Positions 1 to 64,000 are shown, numbered from the stretch's first letter. The stretch: 64,000 nt of DNA from Planctomycetota bacterium (GCA_027083445.1 JALWOP010000180.1:1-64000), one strand, 5' to 3'. Made by a program: numbers and translations. Notes: generated by a model from the sequence alone, not told the origin.

Positions 1-990
1 CGGCCACCCTCCTGGGCCCGAGGAGGACACCTCCAGACCCTTCTGGGGGCTGGATTGCCCATCCGCAGACCTCGCCCCGGGCGGCACTCGGGCTACACCC
101 CCCTCGCCATTCCCCTCCGGGACGGCGGCGCCCTGGGGGCCTGGTACGCACCGGGCAGGCGCAGCCCCCTGGTCCTCCTTTGGCATGGACTGGGCGGGAG
201 CACCGCGGCGCCCTGTATGCGCATCGCCGCCGAGACCGGTCGCTCCCTGGGGCATGGCGTGCTCGCCATCAACCATCGCGGCTGCGCCTCCTTCGGCAAG
301 GCCCTCGGGGAGAGAACCGAACGCCCCTACATGACCGGCAACATCGCCGACCTGGACGACACCCTCACCTGGGTACGCAAGCGGTACGCCCCGCGCTCGA
401 TCCTCATGGTCGGCTTCTCGATTTCCGGCAACACGCTCCTACGCTGGCTGGGCGACGGGCCGGTGGCGGGCGACGGCAACCTGTGTGCCCTGGCGGTCAA
501 CCCAGTCATCGATCTCGAAACGACCTCGCGCCACCTCCAGCGGTGGCCCCAGCGGGCCTACGACCTGTGGATCCTTTCCCGTTGCAGGCGCTGGATCCCG
601 CGCTTCCCCCAGACCGGTGGACACAGCGTTCGGGTCTCTCCCCTCGCCAGCCTGCGGGAGTTCGACGCCCGCTACATCGCGCCCCTCTGGGGCTTTCCCA
701 GCCGCGATGCCTACTACGCCCAGGCATCCTCCGCTCCCTACCTGGAACGCATCCAGGTTCCCACAGCGATCCTAGCCAGTGCCGACGATCCGATCGCCAG
801 TTCCAGGATCCTGCTCTCCACTCCGCGTTCCGCGGCGGTCTCCCTGCACCTGCAAGCCCATGGGGGACACCTGGGGTATCTCGATGCCGGCCGCCGTAGC
901 GGAACACTCCGTCGCTGGCTGGGGGAGGCTCTGAAGCACTACTTCACAAGCGCCACGCAAGACTCGAGATCCACCCCATGCGCACTCTGA
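1..990 (+). CDS. YheT-type alpha/beta hydrolase (5' end outside window)
   Basis: A serine hydrolase of the YheT/EMB8 alpha/beta family. The reading frame is open to the first base and its first residues include GGHLQTLLG, the conserved GHLQT block found near the N-terminus of this family, so the gene starts upstream of the window; the TTG at 55 is therefore not the real start. The nucleophile elbow is GFSISGN, the acid is likely the Asp in ASADDP and the base the His in HGGHLGYLD. The oxyanion region HGLGGS is also present. Its 3' end overlaps the next gene by 13 bases, which suggests co-transcription. The substrate is unknown; family members include short-chain ester hydrolases. Confidence 0.85.
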   Translation, partial: RPPSWARGGHLQTLLGAGLPIRRPRPGRHSGYTPLAIPLRDGGALGAWYAPGRRSPLVLLWHGLGGSTAAPCMRIAAETGRSLGHGVLAINHRGCASFGKALGERTERPYMTGNIADLDDTLTWVRKRYAPRSILMVGFSISGNTLLRWLGDGPVAGDGNLCALAVNPVIDLETTSRHLQRWPQRAYDLWILSRCRRWIPRFPQTGGHSVRVSPLASLREFDARYIAPLWGFPSRDAYYAQASSAPYLERIQVPTAILASADDPIASSRILLSTPRSAAVSLHLQAHGGHLGYLDAGRRSGTLRRWLGEALKHYFTSATQDSRSTPCAL

Positions 991-2381
991 TCCTGTACGT
1001 CAAACCCCACGTTCAAGAAGACCCCCTGGCCATGATCCTGGGCATCGGCTTCCTGGGCGCGATGTTCGAGCGCCATGGCCTGCCGGTCGAGCTACTCGAT
1101 GAGCGCCTGGCGAGCGATGCGGACGTGCGTGAGGCCATCCAGCGCAACGATCTCATAGGGTTCAGCGCCCTGACACCCAACGTGCGCCGTGCGATCGCCT
1201 GGGCGAAGTACGCCAAGCAGCAGGGCAAGATCACTGTCGTCGGCGGCCCGCACGCATCCGTCGATCCCGGAGTCTTCAGCGACACCGGCTGGTTCGACTA
1301 TGTCATTCGTGGCGAAGGCGACTTTTCCTTCCCCATGCTCGTCGAGGCCCTGCGCGAGGACGATGACGACGCGCTCCAAGCGGTGCCTGGACTCTATGCC
1401 CTGCGCGAGGGATCTCCCTGGATCGACAACCCGGCTCCTTCCCTGATCAAGAAGCTCGACGAGTTGCCCCTCCCCGCTCGGCACCTCCTGCCGATGCAGG
1501 CCTACTTCGAGAACAACCCCGAGCGACTGCTCTACGTCTTCTCGACCCGCGGCTGCCCTTTCAAGTGCATCTTCTGCCAAAAGGAACTCACCGGACGCGG
1601 GTTTCGGGTGCGCTCGACCGAGTCGATCGTCGATGAGCTCGAGTTTCTCATCCGCACCTACGACCCGGGCATCATCGCTTTCGTCGATGAGATCCTGACT
1701 CTGCGCAAAAAGCGCATCCACGAGATGTGCGCCGAGATCCTGCGCCGTGGTCTCAAGTTCGAGTGGATCGCCAACACGCGCGCCGACTGTGTCGACTATC
1801 CCCTTCTCAAGCACATGCATCGCGCCGGCTGCAGGCGCATCTACTACGGCTGGGAGTCCGGTTCGCAACGCATGCTCGATGTGCTCAAGAAGGATCTCAC
1901 GCCCGAGGTGATCGTGCACGCCGCGCGCATGACCCGCCGAGCTGGGATCTGGGCCAAGGTCTACATCATCGTCGGCTCACCGGGAGAGACCCGCAGGGAT
2001 GTAGCCGAGACCGAAAAGGTCCTGCGGATGGCCGGCCCGGACCTGATCCGCATCTCGGTCTTCAATCCATTGATCGGCACCGAGAGCTGGGACGCCTATC
2101 AGGCCAACATCGATGTCGCCGATCTCTCGGAGAACTACGTCTCCTCCAACCGCTCGGCCTACACCCACGAGAACTTCACCCAGGTCGAGCTCGAGGAGCT
2201 GCGCAAGGAGATGGTGCGACGCTACGAGCGCTGGTACTACGCCATGCCCCAGCGGCTGCGGCGCAGCTGGGAGCGCGCGCTCTACTACCTGGAAAACCCG
2301 GTTCTCGGGCGCAAGCGCCTGGGACGCGCCCTGGGCATCGTCCCCGCGCCGGCTCCCAGGATCGTTACCCATCACCACTGA
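978..2381 (+). CDS. Cobalamin-binding radical SAM protein
   Basis: A 467-residue class B radical SAM enzyme. Residues 1-130 look like a B12-binding Rossmann fold, including the GGPHASVDP block typical of this group. The radical SAM core follows, with the 4Fe-4S cysteines in GCPFKCIFC at about 193, 197 and 200. Members of this class often methylate unactivated carbon or phosphorus or carry out ring rearrangements in lipid, antibiotic or pigment pathways; nothing in the sequence fixes the substrate here. It overlaps the upstream hydrolase by 13 bases, and its TGA overlaps the ATG of the following acetyltransferase by one base, so the three are probably an operon acting on one product. Confidence 0.88.
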   Translation: MRTLILYVKPHVQEDPLAMILGIGFLGAMFERHGLPVELLDERLASDADVREAIQRNDLIGFSALTPNVRRAIAWAKYAKQQGKITVVGGPHASVDPGVFSDTGWFDYVIRGEGDFSFPMLVEALREDDDDALQAVPGLYALREGSPWIDNPAPSLIKKLDELPLPARHLLPMQAYFENNPERLLYVFSTRGCPFKCIFCQKELTGRGFRVRSTESIVDELEFLIRTYDPGIIAFVDEILTLRKKRIHEMCAEILRRGLKFEWIANTRADCVDYPLLKHMHRAGCRRIYYGWESGSQRMLDVLKKDLTPEVIVHAARMTRRAGIWAKVYIIVGSPGETRRDVAETEKVLRMAGPDLIRISVFNPLIGTESWDAYQANIDVADLSENYVSSNRSAYTHENFTQVELEELRKEMVRRYERWYYAMPQRLRRSWERALYYLENPVLGRKRLGRALGIVPAPAPRIVTHHH

Positions 2382-3550
2382 TGTCCCCGGCTCCGATCGC
2401 CATGGCCTCGCTTCCCTCCCCTACGCTCCCGCCCCTGCCCCACGCTCCCCCCGGCGGCCTGCCGGCCATGAGCGATGGGCTGGTGGCCAGTCATTCCACT
2501 CGCCAGGATCGAGCGGAACAGGGTCGCCTCTACGATCTCTGTTTCGGCATGCACGACGGCGAGCGCCTGCTCCCTTGGCGCTACGACCGCTGCCCTGCCG
2601 GAGCGACGATCGCCCCCATCGCCCGTGACGCCCGAGGTGCCTTGGTCGCGAGCTATGCCTGCTCACCCAGGCAGGTGCGTTTTCGCGGCGAGGACCCCGG
2701 CGAGTGCCGCGTGGGCCAGACCGGAGACGTGATGACCCACCCCGAGTTGCGCAGCCGCGGCGTCTTCAGCGCCCTGCATTGGCGCGCGATGAGCGATGCC
2801 CACGAGCGCGGCTGGGTTGCCGCCTGGGGTCTGCCCAACCGCTATTCGGGTCGTATCTTCTTCGGCAAGCTCGGCTGGAAGCTGGCCGGGCACATCGGCC
2901 AGTGGAACTTCGTCCTGGCTTCGACCTCCACCGCGCGTGCCATTCGCTTGCACAGCGGACGCCTGGCGATGTGGGGCACGCCCTGGGCCGCTTGGCGCGG
3001 AGCGCAGCGACGCTCGGCCTTGCGTGCCCGCGCAAGCGGTCTGCGCCGTGAGCCCTTGGCACGCTTCGACCCACAGGTCGACCGTCTCAGCGAAGCCGTG
3101 GAGCCACGCTTCGATTGGATGGTTCACCGGGACGCGGCCTATCTCAACTGGCGCTTTTTCGATGCACCCTCGGGCCGCTTCGAAGCCCTCGCCGTGCGGG
3201 ATGCGAGTGACCACCTGGTCGGCTATGCCGTCGTTCAGCGTCCCCTGGCGGGAGAGGTCGTTGGGATCGTTTCCGATCTCCTGGGTATCGACCCCGCCGC
3301 CGAAGGTGCCGCCCTCGATGGTGCCCTGGAGCTGCTTGCGGCGCGCGGGGCGTCGATCGCCCGCGCCTACGCCATGCGGGGCTCCCACTGGGCGAGACTC
3401 CTGGCCCAGGGCGGCTTCCGCAGCCCACGGGGCGAAAAGCCGGTTGGTGCCTACGCCTTGGAGGGTGACCACCCCCTCGCAGGGGCCACCCTCGATACAT
3501 CCCGCTGGTGGTTCACCGACGGCGATCGCGATGCGGAGTGCGTCCGCTGA
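2381..3550 (+). CDS. GNAT family N-acetyltransferase
   Basis: A roughly 389-residue protein of the large GNAT type (Acetyltransf_9-like N-terminal half). The acetyl-CoA binding region is near GDVMTHPELRSRGVFSALH, matching the usual V-x-T-x-P-x-x-R-x-x-G-x pattern. The chosen ATG overlaps the stop of the radical SAM gene by one base (TGATG), implying translational coupling. The first 29 residues are proline-rich and an ATG at 2468 is an equally credible start. The C-terminal third (from about residue 250) begins with the 'W.V.RDAAYLNWRFFD' pattern seen in GNAT proteins that act on large or polymer-linked substrates. The last 38 bases overlap the convergent sigma-factor fusion gene. Substrate unknown. 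Confidence 0.75.
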   Translation: MSPAPIAMASLPSPTLPPLPHAPPGGLPAMSDGLVASHSTRQDRAEQGRLYDLCFGMHDGERLLPWRYDRCPAGATIAPIARDARGALVASYACSPRQVRFRGEDPGECRVGQTGDVMTHPELRSRGVFSALHWRAMSDAHERGWVAAWGLPNRYSGRIFFGKLGWKLAGHIGQWNFVLASTSTARAIRLHSGRLAMWGTPWAAWRGAQRRSALRARASGLRREPLARFDPQVDRLSEAVEPRFDWMVHRDAAYLNWRFFDAPSGRFEALAVRDASDHLVGYAVVQRPLAGEVVGIVSDLLGIDPAAEGAALDGALELLAARGASIARAYAMRGSHWARLLAQGGFRSPRGEKPVGAYALEGDHPLAGATLDTSRWWFTDGDRDAECVR

Positions 3551-6179
3551 ATTCTTCCTCACCAGGCTGTGACGCCTCGGGTAGCACGAAACGTTGCTGG
3601 AGCCGGCCCCCGTCCTCGATGCGGTAGCTCTCGGAGCCGTGCGTCAGGAGCAACTCGACCTTCTGCTGGGGGAGATCGTGCAAGCGCAGGGTTCCAGGCC
3701 CGACCCGTTCGGCCTCCCAGAAAAGATCCCCATGGCTGGCACTCAGCGCCAGCTCGTCGTCCTCTGCACCATCGATGCGCAGAATCAGGTCTCGGCCGGG
3801 ATGCAGGACGAAGGCGCCCTGGTCCAGGAGAGTGGTCTGCGGTAGCCGGCGAGGAACGAACCCCCTGCCACGCAGCTCCAGCTCGAACGGCTCGGGACCA
3901 AGCCGCTTCAGCACGAAGCGGCCTCCGTCGCCACTGCGCGTCACCAGGCGCCCTTCCCCATCCCGAGCCACGACTTGCACGCCGAGCAGGAGGCGACCTT
4001 TCGTGTCGCGACAGAACGCGTCGAATCGCCCCACGGGGGAATCGAGGATTACTTGCCGCTCGAGCGTCTCCCCTGCCGCGGGAGCAAAGAGCGATAGCGT
4101 GCCCACGGCTCGACCGAGCGCATCGAGGGCGGCTACGTCGAGGCGCCCCGCGGGAAGCAGGCCTTCCAGGACGGCTCTCCCCTGTTCATCGCTCTTCACC
4201 TCCCAACCCGAGTCCGTGCCCGCGCGGATCTTCCAGGGACTCTCGCGCAGCGGACTGGGTTCACCCGGGGCGAAGAGAGCGTTTCCCTCCGATGCGGAGA
4301 GGTGCAGGGTGATCTCCGGGCAGGGGCGACCGTCGGTTCCCAGCACCGTCAGGATCAGGCGCCCCGCAGGTCGCAGCGTGGCGCTGGTGGCGTCGACGGG
4401 CAGACGCTGACTCTCCCAGCCGCTCCCTCCCACTTCGATCTCCCTTGTGCCCGCGGGGACCACCAGGGAGACCACACCATCCTCTCCACTGGCATTCCCC
4501 GGCAGCCCCTTCGGTAGACCTCGGGCCCGCAAGCCGGCCAGGGGCCTGCCCTCCGGATCGGTGACGCGCAGTTCCAGGAACCTGACGTCTTCTGGAAGGG
4601 GCAAGTCCCCCATGTCGAAGGAATCCCCCACTCCCAAGGGCCGGCAATGGCGCACCACGATCATGGGGGGAGAGGTAATCTGCACCCGCAGCGCAATCCG
4701 TTCGACCCCCAGCACCGGCGAGGTGAAGGAGAACTCTCCCTCCCCTCCGGTGTGGGTTGCAACCCGCACCATCTCGCCGGTGCGGCTCTCGAGCCGCGCC
4801 GATAGCGGCAGCTTGGCCAGGGACGAACCCATTCCCGTGAAGCGCCCTCGAATGAGGGGCATGGCGGCCACCTGGACCCGACCCGGAAGATCGGCGGAGC
4901 TGAAGTGCAGGTTGCGCCGGGCAGCGACGGGAACACCATCCAGGCTCAAGGGGAGAAATCCCTCCGGAATCCACAGATCGCCGGACCAGTCAGCCGCCAG
5001 CCCGTGGAAGTGGAAACGCCCCTCGGCATCCGTCCAGGCCCGAGCGTGGCGGCAGGTTCCCAGGGCTTTCTCAGCCGCCTCCGGGATCGGTTCCGGGTAG
5101 GGCCAGCGGTCGAAATCCAAGAGCAGCTTGATCCCCACCAGGGGCTCCCCACCCACCATGACCCGACCTCGCAGGTCGGAGCCATGGGGCACGACGATCG
5201 ACTCACCGGTGAGTTCCGTCGGCAATGCGACACGGGCCACGAAGGCGCTGGGGCGATCGACCCAGGCAACCAAGTCCCCCTCGAGACCCTCGAGGTCGAG
5301 TCTTCCCTGGGAGTCCGTCTTCCTCTCCGCTGCCGCCCCGGAGGCTTCGACGATGATGGTCGTGCAGTCCGCGAGGGGAGCTCCGTTCTCATCATTCAGG
5401 GTCACTTCGCGTCGCGTCGCGCTGGGCGATCGGACCATCCCCGTCGTCGCGGCGACGAAGGCCCGCTCCTGGGTACCGCCCTCTGCCTCCTCCCCCTCGA
5501 CGAGCGTCGGCGACAGGGCCAGGCGACGCGAATCCTGCGTCGTCAGCATGCGCGGTAAGAAAACGAGCAAGACAACCGCGACCGCGAGCGCGGCCGAGAG
5601 GATCAAGGGACGCAGCACCGGCAGCGTCCGCTTACCACCTCGGAGAAGTCCTCCAAGAGCCAGGCTCCAGGCCCGGCGCTCGCCCCACTCCTGGTCGAGA
5701 TCGCTGCGTAGCTGCTCGATCCCACGCTTGAGGCGCCAGCGCACCGTCCCCGCCGGTGTGGCCTGCCGGCGGGCGATCTCGGCGGCGCTGTGCCCCTCGT
5801 AGTAGCGCAACAGGAGCGTACTGCGGTAGGGCTCATCGAGACGCATCACCGCCTCCGCGAGCCGGCGTCCCGTGTCGATGCGCTCGATCATCGAGGCTGT
5901 CGAAGGCAGCTCATCGCGCCGAGCGACCTCCCGCTGGCGCCGAGCCCGCCGCCCCTCCCCGCGGGCGCGCATTCGCGCCAGCCGGTGGATGACTCCGGCC
6001 AACCAGGGGCGGGCGGGTCGCGAGGGGTCGGGAGGGCGCCGCAGGGCCGCGAGCCAGGTCTCCTGGACCAGATCGTCCGCCGCCGCCTCGCCGACCAGTC
6101 GCCACGCCAGAGCTCGCAACCACTCCTCGTGGACGAGCAGTCGCTCCAGGTCAGCCGAACAGAGGGGAGCGCTATCCAT
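3513..6179 (-). CDS. ECF sigma factor fused to membrane anchor and large exported region
   Basis: An 888-residue protein. Residues 10-80 form sigma70 region 2 (ADDLVQETW near 34-42) and residues 104-160 region 4, with a helix-turn-helix around 130-155. After a short basic stretch there is one hydrophobic membrane segment at about 188-208 (LILSAALAVAVVLLVFL). The remaining ~680 residues resemble strings of carboxypeptidase-regulatory-like / prealbumin-like beta-sandwich domains with repeated 'G-R...D-x-x-G-R-F' turns, expected outside the cytoplasm. The ATG at 6179 is preferred because the ECF domain starts directly after it; an upstream in-frame start would add 32 basic residues. No anti-sigma factor lies next to it. 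ECF factors with C-terminal extensions are known in planctomycetes; how this one is released or signals is unknown. Confidence 0.85.
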   Translation of the reverse strand: MDSAPLCSADLERLLVHEEWLRALAWRLVGEAAADDLVQETWLAALRRPPDPSRPARPWLAGVIHRLARMRARGEGRRARRQREVARRDELPSTASMIERIDTGRRLAEAVMRLDEPYRSTLLLRYYEGHSAAEIARRQATPAGTVRWRLKRGIEQLRSDLDQEWGERRAWSLALGGLLRGGKRTLPVLRPLILSAALAVAVVLLVFLPRMLTTQDSRRLALSPTLVEGEEAEGGTQERAFVAATTGMVRSPSATRREVTLNDENGAPLADCTTIIVEASGAAAERKTDSQGRLDLEGLEGDLVAWVDRPSAFVARVALPTELTGESIVVPHGSDLRGRVMVGGEPLVGIKLLLDFDRWPYPEPIPEAAEKALGTCRHARAWTDAEGRFHFHGLAADWSGDLWIPEGFLPLSLDGVPVAARRNLHFSSADLPGRVQVAAMPLIRGRFTGMGSSLAKLPLSARLESRTGEMVRVATHTGGEGEFSFTSPVLGVERIALRVQITSPPMIVVRHCRPLGVGDSFDMGDLPLPEDVRFLELRVTDPEGRPLAGLRARGLPKGLPGNASGEDGVVSLVVPAGTREIEVGGSGWESQRLPVDATSATLRPAGRLILTVLGTDGRPCPEITLHLSASEGNALFAPGEPSPLRESPWKIRAGTDSGWEVKSDEQGRAVLEGLLPAGRLDVAALDALGRAVGTLSLFAPAAGETLERQVILDSPVGRFDAFCRDTKGRLLLGVQVVARDGEGRLVTRSGDGGRFVLKRLGPEPFELELRGRGFVPRRLPQTTLLDQGAFVLHPGRDLILRIDGAEDDELALSASHGDLFWEAERVGPGTLRLHDLPQQKVELLLTHGSESYRIEDGGRLQQRFVLPEASQPGEEEFSGRTPHRDRRR

Positions 6180-6561
6180 GGGTAGGCTTTGCCGCAGGCG
6201 ACAGCGGCGTTGGTCCACCCTAGCCGCCTTTTCCGAAGTGGGGGCGAGCCGACCCGCCTGCCTGGGAGCCCCCAAGCGTTCGCGACCTCCGTCCCGAGCT
6301 GGGAATCGCAGCCTGGAAGCATCCCAGAAACCCCCGCCGGGGCCTCCAGGGGGGTAGGGTTGCCCAGGAGGGTCGCGGAATCTGCCGGGATCCTCTCAGA
6401 GCGTCGTTCAGGCTGAGCAAAGGGCTGAGCCCGAGGAACCCCCGACCCGCGCGCACCGTCCAAGTCAAATCGAGAATCCCGGCCCCCTCTATCCGGAGTG
6501 GGGCACGACCATGTTCCAGGACTGCACACCCTCCCGCGCAGTCCCTCCTCCCAGGAAAACC
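6180..6561. other. Intergenic region between divergent genes
   Basis: This 382-base gap separates the minus-strand sigma-factor fusion from the plus-strand protease and must contain both promoters. It is GC-rich. I see no convincing -35/-10 pairs, RNA gene, conserved open frame or long inverted repeat. An AGGA about six bases before the ATG at 6562 is the likely ribosome binding site for the protease. Confidence 0.4.
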
Positions 6562-8217
6562 ATGAACCGCCACTCTCTCTGCGCCCTCGGGGTGCTCCTT
6601 CTCCCTTCACTTGCCTTGGCGCAACGCACCCCCACCGACGGCCCCCCGACCCGCCCCTATCGCTTCGTCGAGATCCCGGGTGAGATGGAGCTGCGCGGCG
6701 TGCTGACCGCCCTGCCCCTGCAGCCCGAGGACGCCGCCCGCTACGGCCTGACCGAGCAAGAGCTCCAAGCCCACCGCGAAGCCGCCCAGCAGGCTTTGGC
6801 CGAGTATCCCCTGGTCGAGTACATCCCGGCCACGGACGAGACCCTGATCGAGGTCGGTGTCGGCAACGAACAGGCCGTGGCCGATGCCCTGATGGCGGGT
6901 GGTGACTTCCGCTACGTCACCCCCGATTGGATCGTCTACCCCCTGGCCAACTGCCCCAACGACACCAATTTCGGGAGCCAGTGGCACCACGACGCCGCCC
7001 ACATGAACTCCTGCAACGGGTGGGACTTCAACACCGGCGATCCGAACATCGTCGTCGCCCTCTGCGACACCGGGCTTCGGACCACCCACAGCGAATTCCA
7101 GCTCAACCGCAAGGAGGGCTACAATGCCGTCGACAAGAAGTGGGAGAGCCAGGGCGGGAACATCAACGATGTTCATGGGCACGGGACCTCCACCAGTGGA
7201 TGCGCCGCGGCCAACGGCAACAATGCCAACGGCGTGAGTGGCGTAGGCTGGAACCTCGGCCACCGCATGATGCGCGTCAGCAACCAGTCCAACGGCAGCT
7301 CCACGATCTCGACGCTGAACCATGCCGCGCGCACGGCCTCGGATGCGGGAGACCGGGTCGCCAACATCAGCTACAGCGGGGTCACCGATCCCTCGAACCA
7401 AACCACGGGTGCCTACTGCCGCGCCCAAGGGACCCTGGTCGTCTGGGCCGCGGGAAACTCGGGCCAGAAGCTGACCGGCAGCCGGGATGACGATTTGATC
7501 GTCGTCGTGGCCACCAACTTCAATGACACCAAGCCGAGCTGGTCGAACTGGGGCGGTTTCTGCGATCTTGCCGCACCGGGAGAGAGCGTCTACACGACGA
7601 CTGCGAGCAGCAACAACTCCTACGGCAGCGTCTCCGGAACGAGCTTCTCCGCCCCGCTGACCGCGGGCCTGATCGGCCTCATCTTCAGCATGGATCCCTC
7701 CCTGACCGCGGCCGAGGCCGAAAACTACCTGCGCGCGGGCTGTGACGACATCGGCTCCACCGGATTGGACACCACCTTCGGTTACGGCCGCATCGACGTG
7801 GGCCAGACCCTGGCCTTGATCCCCTCCTGCGGCGGCAGCAACTACTGCACCGCCCAAACCAACTCCAGCGGACTGGCAGCCCAGATGTCCTTCACCGGCA
7901 GCACGAGCGTTTCGCAGAACGACCTCGTCCTGGGCGCCGACCTCTGCGCGACGAACCAATTCGGCCTGTTCTTCTTCGGTGACAGCCAAGCGAACACCGC
8001 CAGCGGCGCCGGTACCCTCTGCGTCGGCGGCACCCTGCACCGCTTCGGCGTCCTGCAGACCGATGCCTTCGGCTCCGCTTTCATGCCCGTCGACCTGAAC
8101 GCCCTCCCCGGGGGAGCGGTCGTCAACCCCGGCGACGTGACCAACTTCTCCTTCTGGTTCCGCGACGGAAGTACCTGGAACTTCGCCGACGGCCTGTCGG
8201 TGACCTGGTGTAACTGA
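6562..8217 (+). CDS. Exported subtilisin-like (S8) protease with shared C-terminal domain
   Basis: A 551-residue secreted serine protease. The ATG at 6562 gives a clean signal peptide (hydrophobic core GVLLLPSLALA, cut near residue 20); upstream ATGs would bury it. Residues 30-125 look like an inhibitor/propeptide region. The catalytic triad is Asp169 (ALCDTGL), His207 (VHGHGTS) and Ser361 (GTSFSAP), with Asn299 (AAGNS) as the oxyanion residue. Residues 427-551, starting NYCTAQTNSSGL and ending in FWFRDG...SVTWCN, form the C-terminal domain repeated in four other exported proteins of this window. The pairs of cysteines suggest an oxidising location. It is divergent from the sigma-factor fusion, so control by that sigma factor is possible but unproven. 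Confidence 0.93.
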   Translation: MNRHSLCALGVLLLPSLALAQRTPTDGPPTRPYRFVEIPGEMELRGVLTALPLQPEDAARYGLTEQELQAHREAAQQALAEYPLVEYIPATDETLIEVGVGNEQAVADALMAGGDFRYVTPDWIVYPLANCPNDTNFGSQWHHDAAHMNSCNGWDFNTGDPNIVVALCDTGLRTTHSEFQLNRKEGYNAVDKKWESQGGNINDVHGHGTSTSGCAAANGNNANGVSGVGWNLGHRMMRVSNQSNGSSTISTLNHAARTASDAGDRVANISYSGVTDPSNQTTGAYCRAQGTLVVWAAGNSGQKLTGSRDDDLIVVVATNFNDTKPSWSNWGGFCDLAAPGESVYTTTASSNNSYGSVSGTSFSAPLTAGLIGLIFSMDPSLTAAEAENYLRAGCDDIGSTGLDTTFGYGRIDVGQTLALIPSCGGSNYCTAQTNSSGLAAQMSFTGSTSVSQNDLVLGADLCATNQFGLFFFGDSQANTASGAGTLCVGGTLHRFGVLQTDAFGSAFMPVDLNALPGGAVVNPGDVTNFSFWFRDGSTWNFADGLSVTWCN

Positions 8218-8233
8218 GCGACCCACGCCCCAG

Positions 8234-8295
8234 GGCGCGGCTCCCGCCGCGCCTGTAAGGCCCTAGCCGGGGGATCCCCTTGCGGATCTCCCGGC
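8234..8295 (+). terminator. Two strong hairpins after the S8 protease
   Basis: GGCGCGGC (8234-8241) pairs perfectly with GCCGCGCC (8246-8253) around a TCCC loop. A second stem, 8266-8277 with 8284-8295, has 12 pairs including one G-U. Neither is followed by a clear T run, so these are likely transcript-end or mRNA-stabilising structures, not classical intrinsic terminators. Confidence 0.5.
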
Positions 8296-8386
8296 GGTCT
8301 CGTTAATGGGAACTCAAGCTTGCGCTCCATCCTCCCGATCTTCTCCAGGCTATCCACCCCTCCTCCCCACCTGCCCCCTGCCGTCG

Positions 8387-11074
8387 ATGAGTGACCGTGA
8401 CCAAGCGCTGATCCTTTGGTTCTCCCAAGTCGGAAGAGAGGACACCGAACTCGTGGGTGGCAAGGGCGCCAGCCTGGGTGAGCTCTACCGGGAACTCGTC
8501 CCCAGGGGCGTGCGTGTCCCCAACGGTTTTACCTGCACCGCCCGTGCCTATCGTCTCTTCCTGGAGGGGGAGGTCCCCCCCGCCGCCTGGGCAGGCGTCA
8601 CCTGCGCCGAGGGCCTGGAGGGCGTGCGCGGAGCCGCCGTTCGCGCGGGAAGCCTGGCGAAGGCCCTCCGAGCAGCGGCGGAGGGTGCCAACACCGACGA
8701 TCACTTGGAAATGCACGGTCGCGCGGCCCTGGCCCGGGCCCTGATCGTGGCTGCCCCGGTACCGGCTCCGGTCGCCGATGCCCTCCGCCGTTCCTACGCT
8801 GAACTGTGTGAGGAGTACGGCCCGAACGTCGACGTAGCCGTGCGCAGCTCGGCTACCGTCGAGGATTCCGAGGTGGCTTCATTCGCCGGTCAGTGCGAGT
8901 CCTATCTCAATGTCCATGGCGAAGAACAGGTGGTCGAGCGCTGGAAGCACTGCTGCGCCAGTCTCTTCACCGAGCGCGCGGTCAGCTATCAGCTCAGTCG
9001 CGGTATCGACCCGCTGCGAAGCTCGGTCGCGGTCGTCGTCATGAAGATGGTCCGCTCGGATCTAGCGACTTCCGGCGTGATGTTCACCCTGGATCCGGAC
9101 TCGGGGCACTGCGGCGTGATCCATATCTCCTCCAGCTACGGGCTGGGTGAGCTCGTCGTGCAGGGGAGCGTCTCACCCGATCACTTCACCGTCTGGAAGG
9201 AGGGTCTGCGCCGGGGATACTCCGCCATTGTCGGCCGACACCTGGGCGCCAAGGATATCGCCATGGTCTATGGCGGCCAGGGCGGCACGGGGACCGAGAG
9301 CATCGACGTCTCCCACGCGCGCAGGCGTGCCTGGTCACTGACCCGCGAGGAGATCACGGAGCTGGCCCGCATGGCCCTGGCGATCGAGGAACACTACGGC
9401 CAGCCGATGGACATCGAGTGGGCCAAGGACGGCCGCAGCCAGGACATCTTCATCGTGCAGGCGCGGCCCGAAACGGTACATGCCACGGCGGAACCGGCGC
9501 GCATGACGCGCTACGTCATGGATGCCGACCTGGTCTCGCGGCTGATCTCAGAGGGAAAGGTGCTCGCACGCGGCCAAGCGGTGGGAACCCGTATCGGTGC
9601 CGGCCGAGTCCGACTCTACAACAGCTACGAAGAGGTCATCCTCAAGAAGCGCGAGCTGCGCCAGCGGTTGATCGCAGGTGAAACCCTGGCTGAGATCCCC
9701 CCCGAAGAGCGAGTCTTCGACCCGGGCGACGTTCTGGTCACCGAGATGACCACTCCTGACTGGGAGCCGATGATGCAAGAGGCCTCCCTGATCGTTACCG
9801 AGAAGGGGGGACGCACCTCGCACGCGGCGATCATTGCGCGCGAGTTCGGTATCCCGGCCATCGTCGGAAGCGAGAACGCCACCAAGCTCCTGAAACAGGG
9901 GGCGGAGGTCACCGGAACCTGTGCCGAGGGCGACGATGGACTGATCTTCGCCGGCATCCAACCCTTCGAGATCGTGACGACCGAGATCGACCTCGACCAG
10001 AAACTCCAGACCAAGATCAAGCTCAATGTCGGCTTCCCTGCCAAGGCCCTTTGCGACTCGCTGCTGCCGGTCGACGGTGTAGGCCTGGCACGCATCGAAT
10101 TCATCCTCACATCGGAAGTCGGTGTCCATCCCCTGGCCCTGCTCTACTTCCGCGAACTCTCCGAGTGGGTGGAGCGTGGAGAGCTGATCCCCGAGCTCGA
10201 ACCCTTCCGTGAGGCCCTGGAGCGCGAAGGCAAACAAGAGATGGCTGCCATGTTGGGCGCCATTGACCGGCGCACGGCCGCCTATGCCGACAAGCGCCAG
10301 TTCTTCGTCGATCGAGTCATGGAGGGTGTTGGCCTGATTTGCGCCGCTTTCCACCCGCGTCCGGTGCTGGTGCGCATGAGCGACCTCAAGTCCAACGAGT
10401 ACCGCGAACTCCTTGGAGGGCGCGTCTTCGAGCCGGTCGAGGAGAACCCGATGATCGCCTGGCGTGGTGCTTCACGCTATGTCGACCCCACCTTTCTGCC
10501 GGCCTTCGAGATGGAATGCGATGCCCTGCGTCTCGTCCAGCGGAGGTTGGGCCTCGACAACCTGCAGCTCATGATTCCCTTCTGTCGCACGCCGGAAGAA
10601 GGTGAGGCCGTGCGCAACCTCTTGCGAGATCGCGGTCTGGGCCGCGAAGCGGGAGTGCCCCTCTTCCTGATGGTCGAGCTTCCCTCGAACGTCATCGAAG
10701 CTGACCGTTTCATCGAAAGCATGGATCTGGATGGCGGCTCGATCGGTTCCAATGACCTCGTCCAGACGGTCTACGCGGTCTCCCGCGACGACTTGGAGGG
10801 CTACGCGCACGCCGTGGATGCGCGCTCTCCCGCGGTGCAGCGCATGATCCGCGACGCGGTCACCAGCTTCCGGGAGAGGGGGCTGGAGATCGGTATCTGC
10901 GGCCAGGCGCCGTCGGATCACCCCGATGTGATCCCCCCCTTCCTGGTCGAGTGCGGCATCACCTCGATCTCGGTCACTCCCGACACGGCCCTAGCGGTTC
11001 GCCTGGCCGTGGCCCGAGCCGAAAACATGCTCGCTGCCCCCACCCAAGACCCTGGCGACACGAGCGCCGCCTGA
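8387..11074 (+). CDS. ppsA: Phosphoenolpyruvate synthase
   Basis: An 895-residue enzyme that converts ATP, pyruvate and water to PEP, AMP and phosphate (gluconeogenesis). The N-terminal ATP-grasp domain has ELVGGKGASLGEL near residue 20 and VRSSATVEDSEVASFAGQ. The swivelling phosphohistidine is His479 in GGRTSHAAIIAREFGIPAIVG. The C-terminal PEP/pyruvate TIM barrel ends with GICGQAPSDHPD carrying the expected cysteine. It is about 100 residues longer than E. coli PpsA. The start at 8387 (MSDRDQ) is chosen because the family begins there; an upstream in-frame ATG at 8306 would add 27 non-conserved residues. It stands alone between a hairpin region and a short lipoprotein gene. Confidence 0.93.
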   Translation: MSDRDQALILWFSQVGREDTELVGGKGASLGELYRELVPRGVRVPNGFTCTARAYRLFLEGEVPPAAWAGVTCAEGLEGVRGAAVRAGSLAKALRAAAEGANTDDHLEMHGRAALARALIVAAPVPAPVADALRRSYAELCEEYGPNVDVAVRSSATVEDSEVASFAGQCESYLNVHGEEQVVERWKHCCASLFTERAVSYQLSRGIDPLRSSVAVVVMKMVRSDLATSGVMFTLDPDSGHCGVIHISSSYGLGELVVQGSVSPDHFTVWKEGLRRGYSAIVGRHLGAKDIAMVYGGQGGTGTESIDVSHARRRAWSLTREEITELARMALAIEEHYGQPMDIEWAKDGRSQDIFIVQARPETVHATAEPARMTRYVMDADLVSRLISEGKVLARGQAVGTRIGAGRVRLYNSYEEVILKKRELRQRLIAGETLAEIPPEERVFDPGDVLVTEMTTPDWEPMMQEASLIVTEKGGRTSHAAIIAREFGIPAIVGSENATKLLKQGAEVTGTCAEGDDGLIFAGIQPFEIVTTEIDLDQKLQTKIKLNVGFPAKALCDSLLPVDGVGLARIEFILTSEVGVHPLALLYFRELSEWVERGELIPELEPFREALEREGKQEMAAMLGAIDRRTAAYADKRQFFVDRVMEGVGLICAAFHPRPVLVRMSDLKSNEYRELLGGRVFEPVEENPMIAWRGASRYVDPTFLPAFEMECDALRLVQRRLGLDNLQLMIPFCRTPEEGEAVRNLLRDRGLGREAGVPLFLMVELPSNVIEADRFIESMDLDGGSIGSNDLVQTVYAVSRDDLEGYAHAVDARSPAVQRMIRDAVTSFRERGLEIGICGQAPSDHPDVIPPFLVECGITSISVTPDTALAVRLAVARAENMLAAPTQDPGDTSAA

Positions 11075-11150
11075 GCCGGGGCCACCCCCCTGCAAGTGGC
11101 GCGGGGAGGGTGGAAGAACGGGGCCAAGGCGCTGAGGTAGCCTTTGGGAC

Positions 11151-11702
11151 ATGCAACGCTTCCTCGCTCTGCTGCTCCTCCTCGGTTCCTGTGCCTCCTC
11201 CCCTTCCTCGGCTCCCCTGACCGAAGCGCCCGGCCTGCGACTGGGCTGGGATCTCGAGGCCTACCCGGCGGGTGTCGTCGGAGCCGTGCGTCTCGAACAG
11301 GATCTCTCCGCGGATTCAGCCATCTCCTATCGCGTCGGCTGGGATCAGAGCGACCGGCGGGACTGGGGGAAACACGATCACGAGTCCGGAGGAGGTCCCG
11401 GCCTTGGCCTCGGCTATACGCACTGGATGGAACCCGGCCACCAGGGCTGGTTCTGGGGGGGACAGATCGACCTGTGGCAACTCGATATCGACTGGCGCGA
11501 CGACTCCCCCGCCCGGCGAGGCAGCACGGATGTGTTCATGGTTCAACCCACGGCCCTCCTGGGCTACTCCCTAGCAGCTCGGAGTTCCTGGCGCCTGGAT
11601 TGGACCGTCTCACTCGGCGCCGAGATCAACGTCGATACGGACGGGGAAGACGTCGCTCAAGGTGCTGTGCTGCTGCTCGGCTTACGACTGACTTCGCTCT
11701 GA
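11151..11702 (+). CDS. Small lipoprotein, beta-barrel-like
   Basis: A 183-residue protein with a lipoprotein signal peptide: hydrophobic LLLLL core and lipobox LLGSC at residues 11-15. The mature part is rich in aromatic and alternating polar/hydrophobic residues (for example WFWGGQIDLWQLDIDW) and ends in a hydrophobic strand with a C-terminal Leu, as in small outer-membrane barrels. No named family is recognised. Its last 46 bases overlap the convergent MFS gene. Confidence 0.65.
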   Translation: MQRFLALLLLLGSCASSPSSAPLTEAPGLRLGWDLEAYPAGVVGAVRLEQDLSADSAISYRVGWDQSDRRDWGKHDHESGGGPGLGLGYTHWMEPGHQGWFWGGQIDLWQLDIDWRDDSPARRGSTDVFMVQPTALLGYSLAARSSWRLDWTVSLGAEINVDTDGEDVAQGAVLLLGLRLTSL

Positions 11703-12874
11703 ACGCTGTGCGCAAGCGCGGTGAATCCCGCCGCTACCAGCACCCCCATCCCTAGACAGGCATACCAGACCGAGTTTGGGCCCAGATGCTCGAAGAGAGC
11801 TGTACCCGCCAGCGGGGCAAGACTGACGGAGATCGAGAAGCCGATCCCCATGGCTGCCATGTACGCACCACGGTTGGCCGGCACGGTTCGGCTTGCCACC
11901 CAGCTCATGGCCATGGGCATCATCAACATCTCCCCGATCGTCCAGACGACGACCAAACTCAGCACCCAAGTAGCTGAGCTGGAGAGGGGCAGTAGCCCGA
12001 AGCCCAGACCGATGAAGATCCCTGCCAGGCCCATCACCCCTAGGGGGTTGAAGCGAGAGAGGTAGTGAATGAGCGGCATCTCGACGGCGACGATCAAGAG
12101 GGTGTTGACCGCCATCGCTCGACCGATGAAGAGGGTGGAGAATCCGTACTCGCGGCCGAGATGCAGGGGATAGGTGCTGGTGATCTGGAAGAAGATCAGG
12201 CCCTGGGCCAGGAGCAAGAGCCACCCCCAGCGAAAGATACGGTCACGCCAGGGTGGGGGCCCCTTCTCGCGTGCATGCTCCCGATGCGGCGCGCCGGAAG
12301 GCAGCAGCAGAGCCATCCCCAAGGCCGCCAGCAGGCAGGTGCCGCCGTTGATCCAAAAGAGCCAGTCATAGTCGATCCCGGCCAGCCAACCGCCGATCAG
12401 GGGCGCGATGCTGAGCCCGAGGTTCAAGGCCAAGCGGTTCAAGCCGAAGGCGCGCAGGCGGGTGGAAGGCCGGCTGAAGGTGGTGATCGCCGCCCCATTG
12501 GCCGGGCGAAAGCCCTCTGAAACGAAGCCGATGGCGGCTGCCCCGGCGAGCAAGCTCCAGCGCCCCTCCAGGAGTGGGAAGAGCAGGTAGCCGATCCCTC
12601 CCAATGCCTGGCAGGCGACCTGGACGACGCGAAAACCGACCCGGTCGACCAACCAGCCCCCAGCCAAAACCCCTCCCATGCCCCCCACTCCGAAGGCGGT
12701 CAGGACGAGACCGGCCTGGGTCTCCCCATAGCCCTTCGACTCGGTCAGGTAGAGGACGAGGAACGTCAGCACCATCGAACCGCAGCGATTCACGAAGAGC
12801 ATGGCTGAGAGCAGCCAAACTTCCCGCGAGAGACCTCGAAAGGCCTCGCGGTACAGACGAGCGACGCGGTACAC
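11657..12874 (-). CDS. MFS transporter
   Basis: A 405-residue membrane protein with about 12 hydrophobic segments in two halves, typical of the major facilitator superfamily. The loop between segments 2 and 3 has GGWLVDRVGFRVV, the G-x-x-x-D-R-x-G signature. It resembles drug/multidrug efflux-type MFS proteins, but the substrate cannot be read from the sequence. It starts six bases after the isomerase-like gene ends and probably belongs to the same minus-strand transcript, although the FG-GAP, isomerase and transporter functions are not obviously related. Confidence 0.85.
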   Translation of the reverse strand: MYRVARLYREAFRGLSREVWLLSAMLFVNRCGSMVLTFLVLYLTESKGYGETQAGLVLTAFGVGGMGGVLAGGWLVDRVGFRVVQVACQALGGIGYLLFPLLEGRWSLLAGAAAIGFVSEGFRPANGAAITTFSRPSTRLRAFGLNRLALNLGLSIAPLIGGWLAGIDYDWLFWINGGTCLLAALGMALLLPSGAPHREHAREKGPPPWRDRIFRWGWLLLLAQGLIFFQITSTYPLHLGREYGFSTLFIGRAMAVNTLLIVAVEMPLIHYLSRFNPLGVMGLAGIFIGLGFGLLPLSSSATWVLSLVVVWTIGEMLMMPMAMSWVASRTVPANRGAYMAAMGIGFSISVSLAPLAGTALFEHLGPNSVWYACLGMGVLVAAGFTALAHSVQSEVSRKPSSSTAP

Positions 12875-12880
12875 GGTCGT

Positions 12881-13786
12881 CTACACGTCGCAGAGTTCGA
12901 CGGCTCGCTTCAGCGCCTGGCGACGATCGCCCTTGGGGATGAACTCCTGCCCGACCACACCCTCGAAACCCGTCTCTACGATGGCGCGCATGATGGCGGG
13001 GTAGTAGAGCTCTTGGCTATCGTCCAGATCGCGTCGCCCGGGCACGCCGGCGGTGTGATAGTGGCCGATGATCGCGTGGTGCTCGCGAATCGTGGCGATG
13101 ACGTCCCCCTCCATGATCTGAGCATGGTAGATGTCGAAGAGGATCTTGAGCGCATCCGAACCGACCCGCTGGATGAGTTCCGCGCCCCAGGCGATGTTGT
13201 CGAACATGTACCCGGCATGGTCGCGCTTGGAGTTCAGATACTCGATGTGCAACGTCTGACCACGCTCCTCCGCATAGCCGACGAGCTGACGTAGGGCCTC
13301 GGCACAGTTGGCCAGCCCCTCCGCGTCGCTCAATCCCTCGGCGCGGTTGCCGGAGAAGACGATCACGTTGTGGAACCCCGCCGCGGCATTCTCATCGATG
13401 CGCTGCTTCAGCACCTCCAAGCCGAGCTCGTGGTTCTCCTTGCGGTTGAAGGAGTTCGTGATGCCGATGCCGCGTTCCATCGAAACGGTCATCGAGCTTT
13501 GCAGGCCGTACTTCTTCAGCAGGGGAAAGTCCCGCGGATGGGCGATGTCGATGGCATCGAGCCCCAGCTCGACGCAGAGCTGACACAGCTCTTCGAGCGG
13601 ACCGCCGTAACACCAGCCCACCCCCGCCTGGCGAATGTTCCCGCGTCGAACCCCGCCCTTGACCGGTGCCTCCGGCTGGGCTGAGCCCCCATCCTGTGCC
13701 GCGAGGGCCCGGGAGGTACTACCGAGAGCTGCGAGCGCCAGCGGAGCGCGCAGCACGGAACGCCGTGAGGGTTGCTGCTTGACCAT
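12881..13786 (-). CDS. Hydroxypyruvate isomerase-like TIM-barrel protein, Tat-exported
   Basis: A 301-residue sugar-phosphate isomerase/epimerase-family TIM barrel. It carries a twin-arginine signal (SRRSVLRAPLALAALG) ending near ALAAQ. Residues matching hydroxypyruvate isomerase include the Glu in HIEYLNS, the Asp/His in LFDIYHAQIMEGD, the His in IGHYHTAGVPGR and the Glu in VVGQEFIPKGD, so the metal site looks intact. The tight match to Hyi contrasts with the export signal, which is common for this superfamily in planctomycetes. It lies 15 bases after the FG-GAP-like gene and 6 bases before the MFS gene. Confidence 0.82.
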   Translation of the reverse strand: MVKQQPSRRSVLRAPLALAALGSTSRALAAQDGGSAQPEAPVKGGVRRGNIRQAGVGWCYGGPLEELCQLCVELGLDAIDIAHPRDFPLLKKYGLQSSMTVSMERGIGITNSFNRKENHELGLEVLKQRIDENAAAGFHNVIVFSGNRAEGLSDAEGLANCAEALRQLVGYAEERGQTLHIEYLNSKRDHAGYMFDNIAWGAELIQRVGSDALKILFDIYHAQIMEGDVIATIREHHAIIGHYHTAGVPGRRDLDDSQELYYPAIMRAIVETGFEGVVGQEFIPKGDRRQALKRAVELCDV

Positions 13787-13801
13787 GGGCCTTAGTCTGC
13801 C

Positions 13802-15373
13802 TCATTTGAAGGTCACCGCCAGGGCGTGGGTCAGGTTCGAGCTTGCGACGGGGCCGACATCGCGGAACCAGACCTGAAAGCGCCAGGTCTCCCCCGGTAC
13901 GATCGCTCCACTGAGGGGCGCGGGGAGAGGCGCGGCAAGGGCCGGCTGCAGCGTCACACTTCCATCCGGCCGGGAGACCGCGAGCGCGTTTCGAAAGAGC
14001 CCGATCGGTTGTCGCAGGCACAGGATGCCACCTCCATCCCAGCCCACGGTGGTAGCATCCGGTCGCCTGGCGATCAGGGCGACACAGGGAACCGCCGCGG
14101 GAAGCTGAGCCGCAAGTAGCTCGAAACTCCCGCAATCGATCTCGGCGCTGCCATGGGCCGCAAGCGTCCCGGGCAGCCCGGTGGAGTTCAGGTTCGCCAC
14201 CCCACAGTAGGCGGTCCCCAGCGGACGGAGGAGGCAGTAGAGCTGCGCCGACCCCGAAGCACTGCCCGCCGGGTCGGCCTGGGGCAATCCCAGCACCGCA
14301 CGAGCACCCCACACCCCCAGGCTCTGACCCAGGCGGTCCCCCTCCAGGGACTCTCCGATTGCACTGAGAAGCGTCCCCTGGGAATCAAGGAGGTAGACGC
14401 GCCCCGCTCCAGGAGCGACCTCGTCGCTCGCGGGGGCACCGATCAGCAGGGTCTCGTCCCCGAGGCCGACCGCGGTGCCGAAGCGCGCCCCGGCCCCGGC
14501 CTGCGCGGGAGCTTCGACGTTGAGCAAGAGGGTGGCGGAAGCGCTGTCGAAGAGATAGGCCTTGCCGATCTCCTCACTCCCCGGCTGGTCGTGGGCGGGC
14601 GCCCCCACCAAGAGGCGGCCGTCCCGCGCGGCGAGCGCACTCCCGAAGCGATCACCCGCTGCGGCATCCCAAGCCAAGAGCCGATAGCGCTGCGCGCCGA
14701 GCAGGTAATCGAAGACGAAGACCGCACCGACGTTCTCCTGGTGCCCCTTGTCCCAGAGCGCCGAAGCGATCACCAGCGAACCATCGACCGCCAGTGCCGA
14801 TCCCAAGCGCATGCTCGGGCGTGGGTGGGCTGCGCGGAACTCGGCCAGGAGGCGACCCTCCTTGCGATCGAAGACGAAGACAGCCCCCGCATCCGGTGCG
14901 GCGCGATCGTCGCCGGGGGCGGAGACGGCGATGACTCCGCTGCCGAGCGCCACCGCCTGGCCGAAGCCGTCACCCGCGGCCCCCTGCGGGGGATGCAGTT
15001 CGAAGAGCAGGTCGCCGCTGCCGCGGGCGTAGACGTAGACCGAGCCCGCGTTGGGTGCGACGTCGTCGGAGAAGGACCCGATGACGGCGACATGCTCATC
15101 GAGCGCCACCGAGCGACCGAAGTGGTCGTTCTCCGCCCAATCGTCCGGGGCGTAGGTTCGCAGCAGCGAGCCATCCAGACGACTGAAGAGGTAGGCCCGA
15201 CCCCGATACTTGGGTCCCTTGTTCGGAGCACCGACCAGGATGGCGTCGGGTCCAATCGCCACGGCGCTGCCGAACCCGTCCCCCGCCTTGGCTCCCGGCG
15301 GGGCGAGTTCGGCGACGAGGCCCTGGGCCCCCGCGAGGGAGGCCAGCGCCATGGCTGCTAGAGCGCGCAGCAT
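13802..15373 (-). CDS. Exported FG-GAP/integrin-alpha-like repeat protein with shared C-terminal domain
   Basis: A 523-residue secreted protein. The ATG at 15373 gives a short signal peptide (MLRALAAMALASLAGAQ). Residues 20-370 contain about seven repeats of the FG-GAP type, each with 'GD-x-FG-x-A-V/L-A...VGAP' such as AGDGFGSAVAIG and GDRFGSALAARDGRLLVGAP, forming a predicted beta-propeller. The last ~125 residues begin with AYCGVANLNSTGLPG and end with FQVWFRDVG...ALAVTFK, a diverged copy of the C-terminal domain found in the S8 protease and in other exported proteins here. It is the first gene of a likely three-gene minus-strand operon. Confidence 0.82.
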   Translation of the reverse strand: MLRALAAMALASLAGAQGLVAELAPPGAKAGDGFGSAVAIGPDAILVGAPNKGPKYRGRAYLFSRLDGSLLRTYAPDDWAENDHFGRSVALDEHVAVIGSFSDDVAPNAGSVYVYARGSGDLLFELHPPQGAAGDGFGQAVALGSGVIAVSAPGDDRAAPDAGAVFVFDRKEGRLLAEFRAAHPRPSMRLGSALAVDGSLVIASALWDKGHQENVGAVFVFDYLLGAQRYRLLAWDAAAGDRFGSALAARDGRLLVGAPAHDQPGSEEIGKAYLFDSASATLLLNVEAPAQAGAGARFGTAVGLGDETLLIGAPASDEVAPGAGRVYLLDSQGTLLSAIGESLEGDRLGQSLGVWGARAVLGLPQADPAGSASGSAQLYCLLRPLGTAYCGVANLNSTGLPGTLAAHGSAEIDCGSFELLAAQLPAAVPCVALIARRPDATTVGWDGGGILCLRQPIGLFRNALAVSRPDGSVTLQPALAAPLPAPLSGAIVPGETWRFQVWFRDVGPVASSNLTHALAVTFK

Positions 15374-15498
15374 GACCAGTCCCCACCATACGCCGAGTCT
15401 TGGATTGGGCAGCGGGGGCCTTTCCAATCCTTCCGACCACCCGGACGCACTTCCCAGCCCTGGGGCAGGGGGGCAGGTCCGGATAGGATCGGCGAGCC

Positions 15499-17076
15499 AT
15501 GACCCAAGACTCCCCCTCATCGCGCCGCTGGGTCTGGCTCTCCCTGCTCCTGCCGCTGATCGGGTCCGCGATCGCCCGGGAGCTGTGGGCGCCGGACGAG
15601 CCGCGCTACGCCGAGGTTGCGCGGGAGATCTGGAGCCGCGGGGGTTGGCACGACTGGATCGTGATGCACCTGTGCGGGGATGTCTATCCCGACAAGCCGC
15701 CCCTTCTGTACTGGCTCGCGGGCCTGGGTGGCCGGCTGACGGGCTGGTCGGAGTGGGGCCTGCGCCTACCGTCGATCCTGGCCACCGCCGGCTCGGCCTG
15801 GTTGACCGCGCTCCTGGCCCGGCGCTGGTGGGGCACCCGCGAGGCCTTCTGGGCTCCGATCCTCTTCCTCTCCACCGCCCTGGTCGCCCACCACGGCGGA
15901 CGGCTGCAGATCGACCCCCTGCTCTCCTTCTGGATCCTGGCGGCGATCGTCCTGGCTACCCTCCCGGCTGCTGGAAACCCACGTCGAAGTACCCGCGGAG
16001 TCTTGGCGGCCGGCCTGTGCATGGGCCTGGCCGCCCTCGCAAAGGGACCGGTCGCGTGGCTGCACGTCTTGGTACCGCTGATCCTGTGGGGCCTGCTCGC
16101 TCCCATCGAGCGCCCCCGGATCGCAAAGCGCGCATACTCGGCGATGATCCTCTTGGCAGTCGCACCGGTTGCCATCTGGGCCTTCACGGCCATCTGGATC
16201 GAACCCTCACTCAAGGAGCACCTGCTCTTCGGAGAGCATGTCGGCCGAGTGGTGCAGGGCCAACATCACCTGGCTCCCTTCTGGACCTACCTGGTGCAGT
16301 TGCCCCCGTGGGCCATGCCTTGGACGGCGCTCGTCGTCCTGGGGATCGTCACAGCTCTCGGCAAGGGTCGCGACCTGGGACTGTGGCGCGCAGCCCTTTG
16401 GTTCTGCTCCCTGTTCATCATCTTCTCGCTCATGCCGCCCAAGCGAGACCTCTATCTCTTGCCCGTCTATCCGGCGCTCGCGCTACTCGCTGCGCGCGCG
16501 CTCGTCAGGACCATCGATCGGGGGCAGGCCTCGCCCTGGGTACTCCTTCCCGGCCCGCTCCTCTATCTCGTGCTCGGGACGGCGCTCGCCGCCTCAGGGC
16601 TGTTTCTCGACGAGTTGCCGGGTCTAGCCTGGCGCGGCCCCCTGGTTGCCCTGCCCTTGCTCGTCGCCGGTGGGATCGCCCTGCGCAGCACCCGCCAAGG
16701 TCGCATCTCCGCCTGGGCCTCGGCGCAGGCGGTAGGTTGGGGAGCTTTCACCTTGGCGTTGGCGATCTGGGTCTACCCGCCGCTGAATGCCAAGAAGTCC
16801 GGTGCAGAGCTGGCGCGCTGGCTCGCGGAGCGTCCGGAGCATCCCCACGCCATCGCCACCCTGGGGGTACAGCCTGAGAGCTTCCGCTTCTATGGAGGTG
16901 TACCGGCGGTGCGCGGCCGCCTGGACGCCCTGCGGGAAAGCGAGGGTGCGCAGTTCCTAGGGCTCGTGCGCCGCCGGGACTGGGAGGGCCTTCCCCAAGA
17001 GGTACGTGACCGCTTCCGCATCCTGGAACAACGCGAGATCGGCTCGCGGGTCGTCCTGGTCCTTGGGGCCCGTTAG
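15499..17076 (+). CDS. ArnT/PMT-like membrane glycosyltransferase (GT39/GT83 type)
   Basis: A 525-residue polytopic protein. The first periplasmic loop carries DEPRYAEVAREI followed by PDKPPLLYWL, the signature of ArnT-like lipid-linked sugar transferases; the D-E pair is the catalytic/metal site in GT-C enzymes. About eleven hydrophobic segments follow, then a soluble C-terminal part from roughly residue 435. Such enzymes move a sugar from a polyprenyl phosphate to lipid A or proteins at the outer face of the inner membrane. The acceptor is unknown. It is divergent from the FG-GAP gene. Confidence 0.85.
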   Translation: MTQDSPSSRRWVWLSLLLPLIGSAIARELWAPDEPRYAEVAREIWSRGGWHDWIVMHLCGDVYPDKPPLLYWLAGLGGRLTGWSEWGLRLPSILATAGSAWLTALLARRWWGTREAFWAPILFLSTALVAHHGGRLQIDPLLSFWILAAIVLATLPAAGNPRRSTRGVLAAGLCMGLAALAKGPVAWLHVLVPLILWGLLAPIERPRIAKRAYSAMILLAVAPVAIWAFTAIWIEPSLKEHLLFGEHVGRVVQGQHHLAPFWTYLVQLPPWAMPWTALVVLGIVTALGKGRDLGLWRAALWFCSLFIIFSLMPPKRDLYLLPVYPALALLAARALVRTIDRGQASPWVLLPGPLLYLVLGTALAASGLFLDELPGLAWRGPLVALPLLVAGGIALRSTRQGRISAWASAQAVGWGAFTLALAIWVYPPLNAKKSGAELARWLAERPEHPHAIATLGVQPESFRFYGGVPAVRGRLDALRESEGAQFLGLVRRRDWEGLPQEVRDRFRILEQREIGSRVVLVLGAR

Positions 17077-17124
17077 CGCGGGATTTGGGAAAAGGCTCTA
17101 TCCTCTAGGTAGCTGGTGCATCCC

Positions 17125-17721
17125 ATGAATCGAACCTCCCTCTCCATCGCTGGGCACCTTCGCACGGCTGCTGGGCTGCCTTCCTGCGCCCTGCTGCTTC
17201 TCGCTGCCTGCGATGCACGACCCCCCGCGCCCTCGGGCGCAAGCACACATACCCCAAGCCAGGTCGAGACGTCGATGTCCACGGATCCGGAAAAGATCGA
17301 GAAAAGTGACGCCGAGTGGCGCGAGCAGCTCTCGCCGTTGGAATACGAGGTCACGCGTCATGCGGCCACGGAGCGCGCTTTCACGGGGCGTTATTGGAAT
17401 ACGACGACCATCGGCACATATAAGTGCGTCTGCTGCGGAACGCCCCTGTTCCGCTCCGACACCAAGTTCGAATCGGGCTGCGGCTGGCCCTCCTTTTTCG
17501 AGCCTCTCGAGGGGGCCAGGATCGAGGAGCGTCTCGACACATCCCACGGCATGACACGCACCGAAGTGCGCTGTGCCAAGTGTGACGCCCACCTGGGCCA
17601 TCTCTTCCACGACGGTCCGCCCCCCACCGGTCTGCGCTACTGCATCAACTCGGTCTCGCTCTCGCTCGAACCGGATCCGGGGAGCCCCACGAATGAGGTC
17701 ACGGAGGAGGATGGGCAGTAG
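17125..17721 (+). CDS. msrB: Peptide-methionine (R)-S-oxide reductase, lipoprotein form
   Basis: A 198-residue MsrB that repairs R-methionine sulfoxide. The catalytic cysteine is Cys173 in [11 protein letters not shown]; the structural zinc cysteines are in YKCVCCG and VRCAKCD, and the conserved GCGWPSF is present. The N-terminal ~55 residues are a lipoprotein signal (LLLLAAC, Cys near residue 29) and a Pro/Ser/Thr linker, so the enzyme should be membrane-attached outside the cytoplasm and not cytosolic as usual. ATG 17125 is preferred to GTG 17116. Its TAG is followed immediately by the ATG of the sulfatase-superfamily gene, implying co-expression. Confidence 0.92.
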
Positions 17722-19800
17722 ATGCGCGTCCGCCTCGTTTTCCCGGCACTGTTACTCCTCCCCTTCGCCGCTACCGGCTGCGGCTCAAAACATCAGACAG
17801 CGCCCCTAGCATTCGTCGATCTCTCCCGGGGCCCCACTGCCATCCTCGATTCCACGCAAGCCCATTTCGGGTCGGCTGAGTTGCAAGTCAGCCGCAGGGA
17901 GAACGGTTGGCAGATCCAAGCAACCCTGCCCCCCCAGGACCTGATCGAGCTGTGGAAGGGTCTCTATCGGATCCCACGACCCTTCCCGGTCAAGATCGGA
18001 GGGCTCACTTGCAGCACGGGAGGAGAGCCCCTGCAGATTCTCTCCATGGAAGCGCGCGCGATGGCGCTCCTAGCTCGCACCGATCCACCCTCCGAGGTCC
18101 TGCGTCGCCTGGCCAAGAAAGAGCAGGGCATGTTGGTCAGCGGCCCCTGGCTCTACCTGGTGCACCCCACGACACAAGCTCCCTTGGTATTGGAAGCCGT
18201 GCAGGAGGAGCCTGGTACGGGTCGCCTGATCCTGCCGGGAGTGGCGGGGGACGGTTTCCTCTTGCCCCCGGGAGGGAGTGTGACGCGCTCCTTCCGCTTG
18301 GAAGCTCCTGGAACCCTTCGCTTCGAGCTGCGCGTTTGGGGAGCTGGGATCGACGACACACTCCGTGTCGAAGTCGAGGACGACGATTCTTCCCTGCTCA
18401 CCCTGGAGATTCCCCTCTCCTCGATGCCCAAACCGTGGCTCGTAGCCATCCCGCTCGCGGCGGGGGAACATGAGTTGCACTTGAGGGCAAGCCCGGTGGC
18501 GGCCCTGATCGGGGTTCTGGCCCCACGGGTCACGAGCGGAAAGAGCAAGGATCCCCGCCCCGACATCACGCTCATGCTCGCGGACACCTACCGAGCGGAC
18601 AACCTGGCAACCTGGGGTGGGGATGCCCGCATCGCACCCCACCTCAACGCCCTGGCTTCAGCGTCCCTCTGTTTCACCGAGACGCGCACGGCGGCGACCT
18701 GGACCCTGCCCAGCCATGCAGCGCTATTCACCGGCCTCTATCCCACCCAGGTCGGTGTCCTCCAGCCCGGCGACCGTCTACCCGACGAGGCTCAGACGCT
18801 CGCCGAACACCTTGCGGACCTCGGCTACCGCACCGTTGCCATCACCGACCAGGGGTATGTGTCCCAGACGACTGGGATGGCCCAGGGGTTCTCACTCTTC
18901 GAAGAGGGGCGAGTCGATCCGGAACGCACCCGGGATTCCCTGGAGCGCGTTTTGAACTCTGCGGACGGTCGCCCGACGTTCCTCTTCCTGCACAGCTACC
19001 GGGCCCATGATCCCTATCATTCGACCTCAGCGACCCAGGAACGTCTGGGCCCAGACTTCGATCCGGGAGCCTCCCTGGACGAGGTGATCGACGGCCTGGT
19101 CGAGGTGCGTTCGAACATCAAGAGGGGCGTTTCGGTCCAAGGGGAGGCTGCGCGAGCCTTCAAGCGATACGAGCTTCACTATCGGCGGGCAGCCGCCGAC
19201 TTGGACATCCTCTTCGGTGAGTGCGTCGAACTGCTTCCCCGGGACGGGGTCCTTTGCGTGACCAGCGACCACGGCGAATCCTTCGGGGAACATGGCGTAG
19301 GCGGTCACGGCTCGTCGGTATGGCGGGCTCAGACTTTGGTACCGCTCATGTTCCGTGCCCCCGGGCTCGATCCCGGTCAAGATTCCAGGCCGGCGAGCCT
19401 GATCGACCTTCCGCGTACCCTCTGTGATCTAGCCGGACTCGTCCCGGACGAACGCTGGGGAGGGCGCAGCCTCTTGGAAAAACCCCGCAGCGGGCCACGC
19501 TTCTCCTTCCAAACGCGCACGGTACAGGAGGCTCGGGATGCGGCCCTCTTTTCACAAGAGAAGGTCTTGATCGTCGACGCACTCGCCGAAGACACCCTGC
19601 GCTATGCCTACGATCGACTCGAGGACCCCTTGGAGACGATTGACCGCGCCTCCGAAGCGCCTTTTGTCGAGCTACGGCGCAGCCTGGATTCCGTCCTGCG
19701 GAACGTTCGGCAATCACGGATGAAAAGGGCGCATGCCGAAATCGGACTCGAGCAGAAGATCAATCTGCAGGCTCTCGGCTACGGCGGAGATCAGGAATGA
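17722..19800 (+). CDS. Sulfatase/alkaline-phosphatase superfamily lipoprotein
   Basis: A 692-residue lipoprotein with lipobox AATGC near residue 16. Residues 20-275 form a domain I do not recognise, partly beta-rich. The sulfatase-fold catalytic domain runs from about 285 (ITLMLADTYRADN) to 610. The nucleophile segment reads TWTLPSHAALFTGLYP: the formylglycine position (C/S-x-P-S-R) is a threonine and the Arg a His, so this is unlikely to be a formylglycine sulfatase. The metal site TSDHGESFGEHG is intact. The C-terminus ends INLQALGYGG, the LxxLGY tail often seen in sulfatase-fold proteins. The gene abuts msrB with no gap. A phosphatase, phosphodiesterase or phosphotransferase role is possible. 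Confidence 0.82.
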   Translation: MRVRLVFPALLLLPFAATGCGSKHQTAPLAFVDLSRGPTAILDSTQAHFGSAELQVSRRENGWQIQATLPPQDLIELWKGLYRIPRPFPVKIGGLTCSTGGEPLQILSMEARAMALLARTDPPSEVLRRLAKKEQGMLVSGPWLYLVHPTTQAPLVLEAVQEEPGTGRLILPGVAGDGFLLPPGGSVTRSFRLEAPGTLRFELRVWGAGIDDTLRVEVEDDDSSLLTLEIPLSSMPKPWLVAIPLAAGEHELHLRASPVAALIGVLAPRVTSGKSKDPRPDITLMLADTYRADNLATWGGDARIAPHLNALASASLCFTETRTAATWTLPSHAALFTGLYPTQVGVLQPGDRLPDEAQTLAEHLADLGYRTVAITDQGYVSQTTGMAQGFSLFEEGRVDPERTRDSLERVLNSADGRPTFLFLHSYRAHDPYHSTSATQERLGPDFDPGASLDEVIDGLVEVRSNIKRGVSVQGEAARAFKRYELHYRRAAADLDILFGECVELLPRDGVLCVTSDHGESFGEHGVGGHGSSVWRAQTLVPLMFRAPGLDPGQDSRPASLIDLPRTLCDLAGLVPDERWGGRSLLEKPRSGPRFSFQTRTVQEARDAALFSQEKVLIVDALAEDTLRYAYDRLEDPLETIDRASEAPFVELRRSLDSVLRNVRQSRMKRAHAEIGLEQKINLQALGYGGDQE

Positions 19801-19874
19801 CATGAGTGCCACCGATAGCGAAGCGGCGACCGTTCCAAAGAACGGCCGCCGCACCTATCCGGAGTGGGTGGAGC

Positions 19875-20435
19875 TCATGCGCCGGCGCCGGCGGGCGTGG
19901 AGGAGACCAGGCCACGGCTGACCAGATAGTCCAGAATCTTGTTAGCCGAGGTTTCGATGTCCTCCGATCCGGTGTGGACGACGACCTCGGGGTTCTTGGG
20001 GGCTTCGTACGGGTCACTCACTCCGGTGAAATTCTTGATCTCGCCGGAGCGCGCCTTCTTGTACAGGCCCTTGGTGTCGCGCTCCTCGACGACCTCGAGA
20101 GGGGCTTCGACGAAGACTTCGATGAAGTCGGCATCGGCCATGTTGCGGCATTCATCGCGGATCTCCTGGTAGGGAGAGATCGCCGCGGTGATGGCGCAGG
20201 CGCCGTTGCGGGCCAGAAGGTTGGCGACGAATCCGATGCGGCGGATGTTGGTGTCGCGATCTTCCTTGGAGAAACCGAGGCCCTTGGAGAGGTTCGTGCG
20301 CACGACATCACCGTCGAGGACTTCGACGTTCACGCCGCGCTCACGCAGGATGGGGGTCAGGTACTCGGCCAGGGTCGATTTGCCAGCACCGGACAGGCCG
20401 GTGAACCAGAGGATGAAGCCTTTGTTGTTGGACAT
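19875..20435 (-). CDS. cysC: Adenylylsulfate kinase
   Basis: A 186-residue APS kinase that phosphorylates adenylyl sulfate to PAPS. The P-loop is [11 protein letters not shown] at residues 11-21. [21 protein letters not shown] matches the APS-binding loop, and [30 protein letters not shown] plus [11 protein letters not shown] match the lid and substrate region, so the enzyme looks complete. It is the last gene of the sulfate-activation operon (RHH, sat, phosphatase-superfamily gene, cysC). No PAPS reductase or sulfite reductase is in the window, so the PAPS may serve sulfotransferases. Confidence 0.95.
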
Positions 20436-20510
20436 AGTGGATTCGCGATTGCGGCCAGATGCAGCCGGGGTTTGCGTGGAGGAGAATGAAACGGGTTGCC
20501 AGGCGGCCGC

Positions 20511-21482
20511 CTAGCGGATCTTGCCCTCGAGGTACGGCACCTCGAAGCATTTCTCATGCATGATCGGCCCGTGGCCGAAGTAGCCTTCCTCGCCGAAGAG
20601 TTCGCCGTGGTCGGCCGTGACAATGATCCATGTGTTGTCCGGGACCATGTCGTAGAGCTTGGGGAAAACCTCTTGATCGAGGTAGCGGACCGTGTCGATC
20701 TGTCGCTCGCGAAGCTGGTCTAGCTTCTCCTGATCGAAGAACTGGAAGGTCTCCTTGAAGCGCTCGTCATCCTTGTCATCGGTGCCTTCGAGCTGCTCGT
20801 TCATCTTCTTGAAGACGCCGTTGACGCCACTGATGCGGGGCCACATCGAGGAATCCTCGTCGGGCTTGGCATAGGGATAGTGCGTCTCGCCGACGTTGAG
20901 CATGTAGAAGTGCGGCCGATCGCCGTCGAGCTTCATGGTCGGCAGCATGGCAGCCATGTCGTTGTGGCTGTCCATCAGCTTGAAGTCGTCGAAGTCCCGG
21001 TTGATACCCGTCTTGGGGTTGAGCACGGGAAGGGAGACGCGGGCGTGGGTTTGGTAGCCGAGCGTGTTACGCAGGAAGTGCGGCAACCAGAGGGTCGGCA
21101 CCATCTTGGCGAACTCGATCCCCTTGGCACCCAGACGCTCGTTGTAGTTGAAGAAGTCTTCCTTGTAGTACTCCGACGCATAGACGTTAGGCGGCGAAGT
21201 ATGCGGCAAGAGGCCGGTCAGAAGGTTGTAATGCGAAGGTGCCGTCCAGGAGGCATAGGAATAGCGCTTTTCGACCTTGCCGAGCTTGGTGATGTTCTTC
21301 GGCTCGGCCGCCATGAACGAGTCGTAGCGCAGGGAGTCGAGAGTGATGACGATGAAGTTGTTGTCCGCTTGGGGTTCGGGGCGTGGACCACCCATCGCCC
21401 CCAAGGGGCGCGGCGGCAACTTGGGCCGCGGGCCGGAGGGATTCGGTACCGGCTTCTTCTTGAACAGATCGAGGAGGCCCAT
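20511..21482 (-). CDS. Cytoplasmic alkaline-phosphatase-superfamily (sulfatase-like) enzyme in the sulfate-activation operon
   Basis: A 323-residue protein lying between sat and cysC. The ATG at 21482 is four bases after the sat stop and has AAGGAG upstream; it gives a basic, Pro-rich N-terminus without a signal peptide, so the product is cytoplasmic. The superfamily active site is present: Asp in VITLDSLRYDS, putative nucleophile Thr in WTAPSHYNLLTG, metal residues in TADHGELFGEEG and GHGPIMHEKC. The formylglycine motif is absent. It is short compared with sulfatases (~450-550 residues) and lacks the C-terminal subdomain. Position implies a role in APS/PAPS/PAP or sulfated-product metabolism, but this is inference. 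Confidence 0.8.
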   Translation of the reverse strand: MGLLDLFKKKPVPNPSGPRPKLPPRPLGAMGGPRPEPQADNNFIVITLDSLRYDSFMAAEPKNITKLGKVEKRYSYASWTAPSHYNLLTGLLPHTSPPNVYASEYYKEDFFNYNERLGAKGIEFAKMVPTLWLPHFLRNTLGYQTHARVSLPVLNPKTGINRDFDDFKLMDSHNDMAAMLPTMKLDGDRPHFYMLNVGETHYPYAKPDEDSSMWPRISGVNGVFKKMNEQLEGTDDKDDERFKETFQFFDQEKLDQLRERQIDTVRYLDQEVFPKLYDMVPDNTWIIVTADHGELFGEEGYFGHGPIMHEKCFEVPYLEGKIR

Positions 21483-21486
21483 CGGA

Positions 21487-22740
21487 TCAGCTCTCCTTGC
21501 TGGCGTAGTAGTCGACGAGGATCTTGGCGGTGGACTCACGCATGATGCGTGGATCCGGGGTCTGACCGGCAACGAGCTGCTCGCGCACCTTCGTGCCGGA
21601 GATGAAGACCGAGGTGTTCTCCTTGTTCTCCTCCATCAGGCCGACGCGACCGATCTCTTCGAAGTAGGCCGCAAAGCCGACGTTGACGTTGCGAATCGCC
21701 AGGTGGCCGCCGAGCTCGTTGAAGACCTCTTGGGCATCGAAATCACCCCAAATGGCCTCCTTGTCGTCGAAAGGGGCATCGGCGTGCTTGCGACCGATGA
21801 TGAAGTGGGTGAAGCCCAGGTTCTGGCGATAGATGGCGTGCATGACCGCCTCCGCGGGGCCACCGTAGAACATGCGCATGTCGAGCCCGATCAGCTCCAG
21901 GTTGTCGTTCAGGTCCTGGCCGTGTTGCTTCCACAGCTCCTCGTCCTTGTCGCCCTCACCCAGATAGCGGTTTTCGACCAGGGCTTCGTAGGTCTGCATG
22001 CGCGTCGCCGCGGGGACGTCATCCCCCTTGAGCTGGCCGACGAGCGGGTTCAGCACCACGCCTGTCTTCTTGCCGTTCGAGCGCAGGATCGACTCGGCGC
22101 CGTAGACCAGGGCGTACTCGTGGGCCCGGTGCAGGGGGTTGCGAGTCTGGAAGGCGATCGACTGCTCCCAACCTCGATCCGCGATCAGCTTGCGCGTCTG
22201 AGCGGGAGACAGGATGCGCGAGGCAAAGGGTCGCTCGTCCTCGAAGGGAATCAGGCTGATCTCACCGCCGACCAGCTTGGTACGCGGGTCACCGGTCCAC
22301 AGGCGCGCGCCCGGGTGATCGGTACGATCCGTGCGGTAGACGGCCTTGATGAAGGCCGGCTTGTCCCAGTCGTAGCAACTGTCGACGGTGAGGGTCCCGA
22401 ACATTCGGCCGTCGTGCCACAGACCGATCTTGGCCCCCGGGGTGCAGCTCGCCGCCTCTTCATCAGTCACCGGCAGGGCGATCGGAATCGTCCAGGCCCA
22501 CTTCTTGCCCCCTCGCTCGATCGCGCCCTCGGCCAAGACGCTGTCGTAGTCCGCCTTCCCCATCGGCCCGGTCAGAGGACTCAGGGTCCCGTCGGCGATG
22601 CGGTAGAGAGAGGTGCGATCGACCTCGTTCACCTCGACGCGGGGCAGCGAGGTCTCACCCGCTGCGCCGGCATCGATGCGGTTGACGGGTTCGGCGAGGC
22701 CGCCGTGGACAGGAGAGATGCTTTGAACGGTGGTGGTCAT
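21487..22740 (-). CDS. sat: Sulfate adenylyltransferase (ATP sulfurylase)
   Basis: A 417-residue homo-oligomeric type ATP sulfurylase making APS from ATP and sulfate. The nucleotide-binding motif QTRNPLHRAHE (Q-x-R-N-P-x-H-x-x-H-E) is present near residue 195, and LVGQLKGDDVP and FIIGRKHAD match the family. Length is normal for the bacterial/archaeal Sat type. The start codon at 22740 is preceded by a pure pyrimidine tract instead of a Shine-Dalgarno sequence. Its stop lies four bases before the phosphatase-superfamily gene, so the two are probably coupled. Confidence 0.95.
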   Translation of the reverse strand: MTTTVQSISPVHGGLAEPVNRIDAGAAGETSLPRVEVNEVDRTSLYRIADGTLSPLTGPMGKADYDSVLAEGAIERGGKKWAWTIPIALPVTDEEAASCTPGAKIGLWHDGRMFGTLTVDSCYDWDKPAFIKAVYRTDRTDHPGARLWTGDPRTKLVGGEISLIPFEDERPFASRILSPAQTRKLIADRGWEQSIAFQTRNPLHRAHEYALVYGAESILRSNGKKTGVVLNPLVGQLKGDDVPAATRMQTYEALVENRYLGEGDKDEELWKQHGQDLNDNLELIGLDMRMFYGGPAEAVMHAIYRQNLGFTHFIIGRKHADAPFDDKEAIWGDFDAQEVFNELGGHLAIRNVNVGFAAYFEEIGRVGLMEENKENTSVFISGTKVREQLVAGQTPDPRIMRESTAKILVDYYASKES

Positions 22741-22766
22741 CGGAGGGAGGGAGGGAGAGAGAGGGT
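22741..22766 (-). repeat. Polypyrimidine tetranucleotide tract in the sat leader
   Basis: The whole RHH-sat spacer reads on the coding strand as CCCTCTCTCTC followed by repeated CTCC units up to the sat ATG. It contains no purine-rich ribosome binding site. Such a tract could bind ribosomal protein S1 or vary in length by slippage, but I can only see the one state. Confidence 0.6.
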
Positions 22767-23003
22767 CTAGAGGTAGCCCAGGTTGCGCAGCTTGCGCTTG
22801 ACGTCGTCGAGCTCCTCCTGGGTGAACTCGGGCCCTTCCTGATTCGTGCTGGCCTGCTTCTGCGCTTCGGCTTCGCCCATCAGGTCGCGCAGGACGTAGA
22901 CGATGAAGTCGGTCGGAGAGTCAAACCCCGAGTCCTCGACCACCTGCTGGATCCTGCGGTAGAGGGGGCGCGGGATCTTGATGGTTACCTTGGACTCGCG
23001 CAC
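22767..23003 (-). CDS. Ribbon-helix-helix (CopG/Arc-type) protein of the sulfate-activation operon
   Basis: A 78-residue protein. Residues 3-45 fit a ribbon-helix-helix DNA-binding fold: strand KVTIKIPRPL, helix YRRIQQVVEDSG, then SPTDFIVYVLRDLMG. A charged linker leads to the C-terminal tail ELDDVKRKLRNLGYL, which resembles the LxxLGY tail of sulfatase-fold proteins. It is the first gene of the operon with sat, and about 100 bases upstream lies an array of GGAGTGT-like half-sites with 11-base phasing, the spacing expected for cooperative RHH dimers. An autoregulatory repressor of sulfate activation is the simplest reading; a role as a partner of the sulfatase-fold enzyme is an alternative. 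Confidence 0.75.
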   Translation of the reverse strand: MRESKVTIKIPRPLYRRIQQVVEDSGFDSPTDFIVYVLRDLMGEAEAQKQASTNQEGPEFTQEELDDVKRKLRNLGYL

Positions 23004-23100
23004 GGGCTTGGGAGGGTTGGCGGGGAGCGGGAGGAACCGGTCGCCCGTTGGAGGAGAGATGGAAAGCGGAGGCCGACCGTAGTGCTCGAGCGGTCCCGCG

Positions 23101-23151
23101 ACACTCTGATCATACTCCTATCGGAGTGTGATGGGAGTGTCGCTGGAGTGT
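23101..23151. promoter_or_regulatory. Helically phased operator-like repeat array
   Basis: Five heptamers lie on an 11-base grid. On the plus strand GGAGTGT occurs at 23123-23129, 23134-23140 and 23145-23151. On the minus strand GGAGTAT reads from 23118 and AGAGTGT from 23107. The two arms face each other across TATC (ACTCC-TATC-GGAGT). This is the layout expected of several RHH dimers binding one face of DNA. It sits 98-148 bases upstream of the RHH start and 186-236 bases upstream of the lipoprotein gene at 23337. Confidence 0.72.
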
Positions 23152-23336
23152 TATTGCACCCCTCTCCCTAACCACTTCCTGGTTCAGGACTTAGGGCGGG
23201 AGGATTCCCAGCCCATCTCACTCTGGGGCAGGCGAGCCCCTCCAAGGCCCGCGGGTGGAACTCGGGCCAGTGAAGCCCCGACCTCTTTGGCGAGGAGGGG
23301 TAAACTTTCGGCCACCTCGTCCCGTAGACACCCTCC

Positions 23337-23828
23337 ATGCGCACTCAGACTCTACCCCTGCTGCTCCTCCTCGGCCTCTTCTCCTGCGGCGGCTCTGATG
23401 GCGATCCGGCCACCAGCGCCCGCGAGGCCCTCGACGAGGGGAGCTACCAGACCGCCCTGGACCAGTTCGACAAGGCTCTCGAGGGCAAGACCCCCGACGA
23501 CGGGGATTTCTACGACCTCTCGATCGACCGGGCCCGCGCCCTGGCCCACGTCGACTCCGCCAAGGTGCCCGAGGCCTTGAAAGCTCTTTCGGAGAAGACC
23601 AAGGTCGCCGCCCGTGACTTCCGCAGCCTGACGATCGAGTTGGTCAACGCAGCCGACGCGGATGCCCTCACCGCTGCGGTCGAGGTCATCAACCAGGGCA
23701 TGATCGCCTATCCCGACGACGGGAAGATGACCGAGGTGCTCGAGAAGGTGAAGGCGCGCAGCCTGGAGAGCGGCAACACCGCGGCCCAGAGCGCCCTGAC
23801 GGGCATGGGTTACCTCGGCGGCGACTGA
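23337..23828 (+). CDS. Small lipoprotein with TPR-like helices
   Basis: A 163-residue protein with a lipoprotein signal peptide (PLLLLLGLF, lipobox LFSC with Cys near 17). The mature part begins with AREALDEGSYQTALDQFDKALEG, a TPR-like helix pair, and continues with further helical repeats. It ends GMGYLGGD, similar to the LGY tails nearby. It may be an outer-membrane-associated scaffold; no specific function is recognised. A strong hairpin follows the stop. Confidence 0.7.
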   Translation: MRTQTLPLLLLLGLFSCGGSDGDPATSAREALDEGSYQTALDQFDKALEGKTPDDGDFYDLSIDRARALAHVDSAKVPEALKALSEKTKVAARDFRSLTIELVNAADADALTAAVEVINQGMIAYPDDGKMTEVLEKVKARSLESGNTAAQSALTGMGYLGGD

Positions 23829-23851
23829 ACCGATACATCCCCCTTGCGAAA

Positions 23852-23884
23852 GAGCGCCACGCCCCGTCCCCGGGCGTGGCGCTC
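23852..23884 (+). terminator. Strong hairpin terminator after the lipoprotein gene
   Basis: GAGCGCCACGCCC (23852-23864) pairs perfectly over 13 bases with GGGCGTGGCGCTC (23872-23884) around a 7-base loop. T-rich bases follow weakly on the plus strand (GTTCCTT) and TTTC follows on the minus strand, so it may stop transcription from both sides. Confidence 0.65.
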
Positions 23885-24112
23885 GTTCCTTGGGGGCTGG
23901 TGTCCGGAAGGAGAAACCCTGTCAGGTCAAGGAAAAAACCGACCGTCCCGGGGAAAACCCGGCGCGCAAGCCAACCCCCCACGGCGTGCCGCGTAGAGGG
24001 GGGTGCGAGAACGAAGCAACACCGCCAAGTGGCCGTCGGGGAAAAGCGAGCCCCGGCGGTTGCTGGCGTTAACGGGCCGCTACCCGCACGGCGAAGCAGG
24101 CACGGCCGACTC
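23885..24112. other. Structured non-coding stretch, possible ncRNA
   Basis: No credible gene lies here. The sequence holds several nested inverted repeats. Near 23980-24003, CCCCCC pairs with GGGGGG around ACGGCGTGCCGCGTAGA. Near 24015-24070, GCAA-CA-CCGCC pairs with GGCGG-TTGC and encloses CGGGG-AAAAGCGAG-CCCCG. GGGGAAAACCC-type loops occur twice. I compared it by eye with tRNA, tmRNA, RNase P, SRP RNA and common riboswitches and found no match. It lies between a terminator and the end of the aminotransferase gene, so it could be a stand-alone RNA or a 3' UTR. Confidence 0.35.
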
Positions 24113-24160
24113 ACTCCCGGAGAGCCCTACTCCCGGAGAGCCCTACTCCCGCAGAGCACT
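24113..24160. repeat. 16-bp tandem repeat, three copies
   Basis: ACTCCCGGAGAGCCCT occurs at 24113-24128 and 24129-24144, with a third copy at 24145-24160 carrying two changes. The third copy encodes the last residues of the aminotransferase; the stop codon lies at the junction, so the repeat has expanded just beyond the coding end. Confidence 0.75.
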
Positions 24161-25306
24161 GCGTAGCCCGGCGATCACCCTCTCCTGCTCCTCGTCCCGC
24201 AGGGTGTGCGTCACCGGAAGGCTCAGGACCTCATCGGCGATGCGCTCCGCGACGGGCAGCCGCTGCTCCGTCGCGTAGACCGGTCGTTGATGCAGGGGCC
24301 TCGCGTAGTAGACCATCGAAGCGATCCCTTGGGAGGCCAGGGCTTCACGCACGGCATCCCGGCGCCCCCCACAGATGCGCACGGTGTACTGGTGGTAGAC
24401 GTGGCAAGCCCCCGGCCGTACCGCGGGCACGACCAAACCGGGCAGATCGGCCAGTTCCCTGTCGTAGCGTGCCGCGAGACGGCGTCGGCGCTCGTTCCAG
24501 CGCTCCAGGTGGGGCAGCTTCACGCGCAGGAGAGCAGCCTGCAACTCGTCCAGGCGCGAGTTGTAGCCCACGTCGACATAGGTGTCACGCCCGGCCGCTC
24601 CGTGGCCGTGGAGCTGGCGCACCCGCTCGGCAATCCGATCATCGTCGGTGGTCACCAGCCCCCCGTCTCCACAGGCGCCGAGGTTCTTGGTGGGATAGAA
24701 GCTGAAGGCCGCAGCATCCCCCAGCGCGCCCGCGGGAGCGCCCCCCAGACTCGCGCCGATGGCCTGGGCGGCATCTTCGAGCACCGCGAGGCCCGACTCC
24801 TCCGCCACGGACCGCAGGGCAGGCATGTCGGCGGTCTGCCCGAACAGGTGCACCGGCAGGATCGCCCGCGTCCTGGGGCTCACCACCTCCCGCACCGCTT
24901 TGGGGTCCAGGTCGTAGGTGTCGCGCTTGACGTCCGCGAAGACCGGAGTCGCGCCCACCAGGCTGATCGCCTCGGCGGTCGAGATGAAGGTGAAAGGGCT
25001 GGTGATCACCTCGTCTCCCGCCTCGATACCCAGGGCTCGCAGCGCGATGACCAGGGCATCCGTACCGGAGTTCACACCGATCGCGTGGCGCACGCCGAGG
25101 GCCTCGGCCACCTCGCGCTCGAAGGCCGCCACCTCGGGGCCCAGGATGAAGTGCCCCCCGGCCAGCACGCGTTCCATCGCTGCTTGCAGCTCCTCGCGCA
25201 GTTCGTCCAACTCGCGCGGGATGTCGAGAAAGGGAACGGCCGCGGGCTGTTGGTCCCCACGACCGGGACTTGCCGCCCGTGCGGCGGCGCGGTGGTGGAG
25301 AGTCAT
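24143..25306 (-). CDS. DegT/DnrJ/EryC1-family sugar-nucleotide aminotransferase (WbpE/WlbC-like)
   Basis: A 387-residue PLP enzyme of the sugar aminotransferase family. N-terminal VPFLDIPRELDEL matches the family opening. The PLP lysine is in FSFYPTKNLGACGDGG, and VLEDAAQAIGA supplies the ring-stacking Asp. GVNSGTDALVIALRALGI binds the phosphate. Its start overlaps the stop of the upstream WlbA/WbpB-like oxidoreductase by four bases (ATGA). That pairing points to a 3-oxo to 3-amino conversion of a UDP-GlcNAc-uronate, as in 2,3-diamino-uronate pathways. A different keto-sugar substrate remains possible. Confidence 0.88.
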   Translation of the reverse strand: MTLHHRAAARAASPGRGDQQPAAVPFLDIPRELDELREELQAAMERVLAGGHFILGPEVAAFEREVAEALGVRHAIGVNSGTDALVIALRALGIEAGDEVITSPFTFISTAEAISLVGATPVFADVKRDTYDLDPKAVREVVSPRTRAILPVHLFGQTADMPALRSVAEESGLAVLEDAAQAIGASLGGAPAGALGDAAAFSFYPTKNLGACGDGGLVTTDDDRIAERVRQLHGHGAAGRDTYVDVGYNSRLDELQAALLRVKLPHLERWNERRRRLAARYDRELADLPGLVVPAVRPGACHVYHQYTVRICGGRRDAVREALASQGIASMVYYARPLHQRPVYATEQRLPVAERIADEVLSLPVTHTLRDEEQERVIAGLRSALRE

Positions 25307-26205
25307 CGAATCGCCTCGGATGGGATCGGCGTGGCGCGACGGATGCGGTCGGCCAGCACGATCGCGGGCCGGGCATCCTCCAACCCGTAGCCCGCCCCAG
25401 CCAAGACCTGTTCGTAGAGCTGTGTGTGTAAACCCACTGTTCCCCGTCCGCGGGCTAGATCGTAGTCCTGTCCATCCACGCGAAGCAAACGATGGCTGGG
25501 ATTCGTCCCCCCGCGCAGGGAGGACGGGATATCGGCCGGATCGATCGAGAGGCGCCAGCGCACGCGGGCCCGCTCCAGGGCGAGTTCCCCACGGACCCCC
25601 AGGGCGTCCCGGCGATGGACGACGACCTCTTCCGCCGCGCCGAAGAGCGCCAGCAAGAGATCGAGGAAGTGGATCCCGATCTCGAAGATCAGCCCACCCG
25701 AGCGCTCCTCCCGGCCGTGCCAGGACTCCAGGAAGTCGGCCCCGCGAGCCAGGACATAGTCGAGCTCGATCCGGTGGGGTGCCTCTCCGGTCGCCTCCAC
25801 CGCCATGCGCCGGATCTCCGGGTGCAGGCGGAGCTGCAGCACCGCGTGGACAGTCCCCTGCGCCTCGCGTTCGAGAGCGAGGAGTCGATCGACCCCCTCC
25901 GAAGAGAGCGCGACCGGCTTCTCGCAGATCACATGCGCGCCAAGCTCCAACCCCTGGGCCACGTGCGCCTCGTGCAGGTCATTGGGGGTACAGACGACCG
26001 CGTAGTCGATCTCTCCCCGACAGGCATCGACGAGCGCTTCGACCGAATCGAAGCAACGGGCGGCGGGAAAGTGCTCGTCGATGGTGGCGGACGATCCCCT
26101 GGGATCGGCGCAGGCGACGAGTTCGCCACCGTGTTGCGCGATGGCGCGGACGTGGCGATCGGCAACCGCCGCGGCCGCGCCGAAGAGGGCGAAGCGGGGG
26201 GACAT
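25303..26205 (-). CDS. Gfo/Idh/MocA oxidoreductase, WlbA/WbpB-like
   Basis: A 300-residue NAD-dependent sugar oxidoreductase. It has ALFGAAAAVADRHVRAI in place of the usual GAAGYIAPRH nucleotide loop, then VCTPNDLHEAHV, the EKP motif in HVICEKPVAL, and GIHFLDLLLALFG. RARVRWRLSIDPADIP and LAGAGYGLEDARP closely recall WlbA (UDP-GlcNAcA 3-dehydrogenase). The start at 26205 (MSPRFALFG) puts the Rossmann strand at the N-terminus. Coupled by a four-base overlap to the aminotransferase, it likely supplies the 3-keto intermediate. The substrate would need a UDP-GlcNAc 6-dehydrogenase; the dehydrogenase at 58941 is not proven to do that. Confidence 0.82.
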   Translation of the reverse strand: MSPRFALFGAAAAVADRHVRAIAQHGGELVACADPRGSSATIDEHFPAARCFDSVEALVDACRGEIDYAVVCTPNDLHEAHVAQGLELGAHVICEKPVALSSEGVDRLLALEREAQGTVHAVLQLRLHPEIRRMAVEATGEAPHRIELDYVLARGADFLESWHGREERSGGLIFEIGIHFLDLLLALFGAAEEVVVHRRDALGVRGELALERARVRWRLSIDPADIPSSLRGGTNPSHRLLRVDGQDYDLARGRGTVGLHTQLYEQVLAGAGYGLEDARPAIVLADRIRRATPIPSEAIR

Positions 26206-26272
26206 CCCAAGAGAATGCCTCAAGGCCACCGCCCTGTCCCCCCGGGTGGGCGAGATCCTGGAGTTCGCGGGG

Positions 26273-27541
26273 CTAGAGGGTCCTCCTGGGAGGAAGGAGC
26301 GCTCCCGCCAAGAGGAGCCCCCCCGCCAGGGCCACCGCCGAGATCGCCATGCGGAAGATCGTCTCCGTGCCCGCCAGGGCGTTCCGTCCCAGGAAGAGAT
26401 CCAGGGCCCGGTAACCCACCGACCCGGGGACCAGCATCAGGATGCCGGGGGTGAGCAGTACCAGCGCCGGGCGGTCGGCCAGGCGCGCGTAGAGGTTCGC
26501 GGCCAGGCCGACCGCGAGGGCCCCGAGAAAGGGCCCCGCCTCGGGGGAAAAGCGCCCGCAGTAGGCCGCAACCCCATAGCCGCAGACGCTCGTCAGCCAG
26601 ACCCAGGGCAGCTCCCTGCCCCGCACCTGGAAGAGGACGGCGAAGGCCACCGGCGAGAGGCCGACGGCGAGGGCGGAGGCCCCCACCGGCGGCGTGGATG
26701 GGAGTGCTTCCGCCACGGGAGGCAACAGGGAGCCGCCCAGGGCCCGGCCGAGGGCCAGCCCCAGGGTGATCGAGAGGAAGGTGGTCATCGCACCCGCCAT
26801 GCGGGCGGTGCCCGAGACGAGATGGCGGGTGGTGAGTTCAATCGTCGCCTGGGTCAGGGTCAGGCCCGGGACGAGCACGATCAGGGCTGCCAGGGTGACG
26901 ATCGGCACCGAGGCTCCACTACCCAAGCCCGCCCCGGCCATCGCGGCCAGAGCGACGAGAAAGGCCGCCAGGGGCTCGAAGACCTGTGCACCCTCCTCGC
27001 GGCGGGCAAGGGCAGGGGCGAGCCAGGCCAGGGGCGCCGCGAGGATGAAGGCCCAGGCCGCCTCGGCCCCTCCGCCCGAGAAGAGCACCGCCGCTCCTGC
27101 GGAAGCTCCACCGAAGGCGAGCGCCGAAGCCAGGGGGCCGTAACGGGCGGGTGCCGCTCGCAGCGCCTCCAGCCGGCGGCGCGTCTCCCCCATCTCGGTG
27201 CGGCCCGCCTCGAGGTCTTCGAGCAGCAGGTCGAGTTCCACCAGCTTGCCGAGATCCGTCTCTCCCGGTTCCACCCGCAGGAGATAGGTCTCCTGCGCCG
27301 CGGCCGGTCCGAAGGCGGCCAGGAAGCTGGTCGGTGTCGAGAGGAACTGGGCTTCGACCCCCAAGGAAGCGGCCAAGCGAGCGAGTAGGCGCTCCAGGCG
27401 GTGAGCCGGGGTCCCGTGGCGGTGCAGGAGCTCCGCCACCTGGACGAGGAGTGCCTCGGGACGCTCCCCATGCACTCGAGGGGAGGGAGCCTGGAGGACT
27501 GCGGATGAGGTCAAGCCCGCGGAAGTCGAATACTGTAGCAT
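26273..27541 (-). CDS. Threonine/serine exporter family protein (ThrE-type)
   Basis: A 422-residue membrane protein. The soluble N-terminal ~110 residues have the ThrE pattern (LLHRHGTPAHRLERLL, FLSTPTSFLAAF), followed by about ten hydrophobic segments covering both ThrE halves in one chain. Such proteins export small amino acids such as threonine and serine. ATG 27541 is used; an in-frame GTG at 27553 is possible. It is divergent from an Lrp/AsnC-type regulator with 64 bases between them, the usual arrangement for an amino-acid-sensing regulator and its exporter. Confidence 0.85.
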   Translation of the reverse strand: MLQYSTSAGLTSSAVLQAPSPRVHGERPEALLVQVAELLHRHGTPAHRLERLLARLAASLGVEAQFLSTPTSFLAAFGPAAAQETYLLRVEPGETDLGKLVELDLLLEDLEAGRTEMGETRRRLEALRAAPARYGPLASALAFGGASAGAAVLFSGGGAEAAWAFILAAPLAWLAPALARREEGAQVFEPLAAFLVALAAMAGAGLGSGASVPIVTLAALIVLVPGLTLTQATIELTTRHLVSGTARMAGAMTTFLSITLGLALGRALGGSLLPPVAEALPSTPPVGASALAVGLSPVAFAVLFQVRGRELPWVWLTSVCGYGVAAYCGRFSPEAGPFLGALAVGLAANLYARLADRPALVLLTPGILMLVPGSVGYRALDLFLGRNALAGTETIFRMAISAVALAGGLLLAGALLPPRRTL

Positions 27542-27605
27542 GTGATAGCCCACGCGCAGTATACCCTGCGTACTATCCGCATCTATTCCGAATATTCTTC
27601 GCTAC
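27542..27605. promoter_or_regulatory. Divergent ThrE/Lrp control region
   Basis: This short region is clearly more AT-rich than its surroundings. It contains CGCAG-TATACC-CTGCG (27555-27570), the wider pair AGTA...TACT (27559-27574) and the palindrome GAATATTC (27590-27597). These are reasonable binding sites for the adjacent Lrp-type regulator and must overlap both promoters. Confidence 0.5.
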
Positions 27606-28100
27606 ATGCCCTCCAAAGCCCCCCTCGATCGAATCGACAACGAGATCCTGGCCCACTTGCAGAAGGATGCTCGCATCACCAACAAGGACCTGGCCGCGCA
27701 GGTGGGGATCGCGCCCTCGACCTGTCTCGGTCGTGTGCAGCGACTGGTCGAGCAGGGGGTGCTGCGCGGCTTCCACGCCTCGGTCGACCCGCGTGCCCTG
27801 GGCCTCGATCTCCAGGCGGTGGTCTTCGTGCAGCTCGAGCACCACGGTGGTGCCGCGACGCAGCGTTTCGAGGCGGAGCTACTCGAGCTCGACGAGGTGG
27901 TGCATCTCTACCACGTCGGCGGCGCCCAGGATCTGCTCGTGCACGTGGCGGTGCAGGACACCGAGCACCTGCGAGCCGTCGTCATGGACCACATCGCCGC
28001 CGGTACCCACGTGCGACACGTCGAGACGAACGTGGTGTTCGAACACCACGCTCGTCCCTATCCCCTCGCTGGAGAGGCTGCTACTCGAAGAGCACACTGA
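27606..28100 (+). CDS. Lrp/AsnC-family transcriptional regulator
   Basis: A 164-residue regulator. Residues 8-60 form the winged helix-turn-helix (LDRIDNEILAHLQKDARITNKDLAAQVGIAPST), followed by the linker and the RAM/AsnC effector domain (VVFVQLEHH, DEVVHLYHVGGAQDLLVHVAV). The family senses amino acids through this domain as an octamer or dimer. Divergent placement next to a ThrE-type exporter suggests it controls that gene and itself. The 3' end overlaps the convergent propeller protein gene by 20 bases. Confidence 0.92.
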   Translation: MPSKAPLDRIDNEILAHLQKDARITNKDLAAQVGIAPSTCLGRVQRLVEQGVLRGFHASVDPRALGLDLQAVVFVQLEHHGGAATQRFEAELLELDEVVHLYHVGGAQDLLVHVAVQDTEHLRAVVMDHIAAGTHVRHVETNVVFEHHARPYPLAGEAATRRAH

Positions 28101-29964
28101 CCGCGTCGGTCAGGTTGCTCGTCCCGCCGGCCGTGTCCCGGAAGGCGAACTGGAAGTTCCAGGTCGTTCCGGGCAGGAGCAGGCCGCCGCCGACCGGCAG
28201 GTTGGTGTTGTCCACCGTGAGCACCGCGCGCCCCGCGGGTCCGATGTTCTGCACGGGGAAACGCGCCAGTTGACCGGTGACGCAGAGCAGCCCCGAGCCG
28301 TAGGGCAGATGCTGCTTCTGATCGCCGTAGAGGAAACGGCCGATGTTGCCCGGCGGCAGGTCGTAGGCCTGCAGGGTGAGGTCGTTGTCGACGACCCGCG
28401 AACTCCCCGTCGCGACCAGACGGCCGGCCAGACCGGTGGAGTTGGGGTAGGAGACGCAGTAGTTCTCGGCGCGCGAGAAGAGGTCGAAGAAACCGAGCCA
28501 GCCGTCGAAGGCCGCTGAAGTGCAACAGATCGCCCCGAAGACCGCCGCCACTTCGTCATTCACGGCGACACCGTCACACCACGGCACGATGCCTCCGCTG
28601 ACCGGGTCGTAGTCCAGGACGACCTTGTTGAGCCGCAGATCGATGACCATGCCCGCCGTCAAGCCGGTGACGACCGCCCGCTGCCCATTCGGCGTGATGG
28701 CCACGTCTGTCGCCGGCTCACCCATCTGGGTCCCGAAGACCTTGTCAAAGGTGTCGCTCGAGATGTCGTAGACGCGCACCTTGGACTTGTTGTCCTGCCG
28801 GCTGATCGCCAGCACCCGATCCTGGGTCACCGCCAGGCTGTCCAAGCCGGCATTCCAACTGGTCCAGTTACCGGTAAGGACCTCCTCATCCAGGGGCTGG
28901 ATGAGGGGGTTGCCGGCCAGATTGGAGACGTCGAAGAGGTAGAGGCGATTGTGGGTGCGGATGACCAAGCGGTTCCCGTCAGGGGTCAAGTCGAGGTCGT
29001 GGGGGTCACCGTCGAGTAGGTTCCAAAAGGAGTCGTTGTTCTGGATTCGCCAGGCATCGATCTGAGCACCCCAGTTGGAGCCGCTCTGACGGCGACTGAT
29101 CGTCGCCACCATCGTGTTCGTGGCGACGAGTGAATCCATCGCCGAACCACCGAAGGGAGTGCTCATCCCGTTGGCCATGCCGTGCAGCCAGACCTGATGG
29201 CTGCTCGTACCGCTGAGCGCGTAGAGGCCCACCTGCGTGTCGGACCGCACCGCGACGAAACGGCCGTCGGGAGTGGCGGCGATATCGTGGGGAACTCCGT
29301 TCTGATCGTCGGCAACGGTCGTCTCGAAAACCACCTGGGGCCCCCCGGCGGCATTCAGATCCACGATGGTGACCCGGGTGTTTCCCTGGGGGGTGTAGCT
29401 GGTGAAGACGGCGTGGCTGTCGGTCGCCACGACACTGTCCACCGAAAAGGCGGTCGGCATCCACGGGGGCGCCATTCCGGGCACCTTCAGGAGCTGGAGG
29501 CCGTTCGGCAGGTCGAAGACGAACATGTCGGACTCGCCCCGCACGGCGACATAGCGCCCATCGGGGGTCATGGCGAGGTCCCTTGCCGTCGGCCCGACGT
29601 CGTACTCGGCGTAGGGGGTACCAGTCAGGTTGTTCAGATCGAAGAACATGGCTGCCGTGCCGATGACGACCCCGTAGTCGTCATTCACCACCACCGCATC
29701 TTCACAGGGTCCACCAAAGACCGAACCCGCCTGGGACTGGTACCGCAGAAGCTCCGCCCCGGTCTTCCCGTCGTAGATCAGAGCACTCGTCTCCTGGGTG
29801 TTGTCACGCACGACCAGGAAGCGACCGTCAGGCGTGAACTCCGCGTCATCGACGCCGATCAGGGTGGGGTAGTTCGAGTATTCGGCCAGGACATACTGGG
29901 CCGCCGCCGGAACGGCGCCCGTCAGGGCGATCGTGAGAGCGAGGGAAGGGTGCGAGAACTTCAT
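28081..29964 (-). CDS. Exported beta-propeller protein with shared C-terminal domain
   Basis: A 627-residue secreted protein with signal peptide (ALTIALTGAVPAAAQ). Residues 30-490 hold repeated 'TPDGRFLVVR', 'TPDGRYVAVRG', 'TPDGNRLVIRT', 'TPNGQRAVVTG' units, typical of WD40-like/lactonase propeller blades. Residues from about 500 onward (ENYCVSYPNSTGLAG to FQFAFRD...DAVSVLFE) are the C-terminal domain shared with four other exported proteins here. No catalytic residues are recognised, so it is best called a secreted binding or structural protein. Confidence 0.8.
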   Translation of the reverse strand: MKFSHPSLALTIALTGAVPAAAQYVLAEYSNYPTLIGVDDAEFTPDGRFLVVRDNTQETSALIYDGKTGAELLRYQSQAGSVFGGPCEDAVVVNDDYGVVIGTAAMFFDLNNLTGTPYAEYDVGPTARDLAMTPDGRYVAVRGESDMFVFDLPNGLQLLKVPGMAPPWMPTAFSVDSVVATDSHAVFTSYTPQGNTRVTIVDLNAAGGPQVVFETTVADDQNGVPHDIAATPDGRFVAVRSDTQVGLYALSGTSSHQVWLHGMANGMSTPFGGSAMDSLVATNTMVATISRRQSGSNWGAQIDAWRIQNNDSFWNLLDGDPHDLDLTPDGNRLVIRTHNRLYLFDVSNLAGNPLIQPLDEEVLTGNWTSWNAGLDSLAVTQDRVLAISRQDNKSKVRVYDISSDTFDKVFGTQMGEPATDVAITPNGQRAVVTGLTAGMVIDLRLNKVVLDYDPVSGGIVPWCDGVAVNDEVAAVFGAICCTSAAFDGWLGFFDLFSRAENYCVSYPNSTGLAGRLVATGSSRVVDNDLTLQAYDLPPGNIGRFLYGDQKQHLPYGSGLLCVTGQLARFPVQNIGPAGRAVLTVDNTNLPVGGGLLLPGTTWNFQFAFRDTAGGTSNLTDAVSVLFE

Positions 29965-30151
29965 GATTCCTCCTGGGGGTCGGCTCCCCGTTTCGACTCG
30001 GGAAGGTGGGAAGGTGGTGAGCGGATCGCTCGGCCACGGTGCCTTCCTGCACCATGGGGAGTGCGATACCGGGGTTTACGAGGTGCACACCTAGCCGCTC
30101 CCCCGCCACCGGTCACAGGTCCAGGCCGACGGGGACTGCTACCCTGCCCCC

Positions 30152-31471
30152 ATGCTGATCCTCTCCAACATCTCCAAGCTCTACGACGGGACTAGCGCCG
30201 AGCGCTCCTCCCTGCACCAGGAGGTCGACCTCATCCTCGATGGAAGTCGCATTCACGCCCTCGAACCCCACGCACCCGATCGCCCGCTCGCCCCGGGGGA
30301 TTCGAAGGTCGACTGCAGCGGCCTGACGGTGACCCCCGGACTGATCGACTGCCACGGTCACATCACGGTCCTCGGCCTGGCGGACGAGCACATCGATCGC
30401 ATGAACAGCCAGGCGACGATCGTCTATGTCGAGCGCATCCTCTACACGAGCCTGGTGCACGGGGGGGTGACCACCATGCGCGACATCGGCGGAGCGACGG
30501 ACTGGATGAAACGACTCGTCGATGAAGGGATCGTCATCGGCCCGCGGCTCAAGATCGCCATCTGCATGCTTTCGACCACGGGTGGGCATGCGGACTTCCG
30601 AGGTCCGGATCGTTGCCACGGTGAGCTTTCGCGTCTGTGGCCCACGGCGCCGGGACGTCCGTCGAGCATCGTCGACGGCCCCTGGGCCTGCCGCCAGCGC
30701 GTACGGGAAGTCGCCGCCTGCGGAGCGGATCTGATCAAGGTCTGCGCCAGTCCGGGCGTCGCCTCCCCCAGCGACAAACTGGAGCACCGCGAGTTCACCC
30801 CCGAGGAGCTCACTTCGATCACCGACGAAGCCAAGGCCCGCGGCCTGCGCGTCGCGGCCCACGCCCACTCTTCCACCGGGATCGAGAGTGCCATCGAGAA
30901 CGGTGTCCACGACATCCAACACATCTCCTACATGGACGAGCGACTGGTGGAGCGGGCCGCAGCCAAGGGCTGCACGGTGACGCCGACGAGCTGGGTGATC
31001 TACGAACTCCTCGAAGCCGAAGGTCTCTCCCCCTTCGTCATGGAGAAGGTCAAGCAAGTGGCGGAGGTGCACGCCAAGGCTGTGCAGTTCGCCGCGAGCG
31101 GTGATCTGCCCATCCTGATGGGGACCGACCCAGTTCTACCCGGTATGCACGGCCGCAATTACATGGAGCTCTACTACCTGATGCGGGAGGGCCTGAGTTC
31201 CCTCTCGGCGTGGTACGGATCGACTGGACTCGCGGCCAAGGAGATCGGCGCGGACGACTGCGGCGCGATCGCGCCCGGCAAGCGTGCGGATCTGCTCGTC
31301 GCGCGGGGAGATGTCATCGAAGACCCTCGTCTCTTCGCCGAGGGCATGGTCGAGGTGATCCAGGACGGAGTCGGCTACCGCGCCGGGCTCGAGGGCGTCC
31401 CCCAGAGGGATTTCGCTGGAACCCTGGCAGCCACCCTGCCCCCGCCGCCTGTGGCCGGGCGCAAAGAATAG
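30152..31471 (+). CDS. Amidohydrolase-family metal-dependent hydrolase
   Basis: A 439-residue enzyme of the imidazolonepropionase/prolidase-like amidohydrolase group. The metal ligands are visible: HGH in LIDCHGHITV, the likely carboxylated Lys in LIKVCASPG, His in RVAAHAHSS, His in DIQHISYM and Asp in LMGTDPVLPG. The composite beta domain (LDGSRIHALEP at the N-terminus and GKRADLLVARGD at the C-terminus) is intact. No signal peptide is seen, so it is cytoplasmic. The substrate is unknown. Its stop is 71 bases before the first of the two large duplicated genes. Confidence 0.88.
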   Translation: MLILSNISKLYDGTSAERSSLHQEVDLILDGSRIHALEPHAPDRPLAPGDSKVDCSGLTVTPGLIDCHGHITVLGLADEHIDRMNSQATIVYVERILYTSLVHGGVTTMRDIGGATDWMKRLVDEGIVIGPRLKIAICMLSTTGGHADFRGPDRCHGELSRLWPTAPGRPSSIVDGPWACRQRVREVAACGADLIKVCASPGVASPSDKLEHREFTPEELTSITDEAKARGLRVAAHAHSSTGIESAIENGVHDIQHISYMDERLVERAAAKGCTVTPTSWVIYELLEAEGLSPFVMEKVKQVAEVHAKAVQFAASGDLPILMGTDPVLPGMHGRNYMELYYLMREGLSSLSAWYGSTGLAAKEIGADDCGAIAPGKRADLLVARGDVIEDPRLFAEGMVEVIQDGVGYRAGLEGVPQRDFAGTLAATLPPPPVAGRKE

Positions 31472-31542
31472 GCCCCCCGAAACTCAGAGACCGTGCAACA
31501 CTAGAGCTCTCGCCTTCCCTCCTGTTTTCAGCTCCTTTCGCC

Positions 31543-34542
31543 ATGCTCCAGCATCTCCTCGGCAGCGCCGTTCTCGGCAGCGTCGCTCTCACCGGTCTCG
31601 CTTTCTCATCCGATGCGCGCATCGATGTGCAAGCCAACACCTTCACGCGCAGTTCCCAGGAAGCCTCCGCCCTGGCGCAGTCCCCAAACGGCGGTTTGAC
31701 CCTGGTCTGGCAGAGCCGCCGACAGCAGGAGGGAACCTACGGGGTCTACGCCCGCCGCTTCGCGGCCGACGGGACGCCCCTGACCGGGGAGGTTCAGGTC
31801 AACGCGACCACACGCAGCCACCAGACCCAGCCGGCGGTGGCGGTCGACGACCAAGACTGTGTTTGGTTCGCGTGGCGCTCCTTCGGCCAGGACGGCTCCC
31901 TGGGCACGATCGTCGCCCGACGTTTCAGCGCCGACCTCTCGACCGCCACGGCGGAGGTGATCGTGAACGATCTCCCCGAGGGCAACCAACAGAGCCCGGT
32001 CATCGTCGCCCTTCCGGGGGGCCGAGCCCTGGTCGGCTGGCTCGATCCAGGCGACGGCGGCATCTGCAGCCTGCGTGGACGGTACTTGGATGCCGAGGGA
32101 AGGCTCGACGGCGATGCTTTCGACGTGGCCCCCTGTGAACACGGCGTGCGGACGCCGACGGCGGTTGCCTGGCCCGATGGCCGGGTGACCTTCGCTTACG
32201 CGCGTCTCGATGACCGGGCAGATGCGGAGGGGATCTACCTCTGCACCCTGTCGGGCACGGAGCTCTCTCCCGAGCGCCGCGTCAACGTCGCCGGAGGAGT
32301 GGAAGCGATCGAACCCGCCCTTGCAGCCGGGGGCGAAACCCTATTGGTCGGTTGGCTGGAAAGCGTCGAGGACGGATTCGCGCCTCGGGTGCGCGCCTAT
32401 CACGGAGACATCCCCGGCGCAGTGCGCGAACTTCCCACCGGGGAGGGCTGGTGCAATGGTCTGGCCCTGGCCCTGGAGGCTTCGGGGCAGGCGCTCGCCG
32501 TCTGGAACCAGCACGCCGACGGACCCAAGCACGAATCGGGGGTCTTCGGCCTCTACCTCGACCCGCGCACAGCCAAGCCGACCAGTGAACCCTTCCGCCT
32601 CACACGGGCCCGTGATGGGAAACAGGCGATCGCGGTCGCCACCGGGGGTGCCAAGTGCGCCCTGACGCCGGACGGCGGTGAGGCCGTCGCCTGGCAGGGG
32701 GATGGGGGCGGAGAGGACTCGAGCGCGGTCCATCTCAGTCTGCACCTCCCCGAGGGGGATGTTCTGGCCCAAGAGGAGCACCCTCCCGGGAAGGCGGCGG
32801 TCGCCCAGTACGCGGGCGCGACGATCCGTTTCGAAGATCCCGCGCAGGGTGTGGCCGAGCCGACCCACGAACCCCCGACCTTCGATCCGCGCGACATCGA
32901 GCGTGATCGCAGCGATGACCAGTCCCCCGCCGCCGGTGGTGTCTTCGACTTCCTGGGCTTCACCGATACGGGCTGGACTCCTCCCGACCCCGAGATGGGA
33001 GTTGGACCGAACCACATCGTCGTCATGGTCAACGGAGGCATCGCCTGGTTCACCAAGGATGGGACGATGCAGTTCTCCCAGGACATCAACGGGAGCAGTG
33101 GCTTCTGGGGATCGGTAGGAGCGAGCGGCTTTGTCTTCGACCCGGAGGTGGTCTACGACATCCACAGTCAACGCTTCTACTGCTTCGCCAGCGACGCCAA
33201 CAACGGATTCCTGCTCGCTGTCTCGGATGACAGCGATCCGAACGGCAATTGGAACAAGTACCTGATCCCCACGAACAGCATGTTTGGGACGAATTTCGTC
33301 GACTCGGGCAACCTTGCGGTGGATCAGGATTTCATCACGATCACCGGAGACATCTTCAGTCCCGATCGGTTGGTGATGCTTTTCATCGACAAGGCCTCGG
33401 CCATGAGCGGCGGCCCGCTGGTGACGACCAATACGGTCATCACGGGCTTCCAGTCGATGGGTACCTGCACCAACCAGGACAGCGGTTCTCACCCGCTCTT
33501 CCTGACTTGGGCGCAGGAGTTCACCACGGCCACCTCGATCCGCATCTACGCGGTTACCGACCGCGCCACGACGCCGAACGTGCAGTTCACGACCTTGACG
33601 GTCCCGCAGTACAGCCACCCGGCCGATCCCCCCCAGCAGGGGACCTCGGTGCGACCGGAGCTTTTCGAGGCCCGTTTCTGGAGTTCGATGGTCGTCGGCG
33701 GTCACATCTGGGCCGTACACCACGAGGGCAGCAGCCGTGCGCGGGTGCAGTGGTATGAGATCGACCTCGGCAACTGGCCCACCAGTGGTTCGCCGACCCT
33801 CGTGCAGTCGGGCGAAATCGATCTCGGTGCGGGGATCTACACCTTCTTCCCAAGCATCTGGGCGGATACGGCGGGCAACGCAGCGATCACCTTCAACCGC
33901 TCCTCCTCCAACGAGTTCATCTCGATCCAGATGGCCACCCGTTCGGCCGGCGATCCACTGGGAACGATGAGCGCACCGGTCGAGGTCCGCGCTGGAGCTT
34001 CCCCGGACGTCAGTGGTCGCTTCGGCGACTATTCAGCCACCAACTCGGACCCTGCCCAGCCGGGTTCCTTCTGGGGCCATCATGAGTATCGGGGCCAGGG
34101 GGCGTGGCGCACGCGCATCGGACGCATCGACCTCTGCGCGGGCAGCGTTACCAACTACTGCACCACCTCGGCCAACTCAGCCGGCGCGGGGGCGGTGATG
34201 TCGACCAGCGGTTCGACCTCCATCTCCGCCAACGACCTGGTGCTCCTCGCCACGGCGGCCCCACCGGGTCAGTTCGGCCTCTTCTTCTTCGGTGACGGCC
34301 AGCAGAGTGTCCCCCTGGGGGATGGAACCCTGTGTGTAGCGGGCACCCTCTACCGCCTGCCGGTGGTGACCGTGGACGGCGGTGGCACGGCGAGCTTCCC
34401 CCTCGATCTCACCAACCTCCCCGGGAGCCAAACCATCGCCCCGGGCGACAGCAAGAACTTCCAGTTCTGGTTCCGCGACCCCGGTTTCGGCAGCGCCGGT
34501 TACAACACCTCCGACGCCATCGCGGTCCAGTTCTGCAACTGA
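31543..34542 (+). CDS. Large exported beta-propeller protein, copy 1
   Basis: A 999-residue protein. The ATG at 31543 gives a signal peptide (LGSAVLGSVALTGLAFSS). Residues 25-440 contain repeated units such as SPNGGLTLVWQSRRQ, DDQDCVWFAWRSFG, PGGRALVGWLD and GGETLLVGWLES, predicted propeller blades. Residues ~480-860 form a second part with WTPPDPEMGVGPNHIV, FDPEVVYDIHSQRFYCF and VDQDFITITGD, again propeller-like. The last ~125 residues (TNYCTTSANSAGAG to FQFWFRD...AIAVQFCN) are the shared C-terminal domain. No catalytic motif is recognised. It is one half of a recent tandem duplication. Confidence 0.85.
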   Translation: MLQHLLGSAVLGSVALTGLAFSSDARIDVQANTFTRSSQEASALAQSPNGGLTLVWQSRRQQEGTYGVYARRFAADGTPLTGEVQVNATTRSHQTQPAVAVDDQDCVWFAWRSFGQDGSLGTIVARRFSADLSTATAEVIVNDLPEGNQQSPVIVALPGGRALVGWLDPGDGGICSLRGRYLDAEGRLDGDAFDVAPCEHGVRTPTAVAWPDGRVTFAYARLDDRADAEGIYLCTLSGTELSPERRVNVAGGVEAIEPALAAGGETLLVGWLESVEDGFAPRVRAYHGDIPGAVRELPTGEGWCNGLALALEASGQALAVWNQHADGPKHESGVFGLYLDPRTAKPTSEPFRLTRARDGKQAIAVATGGAKCALTPDGGEAVAWQGDGGGEDSSAVHLSLHLPEGDVLAQEEHPPGKAAVAQYAGATIRFEDPAQGVAEPTHEPPTFDPRDIERDRSDDQSPAAGGVFDFLGFTDTGWTPPDPEMGVGPNHIVVMVNGGIAWFTKDGTMQFSQDINGSSGFWGSVGASGFVFDPEVVYDIHSQRFYCFASDANNGFLLAVSDDSDPNGNWNKYLIPTNSMFGTNFVDSGNLAVDQDFITITGDIFSPDRLVMLFIDKASAMSGGPLVTTNTVITGFQSMGTCTNQDSGSHPLFLTWAQEFTTATSIRIYAVTDRATTPNVQFTTLTVPQYSHPADPPQQGTSVRPELFEARFWSSMVVGGHIWAVHHEGSSRARVQWYEIDLGNWPTSGSPTLVQSGEIDLGAGIYTFFPSIWADTAGNAAITFNRSSSNEFISIQMATRSAGDPLGTMSAPVEVRAGASPDVSGRFGDYSATNSDPAQPGSFWGHHEYRGQGAWRTRIGRIDLCAGSVTNYCTTSANSAGAGAVMSTSGSTSISANDLVLLATAAPPGQFGLFFFGDGQQSVPLGDGTLCVAGTLYRLPVVTVDGGGTASFPLDLTNLPGSQTIAPGDSKNFQFWFRDPGFGSAGYNTSDAIAVQFCN

Positions 34543-34623
34543 CCGCCCAAGAATCCTTTCGCCGGACCCGCGGCTCTCCTGCACTCCACGTGGGTGAGGG
34601 GGGCCGCGCGCCACTCGGTGGGC

Positions 34624-34776
34624 TCAGGCCACGCGGGTGACTTGGGCGCTGAGCATGGCCAGGAGTTCGCCGTAGCAAGCCAGGGCCGCTTCACGCAGGG
34701 GGGGGGCTCGACCCGATCGAGATCGATGACGCTGATCGGAATGCCGCCCGCCAAGGAGATCGCATTGGCGACATCC
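34624..34776 (-). pseudogene. Decayed B3/4-domain gene remnant
   Basis: This is a broken copy of the gene at 37970-38602. It retains the last codons (YGELLA ... AQVTRVA and stop at 34624) and the SLAGGIPISVIDLDRVEPP segment. Compared with the intact copy it lost everything upstream of 34776 and an internal 198 bases (equivalent to 38039-38236). The G tract at the deletion edge has nine G where the intact gene has seven, which breaks the frame. Confidence 0.85.
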
Positions 34777-34801
34777 TCGGGTCATGCCGCCAACCACACC
34801 A

Positions 34802-34826
34802 GGTACAGGAGATGGGGTACAGGAGA
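34802..34826 (+). repeat. Direct repeat at the duplication junction
   Basis: GGTACAGGAGA occurs at 34802-34812 and 34816-34826, a 14-base period, directly between the decayed B3/4 remnant and the leader of the second large gene. It may be a trace of the duplication or of a later deletion. Confidence 0.6.
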
Positions 34827-34909
34827 GCCCAAAATGGGCCCCCCTAGAACTCATCTTCCATGCGACACTAGGCCTTTCTCGCTCGCTCCTATTCCCAACC
34901 TCTACTGCC

Positions 34910-37888
34910 ATGCTCCAGAAAGCTCTCGCTAGCATCGTGCTCGCCGGTGTCGCCCTCTCTTCCGATGTGCGCATCGACGTGCAAGCCAATACCTTCACGC
35001 GCAGTTCCCAGGAAGCCTCCGCCCTGGCGCAGTCCCCAAACGGCAGCTTGACCCTGGTCTGGCAGAGCCGCCGCCAGCAGGAGGGAACCTACGGGGTCTA
35101 CGCCCGCCGCTTCGCGGCCGACGGGACGCCCCTGACCGGAGAGGTTCAGGTCAACGCGACCACACGCAGCCACCAGACCCAGCCGGCGGTGGCCGTCGAC
35201 GACCAAGACTGCGTCTGGTTCGCGTGGCGCTCCTTCGGCCAGGACGGCTCCCTGGGCACGATCGTCGCCCGACGTTTCAGCGCCGACCTCTCGACCGCCA
35301 CGGCGGAGGTGATCGTGAACGATCTCTCCGAAGGCAACCAACAGAGCCCGGTCGTCGTCGCCCTTCCGGGGGGTCGAGCTCTGGTCGGCTGGCTCGATCC
35401 CGATGACGCAGATGGCAATAGCCTTCGCGGACGACGCCTGGATGCCGAGGGACGGCTCGACGGCGACGCCTTCGAGGTGGCCTCGTGCAAGCGCGGCGTG
35501 CGAACCCCGACCGCGGTTGCCTGGCCCGACGGCAGGGTGACTTTCGCTTATGCACGTGTCGATGCAAAGGGGTGTGCAGAGGGGGTCTATCTACGCACCC
35601 TCCAAGGCACGGAGCTCTCCCCCGAGCGCCGCGTAAACGTCGCCGGAGGAGTGGAAGCGATCGAACCCGCCCTTGCGGCCGGGGGCGAAACCCTATTGGT
35701 CGGTTGGCTGGAAAGCGTCGAGGACGGATTCGCGCCGCGCGTGCGCGTCTATCACGCCGGCATCCCCGGCGCGGTGCGCGAACTCCCCACCGGGGAGGGC
35801 TGGTGCAACGGTCTGGCCCTGGCCCTGGACGCTTCGGGACAGGCGCTCGCCGTCTGGAACCAGCACGCCGACGGACCCAAGCACGAGCCGGGGGTCTTCG
35901 GCCTCCACCTCGACCCGCGAACGGGCAAGCCCCTCGGCGAACCGCTACGCCTCACGAGGGCCAGCGATGGCAAGCAGGCGATTGCCGTCGCCACCGGCGG
36001 AGCCAAGTGCGCCTTCACCCCAAGCGGCGGCGAGGCCGTCGCCTGGCAGGGGGACGGGGGCGGAGAGGACTCGAGCGCGGTCCATCTCAGTCTGCATCTG
36101 CCCGAGGGAGACGCACTGGCCCAGCAGCGGCCCGCTCCCGGGGAAGCGGCGGCCTCCCTGCGCAAGATCGCTACGCTGCACTTCGGAGACCCTGCGGAGG
36201 GCGCGGCCCGGCCGACCCACGAACCGCCGACCTTCGACCCGCGCAACATCGAGCGTGACCGCAGCGACGACGATTCCCCCGCTGCCGGCGGCGTCTTCAA
36301 CTTCCTGGGCTTCACCGAGACGGGCTGGAACCCCCCCGACCCGGAGATGGGAGTTGGACCCAACCACATCGTCGCCATGGTCAACGGTGGCATCGCCTGG
36401 TTCACCAAGGATGGAACGATGCAGTTCTTGCAGAGCAACAAGGACTTCTGGGCTTCGGTGGGTGCGGGTCTCTTTATCTCGGACCCGGAGGTGGTCTACG
36501 ACATCCACAGTCAACGCTTCTACTGCTACGCCGGCGACACCTCCAACCGCTCTTTCCTGCTCGCGGTCTCGGATGACAGCGACCCGAACGGAACCTGGTA
36601 CAAGTATTCGATCCCCGTCTACACAGTTGCGATAGGTTACGTCGATTCGGGCAACCTTGCGGTGGATCAGGATTTCATCACGATCACCGGAGACCTTTTC
36701 GGCCCCGATCGGTTCGTGATGTTCTTCATCGACAAGGCCTCGGCCATGAGCGGCGGCCCCCTGGTGATGACGAATACGGTCATCAATGGCTACCATTCGA
36801 TGGGCACCTGCACCAACCAGGACAGCGGCTCGCACCCGCTCTTCCTGACCTGGGCAGAGGATTTCACCTCGGCCACGTCGATCCGGATCTACGCGGTTAC
36901 CGACCGCGCCACGACGCCGAACGTGCAGTTCACGACCTTGACGGTCCCGGAGTACAGCCGCCCGAAAAACCCACCCCAGAAGGGCACCTCGGTGCGACCG
37001 AACCTCTTCGAAGCCCGTTTCTGGAGTTCGATGGTCGTCGGCGGTCACATCTGGGCCGTACACCATGAGAACTACACGCGGGCGCGGGTGCGGTGGTATG
37101 AGATCGACCTCGGCAACTGGCCCACCAGCGGTTCGCCGACCCTCGTACAGTCGGGCGAGATCGATCTCGGCTCCGGGATCTACACCTTCTTCCCGAGCAT
37201 CTGGGCCGACGCGGCAGGCAATGCCGTAATCACCTTCAACCGCTCCTCCTCCGGCGAGTTCATCTCGTCCCTGATGGTCTCCCGTTCGGCCAGCGATCCT
37301 CCGGGAACGATGAGCACTCCGGTCTATCTCCGCCTTGGATCTTCACCGGACACGACCGGCCGCTTCGGAGACTACTCGGCCACCAACTCCGACCCGGCCC
37401 AGCCCGGATCATTCTGGGGCCACCACGAATACCGCGCACTGCATGGAGCCTGGCGCACGCGCATCGGACGCATCGACCTCTGTGTGGGCAGCGTGACCAA
37501 CTACTGCACCACCTCGGCCAACTCGGCCGGCGTGGGGGCGGTGATGTCGACCAGCGGTTCGACCTCCATCTCCGCCAACGACCTGGTGCTCCTCGCCACG
37601 GCGGCCCCACCGGGTCAGTTCGGCCTCTTCTTCTTCGGTAACGGCCAGCAGAGTGTCCCCCTGGGGGATGGAACCCTGTGTGTAGGGGGCACCCTCTACC
37701 GCCTGCCGGTGGTGACCGTGGACGGCGGTGGCACGGCGAGCTTCCCCCTCGATCTCACCAACCTCCCCGGGAGCCAAACCATCGCCCCGGGCGACATCAA
37801 GAACTTCCAGTTCTGGTTCCGCGACCCCGGCTTCGGCAGCGCCGGTTACAACACCTCCGACGCCATCGCGGTTAAGTTCTGCAACTGA
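34910..37888 (+). CDS. Large exported beta-propeller protein, copy 2
   Basis: A 992-residue paralogue of the protein encoded at 31543-34542. The ATG at 34910 gives a shorter signal peptide (LASIVLAGVALSS). Domain order is the same: N-terminal propeller-like repeats, a second part from WNPPDPEMGVGPNHIV, and the shared C-terminal domain ending FQFWFRD...AIAVKFCN. Differences cluster in surface-like segments, for example residues encoded near 35400-35580 and 36430-36630, while the C-terminal domain is almost unchanged. This pattern suggests divergence of the binding surface with the terminal domain conserved. Confidence 0.85.
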   Translation: MLQKALASIVLAGVALSSDVRIDVQANTFTRSSQEASALAQSPNGSLTLVWQSRRQQEGTYGVYARRFAADGTPLTGEVQVNATTRSHQTQPAVAVDDQDCVWFAWRSFGQDGSLGTIVARRFSADLSTATAEVIVNDLSEGNQQSPVVVALPGGRALVGWLDPDDADGNSLRGRRLDAEGRLDGDAFEVASCKRGVRTPTAVAWPDGRVTFAYARVDAKGCAEGVYLRTLQGTELSPERRVNVAGGVEAIEPALAAGGETLLVGWLESVEDGFAPRVRVYHAGIPGAVRELPTGEGWCNGLALALDASGQALAVWNQHADGPKHEPGVFGLHLDPRTGKPLGEPLRLTRASDGKQAIAVATGGAKCAFTPSGGEAVAWQGDGGGEDSSAVHLSLHLPEGDALAQQRPAPGEAAASLRKIATLHFGDPAEGAARPTHEPPTFDPRNIERDRSDDDSPAAGGVFNFLGFTETGWNPPDPEMGVGPNHIVAMVNGGIAWFTKDGTMQFLQSNKDFWASVGAGLFISDPEVVYDIHSQRFYCYAGDTSNRSFLLAVSDDSDPNGTWYKYSIPVYTVAIGYVDSGNLAVDQDFITITGDLFGPDRFVMFFIDKASAMSGGPLVMTNTVINGYHSMGTCTNQDSGSHPLFLTWAEDFTSATSIRIYAVTDRATTPNVQFTTLTVPEYSRPKNPPQKGTSVRPNLFEARFWSSMVVGGHIWAVHHENYTRARVRWYEIDLGNWPTSGSPTLVQSGEIDLGSGIYTFFPSIWADAAGNAVITFNRSSSGEFISSLMVSRSASDPPGTMSTPVYLRLGSSPDTTGRFGDYSATNSDPAQPGSFWGHHEYRALHGAWRTRIGRIDLCVGSVTNYCTTSANSAGVGAVMSTSGSTSISANDLVLLATAAPPGQFGLFFFGNGQQSVPLGDGTLCVGGTLYRLPVVTVDGGGTASFPLDLTNLPGSQTIAPGDIKNFQFWFRDPGFGSAGYNTSDAIAVKFCN

Positions 37889-37969
37889 CCATTCAAGAAT
37901 CCTTCCGCCGGACCCGCGGCTCTCCTGCACTCCACGTGGGTGAGGGGGGCCGCGCGCCGCTCGGTGGGC

Positions 37970-38602
37970 TCAGGCCACGCGGGTGACTTGGGCGCCGAGC
38001 TGGGCCAGGAGTTCGCCGTACCAGGCCAGGGCCGCTTCGATGGCGGCTTCTTCGGTGGCCGGACCCCACAGGATCGAGAGGGTGCGGGTGGTGGCGGGGC
38101 TGGTCTTGCTGCGCTGGGCGTCCTTGACCGCATTGGCGCAGGGACCATGGCGATCGGCGAGAGAGAGCAAGCCGGCAAGGGAGATCTCCTGACCGGAGGG
38201 GTTGAAGACATAGCTACCCGAGGTGGGGATCGCGATACGCAGGGGGGGCTCGACCCGATCGAGGTCGATGACGCTGATCGGAATGCCGCTCGCCAGGGAG
38301 ACCGCATTGGCCACATCCACGGCGGGATTGATCGAGGCCAACTTTCCCTCCCCGGCCGCCCGCAGGAGGTACTCCGAGGAGGGCTTGCCGCGGCCCGTGG
38401 GACGGTGACCGCCGTGACGCAGAAGGTCGCGTACCGCGCGACGGCGCTCCTCACTCCTGGCGAGGGGAGTCTCGGCCTGTGGGTTCAGCAGGCCTTGGAA
38501 CGGCGCACCGTCCAACTGCCCCACCGGTCGCGGAAAGAGGGCCTCGAAGGCCGCGGGATAGAGCAGGGGATGGGGCTCGAAAGAGAGCTCGACCGCGCTC
38601 AC
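37970..38602 (-). CDS. B3/4 domain protein (PheRS-beta-like tRNA/editing domain)
   Basis: A 210-residue stand-alone B3/4-domain protein. PSSEYLLRAAGEGKLASINPAVDVANAVSLASGIPISVIDLDRV matches the domain used by bacterial PheRS beta subunits, where it takes part in editing misacylated tRNA; free-standing members are common and mostly uncharacterised. The start is GTG 38602, overlapping the ftsK stop by four bases (GTGA), so it is translated from the ftsK transcript. A truncated copy is present at 34624-34776. Confidence 0.82.
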   Translation of the reverse strand: MSAVELSFEPHPLLYPAAFEALFPRPVGQLDGAPFQGLLNPQAETPLARSEERRRAVRDLLRHGGHRPTGRGKPSSEYLLRAAGEGKLASINPAVDVANAVSLASGIPISVIDLDRVEPPLRIAIPTSGSYVFNPSGQEISLAGLLSLADRHGPCANAVKDAQRSKTSPATTRTLSILWGPATEEAAIEAALAWYGELLAQLGAQVTRVA

Positions 38603-41184
38603 GCCCCCTCCGCCTCCGCGATCTTGGCCAGGTTCTCCTCCCAGTCCTCGAGGGTCATCAGAAGCTCCCGCGACTTGGATCCGCGATGCTCCCCCAGGAT
38701 CCCTGCGTCGGTCATCTGATCGATCAGACGCGAAGCACGGGTGTAACCGATTCCCAAGGCGCGCTGCAGGAGACTGGCAGAACCGCGCTTGGATTTCAGG
38801 ACCACGGTCACCGCCTCGTTGAAGAGCTCATCGACCTTGTCCCCCCCCTGGGTCAACTCACCCGGCGGCGCCGTTCCCGTCGCCACCTGGATCAGCTCCT
38901 GGTTGAATGATTGGGTGGACTCCTGGCAGACGAAGTCGACCAGGGCCTGCAACTCCTGATCCTCCACCAGCGCCCCCTGCACCCGACGGAGCGTCGAGGT
39001 TTGGGGCGGAGTGTAGAGCATGTCCCCCTGACCCAAGAGCTTCTCCGCCCCCATCGCATCCAGGATCACTCGGCTGTCGATACGCGAGGAAACCTGGAAG
39101 GCGATGCGCGTCGGCAAGTTGCCCTTGATCACCCCGGTGATCACATCCGTCGAGGGACGCTGGGTCGCCACGATGACGTGGATGCCGACCGCACGGGACT
39201 TTTGGGCCAGGCGGGTGATGGCGGCCTCGGCCTCCTTCTTGGACTGCATCATCAGGTCCGCCATCTCATCGACGACGACCACGATGTAGGGTTGGTGACG
39301 GGGAGTGCGCTCCTCGTTGAAGTCGTCCCCCATGCGCTCACGCAGCTTCTCCTCGCCCAGAGCGTTGAAGGACTTGATGTTCTTGACCCCGGCACGCTTG
39401 AAGAGGTCGTAGCGCGCCTCCATCTTCTCGACCGCCCAGAGCAACACCCTCGTCGCCTGCTGCATGTCGGTCACGACGGGAAGCTCCAGATGCGGGATGT
39501 TCTGGAACATCTGCAGTTCGACCATCTTGGGGTCGATCAAGATCATCTTCACGTCGTGGGGCGAGCGCGTCAGCAGGATGCTGGCGATGATCGTGTTGAT
39601 GCAGACCGACTTGCCCGACCCCGTCGTACCGGCGATGAGCAAGTGCGGCATGCGCGCCAGGTCCTCGACGATCGCCTTGCCCTCGGCATCCATGCCGATG
39701 AACATCGGCAGGGCGATGAAACTCTTGTCGTAGGCCTTTTGGGAGACGAGCTCGGAGATACGCACCATGCGCCGCTTGGCGTTGGGCACCTCGATCCCAA
39801 TCGTCGACTTGCCCGGGATGGGCGCGATGATGCGCACCGAGCGGGCCCGCAGGGTGGCCGCGATCTCCTGGGAGAGCTGGGTCACCTTGTTCATGCGCGT
39901 TCCCTGGGCGACGGTCAGCTCGAAGAGGGTCACCGCGGGGCCGACCTGCGCCTCGACCACCTCCGCCTCGACTCGGAAACTCTTGAGGGCGTTCTCCAGA
40001 TCCCGAGCGCACTTCTCGAGGAAGTCCTTGTCGAGCCCCGCACCACCGCTGGGAGGCTCGAGCAGATCCAGGGGCGGTAGGGTCCAGGGGCCGGGAGGAG
40101 GTGTCGGCGGGTCGTAGCGCGGCTCGTGGATCGTCGTCTGCCGCATCTTGGCAGCCGCCGCGGCGACGATTTCAGCCGCCTTCTTCTTGTTGCGCGCCGC
40201 CTTGGCGGGCGGGACGAGCTCGTCCTCCTCCTCTTCTTCCTCTTCCCACTCCTCTTCTTCGTCTTCCTCCTCGTCCTCTTCCCACTCGTCCTCCCCGTCA
40301 GTGGCGTCGGGATCCTCCTCCTCGTACTCCCACTCCTCTTCCTCCTCCTCGTCCTCGTACTCCTCCTCCAGCGCAGCCTCGTTCGCCTTCGGCTTGGCCT
40401 TCGGCCTGGCCTTGGGCTTGCGCTCGCGGCTCGCGGCCTTCTCCAGGTCGGCACCACGCAGGAAGTCCCACAGTCCACGCAGGAGCTGTGCCGTCCAGCC
40501 CGCCAGGGCCCGGACGAATCCTTCGCCGCGCTTCTCCTGACGCTCATCGATCCACTCGCCGAAGGCGCGCAGGGCGGGATAGAAGGCCATCTCGGTGGCC
40601 AGCATGAAGGAGATGCAGGCGCAGGTGATCAAGAGCACCCACAGACCCAGGCTCCCGAAACGTTCGACCAGGATCGGGGTGTAGACGTACGCGAGATAGC
40701 CCCCGGGACCGTAAGGCAACTGATTGGCCAGCCCCACGTGGGCAGCGCGCTGGGCCAGGGGCGGACCGAAGCCCAAGTCGAGGACGAAGGCGAAGCTGAA
40801 GACGAAGACCACCGCCCCCATGACGCGGATCGCCGGCAGATCGACGCTCTTGCGGGCGACGATGATGCAGCCCCAGCAAATCCCGAGCACGGCCAAGAGG
40901 TAACCGGCGACCCCCAGGGTCCGGAAGGCAGCGTCAGCCAGGTAGTGCCCGAGTAGGCCGCCCAGGTTCTTGCCGGTGGCGAGCGGATCATCCGGCGGTG
41001 TGTAGAAGGTCCACAGACTCAAGAAAAGCCAGAGTGACAGCCCGATCATCGCCAGACCGGTCAACTCGCGTACGCGAGCCGTCGTGGCATCGTCGAGCGG
41101 CTCCCCGAACAGAAAGCTCGACACCAGCGCCGCCAGGCGCCCCTTGCGGGCCTTCTTCTTGCCCCCCTTCTTTCCCCTCGCCAA
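38599..41184 (-). CDS. ftsK: FtsK/SpoIIIE DNA translocase
   Basis: An 861-residue septal DNA translocase for chromosome segregation. Residues 30-200 contain about four membrane segments. Residues ~265-325 are an extremely acidic linker (runs of Glu/Asp with Trp and Tyr). The alpha/beta motor follows, with Walker A AGTTGSGKSVC near residue 520 and Walker B VVVVDEMADL near 633. The C-terminal ~70 residues (KRGSASLLQRALGIGYTRASRLIDQM) are the gamma winged helix that reads KOPS-like sites. The linker replaces the Pro/Gln-rich linker of E. coli FtsK. The downstream B3/4 gene overlaps its stop. Confidence 0.95.
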   Translation of the reverse strand: MARGKKGGKKKARKGRLAALVSSFLFGEPLDDATTARVRELTGLAMIGLSLWLFLSLWTFYTPPDDPLATGKNLGGLLGHYLADAAFRTLGVAGYLLAVLGICWGCIIVARKSVDLPAIRVMGAVVFVFSFAFVLDLGFGPPLAQRAAHVGLANQLPYGPGGYLAYVYTPILVERFGSLGLWVLLITCACISFMLATEMAFYPALRAFGEWIDERQEKRGEGFVRALAGWTAQLLRGLWDFLRGADLEKAASRERKPKARPKAKPKANEAALEEEYEDEEEEEEWEYEEEDPDATDGEDEWEEDEEEDEEEEWEEEEEEEDELVPPAKAARNKKKAAEIVAAAAAKMRQTTIHEPRYDPPTPPPGPWTLPPLDLLEPPSGGAGLDKDFLEKCARDLENALKSFRVEAEVVEAQVGPAVTLFELTVAQGTRMNKVTQLSQEIAATLRARSVRIIAPIPGKSTIGIEVPNAKRRMVRISELVSQKAYDKSFIALPMFIGMDAEGKAIVEDLARMPHLLIAGTTGSGKSVCINTIIASILLTRSPHDVKMILIDPKMVELQMFQNIPHLELPVVTDMQQATRVLLWAVEKMEARYDLFKRAGVKNIKSFNALGEEKLRERMGDDFNEERTPRHQPYIVVVVDEMADLMMQSKKEAEAAITRLAQKSRAVGIHVIVATQRPSTDVITGVIKGNLPTRIAFQVSSRIDSRVILDAMGAEKLLGQGDMLYTPPQTSTLRRVQGALVEDQELQALVDFVCQESTQSFNQELIQVATGTAPPGELTQGGDKVDELFNEAVTVVLKSKRGSASLLQRALGIGYTRASRLIDQMTDAGILGEHRGSKSRELLMTLEDWEENLAKIAEAEGA

Positions 41185-41312
41185 GTGAACCTCGCCTGAT
41201 GCTTGGATGCGGATCGATCGTGGGGGGTCCGCGCGATGGACCTGCCCCGGCCCCTCAGGTTCTCAACTCCGGAGCGGCGATGCAACGCCCGAGCAGCGTC
41301 ACGGCCGGGGAG

Positions 41313-42962
41313 TCACTCACCCTCCAGGCGCTCGAGCAGTGCGCGTGCCTCGGCGTCCCCCGGCAGGATCACCAGAGCTTCGGAGGCCAGGGCGCGGGCA
41401 CGATCGAGCTTGCCCAGGGCCTCGTAGGCCCTCGCCAGGGGCAGATAGACATCGTTTCGACGGTGTCCGTCGCGGACGAGCTTCTCCAAGGGCTTGACGG
41501 CCTCGTCGTAGCGCCCGACGGAGACGAGGAAGCTGCCCAGCATGTGCTGGGCCATGTTGTTGCCCGGATTCACCCGCACGATCTCCTCGAGCTCTTGGAT
41601 CGCCAGGTTGAGGTCTCCCGTGCTCCGGCCCCGAGTCACCGCGTCACTGACCGCCGCCACCTCGGCCATGCGACTCTGGGGGGCCGGCAGGGAGGTCTCC
41701 GCCAGGGGAGCAGGCAAGGTGGCTTCCAGGGAAGCCGCATCCGCATACCCCAGGGCGCGTAGGTCCACTCGCTCCCCGGCAGCGACCACATCCCGAGAGC
41801 CCCTCTCTAGGGGCCGCACCGTTCCCATGCCGGAGAGGGCCGCACGCGCCTCTTCCACACGGGGGTCGGAGGGAGCAAACAGGTCGTGACTCTGGGCGGG
41901 ATCCCCCTCCAGGTCGTAGAGCTCGGGCCGACTGCTGTGCAGGTACTCATACCCCTCCCCGACCCAGCCGGTGAGCGGACTGAAACCGAAGTTCAAATAG
42001 CCGCAGTAGGATTCGAGGTAGACCCCCGCATGGCCCTCTCCCTCTCGGAGCAGACTGAGCCCATCGGTGCCACCCGCGCTGAGCCCCATACCGTCGAGCA
42101 GGGTCGGAGCGACGTCGATGACGCTTGCCAAACGTCCGTCGCGCACTCCCCGCCGCGCCTCAGCCGGTCCCCGCACGATCAGGGGCACGCGCATCGTCTC
42201 GCCATAGATCAAGACCGAATGGGTCACCTCGCCGTGGCGGCCGAGGGCCTCCCCGTGATCGGCGACGACGACGATCGTCATCTCGTCGTAGTCGCTCTCT
42301 CGACGTAGTCGATCCAGGAGGCGACCCACGGCCCGATCCACCCCGTGCACCTCACCGAGATAGGCCCCGCCCGCTAGGGCCAGGTCTTCGGGATCCGGCT
42401 CATAGGGAGCGTGGGCGTCGAAGTAGTGAGCCCAGAGAAAGAAGGGTTCGGAATCTGAGCGAGCGTCCAGCCAGGCCACCGCTGCGGCACTGATCTCTTC
42501 CCCGCTGCGTTCCAGATCCTCCCCCGTGGGGGCGTCGTAGAGCTCAAAGCCCTGGTCCAGCCCATAGGGGGCCGTCAGAACGACGGCCGCGATGAAAGCG
42601 GCGGTGCGCACGCCCGCCTCCCGGGCGCGTTCGGCCACGGTGACCGCCGCGCCGGGCAGGGGCAGACGCCCGTTGTCGCGCACATCGTGGCGTGGCGGAT
42701 AGAGCCCGGTGAGGATGGAGGAGTGGGCCGGGAGGGTCATCGGCACCACCGTCCAGGCGTTGTCGAACACGACCGCCTCGCGCGCAAGGGCATTCAGATT
42801 CGGCGTCAAGCCCCGATCCTTGCCGTAGACGTCGAGTGCGCGCTGGTTGGTGGTATCCAGGGTGATCAGCACGGCCGAACGGGGTCGATGGCGACCTCCC
42901 CCGGAACAGGCGGTCAAGAGCCCGAGCAGAGCCCAGGAGCAGTGACGAAGAGAGCTAGCCAT
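41313..42962 (-). CDS. Sulfatase/alkaline-phosphatase superfamily lipoprotein with TPR tail
   Basis: A 549-residue protein with lipobox LLTAC near residue 19. The sulfatase-fold domain runs from LITLDTTNQRALDVYG to about residue 400; the nucleophile segment reads MTLPAHSSILTGLYPP with Thr at the formylglycine position, and the metal site VVADHGEALGRHGEVTHS is intact. After VDLRALGYAD, residues ~430-549 form TPR-like helices (LAIQELEEIVRVNPGNNMAQHMLGSFLV). Fusions of this type are frequent among planctomycete-like lipoproteins. It overlaps coaB by eight bases at the end of the tpiA-coaB operon. Substrate unknown; sulfatase activity is doubtful because of the Thr. Confidence 0.82.
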   Translation of the reverse strand: MASSLRHCSWALLGLLTACSGGGRHRPRSAVLITLDTTNQRALDVYGKDRGLTPNLNALAREAVVFDNAWTVVPMTLPAHSSILTGLYPPRHDVRDNGRLPLPGAAVTVAERAREAGVRTAAFIAAVVLTAPYGLDQGFELYDAPTGEDLERSGEEISAAAVAWLDARSDSEPFFLWAHYFDAHAPYEPDPEDLALAGGAYLGEVHGVDRAVGRLLDRLRRESDYDEMTIVVVADHGEALGRHGEVTHSVLIYGETMRVPLIVRGPAEARRGVRDGRLASVIDVAPTLLDGMGLSAGGTDGLSLLREGEGHAGVYLESYCGYLNFGFSPLTGWVGEGYEYLHSSRPELYDLEGDPAQSHDLFAPSDPRVEEARAALSGMGTVRPLERGSRDVVAAGERVDLRALGYADAASLEATLPAPLAETSLPAPQSRMAEVAAVSDAVTRGRSTGDLNLAIQELEEIVRVNPGNNMAQHMLGSFLVSVGRYDEAVKPLEKLVRDGHRRNDVYLPLARAYEALGKLDRARALASEALVILPGDAEARALLERLEGE

Positions 42963-43632
42963 CCTGCTCCTCGATCAAGGCGACCAGAGAGACGGCGATC
43001 TCGGCCTTGGAGCGATCCTCGATGCGCAGCTCCTCTCCCTCACTCCCCAGGATGAGCACCGAGGAACGCTCGGCGTTCAGCGCGCGCGGATCGTTGAGCA
43101 CGATCCAATCGGCATTCTTGCGGCGCAGCTTTTCGAGGGCGCGCCGCCGGCCATCTTCGGTCTCGAGGGCGAAGGCGATCACCCGCCGCTTCCCCTTGGC
43201 CTCGGCGACGGTCGCCAAGAGGTCGGGGTTGGTGACCAGCTCGAGCACGACCTCCCCCGCGCCCTGCTCCTTGAACTTCCACTTTCCGGCCAGCCGCTGG
43301 GCCGGGCGTAGATCGGCCACGGCGGCCGCCATGAAGAGGGCCGTGGCATCCTCGAACGCTCCCTCGAGGGCTTCGAGCATCTCCAGGGCGCTCACCACGT
43401 CGATGCGCTCCACGCCGGCGGGGGTCTCCAGATGAACCGGGCCGGCGATCAAGGTCACGCGGTACCCCGCTTCCCTGGCCGCAGCCGCGATGGCGAAGCC
43501 CATGCGTCCGCTCGATTCGTTGGAGAGAAAACGCACCGGGTCGAGGTACTCGCGGGTCGGACCGGCGGTGACCACCACATGGCCCCGCGGCGTTTCACTC
43601 CGGCCGGGCTTGGGGTGGCCGCCGGTCCTCAC
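42955..43632 (-). CDS. coaB: Phosphopantothenate-cysteine ligase (separate CoaB)
   Basis: A 225-residue protein equal to the C-terminal half of bifunctional Coa[30 protein letters not shown] is the diagnostic N-terminal motif and [11 protein letters not shown] and KEQG match the ligase active-site region. The start is the GTG at 43632, whose last two bases lie in the coaC stop (GTGA), with the reading frame shifted relative to coaC. Most bacteria have one fused CoaBC; here decarboxylase and ligase are separate, tightly coupled genes. A sequencing frameshift could mimic this, but the clean overlap favours a real split. Confidence 0.9.
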
Positions 43633-44168
43633 CCGACGAGCTCCTCGATGCGGGCCGCGATGGTTTCGGGCTCGACGAGCCGCCCCGGGCCGGACTCGCC
43701 ACAGGCGACGTGACCGCTCGTCGGAGCGAGAAGCTCCCACCCGTCCCGAGCGAGTTGCTCGAGATTACGTGCCACGGCGGGGCTTGCGAGCATGACCGGG
43801 TTCATGGCCGGACAGAGGAGCCTCGGCAGGCTCGGTGGAACCGCCAGCAAGGTGGTCGAGGCCAGGTCCGGAGCCAGGCCCAGGGCCAACCGGCCGGCTA
43901 GATCCGCGGAGCAGGGCGCAACGACCACCAGCTCGGGGAAGCGAGCCAGATCGACATGGTCCATCGCCGAGCGGCGCTCTGAGCCGAACTCGTTCACCAG
44001 GGCCGGACCGCCACTCAAAGCCTCGAAAAGCTGCGGCGAGACGAGCTGCGCGGCGTGCGGCGTCAGAATGGTCGCCACCTCGTGTCCCGCCTGGGAGAGC
44101 TTGCTGGTCAGGTCACAGGCCTTGTAGATGGCGACTGAAGCGCCGGCAACGAGCAGAATGCGACTCAT
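43629..44168 (-). CDS. coaC: Phosphopantothenoylcysteine decarboxylase (separate CoaC)
   Basis: A 179-residue flavoprotein equal to the N-terminal half of CoaBC. It has the HFCD-type FMN fold: [14 protein letters not shown] at the start, His in [30 protein letters not shown] and LCPAMNPVM. It removes CO2 from phosphopantothenoylcysteine in coenzyme A synthesis. Its ATG overlaps the gmk stop by four bases (ATGA) and its stop overlaps the coaB start. In many bacteria rpoZ lies between gmk and coaBC; it is absent here. Confidence 0.92.
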
Positions 44169-44731
44169 GCGGGCTCCTTCCCCAGCCCCGCCAGCTCCCG
44201 GATCTTGGCCACGGCCTCTTCCAAGACATCGTTGACGATGACGTAGTCGTACTTGTCCTTCTCCCGCAACTCATCCGCGGCCTTGGCCAAACGCCGTTCG
44301 AGCTGCTCGGGGCTCTCGGTCCCGCGTCCCTCCAAGCGGTGCCGCAACTCTTCGAGGCTGGGGGGTGCGATGAAGACGTAGATGCCCGGCACGTCGAGGG
44401 CTTTGAGCTGCAAGGCTCCTTGCACGTCGATCTCGACCAGGTAGATGCGGCCTTCGCGGATGGCCGTCTCCATGGGAGCCCGCAGGGTGCCGTACATGTT
44501 GCCGTGCACCTCGGCATGCTCGATGAAATCCCCCGCCTCGATGCGGCGCCGGAACTCCTCCTTGCTCAGGAAGTGGTAGTCCTTGCCGTCCACCTCCCCC
44601 GGCCGGGGCGGACGGGTGGTCGCCGAAACGGAGTAGACGACACGGGGATCCTCCCTCAGTCGATCGCAGATCGTGCTCTTTCCGCAGCCGGAGGGCCCGG
44701 AGATGAGCAGCATGCGCCCGCGCGAAGTCAT
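44165..44731 (-). CDS. gmk: Guanylate kinase
   Basis: A 188-residue GMP kinase. The P-loop is LLISGPSGCGKSTICDRL near residues 8-25; SATTRPPRPGEVDGKDYHFLS matches the GMP-binding loop, and EIDVQGALQL is present. ATG 44731 is chosen because it overlaps the yicC stop by four bases; an ATG at 44713 is also possible. The set yicC-gmk-coaC-coaB is a conserved neighbourhood. Confidence 0.95.
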   Translation of the reverse strand: MTSRGRMLLISGPSGCGKSTICDRLREDPRVVYSVSATTRPPRPGEVDGKDYHFLSKEEFRRRIEAGDFIEHAEVHGNMYGTLRAPMETAIREGRIYLVEIDVQGALQLKALDVPGIYVFIAPPSLEELRHRLEGRGTESPEQLERRLAKAADELREKDKYDYVIVNDVLEEAVAKIRELAGLGKEPA

Positions 44732-45591
44732 TCGATGTTTTGCACCTGCTCGCGCAGACGCTCGATGCTGGTCTTGAGATCCACGACGGTGTGCGTCACC
44801 TTGGCGTCGTTGCACTTGGATCCGACGGTATTGGCCTCGCGGAAGAACTCCTGGGCCAGAAAATCCAACTTGCGACCGATCGTGCCCCCCTTTTCGAGGA
44901 GACCGGAGAGTGCTGCCAGGTGGGCATCGAGACGCGAAAGTTCCTCGGAAACATCGAGCCGATCCGCGAGCAGGGCCAGCTCACGGGCCAGGTCGGCCGA
45001 GGAGATCGCCGCCTCGTCAGCGAGCAGGTCGCGCACGCGCTTGCGCAGGGTCTCCTGGTGTCGGCGCACGACGGACGGCATGCGCTTGGCGATACGCCGC
45101 ACCAGCCGGTCGATTTCGGCCGCGTGCTTCCCCAGGTCCGCGGCTAGGGCTGCCCCCTCCCGTTCGCGCATGGCGCAAAGCTCCGCCAGCGCAGCCCGTA
45201 CCGCTTTCAGCACCAGCTTGTCGAAGCCGGCGTCCGCCTCGCCATCCTCGGCCGCGAGCACTCCGGGCAGAACCAAGAGGTCCGCCAAGACGATGCCTCC
45301 CTCCAACCCCAGCCGCGGCGCCAGGGCCCTCAAGCGTTGGGCGTAGGCCTCCAGCACCTCCTCGTCGATGCGTGCCGCGGCGGCGCCACCCTCGCGCACG
45401 ACCTGGAGGCCGAGGGTCACCGCCCCCCGGGTGAGTCGCCGTCGCACCAGCGCGTCGATGTCGGCTTCGAGGTGGGCGGCTTCCGGGGGTAGCCGCAGCT
45501 TGGCCTGCAGGTGGCGGTGATTGACCGAACGGACTTCGACACGAACGAGCCGCCCGCCGGAGCGGGCTTCTCCCGACCCGAAGCCCGTCAT
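44728..45591 (-). CDS. yicC: YicC/YloC-family endoribonuclease
   Basis: A 287-residue protein beginning MTGFGSGEA, the invariant YicC start, which fixes the ATG at 45591. RVEVRSVNHRHLQAKLRLP and the C-terminal GRKLDFLAQEFFREANTVGSK are family hallmarks. YicC of E. coli and YloC of B. subtilis are recently described RNases acting on small RNA or mRNA. It starts 20 bases after secG and overlaps gmk by four bases. Confidence 0.94.
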   Translation of the reverse strand: MTGFGSGEARSGGRLVRVEVRSVNHRHLQAKLRLPPEAAHLEADIDALVRRRLTRGAVTLGLQVVREGGAAAARIDEEVLEAYAQRLRALAPRLGLEGGIVLADLLVLPGVLAAEDGEADAGFDKLVLKAVRAALAELCAMREREGAALAADLGKHAAEIDRLVRRIAKRMPSVVRRHQETLRKRVRDLLADEAAISSADLARELALLADRLDVSEELSRLDAHLAALSGLLEKGGTIGRKLDFLAQEFFREANTVGSKCNDAKVTHTVVDLKTSIERLREQVQNIE

Positions 45592-45611
45592 GGAGCGCAG
45601 CAAGGGGGCTC

Positions 45612-45869
45612 CTATTCGTCGAGGGCGGTCGACTGGCTCGTCGTGCGGTTCAGAACGTGGATCGTCACCGCGCTCAGCCCGAAGATGATCGCGACGATCA
45701 TCGTGAACTTGTGGATACCGGAAGCCTTGACGCCGAAGGTCTGCTGACCGGCCACACCGAGTGCATCGCCGAAGCCCCCACCCTGGCCTTCCTGGAGCAG
45801 GATGACGGTGACGAGCACCAGGGCGGAGAGGACGAAAACGATATAGAGAAGAGTCGTGAGCAGGGTCAT
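45612..45869 (-). CDS. secG: Preprotein translocase subunit SecG
   Basis: An 85-residue protein with two membrane segments (residues 3-24 and 53-73) separated by LQEGQGGGFGDALGVAGQQTFG, the conserved SecG loop. It supports SecYE-dependent protein export. It begins five bases after tpiA, a pairing common in bacteria. Confidence 0.93.
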   Translation of the reverse strand: MTLLTTLLYIVFVLSALVLVTVILLQEGQGGGFGDALGVAGQQTFGVKASGIHKFTMIVAIIFGLSAVTIHVLNRTTSQSTALDE

Positions 45870-45874
45870 GGCGC

Positions 45875-46660
45875 TTACCTCGCCGCGTCGATGATCGGGA
45901 GGAACAGTTCGGGTTTGAGCGAGGCGCCGCCGACGAGCGCGCCATCGATGTCCGGTTGGGCGAGCAACTCGGCCGCATTGTCCGGCTTGACGCTGCCGCC
46001 GTAGAGGATGCGCAGCGCCTGGGCGGCTTCATCGCCGATGATGCCTCCGAAGAGGCCACGGGCATAGGCGTGCACCGCCTGAGCCTGCTCGGGGGTCGCC
46101 GTACGGCCCGTACCGATGGCCCACACGGGCTCGTAGGCGATCGAGAAGGCCTCGGCATGCTCGGGACCGATCCCCTCGAGAGCGCTCGAGAGCTGCCCCG
46201 CGCAGACCGACTCGGTCGCACCGGACTCTCGCTGCTCGAGGGTCTCGCCGATGCAGAGCACGATCTTCAAGCCGCTCTCGAGGGCCCGCTCGATCTTGGC
46301 GCGCACCAGGGCGTCGGATTCGCCGTAGACGTGGCGGCGCTCGGAGTGGCCGATGAGCACGTGGGTGGCCCCCACATCCGCGATCATCGCGGCAGAGGTC
46401 TCTCCAGTGAAGGCTCCGCTCGCCTGGTCACAGCAGTTCTGAGCGCCGACCCGGACTCCCCCATCGCGGCAAACCGAGGCCACCTCCGCCAGGTAAACGA
46501 AGGGCGGGAACAAGCCCACTTCGACTCCCGGGGCGCCGGTACTGTCCTGGCCGGTACTGTCCTGGGCAGTACTGTGCTGGGCCACGGCGGCGGCCAGCTC
46601 GAGCGCCTGCCGGCGATCCAGGTTCATCTTCCAGTTCCCTGCGACGAAGGGGGTCCTCAC
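45875..46660 (-). CDS. tpiA: Triosephosphate isomerase
   Basis: A 261-residue glycolytic TIM. The substrate lysine is in FVAGNWKMNL, the catalytic His in HVLIGHSERRHVYGE, the catalytic Glu in IAYEPVWAIGTG and the phosphate loop in ILYGGSVKPDNA. All catalytic elements are present. Residues ~29-44 carry an unusual Ser/Thr/Gln/Asp-rich insertion (STAQDSTGQDSTG) encoded by a 15-base tandem repeat, in the surface loop after helix 1. First gene of the operon continuing with secG. Confidence 0.95.
   Translation of the reverse strand: MRTPFVAGNWKMNLDRRQALELAAAVAQHSTAQDSTGQDSTGAPGVEVGLFPPFVYLAEVASVCRDGGVRVGAQNCCDQASGAFTGETSAAMIADVGATHVLIGHSERRHVYGESDALVRAKIERALESGLKIVLCIGETLEQRESGATESVCAGQLSSALEGIGPEHAEAFSIAYEPVWAIGTGRTATPEQAQAVHAYARGLFGGIIGDEAAQALRILYGGSVKPDNAAELLAQPDIDGALVGGASLKPELFLPIIDAAR
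46541..46585 (-). repeat. 15-bp tandem repeat inside tpiA
   Basis: Three 15-base units (46541-46555, 46556-46570, 46571-46585), each beginning ACTGT on the plus strand, encode the repeated DSTGQ/DSTAQ residues. The length is a multiple of three, so expansion or loss keeps the frame. Confidence 0.75.
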
Positions 46661-46748
46661 GCTCTACTTGCTGGCTGGGGGTACTCGGGGCGGCGAATCG
46701 AGCCGCAGAGTATACCTCGATCGGGGAGGGGTAGGATGGCCGGCCGCC

Positions 46749-47273
46749 ATGCTCGAACCCCTACTGCGCCTGCTCCCCCTGGACGATCTGCCCCGGACGG
46801 GCTGGATCCTCGCTGGAATCGGTCGTCCCGAGTCCATCGCCGGCCACATCCTGGGTGTGGCCCACCTGGCGCTCGCTCTCGGACCGCGGGTCACGCCCCC
46901 TCTGGATCAAGCGCGGCTCCTGGGGCTGGCCCTCGTCCACGACCTGCCCGAGGCTGCCAGCGGAGACCTGCCTCGCAAGGCGGCCCTGGCGCTCCCCCCC
47001 GGGGCCAAGGCCGCCATGGAGCGCCGCCTCGGCCTGGAGCTGGCGGGGCCCCTCGGCCTGGCCGAGTTGGTCGAGGAGTACCAGGCCGGCACGACCCGGG
47101 AGGCCCGCTTCGCCCACCTGTGCGACCGCCTGGCCCTGGGGGTGCGTTGGGTGGGCTATCGCCGCGCGGGAATGGGGGGACTGGAGAGCTTCGGCGAGGG
47201 GCTCGAACGGCTCGACTGCTCCGAGTTTCCCGCGGCCGAAGCGCTGCGACGGGAGATCCTCGCCGCGCTCTGA
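46749..47273 (+). CDS. HD-domain protein, YfbR/HDDC2-like nucleotidase
   Basis: A 174-residue HD-superfamily protein. The ATG at 46749 places the metal residues at His33 (ESIAGHI), His64-Asp65 (LVHDLPEA) and Asp126 (HLCDRL), closely matching the order in 5'-deoxynucleotidase YfbR and HDDC2. The sequence PRTGWILAGI before the first His is typical (RxGW). It would hydrolyse nucleoside monophosphates, but this is by family resemblance. It is divergent from tpiA and 12 bases before the next gene. Confidence 0.85.
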   Translation: MLEPLLRLLPLDDLPRTGWILAGIGRPESIAGHILGVAHLALALGPRVTPPLDQARLLGLALVHDLPEAASGDLPRKAALALPPGAKAAMERRLGLELAGPLGLAELVEEYQAGTTREARFAHLCDRLALGVRWVGYRRAGMGGLESFGEGLERLDCSEFPAAEALRREILAAL

Positions 47274-47285
47274 TACCGTCCGGGG

Positions 47286-48266
47286 GTGCGCGTCACGACG
47301 CTGATCCCCCTCCTCGCCCTGGTGGCCATGGCCATCGTGCTCGCCCTGGCCTCCCGGGACGCGCCTCCCCTGGCGGCCGACTTCGGTCGTCCGCCACAGG
47401 AGCACGAGTTGCCCACCCCGGAACTGGATCTGGGTGAGGCCGAACTCGTGGGCACGGTCTATGGTGCGGATGGAAAGCCGGTCGAGGGAGCCTCCCTGTT
47501 CGTCGTCCAGAGAGGCCGCCCACTGTGGACCTTCACCGATCGGCATGGCGCCTTCGTCCTCGGCGGTCTGCGCGAGGGGCCGGTCGAGGTCTCGGTGCAC
47601 GCCCCCGAGCAGATGGCGACGACGATCGCGACCCGGGTCGGCGTCGGTCCGGTCTCCCTGCGCCTGACCGAACCGATCCCCCAGGACTTCCACCTTCCCG
47701 ATCCCGAGCCGAGCGACCTCACCGGCTGGATCGTGGCGGACGGACGCGACCTGGGCGGCTTTGAAGTGGCGCTCACCCCGACCCGGCCCGCCGACCTCCC
47801 CGGTAGCGGAATCCCACGCCGCACGATCTGCGACGGGGAGGGGCACTTCCAGTTCGACGCCCTCACACCGGGGGACTATCAGGTGATCCTGCTCCCGCCC
47901 TGGGCTCGGGGGGGAAGCTGGCCGGATCTGCTCGGCGGCTTGAACGGCCCCCCCATCCGCTTCAGCCATCCCCTCTCCGGCCCCCTGCAGATCCCCCTCG
48001 GCAGCGGCTCCGTCGCCGGTACCGCTTTCGACCAGGCCCACGGGGAGGTCCTCTCGGGAGCCCTGGTCGTAGCCCTGCCCCTCACGGGTTCAGGAGAAGC
48101 GCTCGCCTCCGGACGCTTCCCCCCCGTGCGTACCGACGCGGGCGGCGCCTATCGCCTCGATCCGTTGCCCGCGGGCCGCTATCGGGTCATCCTGACCGCG
48201 GGAGAGGAGGTGCGTGAGCGCGAGGTCGAGGTCCGGCCCCGCGAGACCACCGATCCGGGCTTCTGA
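47286..48266 (+). CDS. Exported carboxypeptidase-regulatory-like domain protein
   Basis: A 326-residue protein with an N-terminal hydrophobic segment (LIPLLALVAMAIVLALA) and no lipobox, so it is either secreted or anchored. Residues 50-320 contain about three beta-sandwich units of the carboxypeptidase-regulatory type: LVGTVYGADGKPVEGASL, CDGEGHFQFDALTPGDYQVIL and VRTDAGGAYRLDPLPAGRYRVIL. The same kind of domain makes up the exported part of the sigma-factor fusion at 3513. GTG 47286 is the start. Function unknown. Confidence 0.75.
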   Translation: MRVTTLIPLLALVAMAIVLALASRDAPPLAADFGRPPQEHELPTPELDLGEAELVGTVYGADGKPVEGASLFVVQRGRPLWTFTDRHGAFVLGGLREGPVEVSVHAPEQMATTIATRVGVGPVSLRLTEPIPQDFHLPDPEPSDLTGWIVADGRDLGGFEVALTPTRPADLPGSGIPRRTICDGEGHFQFDALTPGDYQVILLPPWARGGSWPDLLGGLNGPPIRFSHPLSGPLQIPLGSGSVAGTAFDQAHGEVLSGALVVALPLTGSGEALASGRFPPVRTDAGGAYRLDPLPAGRYRVILTAGEEVREREVEVRPRETTDPGF

Positions 48267-48327
48267 CCGGACCGGGTTCCGGCCGAGATCGGGCCTTCCC
48301 CCTTCCTGGTAGCCTACGTCGCTCCCC

Positions 48328-49476
48328 ATGCAGCCCGTCTACCTCGACAACGCGGCCACCACGCCGATCGCCCCCGAGGTGCGTGCCGTCCTGGCCCCCT
48401 TCCTGGAGGCGGAGTTCGGCAACCCCTCCTCCCGTCACGCCCTGGGCGTGAGCGCCGCCCGGGCGATCGATCGGGCTCGCTCCCAGGTCGCGCGGGCCGT
48501 GGGCGCCGAGTCCGCCCACGTCTTGTTCACCTCGGGAGGCACCGAAGCCAACAACCTCGCCGTGCTCGGTGCCGCACGGGCCCGGCGCTCGCGCGGGGAC
48601 GCAGTCGTCCTCGGCCCGAGCGAGCATCCCTCGGTCTGGGCGGCCGGTGAAGCCCTGCGCGAGGAGGGCTTTGCGGTTCGCACCCTGCGCCTCGACGCGA
48701 ACGGAGATCTGGACCTGGAACACGCCCAAAGCCTGCTCGATGAGCGCGTGATCCTCGTGGCGCAGATGCTGGTCAACAACGAGTTCGGCACGGTCTACCC
48801 GGTGCGCAGCCTGGCGCGGCTCGTGCGCCGCGCCTCCCCCCAGGCCCACCTGCACGTCGACGCGGTCCAGGGTCTCGGCAAGGTCGAGCTCGACCTCACC
48901 GAGCTCGGTGCCGATTCCCTGGCGATCTCCGCTCACAAGATCCACGCTCCCAAGGGCAGCGGCGCCCTGGTCCTGGCGGGCGAGCGTCCTCTGCGTCCCT
49001 TGCAGTTCGGCGGTGGCCAACAGAGCGCCCTGCGCCCGGGGACCGAGAACGTCGTGGGGATCGTCGCATTCGGCGAAGCGGCGCGCCTGGCGGACGAGGA
49101 GTTGGAGGCGACCGGACGGGCCACCGCCGCTGCGCGGGAGGCCCTGCTCGCAGGACTGGAAGGCATCACAGGGGCACGGGCCGTCGAAGCGGGCAGTACC
49201 CAGATCAGCGCGGTCCAGGCCATCGAGCTGCCCGGAGCTCCGGCCGAGGTCTGGCAGCACCATCTGGAGGCGCGCGGAGTCATGACCAGTGTCGGCAGCG
49301 CCTGCCAATCCCACTCGGAACACGTCAGCCCCGCCCTGCTCGCCCTGGGCTTCGACCCCGAGCGGGCACGGCGCGTGATGCGTTTCTCCTTCTCACGCTA
49401 CACCACACCAGAGGAGATCGCCGGCGCGCTCGAGGCACTGCTCGCGATCGCGCCCGAGTTGGAGGCCCTGCGGTGA
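48328..49476 (+). CDS. Cysteine desulfurase (NifS/IscS type)
   Basis: A 382-residue PLP enzyme that takes sulfur from cysteine. The start VYLDNAATTPI is diagnostic. The PLP lysine is Lys204 in SAHKIHAPKG, His in HVDAVQGLGKV, and the persulfide cysteine is Cys326 in GSACQSHSEH, in a short loop as in NifS/IscS. The stop overlaps the GTG of thiI by four bases, so it likely supplies sulfur for tRNA 4-thiouridine and perhaps Fe-S clusters; no iscU-type scaffold is nearby. Confidence 0.93.
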   Translation: MQPVYLDNAATTPIAPEVRAVLAPFLEAEFGNPSSRHALGVSAARAIDRARSQVARAVGAESAHVLFTSGGTEANNLAVLGAARARRSRGDAVVLGPSEHPSVWAAGEALREEGFAVRTLRLDANGDLDLEHAQSLLDERVILVAQMLVNNEFGTVYPVRSLARLVRRASPQAHLHVDAVQGLGKVELDLTELGADSLAISAHKIHAPKGSGALVLAGERPLRPLQFGGGQQSALRPGTENVVGIVAFGEAARLADEELEATGRATAAAREALLAGLEGITGARAVEAGSTQISAVQAIELPGAPAEVWQHHLEARGVMTSVGSACQSHSEHVSPALLALGFDPERARRVMRFSFSRYTTPEEIAGALEALLAIAPELEALR

Positions 49477-50678
49477 CGAGCGCGACGATTTCTCCCGAAG
49501 CCGTCCTCGTGCGCTACGCCGAGATCGCCCTCAAGAAGGGCAACCGGCCGGTCTTCGAGCGCGCCCTGGTCCAAAACCTCAAGGAGGCGGGCTCGACCCT
49601 GTCGCCCCTGCGGATCGAACGACGCTTCGGCCGCATGACCGTCATCCCCGAGCGTCGGGTCGCACAGGTCGCCCGGCGCCTGGCGGACGTCCCCGGGGTC
49701 AAGACCGTTTCTCCCGTCTACGGCGCGGAGAGCACCGACCCCGACGACATCGCGAGGGTGGCCAAGCTACTCGTCGAGGAGGCACTCGCGGATCATCCCG
49801 GTCCCTTCCCGGTCACCTTTCGCGTCCGCGCGCGGCGCTCCGAAAAGCGCTTCCCCATGACCTCGCGCGAGCTCGAGCACTTCCTGGGACCGCGGGTGCT
49901 CCCCGGCCCCGAACGCATCAAGGTCGACCTGAATCACGCCGAGCTCACCCTGGGAATCGAGGTGCGGACGGAACGCACCTGGCTCTACCTGAGGACCTAT
50001 GCGGGACCTGGGGGGCTGCCCGTAGGGACCCTGGGACGCGGTCTGGTGCTGCTCTCGGGAGGCATCGACTCCCCCGTGGCCGCCTACCTGGCCATGAAAC
50101 GCGGCTGCCGCGTGGGGTATGTCTCCTTCCACTCCTCTCCCTATATCGGCGAGGGGTTCGTCAAGAAGGTCTCCGACCTGGCCCACGCCCTCGGTCGCTA
50201 CCAAGCCAGTGCCAAACTCTTCGTCGTGCCCTTTGCGGCGATCCAGACCGCCATCCGGGACCACGCGCCCGAGCCCTATCGCACCGTGCTCTACCGCCGC
50301 TTCATGCAGCGCATCGCCGATCGGCTGGCGGAGGAGCACCGCTACCAAGCCTTGATCACGGGTGAGGCCCTCGGTCAGGTCGCAAGCCAGACCTTGGAAA
50401 ACATGGAGTGCATCGGGGCCGCGACGAGTCGCATGGTCCTGCGCCCCCTACTGACCTACGACAAGGAGGAGGTGGTCGACCTGGCTCGCCGCATCGGCAC
50501 CTTCGAACTCTCCAACATTCCCGAGCCGGACTGTTGCACGGTTTTCCAGCCCGCTCGACCCATCATCAAGGGCACCCTCGAGGAATGCGCCGCCGCGGAG
50601 GCGAAGCTCGATGTCGACGCGCTCGTGGCGGAAGCCGTCCAGGGCTGCGAGGTACAATCGATCGTCTACGAGGGCTGA
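49473..50678 (+). CDS. thiI: tRNA 4-thiouridine synthase ThiI
   Basis: A 401-residue enzyme. It has the N-terminal ferredoxin-like and THUMP domains (residues 1-165) and the PP-loop ATPase with LLSGGIDSPVAAYLAMKRG near residue 195, then ALITGEALGQVASQT and EPDCCTVFQP. The C-terminal rhodanese domain of E. coli ThiI is absent, as in many bacteria, so sulfur must pass directly from the coupled cysteine desulfurase. GTG 49473 overlaps the upstream stop. It is followed with one-base overlap by a membrane protein gene. Confidence 0.94.
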   Translation: MTSATISPEAVLVRYAEIALKKGNRPVFERALVQNLKEAGSTLSPLRIERRFGRMTVIPERRVAQVARRLADVPGVKTVSPVYGAESTDPDDIARVAKLLVEEALADHPGPFPVTFRVRARRSEKRFPMTSRELEHFLGPRVLPGPERIKVDLNHAELTLGIEVRTERTWLYLRTYAGPGGLPVGTLGRGLVLLSGGIDSPVAAYLAMKRGCRVGYVSFHSSPYIGEGFVKKVSDLAHALGRYQASAKLFVVPFAAIQTAIRDHAPEPYRTVLYRRFMQRIADRLAEEHRYQALITGEALGQVASQTLENMECIGAATSRMVLRPLLTYDKEEVVDLARRIGTFELSNIPEPDCCTVFQPARPIIKGTLEECAAAEAKLDVDALVAEAVQGCEVQSIVYEG

Positions 50679-52636
50679 TGAATCGCACCACTGCGCTGCT
50701 CCTGGCAATGGCGGCCCTCCTGGCCCATGCCCTTGCCGTGCATGTGGACCCCAGCGGGCGCCTCGGCCAACCCTTCGAGGAGGCACACGCTGCCTTCCGT
50801 CTGGCGCGCAACCTGGTTCGAGAAGGGGCGCTCGCATGGAACATCACACCGGCGGGCACCGAGGGGGGACTGGGGGCCCATGCCTCCCCCCTGCTGGTCC
50901 TGGTGGCCACCCTGGCGGAACGGCTCTACCTCCCCGTGAACCGCTTCGCGCAGCTCGCAGGGGTCTTGGCGGGCCTGCTCACCGTCTCGGCCTCGGCGCG
51001 CTTCGCCACCGACCGCAGCGCGGGGGTGATCCCCGCTCTCTTGCTGGTCTGCTCGGGAGTCTTCGCGGCAGCCACCGCCAGCGGCACCGAGTTTGCGCTG
51101 GCCGCCCTGGCCCTGACCGCGGCTTACGTCGCCCGGGAGCGGGGTCGCGCCCCCTCCCTGGCCGTGGCCCTGACCCTCCTCGTGCTGGTGCGGGTCGAGG
51201 GGCTCGTGCTCGCAGGGCTCCTGGGTCTCCTGACCCTCCTCCAGCGCCAGGGTCCTGCCAATCCGCGTGGCCCCCTGCCCCTCTCGTCTCTGCTACCGGC
51301 CGCCATCACCGGCGCAGTCCTGCTCTATCTGCCCGACGGGAACGGAGGCCACCTCTACGCCCACCGCCTGGGCACACTCTTCACCACGGGCCACCTCGAA
51401 GCGGGGGGCCGCTATCTGGCCGATTTCCTCTTCACGGCGGTCACGCCCTTCCTCTTGATCTTCCCCTTGGGAGCTCTCCTCTTGGGCCGATTGGGGGGGG
51501 AGGCCTGGCGTGCGCTGCTCCTTGCCGGAGCTTGGATCGCCCTGGTCACCCTGGAAGGCGGGGGAGGTCGCGGCACCTACCCCTTCACGATCGCCCTGAT
51601 GCCGGCCCTGCCCCTGCTTGCCATCGCCATCCAATTCGGCGTCATCGCCGCTCTCGACAGCCGGCGCAGGGGACTGGAGCCCCTCTCTTGGGCCGCGCTC
51701 CTCCTGGTCGCACTCCTCTCGGCCCTTCCGAGCAAGGCCCTGAGCACCCTCGCGCGACATGAGGCGTGGATCGGTGCCTCCATCTCCGACCCCGGGCTGG
51801 GTCGCCACCACCTGCGCGGCCGTGCCGCCCTCCAAGAGGAGCAGCAGCGCACCGCGGAGCTGCGCGACCTGGGCCGTTTCCTGCGCGAGAACGTCGACCC
51901 GAGTCTCTCGCTGCTCAGCCCCTGGAGCGGAGCACTCGGTTACCTGGCCGACCGCCCCGTCTTGGACCTCAGCGGGTGCCGCACGGGCTACGGACTCGAC
52001 CTCATCACCTCCCTCGAACGAGCACCCGATCTGATTCTGCCCTGGCACCGGGATGGGGAGAGCCTGGTTCTGCCGCGCGGAGGGCTGGCCCCCATCGATC
52101 CGATCTGGCAGTGGCACCCGGGAGAGGCCTCCCCCGAGGAACGCCGCAGGGTGCAGGCCATCCTCGATGCCTATGAGCTGGTCACCCTTCCCGTCCCAAG
52201 CGAGCGCGATCCTCGACGGATCGGAGGAGAGACGATGCGTCTGCTCCGCCGCCGGTCACTCGAGTGTGAACCGCGCCTCGTGCTGGAGCGTGACTCGGAT
52301 GGGTCCGCCGTCGTCGTGCGCGCCCTGCCCCCGCTCGGATCGTCGAGCGGGCCACAGCTCGTGCACCTCGAACTCATCGCCCGGGACTCGCTCGGCGAAC
52401 ACTGGTCCGTCGATCCACGCGGCCACCTGCACTCCGGATCCGGCCCTCTAGCACGCTCTTCGATCGTCGTCGGACTGGAAGGGGATCGGGAGACCCAGCT
52501 CTTCCGCTTCACCCGGGTCGAGGCGCCGAACGGAGCGCCCCTGGTCGAGCTCCAAGCCACCCTCCTCAACCCCCGCCTGCGCCGACGCAACCCCCTCTCC
52601 GAAGCCTGCTCCAGTGTGCTCTTCGAACTCGAGTGA
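50678..52636 (+). CDS. GT-C-like polytopic membrane protein
   Basis: A 652-residue protein with about ten to twelve hydrophobic segments in the first 380 residues and a soluble C-terminal half. Loop 1 has QPFEEAHAAFRLARNLVREGALAWN, the pattern of GT-C transferases of the AftB-like group (acidic pair followed by a 'R-x-x-x-N-x-x' helix), and the later DGNGGHLYAHRLGTLFTTG segment fits too. The soluble part carries ESLVLPRGGLAPIDP and SIVVGLEGDRETQLFRFTRVE, which I do not recognise. Its ATG overlaps the thiI stop by one base, although the functional link is not obvious. Confidence 0.65.
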   Translation: MNRTTALLLAMAALLAHALAVHVDPSGRLGQPFEEAHAAFRLARNLVREGALAWNITPAGTEGGLGAHASPLLVLVATLAERLYLPVNRFAQLAGVLAGLLTVSASARFATDRSAGVIPALLLVCSGVFAAATASGTEFALAALALTAAYVARERGRAPSLAVALTLLVLVRVEGLVLAGLLGLLTLLQRQGPANPRGPLPLSSLLPAAITGAVLLYLPDGNGGHLYAHRLGTLFTTGHLEAGGRYLADFLFTAVTPFLLIFPLGALLLGRLGGEAWRALLLAGAWIALVTLEGGGGRGTYPFTIALMPALPLLAIAIQFGVIAALDSRRRGLEPLSWAALLLVALLSALPSKALSTLARHEAWIGASISDPGLGRHHLRGRAALQEEQQRTAELRDLGRFLRENVDPSLSLLSPWSGALGYLADRPVLDLSGCRTGYGLDLITSLERAPDLILPWHRDGESLVLPRGGLAPIDPIWQWHPGEASPEERRRVQAILDAYELVTLPVPSERDPRRIGGETMRLLRRRSLECEPRLVLERDSDGSAVVVRALPPLGSSSGPQLVHLELIARDSLGEHWSVDPRGHLHSGSGPLARSSIVVGLEGDRETQLFRFTRVEAPNGAPLVELQATLLNPRLRRRNPLSEACSSVLFELE

Positions 52637-52696
52637 GCCCCCAGCACACTCGCGTTCGGGAATCCTGAAAGGGATGATGAGCTGCAACGGCGAGAT

Positions 52697-54550
52697 TCAC
52701 CCGATCCCGAATTCGCGGATCCGGCGATAGAGCGTGCTCTTCCCGACCCGCAGGAGGCGCGCTGCCTTCAGTCGGTCACCTCGGCAGGCGTAGAGCGCAC
52801 GCACAATGGCCTGCTTCTGATAGAACTCGAAGCTGATCGGGTCCGAGGAGGTGATAGCCCAGGGTGGCCGGTGCCCGCCGCGCTCTGCCGCAGGCACTGG
52901 GCGATCTCCCGTCACGATACCCGCAGCAGCACACTCGCGGGCGACCTCCTCGAAGGCCTGCGGGAGGTGACCCCGAGTCACCGGCCCTCCTCCGGCACGG
53001 GAGGCCAGGATTCGCATCACACGTTCGAGTTCCTCGTAGTTCCCCGGCCAGGGGTACTGCCGCAGGAGGAGTCGCACATCTTCTTCAACGGCCGTGATGC
53101 CATGCATCTCTAGAGCCTCGTCGATGATCGACTCGAGTTCAGCGCCGCGGTTGCGCAGAGCGGGCACCTCGATCCTCCTGGACAACAGGATTTCGGCCAG
53201 ATCCAAAGAGACGAGCCCGCGGGCCGCCAGCTCTCCCAGATCCGCGCTTGTGGTCGCTACCACGCGAGCGCGCAACGGCGGGGGAGTTCGCGATCCTCCA
53301 GCCGGCAGCATGCCGCTACGTAGGATCTCTGCGAGGCGTACTTGCAGTTCGGCGGGCAGGCAGTCGATCTCCTCCAGGAGCACGCTCCCCTCTCCGGCCA
53401 GCGCCAGCAAGCCCGGCCGGTGGATTCCGTCGAATCCCGAGCGATCACTTCCCAGCAATTCGCGCTCGAGTGTCTTGGCTTGCAGGCTACGACACTTGAG
53501 GCTGAAGAAGGGTCCGAAGTCGTCCCGGTGCACACTCTGGTAGTGAAGAATGCGAGCGAGGAGCGCACGACCGCTCCCCCGTTCCCCCACCAGCAAGACC
53601 GGCTCGCGACCTTGGGCGTGGGTCACGATGCTCTGCCGTAGCCGGGTGGCCACGGGGCCCCGCCCCCGGATGCGATCGAGCCCGAACGTCTCCCCAGCCT
53701 GCTGTAGCAGAGGATTCTGTACAGCAGCCCGTACAAGGACCGTGGCTCCTCCGACGCTCTCTTCTACACCACTCGTCTGCGCCAGGAAGATGCAGGTCCC
53801 GCCGCTGACGAGTGGATAACTCGAAGCCCAGCCAGCATGTTCGGCGCCGTCGCTCGTCGTGACCTCGAAGCGGTGATCGTGCAGTGGTGTCCAGAGGGAG
53901 GAGAATGCGAAGCGCCCCAGGTCCGCATCCGGCAAGATGCTGTCGAGGTGAGCCCCGGCGCAGTCCGCACCCAGGAAGATGCGGGCATCGCGACTCGCGC
54001 TACGCACCCGACCTTCGTCGTTGGCGATCAAGGCAGCGGTAGGGCAGGAGGTCAGGCGGGGCTCTGCCTCACTCCCTTGTTCCCCCGCGAGACGTTCGCT
54101 CATCCTTCGTTGCTGGGAGCGCAAGGTCGACTCCCGCTCCTTCAGGGTGGCGAGCCGACGAGCACTCGCCAGGGACGCCTCCACAATAGACTCGAGCAGA
54201 TCCCCTTGAGAGGAAGTCACCACTGCATGCGCGCCGGCCTCCAGAGCTCTCTGAACAAGACCCTCATTCTCGTGCAAGAGCGAGTAGACGATCACGGGGA
54301 CATAGATACTCGAGACCACCCCGAAACGCTCTGAACAGAGCGCACGACACGTATCGACCCCACTCGGCTCTTCTCCCGGTTGGGCTGCAATCAAGATGCA
54401 GTCGTAGCCGAGCCCCCCAATCCCTTCCCCCTCGCAGTCTTCGAGCTCCAGGTGCTGCGCAACGCTCACGTGATGACCCGCATCGGACAAGCGGCTTCGG
54501 ACGATGCTTCGATCTGCGGAATCCGAAGCGATGATTAGCAAGTTTCCCAC
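52697..54550 (-). CDS. Degenerate NtrC-like regulator (REC-PAS-like-AAA-Fis), short form
   Basis: A 617-residue protein. Residues 1-125 resemble a receiver domain, but the phosphoacceptor site reads ILIAAQP (Ala near 55). A coiled coil (RRLATLKERESTLRSQQRR) and a PAS-like domain follow, then an AAA+ domain from ~300 to 530. Walker A is GERGSGRALL, with Arg328 in place of Lys; Walker B is VLLEEID; GAFTGA is replaced by DRSGFDG, so sigma-54 contact is not expected. The Fis-type helix-turn-helix (DRLKAARLLRVGKSTLYRRI) is intact. It is probably a DNA-binding regulator controlled by protein-protein or other signals. Confidence 0.85.
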   Translation of the reverse strand: MGNLLIIASDSADRSIVRSRLSDAGHHVSVAQHLELEDCEGEGIGGLGYDCILIAAQPGEEPSGVDTCRALCSERFGVVSSIYVPVIVYSLLHENEGLVQRALEAGAHAVVTSSQGDLLESIVEASLASARRLATLKERESTLRSQQRRMSERLAGEQGSEAEPRLTSCPTAALIANDEGRVRSASRDARIFLGADCAGAHLDSILPDADLGRFAFSSLWTPLHDHRFEVTTSDGAEHAGWASSYPLVSGGTCIFLAQTSGVEESVGGATVLVRAAVQNPLLQQAGETFGLDRIRGRGPVATRLRQSIVTHAQGREPVLLVGERGSGRALLARILHYQSVHRDDFGPFFSLKCRSLQAKTLERELLGSDRSGFDGIHRPGLLALAGEGSVLLEEIDCLPAELQVRLAEILRSGMLPAGGSRTPPPLRARVVATTSADLGELAARGLVSLDLAEILLSRRIEVPALRNRGAELESIIDEALEMHGITAVEEDVRLLLRQYPWPGNYEELERVMRILASRAGGGPVTRGHLPQAFEEVARECAAAGIVTGDRPVPAAERGGHRPPWAITSSDPISFEFYQKQAIVRALYACRGDRLKAARLLRVGKSTLYRRIREFGIG

Positions 54551-54718
54551 GCAGTTCTCTCCTTATACCAGTGGTGACTTGGCTTCATCTTGACCTACGA
54601 TCCGAACCCCCTTCGGTTACAGCTTGGAAATCGCGGGGAAGGCGCACACGACACGGGACCTGCGGCTTACCGCAGATCCCTGGATCCGGGCTCGGCCGAA
54701 TGCGAGCCGAGACACCGA

Positions 54719-55402
54719 TCAAGCGGAAGATCCGTGAACCGGAATCCTGTATCCCTCACCAACGACCGTCTCGATCAGGGAGCCGTGTCGATTCTCGTCG
54801 AGCTTGCGACGCAACCGCGCAATCTGCACCTCGACGATCTTGGTTCCCGGGTCGAACTCGATATCCCAGACTCGTCGCAGCAATTCCCTGCGCGAGACCG
54901 TGCGGCCGCGAGCTTGAACGAGGGCACCCAGAACATCGAACTCCCTTGGGCTCAGTTCGATGCGTTCCTCGCCTCGCTCGACGATACGGCTGGCCAGATC
55001 GACGCGCAGGTCGCCCACGCTGAAGGTCGGCAGGGACTCGCGCCGCCGCATCACCGCTTCAATACGCGCGACGAGTTCTTCACCCGCAAAGGGCTTGATG
55101 ATGTAATCGTCGGCGCCCATGCGCAGACCCCGCACCCGATCCTCGATGGAGTGGTGGGCGGTCAGGAAGATGGTCGGTTTCTCGTTCCCGGCCTCGCGCT
55201 GCTGGATGAGAAAATCCCACCCTGATTCCCGAGGCATGGTGATATCGAGCAGCATGAGATCGATCTCGCCCCGTTCCGCGTCCAGACGGTTGCGTGCCTC
55301 ATCAGCTCCGGCAACCGCCACGCTCTCCATATCGTTCCGCTCGAGAACGCGCTGAATATAACGGCGAACGCCGGGATCATCATCGACTACTAGGATTCTC
55401 AT
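54719..55402 (-). CDS. OmpR/PhoB-family response regulator
   Basis: A 227-residue regulator with an intact receiver: acidic pocket VVDDD (7-9), phosphoacceptor Asp53 (LLDITMP), Thr81 and Lys103 (IIKPF). Residues ~130-222 form the winged helix (LSPREFDVLGALVQARG ... VEVQIARLRRKL ... TVVGEGYRIP). No histidine kinase gene is in the window. It lies between the two degenerate NtrC-like genes, all on the same strand, with gaps of 63 and 168 bases. Confidence 0.94.
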   Translation of the reverse strand: MRILVVDDDPGVRRYIQRVLERNDMESVAVAGADEARNRLDAERGEIDLMLLDITMPRESGWDFLIQQREAGNEKPTIFLTAHHSIEDRVRGLRMGADDYIIKPFAGEELVARIEAVMRRRESLPTFSVGDLRVDLASRIVERGEERIELSPREFDVLGALVQARGRTVSRRELLRRVWDIEFDPGTKIVEVQIARLRRKLDENRHGSLIETVVGEGYRIPVHGSSA

Positions 55403-55465
55403 AATGCCTGAATTCGAGGAAGCTTGACCTCGATGCCGAGCTCTGGAGGCGCCCCCCTAGGCCAT

Positions 55466-57382
55466 CTAGGTGATGCCGAATTTCTTGAGTTTTCGGTAGA
55501 GGGTGCTCTTGCCCACATGCAGCAGGCGCGCGGCAGCGAGCTTGTCGCCTCCAGTGCAGTCGAGTGCCCGCAGAAGCACCTTCTTCTCGTAGACGTCGAA
55601 ATCGATGGGGTCATCCTCGGTGATGCTCCAAGCCTTCTGCCCTTCATGCGAGACGAGGTGGGTCCCGGGAACAGGCGTGGGGCGCTCCGCGGGCGAGGGC
55701 GGCCCCTGGGAGGGGATGATCGCGACGGGAGAAATCTCGGTCGCAAGTTCACGCACCGGCTGGGTCAGATGGCTGATCTCGATCACTCCGTTGCGCGCCA
55801 TTCCACAGGCGTGCTCCATGCAAGCCTCGAGCTCCGCCAGGTTGCCCGGCCAGGGATACTCCGCCAGTACCGCTTCTACCTGGGGGGAGAGGGATTCGAC
55901 CCCATGAGCGCACCCGAAGCGCAGCAACATGGCCCGTGCCAAGCGGACGATGTCCTCCCGCCTCTCTCGCAAGGGCGGCACCCGGAGAACGCGCGCCCCC
56001 AGGCGCTGCGCCAGAGCCCCATGGAAGGCTCCCTTGGCGACGAGAGCTTCCAGCCCCTCCGAAGTCGATGCGATGATGCGACATTCGAGCCGCTCCTTGC
56101 GCCGGGCCCCCGGCGGAAGGAGGGTGCCCCGCTCCAAGACCTCTTCCAGGCGGGCCTGCAGCCTGGTGGGCAAGGCGGAAACCTGCGCCAGGTAGAGGGT
56201 GCCGTCCTGGCACAGAGCCAAGAGGCCCGGATGGGACTCGCCCTCCGAATCCCCCGCCTTGCCGAAGAGTTCCTGCTCGAGGGCTTCCTCGGAGAGGGCC
56301 GAGCAGTTCAGCTCGAGGAACGAACCGGTCCGCCGCCCGGAGTAGTGCAGGATGCGCGCCAGGAGCTCCTCGCCCGAACCCCGCTCGCCATGCAGGAGGA
56401 CCGGCCCATTGAGGTCGGCCAGGCGGGCGATGTCGCTGCGCAGAGCCAGGGTGGCCGCGGAAGATCCGATGATCGCCCCGGGGACATAGGTCATCCGGGC
56501 GGCCTCGACCAGGGCCCCCACCTCCTGGCGCGGGACCATCCCATCCGCGGAGGAGTATCCGCCCGAGAAGTGGCAGCGTCCCAGGTCACAGAAGAGCACG
56601 ACCCTGAGGGGCGAGGATTCCCCGGCGGTGGTGGGCAGAACCGATGCGATGAGTGAGCGGGGGCTACGGTCGCGACGCTCGGAGGTCTCGAAGCGGAAGC
56701 CTTGCCTGGGGGCGGTTCGGGCGTCGCGCACGAAGGCCTCGAGGCCGCAACCGGGAGCGATCTTGCCCAGACTCGTCCCCTGAATGCGGGGACCGAGCAG
56801 CTCGAAAGCCCCCCGGTCGCAGTCCCGCACGATCCCTTCCGAATCGACGAGCAGGACCCCGTCGGGATGACCCGCCGCCAGCTTGCGGTTGGCGCGGGCC
56901 ACCGGGTCGGAGGCCGGTGCCGTGGCCTCCGCCAGGCGAGAATCGGCCTCGCAGAGCCGGTGGTTTTCCCGTTCGAGCAAGCGACACTGCTCCGCGAGCT
57001 CGTCACCCTGGGACTTGATCCGCAGGTGCACGTCGAGGATGCGGTCGAGGTGCGGAAGATGGGTCCGGTCGATGTACGCCTCGCAGCCCATGTCATACAT
57101 GCGCTGGGCCTGCTCGAGGGTCGCCTGCTTGGAGGCGTAGACCAGGATGGGTACACGGTTCAACCCGGGAGTGGCCTTCAACCGCTTGCAGACATCCGCA
57201 GCGCTGATCCCGCTGCCGAGGTCCATCGAGAGCAGGATCAGGTCGGCACCGCTGGCGCGTGCCTCGACCAGACCCCGTGCCCCACCCTCGGCGACCAGAA
57301 CCTCGTGCCCGAGATCCGCGAGTCGACTGCGCATGACCAGTCGCTCGCCTGGATCACCTTCGATCAGTAGGATGCGTGCCAC
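55466..57382 (-). CDS. Degenerate NtrC-like regulator (REC-PAS-like-AAA-Fis), first gene of trio
   Basis: A 638-residue protein started by GTG 57382, which has a strong AGGAGGAGG ribosome binding site upstream. The receiver-like domain has Ser52 in place of the phosphoacceptor (LILLSMDL). A PAS-like domain (~170-300) follows. In the AAA+ domain Walker A reads GERGSGEELL, with Glu338 at the Lys position, Walker B reads TLYLAQVS instead of LDE, and GAFTGA is missing, so ATP hydrolysis and sigma-54 activation are very unlikely. The C-terminal Fis domain (DKLAAARLLHVGKSTLYRKL) is intact and nearly identical to that of the partner at 52697. The pair are paralogues. Confidence 0.87.
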   Translation of the reverse strand: MARILLIEGDPGERLVMRSRLADLGHEVLVAEGGARGLVEARASGADLILLSMDLGSGISAADVCKRLKATPGLNRVPILVYASKQATLEQAQRMYDMGCEAYIDRTHLPHLDRILDVHLRIKSQGDELAEQCRLLERENHRLCEADSRLAEATAPASDPVARANRKLAAGHPDGVLLVDSEGIVRDCDRGAFELLGPRIQGTSLGKIAPGCGLEAFVRDARTAPRQGFRFETSERRDRSPRSLIASVLPTTAGESSPLRVVLFCDLGRCHFSGGYSSADGMVPRQEVGALVEAARMTYVPGAIIGSSAATLALRSDIARLADLNGPVLLHGERGSGEELLARILHYSGRRTGSFLELNCSALSEEALEQELFGKAGDSEGESHPGLLALCQDGTLYLAQVSALPTRLQARLEEVLERGTLLPPGARRKERLECRIIASTSEGLEALVAKGAFHGALAQRLGARVLRVPPLRERREDIVRLARAMLLRFGCAHGVESLSPQVEAVLAEYPWPGNLAELEACMEHACGMARNGVIEISHLTQPVRELATEISPVAIIPSQGPPSPAERPTPVPGTHLVSHEGQKAWSITEDDPIDFDVYEKKVLLRALDCTGGDKLAAARLLHVGKSTLYRKLKKFGIT

Positions 57383-57468
57383 GGATCCCTCCTCCTTCTG
57401 GGCCCGTCGGGGGGGTGCTCCGGGCATGTGCGCCGGCGCCTGTCCAGTTTCCCACCTCTGGTACAGTA

Positions 57469-58710
57469 GTGGATATCCCCAGCCCCCATGATCTTCTCTT
57501 CGGGGAAAAAGTCGACCGCGCGTTGCGTTCGATTCCCAAGAATGCGGACAGCTTGGGGGTCATCACCCACCTCAGGGGGTGCCTGGGAGCCACCCTCGCC
57601 CGGCGGGCGGCGCGCCTCCATGAATTGCGTCTTCGTTCTAACCAGAGGTTTCCAAAGGGTTTCCTGCCCTTCTTGACCCCCAAGGGACTCGAGCAGGCGA
57701 CCTCCCACGTCGTCGCCGAGGCCCGGGCGAAGCGCCTGCGCGAGCTTCTTGGGCCTTCCCGAATCTGGGACGCCACCTGCGGAATCGGAGCGGATTCACT
57801 TGCCCTGGCTGAACGGGGTGACGTGGTGGCAACCGAACTCGACCCCGAGCAAGCTGCCTGCGCGGCAGCGAACCTGGCCCAGGCCGGCTCACCGGGAAGA
57901 GTCCTCCGCGCCGACGCGCTCCTGCCCCCCTTCGAGCCGAAGAGGATGGCGGCGGTCCTGCTCGACCCGGACCGACGCCCGCGGGGGAAGCGCGAGGGTG
58001 ATCCCGAGCGTTGGAGCCCACCCCTATCGAGTTGTCTCTCCCTCGCCGAGCGGGTCGGTGCCGGCTGCCTCAAACTCCCACCCGCCTTCGAGCTTCCCGA
58101 TCCGGGAAGAGGTGTCGCCCAGCGTTGGGTCTCCCTGGACGGAACCCTGCGGGAATACTCTCTTTGGACGGGTCGGCTGGCCCGCGACCGCTCCCCCCGC
58201 GCGGCGATCCTGCTCACCAGCGACGGGAAGAGGGAGGTCCTGGCCGGTGAGATCGAAGCGACCCGGCCCCTCCACCCCGATGCGGCCCGGCAGGTGCGCT
58301 GGCTCGGAGAGGTCGACCCAGCGGTCCTACGCTCCGGCCTCTTGGGGCTCGCGGCGCGCCTCTGCGGCCTCGACCCCCTGGCCCCGCGCAGCGCCTACCT
58401 GGGTGGGCTCGACCCCCCAACCCCACAGCCCTGGCTCAAGACCTGGCGGGTCCTGGGCACCTCGGCCCTGGACCGCAGGCGGCTGCGCAGACTGCAGAGG
58501 GAGCACGACATCGGACCCCTGACCGTCAAGAAGCGCGGACACCCCGACTCCGCCGAGACACTCGCCCGGCGCTTCGCCGGGCCGGGGAGACGCCCCGGCC
58601 TGCTCGCGGTGACCCGTCTGGAGCGGGGGCACCTGGCCCTGCTCCTGGAGGACTCCCGTCCCCCCGCCAGCCCACCCCCTGGAGACCGAGAGGGGCCGGA
58701 TGGACCCTAA
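57469..58710 (+). CDS. SAM-dependent methyltransferase with THUMP-like domain
   Basis: A 413-residue protein. Residues ~95-200 are a class I methyltransferase: IWDATCGIGADSLALAERG is motif I, VVATELDPEQAACAAANLAQAG motif II, and VLLDPDRRPRGKR the DPPY-like catalytic motif. The C-terminal part (RVLGTSALDRRRLRRLQREHDIGPLTVKKRG) is the THUMP-like domain of putative RNA methyltransferases. GTG 57469 is the preferred start because the conserved region begins nearby; an earlier in-frame start at 57376 would overlap the divergent regulator's leader. The RNA target is unknown. Confidence 0.8.
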   Translation: MDIPSPHDLLFGEKVDRALRSIPKNADSLGVITHLRGCLGATLARRAARLHELRLRSNQRFPKGFLPFLTPKGLEQATSHVVAEARAKRLRELLGPSRIWDATCGIGADSLALAERGDVVATELDPEQAACAAANLAQAGSPGRVLRADALLPPFEPKRMAAVLLDPDRRPRGKREGDPERWSPPLSSCLSLAERVGAGCLKLPPAFELPDPGRGVAQRWVSLDGTLREYSLWTGRLARDRSPRAAILLTSDGKREVLAGEIEATRPLHPDAARQVRWLGEVDPAVLRSGLLGLAARLCGLDPLAPRSAYLGGLDPPTPQPWLKTWRVLGTSALDRRRLRRLQREHDIGPLTVKKRGHPDSAETLARRFAGPGRRPGLLAVTRLERGHLALLLEDSRPPASPPPGDREGPDGP

Positions 58711-58758
58711 CTACACATCAACTGCACCCCAAAGACCGCCAAATGCCCTCTCCAGGGC

Positions 58759-58834
58759 TGGTGGGCGATGAGGGATTCGAACCCCCGACTTTCTCGGTGT
58801 AAACGAGACACTCTAGCCACTGAGTTAATCGCCC
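58759..58834 (-). tRNA. tRNA-Val (UAC)
   Basis: The minus strand folds as a complete tRNA. The acceptor GGGCGAT pairs with ATCGCCC, followed by A and an encoded CCA (58759-58761). The D arm is ACTC...GAGT, the anticodon stem TCTCG/CGAGA with loop TTTACAC (anticodon UAC), and the T arm GGGGG-TTCGAAT-CCCTC (one G-U pair). It stands between the methyltransferase and ugd genes. Confidence 0.96.
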
Positions 58835-58940
58835 GGCGTCGCTTGGGATCGAGACGTTATCTTGCCGAACTCTGGTTCGACAGGACACCTCTCGCCGGCC
58901 CCCAAGGGGCCATTCCCGACCCCCATCCTACTCCATCCCC

Positions 58941-60242
58941 ATGCGCATTGCCGTCGTCGGCACCGGCTACGTCGGACTCGTCGCGGGTACCTGCTTCGCC
59001 GAGAGCGGGAACACCGTCACCTGTATCGATATCGACGCGGAGAAGATCCGCCGCCTCGAACAGGGCGAAGTCCCCATCTACGAGCCGGGTCTCGAGGAGC
59101 TCGTGCGTCGCAACGTACGCGACGATCGACTGCGCTTCACGACCTCCTACGCCGAGGGAATGAAGGACGCCCAGGTCGCCTTCATCGCGGTGGGTACCCC
59201 CCCGGGTGAAGACGGCTCCGCCGATGTGCGTTACGTCCTCGGCGCCGCCGAGGAGATCGCGCGCAACATGACCGGGTACACGGTCGTCGTGGACAAGTCG
59301 ACCGTCCCGGTAGGCACGGCGGGCAAGGTGGCCGAGGTCATGGCTGCCCACACCGAGCACGAGTTCGACGTCGTCTCCAACCCCGAGTTCCTCAAGGAGG
59401 GGGCGGCGATCGACGACTTCCTCAAGCCCAACCGCATCGTCATCGGCGCCAACTCGAAGCGCGCGGCGCGCATCATGGGAGAGCTCTACGAGCCCTTCGT
59501 ACGCACGGGCAACCCCATCCTGCACATGGATGTGGCCTCGGCTGAGCTGACCAAGTACGCAGCCAACGCCATGCTCGCGACGCGCATCTCCTTCATGAAC
59601 GAGATCGCCAACCTGTGCGGGCTGGTCGGTGCGGACGTCGATGAGGTCCGTCGCGGGATCGGTTCGGACGAGCGCATCGGCTCCCGCTTCCTCTTCTCCG
59701 GCGTCGGCTATGGAGGCTCGTGCTTCCCCAAGGACGTCAAGGCGATCATTCGTACCGCCTCCGACCACGGCTACGACTTCAAGATCGTCAAGGCGGTCGA
59801 GGAGGTGAACGAGCGCCAGAAGAGCATCCAGTTCACCCAGATCCAGGAGGCCTTCGACGGGGAGGTCGCCGGAAAGCGCATCGCCATCTGGGGCCTGGCC
59901 TTCAAGCCCAACACGGATGACATGCGGGAGGCACCCGCCATCACCCTGATCGAGCGCCTGCTCGAGGCGGGGGCCCAGGTCGTCGCCCACGACCCCGAGG
60001 CGATCGAGATGTGCCGCAAGCACTACCTGGGCAGCCGCATCGAGTACGCCGAGAACCCGATGGCCGCGCTCCAGGGGGCCGATGCACTGGTCCTGGTCAC
60101 CGAATGGAACGAGTTCCGCCGTCCGGACTTCGAGGCCATCCGCGCCGCCCTCAAGCAGCCTTTCATCTTCGACGGGCGCAACATCTGGCCGCGCGAGACG
60201 GTGGAAGAGTTGGGCTTCCGCTACTGGGGTATCGGGCGCTGA
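58941..60242 (+). CDS. ugd: UDP-glucose/UDP-sugar 6-dehydrogenase
   Basis: A 433-residue NAD-dependent dehydrogenase that oxidises the C6 of a UDP-hexose to the uronate. MRIAVVGTGYVGLVAGTCFAE is the N-terminal Rossmann motif; the thiohemiacetal cysteine is Cys261 in GVGYGGSCFPKD; Lys in ELTKYAANAML and FNEIANLC-like FMNEIANLC are present. Length and motifs fit UDP-glucose dehydrogenase; UDP-GlcNAc or GDP-mannose use cannot be excluded and would fit the 3-amino-uronate genes at 24143-26205. Confidence 0.9.
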   Translation: MRIAVVGTGYVGLVAGTCFAESGNTVTCIDIDAEKIRRLEQGEVPIYEPGLEELVRRNVRDDRLRFTTSYAEGMKDAQVAFIAVGTPPGEDGSADVRYVLGAAEEIARNMTGYTVVVDKSTVPVGTAGKVAEVMAAHTEHEFDVVSNPEFLKEGAAIDDFLKPNRIVIGANSKRAARIMGELYEPFVRTGNPILHMDVASAELTKYAANAMLATRISFMNEIANLCGLVGADVDEVRRGIGSDERIGSRFLFSGVGYGGSCFPKDVKAIIRTASDHGYDFKIVKAVEEVNERQKSIQFTQIQEAFDGEVAGKRIAIWGLAFKPNTDDMREAPAITLIERLLEAGAQVVAHDPEAIEMCRKHYLGSRIEYAENPMAALQGADALVLVTEWNEFRRPDFEAIRAALKQPFIFDGRNIWPRETVEELGFRYWGIGR

Positions 60243-60257
60243 CGCTGCTACAAGGAC

Positions 60258-60321
60258 AAGGCGGCCCCCCCGACAGCGGGACTCCGTCGCCGGAGCCCGT
60301 CACCGAAGGGAACCGCCTTTT
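60258..60321 (+). terminator. Probable terminator after ugd
   Basis: AAGGCGG (60258-60264) pairs with CCGCCTT (60313-60319) and the second arm runs into TTTT. The enclosed part contains a smaller stem CTCCG-TCGC-CGGAG. The position, 15 bases after the ugd stop, fits a branched terminator. Confidence 0.5.
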
Positions 60322-60412
60322 GATGTCGTGTAGCTTTCGAACGCTCCACCGATCGGCTTCATCGCACGCGCGATGACACCCTTGCCGAGCCGGCCTCACG
60401 TTCGGCCAGAGA

Positions 60413-61222
60413 TCATGACCGACCAGAGGCGGTCTTGGGAAGGGCTTTTTTTGACTGCTCTTGCGCGGCGAGTCTCCGACGCACGGTCATCGACGCGAGT
60501 GCGGCGCGCACACGTTCGCCCGTCGGCGTACGTTCGGACCCCTCACGCATGCACTCACGTTCGCAGCGCGCAAGGATCTCGCGCGCCCTTTGCGACTCAC
60601 CCTGTGCAAGGTACGAGCAGCCCAGGCGATCCCATGCACGCACGCGCATGCACGCATCACCGGCATCGAGCGCAAGCGCGAGCCATGCACGGCGCGCCTG
60701 CGCCTGCTCCCCCAGAAGCTCATGGGTGCGCGCACACCACCAACGGGCACGGTCTCGCATCGAATGTGTCGCTTTCGAGTCCAGCGCGAGCTCCGAGTAG
60801 CCGTGCAGCGCCTCTTCATGGGCTCCTTGACGCCGCAGGTGGTGCGCCAACTCGAGGCGTGCGCGCCCAGAGATCTCGCCCCAGGCGGGCTCCGCAAGCT
60901 GCCTCCAAAGCTGCGCGCCCCGCTCGTTTCCGGCGCTGGACCACCAGCGCGCCGCTTCGGCGAGCAGGTGTCCACGCTCACGGGGAGATAGCCCGGGCAC
61001 CGCGGCCAGCTCCTCGCAGGCGCGAGCGAGCGCCATCCGGGCGGGATCGCGCCGCTGGGGATCTGTCGCCAGGAGCCGTCGCCTCGCCACACGACGCTGC
61101 CGGTCGAGACGCTCCAGGTCCCCATCCCGCTCCTTCGGGACAGGATGGTACGAGCCGCGAGTCCCAACCAGGAGGGCGAGCAGCAGGGCTGCCGCAGCGG
61201 CCCTGCGCCGAAGGCGGCTCAT
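60413..61222 (-). CDS. Membrane-anchored or exported TPR-like protein coupled to an ECF sigma factor
   Basis: A 269-residue protein. The N-terminus MSRLRRRAAAAALLLALLVGTRG is a signal peptide or anchor. The rest is helical and rich in Arg and Ala, with TPR-like pairs such as LELAHHLRRQGAHEEALHGYSEL and WDRLGCSYLAQGESQRAREIL. Its ATG overlaps the ECF sigma stop by four bases, the place usually held by an anti-sigma factor; no zinc anti-sigma motif (HxxxCxxC) is visible. It may be an atypical anti-sigma factor or a sigma-regulated envelope protein. Confidence 0.68.
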   Translation of the reverse strand: MSRLRRRAAAAALLLALLVGTRGSYHPVPKERDGDLERLDRQRRVARRRLLATDPQRRDPARMALARACEELAAVPGLSPRERGHLLAEAARWWSSAGNERGAQLWRQLAEPAWGEISGRARLELAHHLRRQGAHEEALHGYSELALDSKATHSMRDRARWWCARTHELLGEQAQARRAWLALALDAGDACMRVRAWDRLGCSYLAQGESQRAREILARCERECMREGSERTPTGERVRAALASMTVRRRLAAQEQSKKALPKTASGRS

Positions 61223-61806
61223 GCGGTCAGAGCCAGGTGTCGCGAGCGGCCGGCCCGCATCTCCTGCAGGATCAGACGACCCAGCCGCTTGCGCGCCCGA
61301 AAGAGACGCACCTTGACGAGATCGGGCGGAATGTCGAACTCCGCGGCGACCTCGCGTGTGTTCTCCGTGCCCCCGTAGTAGGCACAGAGCACGGCCCGGT
61401 CCCGCTCGATCAAGCGCATCAGGGCCGCCTGCAGGTAGCGCACCGCCTCATCCGCCGCGACCGGCTGCTCAGCGAGCACCAGGACCCCTTCGGGTTCTCC
61501 AGGGCCGCTCCACGGCCGGGGATCCTCGACCAGGGAGAGCCATTCGTCATCGCCTCCGGTGCGTGGTCCTCGCCCTTCCCGGCGCGCGTGATCGTGGAAG
61601 ACGTTGGCTGCGATCTGGACCAGCCAAGCGGCCAACCGGCCCCGTTCACCCCCTCCCTTGCGATAGCGCGCAGCGCGCAAGAGCGTCTCCTGGGCCAGGT
61701 CCTCGGCTTCGTGTTCGTCGCGGCAGCGGCGGGAGAGAAAGCGCAGAACGGCGGGGCGCAGCTCCTCGAGACCGCGCCAACTGGTGTGAACAAGGGTGGG
61801 GGGCAC
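61219..61806 (-). CDS. ECF-family RNA polymerase sigma factor
   Basis: A 195-residue sigma factor. Region 2 spans ~13-80 (EHEAEDLAQETLLRAARY, WLVQIAANVFHDHAR) and region 4 spans ~125-180 (RLIERDRAVLCAYYGGTENTREVAAEFDIPPDLVKVRLFRARKRL). GTG 61806 is chosen because a GGAG lies seven bases before it and the conserved domain begins there; the open frame extends upstream without conserved sequence. It is translationally coupled to the TPR protein that follows. Confidence 0.87.
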   Translation of the reverse strand: MPPTLVHTSWRGLEELRPAVLRFLSRRCRDEHEAEDLAQETLLRAARYRKGGGERGRLAAWLVQIAANVFHDHARREGRGPRTGGDDEWLSLVEDPRPWSGPGEPEGVLVLAEQPVAADEAVRYLQAALMRLIERDRAVLCAYYGGTENTREVAAEFDIPPDLVKVRLFRARKRLGRLILQEMRAGRSRHLALTA

Positions 61807-62024
61807 TTCTGACTCCGAAAGGGGGGGAGGGAATGTGCGAGGACAGACAGGCTCCTCGCGGGTCCCGAGGAGACACGACGACCCACGGCGGGATGCACCT
61901 GTGGAGAAACGCGGCCCCCTCCACCCGCCGGGCACCGCCAGCCGAAGTGGGGAATCGCCGCGGTCCCCACCCGGGCAGCGGCCATCTCCGTCATCCGGCC
62001 GCACCCGCAACCCCCTGATAACGG
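61807..62024. other. Leader/promoter region of the ECF sigma gene
   Basis: About 220 bases upstream of the sigma gene hold no credible gene. It must contain the sigma operon promoter. I see no clear promoter boxes; GC-rich sequence without repeats. Confidence 0.35.
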
Positions 62025-62061
62025 CCGCGGCCGCCGTCCCCCCTGGGAACGGCGGCCGCGG
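62025..62061 (-). terminator. Strong hairpin downstream of the exported TPR gene
   Basis: CCGCGGCCGCCGT (62025-62037) pairs perfectly with ACGGCGGCCGCGG (62049-62061), a 13-base stem with an 11-base loop. It lies 43 bases after the stop of the minus-strand gene at 62104. There is only a short T run after it. Confidence 0.55.
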
Positions 62062-62103
62062 TGGCTCGGGAGACCCTCAGGGTCCCCCCTATCGGGCGAG
62101 GCC

Positions 62104-63180
62104 CTATTTCTTCCGGCTGCGGAATCCGCGCGCCTCGCCGGCCCAGCGATTCTCGGGAAAGTCGCGCATGACCCGCGTGTAGAGCTTGGTCGCGGCCAGC
62201 TCCGCTTCATCTCCACCGATCAACTGGAAGCAGCGGCCTGCGAAGAAGAGCGCCTCGGGCACGTAGTTGATCTCGTGGCCGTAGAGCACGACCACCCGCA
62301 TGAAGGCCTTGAGGGCCTCCTTGAGCAGCTCCGGATCCTTGGTCGGCTCACCCCGGCGGAAGAGACAGTGGCCCAACCCGGTATAGGCGGCCGCGAGGGT
62401 GCGATCGTCAGCCTTGGGATCGGAGACGATGCTGCGGAAGATCTTCTCGCCCTCGTCGAGCTTGCCCTCCCCGAGCAGGGAGATGCCGATCTCGGCCAGG
62501 GCCCGGTTGCGAACGACGGGGTTGCCGCTCCCCGCAAGGTCGGCCAGGTCCTGGAGCTTCTTGCGCAGGGAGGCGCCGGTCGCGTCACCGTAGAGCAGCT
62601 TGCCCAGCTCGACCTCGAGCTTCCAACGATCTCCCAGCCCGGCCGAGGCGACCACCTTCTCCAGGTCACCCAGCGCAGCCAAGGCCGAGGCCTTGTCCCC
62701 CGAGTCCGCGAGGGCGCGCGCCTTGATCGAAATCGCGTAGGGCAGGTAACGACTCTCGGGCTCCAGCTCGGCCATCTCATTGACCGTCTGCTTCACATCC
62801 TCGATGGACTGGAGCACCTCGTAGACCTCGGCCAGCCGGTAGTAGGCGTAGGCCCTCGACCAGGGGTACTTGCGGGGCCTCTTGGCCTTGACCCCAGCCA
62901 GGAAGTTGGTCAGGTCGACCTCGGCATCCTCGAAGAGGCCATCGCGCATGGAGGCATCGGCCTGGTCGACGAGCTGCGGCTTCGCGCTGTAGTCGATCGA
63001 AAGGATGGTGTCGGCGGGAACCTTGCCCTCCTTGCGGTCCTTGCGATAGGTGACCTCGGTCATCGTCTCGGACTGGATCGAAACGTCCGTGATCGACTTG
63101 CCGTCGGTCAGATGAATCTCGTCGGCCAGGGTCAGACCGGCGAGGGAGAGCAGGACGATGGGGGTCAGGGGAACTCGCAT
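62104..63180 (-). CDS. Exported tetratricopeptide-repeat protein
   Basis: A 358-residue protein. ATG 63180 gives a signal peptide (LTPIVLLSLAGLTLA). Residues 18-60 form a beta-rich segment (DEIHLTDGKSITDVSIQSETMTEVTYRKD) that resembles the small exported domains found before TPRs in planctomycete proteins. Residues 70-350 are TPR-like helices (AYAYYRLAEVYEVLQ, AAYTGLGHCLFRRGE, ALFFAGRCFQLIGGDE). It ends at the sequence GEARGFRSRKK. Probably a cell-envelope scaffold; function unknown. Confidence 0.78.
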   Translation of the reverse strand: MRVPLTPIVLLSLAGLTLADEIHLTDGKSITDVSIQSETMTEVTYRKDRKEGKVPADTILSIDYSAKPQLVDQADASMRDGLFEDAEVDLTNFLAGVKAKRPRKYPWSRAYAYYRLAEVYEVLQSIEDVKQTVNEMAELEPESRYLPYAISIKARALADSGDKASALAALGDLEKVVASAGLGDRWKLEVELGKLLYGDATGASLRKKLQDLADLAGSGNPVVRNRALAEIGISLLGEGKLDEGEKIFRSIVSDPKADDRTLAAAYTGLGHCLFRRGEPTKDPELLKEALKAFMRVVVLYGHEINYVPEALFFAGRCFQLIGGDEAELAATKLYTRVMRDFPENRWAGEARGFRSRKK

Positions 63181-63334
63181 GGGGGGATCGGGTGCCGGAG
63201 GGGAGTTCTGGACGCTACCCCCCCTGGACGGGGCGGTAACCGGCGTCGGGGCGTCGCCGCGCAAGGGCGGAGCAAGATACGAGCCCCCCCTCGGACCGTC
63301 AACGCGAGCGCCGGGGCCGGGCTACGCGGCCCTC

Positions 63335-63883
63335 TCAGCCGACGACCATCGCCCGCTCCAGCCCCTGACGCACCTCCAGCCCAACCAGTTCCTCGACCAG
63401 GCTCAGGGCGAACTCCATGGCGGTTCCCGGGCCTTGACTGGTGATGACGCCGCCGCAGTGCAGGACGCGGGGGCTGTCCCGAACCGAGGCGCGTCCGAGC
63501 TCCGCCCGTACCGAAGGGTGAGAGGTCAGCTCGAGTCCCTCCTCGACCCCGGCCGCGGCCAGCACCATTGGCGCGGCGCAAATCGCCGCCAGGGGTCGAC
63601 CCGCTGCGCGCTGGGCGCGCACGAGGGCAAGGACCCGCTCGTCGGCCATCATCGCCTCGGTCCCCCCCAGCCCGCCGGGGAGTACGACCAGGTCGAAGGT
63701 CTGCTCCCCCAGCGCCCCAAGATCGGTGTCGGGTTCGACGCGAATGCCCCGCGCCCCGGTTCGGACGCCCGGGGCGAGGCCGGCGACGATGACTTCGATG
63801 TCGGCGCGCCGCAGAACGTCGATCACGGTGACCGCCTCGATCTCTTCGAAGCCGTCCGCCAGGGGCATGAGCACGCGGGTCAT
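63335..63883 (-). CDS. DJ-1/PfpI-family protein
   Basis: A 182-residue protein of the DJ-1 group. The nucleophilic cysteine is Cys102 in AAICAAPMVLAAAG, with the supporting acid in DGFEEIEAV near residue 14 and the conserved VLPGGLGGTEAM. It resembles YajL/DJ-1 more than the PfpI protease. Such proteins act as chaperones, glyoxalase-like or deglycase enzymes; the true activity is debated. It is divergent from the DUF523 gene at the window end. Confidence 0.9.
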   Translation of the reverse strand: MTRVLMPLADGFEEIEAVTVIDVLRRADIEVIVAGLAPGVRTGARGIRVEPDTDLGALGEQTFDLVVLPGGLGGTEAMMADERVLALVRAQRAAGRPLAAICAAPMVLAAAGVEEGLELTSHPSVRAELGRASVRDSPRVLHCGGVITSQGPGTAMEFALSLVEELVGLEVRQGLERAMVVG

Positions 63884-63958
63884 GGTTCTCGGTGGGTCGC
63901 GGTTTTCGGGAGAGGCCCGCTTGGAAGGGGCCGTGGGGGTTCAGGGTACACTCGTGGC

Positions 63959-64000
63959 GTGAGTGGTGAGCGAGTCCTGGTCAGTGCCTGCCTGCTCGGC
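63959..64000 (+). CDS. DUF523-family protein (3' end outside window)
   Basis: Only 14 codons are present. From GTG 63959 they read MSGERVLVSACLLG, and VSACLLG is the conserved N-terminal motif of DUF523 proteins (usually followed by a cysteine-containing CRYDG). Function unknown in the family. Confidence 0.7.
   Translation, partial: MSGERVLVSACLLG

Follow-up and report, generated by a model that had tools for sequence, protein, structure and literature searches.

A motor-less group of NtrC-type regulators within one family of Planctomycetota

Architecture of the regulator locus

The window analysed here is a stretch of 64,000 nucleotides from a Planctomycetota metagenome-assembled genome (4.79 Mb, 477 contigs; GCA_027083445.1, JALWOP010000180.1:1-64000). 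Its minus strand carries three consecutive regulator genes in the order C-B-A, separated by intergenic gaps of 63 and 168 bases (Table 1). A and C are linked REC-PAS-AAA+-Fis proteins, with the PhoB-like regulator B encoded between them, and GC3 periodicity is consistent with A and C being genuine genes.

Table 1. Features of the regulator locus, in window coordinates
Feature	Coordinates	Strand
C: degenerate REC-coiled coil-PAS-AAA+-Fis regulator, 638 aa, GTG start	55466..57382	-
C Ser52 at the REC phosphoacceptor position	57227..57229	-
C Walker A remnant GERGSGEE (Lys to Glu338)	56366..56389	-
C Walker B remnant Ala399-Gln400 (Asp-Glu lost)	56183..56188	-
C Fis-type helix-turn-helix, residues 595-637	55472..55600	-
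B: canonical OmpR/PhoB-type response regulator, 227 aa	54719..55402	-
A: degenerate REC-PAS-AAA+-Fis regulator, 617 aa, GTG start, paralogue of C	52697..54550	-
A Ala55 at the REC phosphoacceptor position	54386..54388	-
A Walker A remnant GERGSGRA (Lys to Arg328)	53564..53587	-
A Walker B Glu-Glu (Asp to Glu)	53369..53374	-
A Fis-type helix-turn-helix, residues 574-616	52703..52831	-
Methyltransferase with THUMP-like domain, divergent neighbour kept family-wide; likely start GTG 57469	57469..58710	+
Candidate operator TTCCCACCTCTGGTAC, 10/12 against TTCCCA-N4-TGGGAA, in the divergent C/methyltransferase intergenic region	57449..57464	.
Second 10/12 dyad match, within the methyltransferase reading frame; may be chance	57533..57548	.
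Third 10/12 dyad match, within the methyltransferase reading frame; may be chance	57756..57771	.

Both A and C matched the Pfam domains Sigma54_activat, lid and HTH_8, and the combination of Sigma54_activat with a Fis helix-turn-helix that defines NtrC-class homology was present in 38 of 38 aligned members. Neither protein retains the GAFTGA loop through which that class contacts sigma-54, nor its set of ATPase residues (Walker A Lys, Walker B Asp-Glu, sensor and arginine finger). In A, the phosphoacceptor Asp is replaced by Ala55 and the Walker A Lys by Arg328 (GERGSGRALLA), Walker B reads EE instead of DE, and the GAFTGA region is ELLGSDRSGFDGIHRPG. In C, the corresponding positions hold Ser52 and Glu338 (GERGSGEELLA), Walker B reads AQ, so that both acids are gone, and the GAFTGA region is ELFGKAGDSEGESHPG. 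The original prediction had named the lost phosphoacceptors, Walker A lysines and GAFTGA motifs of both proteins, together with the missing Walker B acids of C, and each of these residue claims was verified.

AlphaFold models (mean pLDDT 85.9 for C and 84.4 for A) predicted intact REC, coiled-coil, PAS, AAA+ and Fis folds in both proteins, which, together with the Pfam matches, bore out the expectation of a retained Fis domain and REC-PAS-AAA+ layout. The REC domains, folded at high AlphaFold confidence and lacking the Asp of canonical response regulators, identify A and C as aspartate-less (pseudo-)receivers. The nearest solved structures were NtrX, NtrC1, FleQ, PspF and VpsR. B combines an Asp-bearing REC with a Trans_reg_C domain and is indeed the canonical PhoB-like regulator that it had been taken for. 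The two Fis domains had been described as near-identical; they share 55-60% identity, and near-identity is limited to the recognition helix (VGKSTLYRK/R). Competition between A and C for a shared operator is conceivable; a candidate operator was found directly upstream of C only, not of A.

Orthology, residue loss and selection across the family

A search of 60 relatives showed that most members of its Planctomycetota family encode a full-length orthologue of C. These relatives include Planctomycetes bacterium Pla163 and Pla86, and no paper on the named strains was found among those searched. The regulator occupies a conserved gene order: 326-aa protein, NifS, ThiI, membrane protein, regulator, THUMP-like methyltransferase, UDP-glucose dehydrogenase, TPR protein and ECF sigma. 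The reverse search, made with a canonical sister-family protein, returned the regulator locus as the sole full-length match in family genomes among the matches listed (39-33% identity), so orthology is supported in both directions. The group descends from an enhancer-binding protein that has lost GAFTGA, as do TyrR- and VpsR-type regulators. Most relatives carry a single copy, and paired copies with a PhoB neighbour occur mainly in one subclade; the idea of the A-C pair as the unit of innovation is not supported.

Of the 66 copies in the family, 1 retains GAFTGA, 6 the Walker B Asp, 11 a putative arginine-finger Arg and 36 the Walker A Lys; the sensor I Asn persists in 2 of 65 copies and the phosphoacceptor in 24 of 63. 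These losses form mosaic, genome-specific patterns, with loss of the phosphoacceptor concentrated in one large clade that includes A and C. The six sister-family orthologues serving as outgroup are canonical except for GSFTGA and GAFSGA in two and a sensor I His in one; both loop variants are conservative changes. Compared with this outgroup, the absence of GAFTGA from 65 of 66 family copies is far beyond chance.

The single canonical family copy (L103, with GAFTGA and an intact ATPase) is nested within the family, and its AAA+ domain most resembles those of degenerate sister copies (56% and 54%). This affinity suggests that the motor was vertically retained in its lineage and repeatedly lost elsewhere, the simplest reading of the sequences, and it lends no support to gene conversion as the origin of the canonical copy. 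Two findings had been named as refuting the proposal: relatives with both the Walker A Lys and GAFTGA, as a sign of recent decay, and reading-frame degradation in related strains. For the most part neither was borne out: a complete motor persists in one relative and the Lys in about half, but the decay is old and recurrent, and no degraded reading frames were seen. Lineage-wide loss of sigma-54 was rejected: rpoN was present, usually in two copies, in 37 of the 38 genomes searched, including that of the window, which also encodes about 12 strong canonical activator domains.

Among degenerate copies, closely related pairs gave whole-protein dN/dS values of 0.03-0.24, with some pairs near synonymous saturation. 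The Fis domain is nearly frozen (pN/pS 0-0.18), and the AAA+ core is less constrained, yet not free (0.12-0.36). These ratios and the intact frames reject recent pseudogene decay. Because A and C lack close relatives (the closest are only 43-48% identical), what is demonstrated is selection on the group, and it does not extend to A and C individually. Domain by domain, identity in the sister families is highest in AAA+ (61%), followed by lid (50%), Fis (47%), REC (45%) and PAS (22%), and within the family it runs from Fis (68%) through PAS (44%), REC (39%) and lid (36%) to AAA+ (34%). Constraint has shifted from the motor to the Fis domain and PAS.

Two genera have gone further. In three species of one (g22), the regulator locus encodes a protein of about 233 aa that consists of an Asp-less REC, a linker and Fis, with PAS and AAA+ gone; these proteins are intact and under strong purifying selection (dN/dS 0.14-0.16; Fis 0.04-0.12). 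In two species of the other (g65), a corresponding REC-Fis protein occupies this locus (Fis dN/dS 0.05). A neighbour-gene tree grouped the window's genome with g22 as its sister (support 98) and paired g65 with a sister genome that carries two full-length copies (support 96), and these separate placements imply two motor deletions; the tree was built by a quick method, and its placements are good, not final. The original proposal was of selection for a new mechanism independent of sigma-54. Orthology, purifying selection, retention of sigma-54 and the two motor deletions give strong support to such a shift in the retained, selected proteins, though not to a paired unit.

A candidate operator and the regulatory mode

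When 53,248 gapped dyads were scanned without a seed over 45 non-redundant upstream regions, TTCCCA-N4-TGGGAA ranked first, with occurrences in 16 of the 45 regions versus 0-2 in control regions. The 920 kb of sequence covered by the loci held 49 sites scoring at least 10/12, of which 21 lay within 350 bp upstream of the regulator, as did 8 of the 10 scoring at least 11/12. A strong dyad (at least 10/12) was present in only about one third of upstream regions and was absent from the intergenic region of motor-deleted genomes; the best intergenic site of the window, at 10/12, is not unique within it. Exact sites are rare genome-wide, which speaks against a wide regulon acting through them, and three of about ten in family genomes are at the regulator gene. 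A coding artefact is unlikely, since the phase of the dyad relative to the reading frame varies. Sigma-54 promoter signatures were not enriched upstream of the regulator, where scores equalled those of shuffles, and clear -35/-10 promoters were not found. Position, symmetry and size suggest that the dyad may be the site of the Fis domain.

A and C belong to a lineage-specific, motor-less group of NtrC-type regulators, and a sigma-54- and ATP-independent DNA-binding autoregulator, TyrR- or VpsR-like, is in our judgement quite probably the best explanation for them. The sequences show a REC-PAS-AAA+-Fis activator whose form is canonical in the order's sister families. Almost all members of this family have lost its ATPase residues and its contact with sigma-54, and selection has held the locus, reading frame, fold, PAS and above all Fis; PAS and AAA+ were dropped entirely in two lineages. 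Dimerisation may proceed through the phosphorylation-insensitive REC and the coiled coil, with the AAA+ fold serving at most as an oligomerisation scaffold. A Fis dimer would then occupy TTCCCA-N4-TGGGAA dyads of the divergent promoter and, with a housekeeping-type RNA polymerase, control its own operon C-B-A and probably also the THUMP-like methyltransferase gene. Occlusion, and hence autorepression, appears likelier than activation, and the signal would likely come from the conserved PAS or from protein level, not from phosphorylation of A or C.

At the level of the family, we lean towards reading the series as one in which an NtrC-type sigma-54 activator has repeatedly been converted, in nature, to work without a motor. 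Contact with sigma-54 would have been lost first, along with ATP hydrolysis; phosphorylation would have followed, and PAS and AAA+ would finally have been excised. Through most of these steps the DNA-binding domain would have been kept, as would an operator at one and the same promoter.

Since many copies retain the Walker A Lys, nucleotide binding may matter in many relatives, though by sequence not in A and C. It is conceivable, if rather unlikely, that the degenerate pocket still binds a nucleotide or second messenger and that the oligomers activate sigma-70 promoters, in the manner of Rhodobacter capsulatus NtrC and VpsR: besides the retained Lys, the AAA+ fold is kept in most genomes, some constraint on it persists, and the nearest PDB matches include the c-di-GMP binders FleQ and VpsR. 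Against this stand the Arg and Glu at the Lys position of A and C, the absence of both Walker B acids from C, and the deletion of the motor in two lineages whose protein is still selected. Those motor-deleted forms, persisting without an AAA+ contact surface, also weigh against A and C acting as dominant-negative or modulatory partners that join intact NtrC-type activators of the same cell in mixed oligomers and tune sigma-54 transcription. The genome would supply suitable partners, with its sigma-54 and strong canonical activator domains, but no sigma-54 promoter signature lies upstream and conservation is highest in Fis and PAS, not in AAA+, and we regard such a role as improbable.

Plain pseudogenisation, in which the genes are functionless and decaying, could account for the many lost catalytic residues and their mosaic, genome-specific distribution. 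Frames are nevertheless intact in the complete copies, dN/dS is well below 1, the Fis domain is near-invariant and synteny is fixed family-wide; this explanation is already refuted for the clades with close pairs and is barely credible overall. Because the dyad often overlaps the methyltransferase start codon, and its 6-bp stem and 4-nt loop could form in RNA, it might instead act as an RNA hairpin, or bind some other factor, in control of the methyltransferase gene. The largely conserved arm sequence, the variable phase relative to the reading frame and a size suited to a Fis-type dimer make this doubtful, and the autoregulatory operator remains the preferred reading.

Relation to known regulators

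The enhancer-binding proteins known to have abandoned sigma-54 are single cases. The present locus offers dozens of orthologues, in sigma-54-bearing genomes, that range from fully canonical to motor-deleted, and such a series allows direct tests of the order in which functions were lost, of what a dead AAA+ domain still does and of whether DNA specificity is retained. In the open-access papers searched, no account was found of a graded series that spans a family at one locus and culminates in motor removal. The series also carries a warning, as Pfam Sigma54_activat matches and counts of sigma-54 activators in Planctomycetota exaggerate the extent of sigma-54 regulation.

The best PDB sequence match to C is FleQ of Pseudomonas (PDB 8p53, 5exx), which also has a Fis domain. 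FleQ retains its ATPase residues and sigma-54 activation, unlike A and C. Its REC is listed as a pseudo-receiver, like those of A and C (PMC12632262).

GAFTGA-less regulators are established in TyrR, DhaR, HupR, R. capsulatus NtrC, Caulobacter NtrC and VpsR (PMC3162934, PMC10274813). TyrR, DhaR, HupR and the R. capsulatus and Caulobacter NtrC proteins, which are enhancer-binding-protein paralogues active at sigma-70 promoters, share with A and C the NtrC-type AAA+-Fis architecture, in which the sigma-54 loop was lost and the regulator kept (PMC3162934, PMC10274813). These described paralogues retain AAA+, and several retain phosphorylation or ATP binding, whereas the A/C group has lost the phosphoacceptor, Walker A and Walker B as well, recurrently within one family and with two motor deletions. 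VpsR of Vibrio cholerae (PDB 7v2b) resembles A and C as a REC-AAA+-Fis protein without GAFTGA; it acts at sigma-70 promoters and does not need ATP (summarised in PMC10274813). VpsR has the Asp and binds c-di-GMP, whereas A and C have lost the Asp and possess a PAS domain. Aspartate-less receivers are likewise established, and such pseudo-receiver regulators couple an Asp-less receiver fold to a DNA-binding output, as do A and C (PMC4395418, PMC12632262). Unlike in those proteins, the output of the A/C group is a degenerate AAA+-Fis module or, after motor deletion, Fis alone.

Diverged copies and tandem Fis-type domains

Second regulator copies were observed in relatives at L098, L100, L146 and L154, where they adjoin the first copy or occupy the same locus. 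These copies are more diverged, sharing 26-29% identity with the degenerate regulator C, and lack Walker B together with most of the GAFTGA region. Away from the main locus, at which C orthologues are conserved across the family, L234 carries a tandem pair of Fis-type domains on a single contig of one relative genome, both closely resembling the family type.

Sigma factor genes and further window proteins

Two sigma-54 (rpoN) genes are present in most genomes of the window's Planctomycetota family and order (G000, apparently the window's own genome, and family genomes). The window itself holds an ECF sigma-70 fusion protein, two long reading frames without a Pfam match, and a membrane protein, likewise unmatched in Pfam, that is conserved in the family.

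Positions of the features in the window and at L234
Feature	Location	Strand	Remarks
ECF sigma-70 regions 2 and 4 fused to C-terminal carboxypeptidase-regulatory-like domain, 920 aa	window 3513-6275	-	
Long reading frame, 1110 aa	window 31210-34542	+	Pfam: no match
Long reading frame, 1034 aa	window 34784-37888	+	Pfam: no match
Membrane protein, ~650 aa	window 50678-52636	+	adjoins regulator; family-conserved; Pfam: no match
Tandem Fis-type domains (L234)	G066:C6 2124-2483
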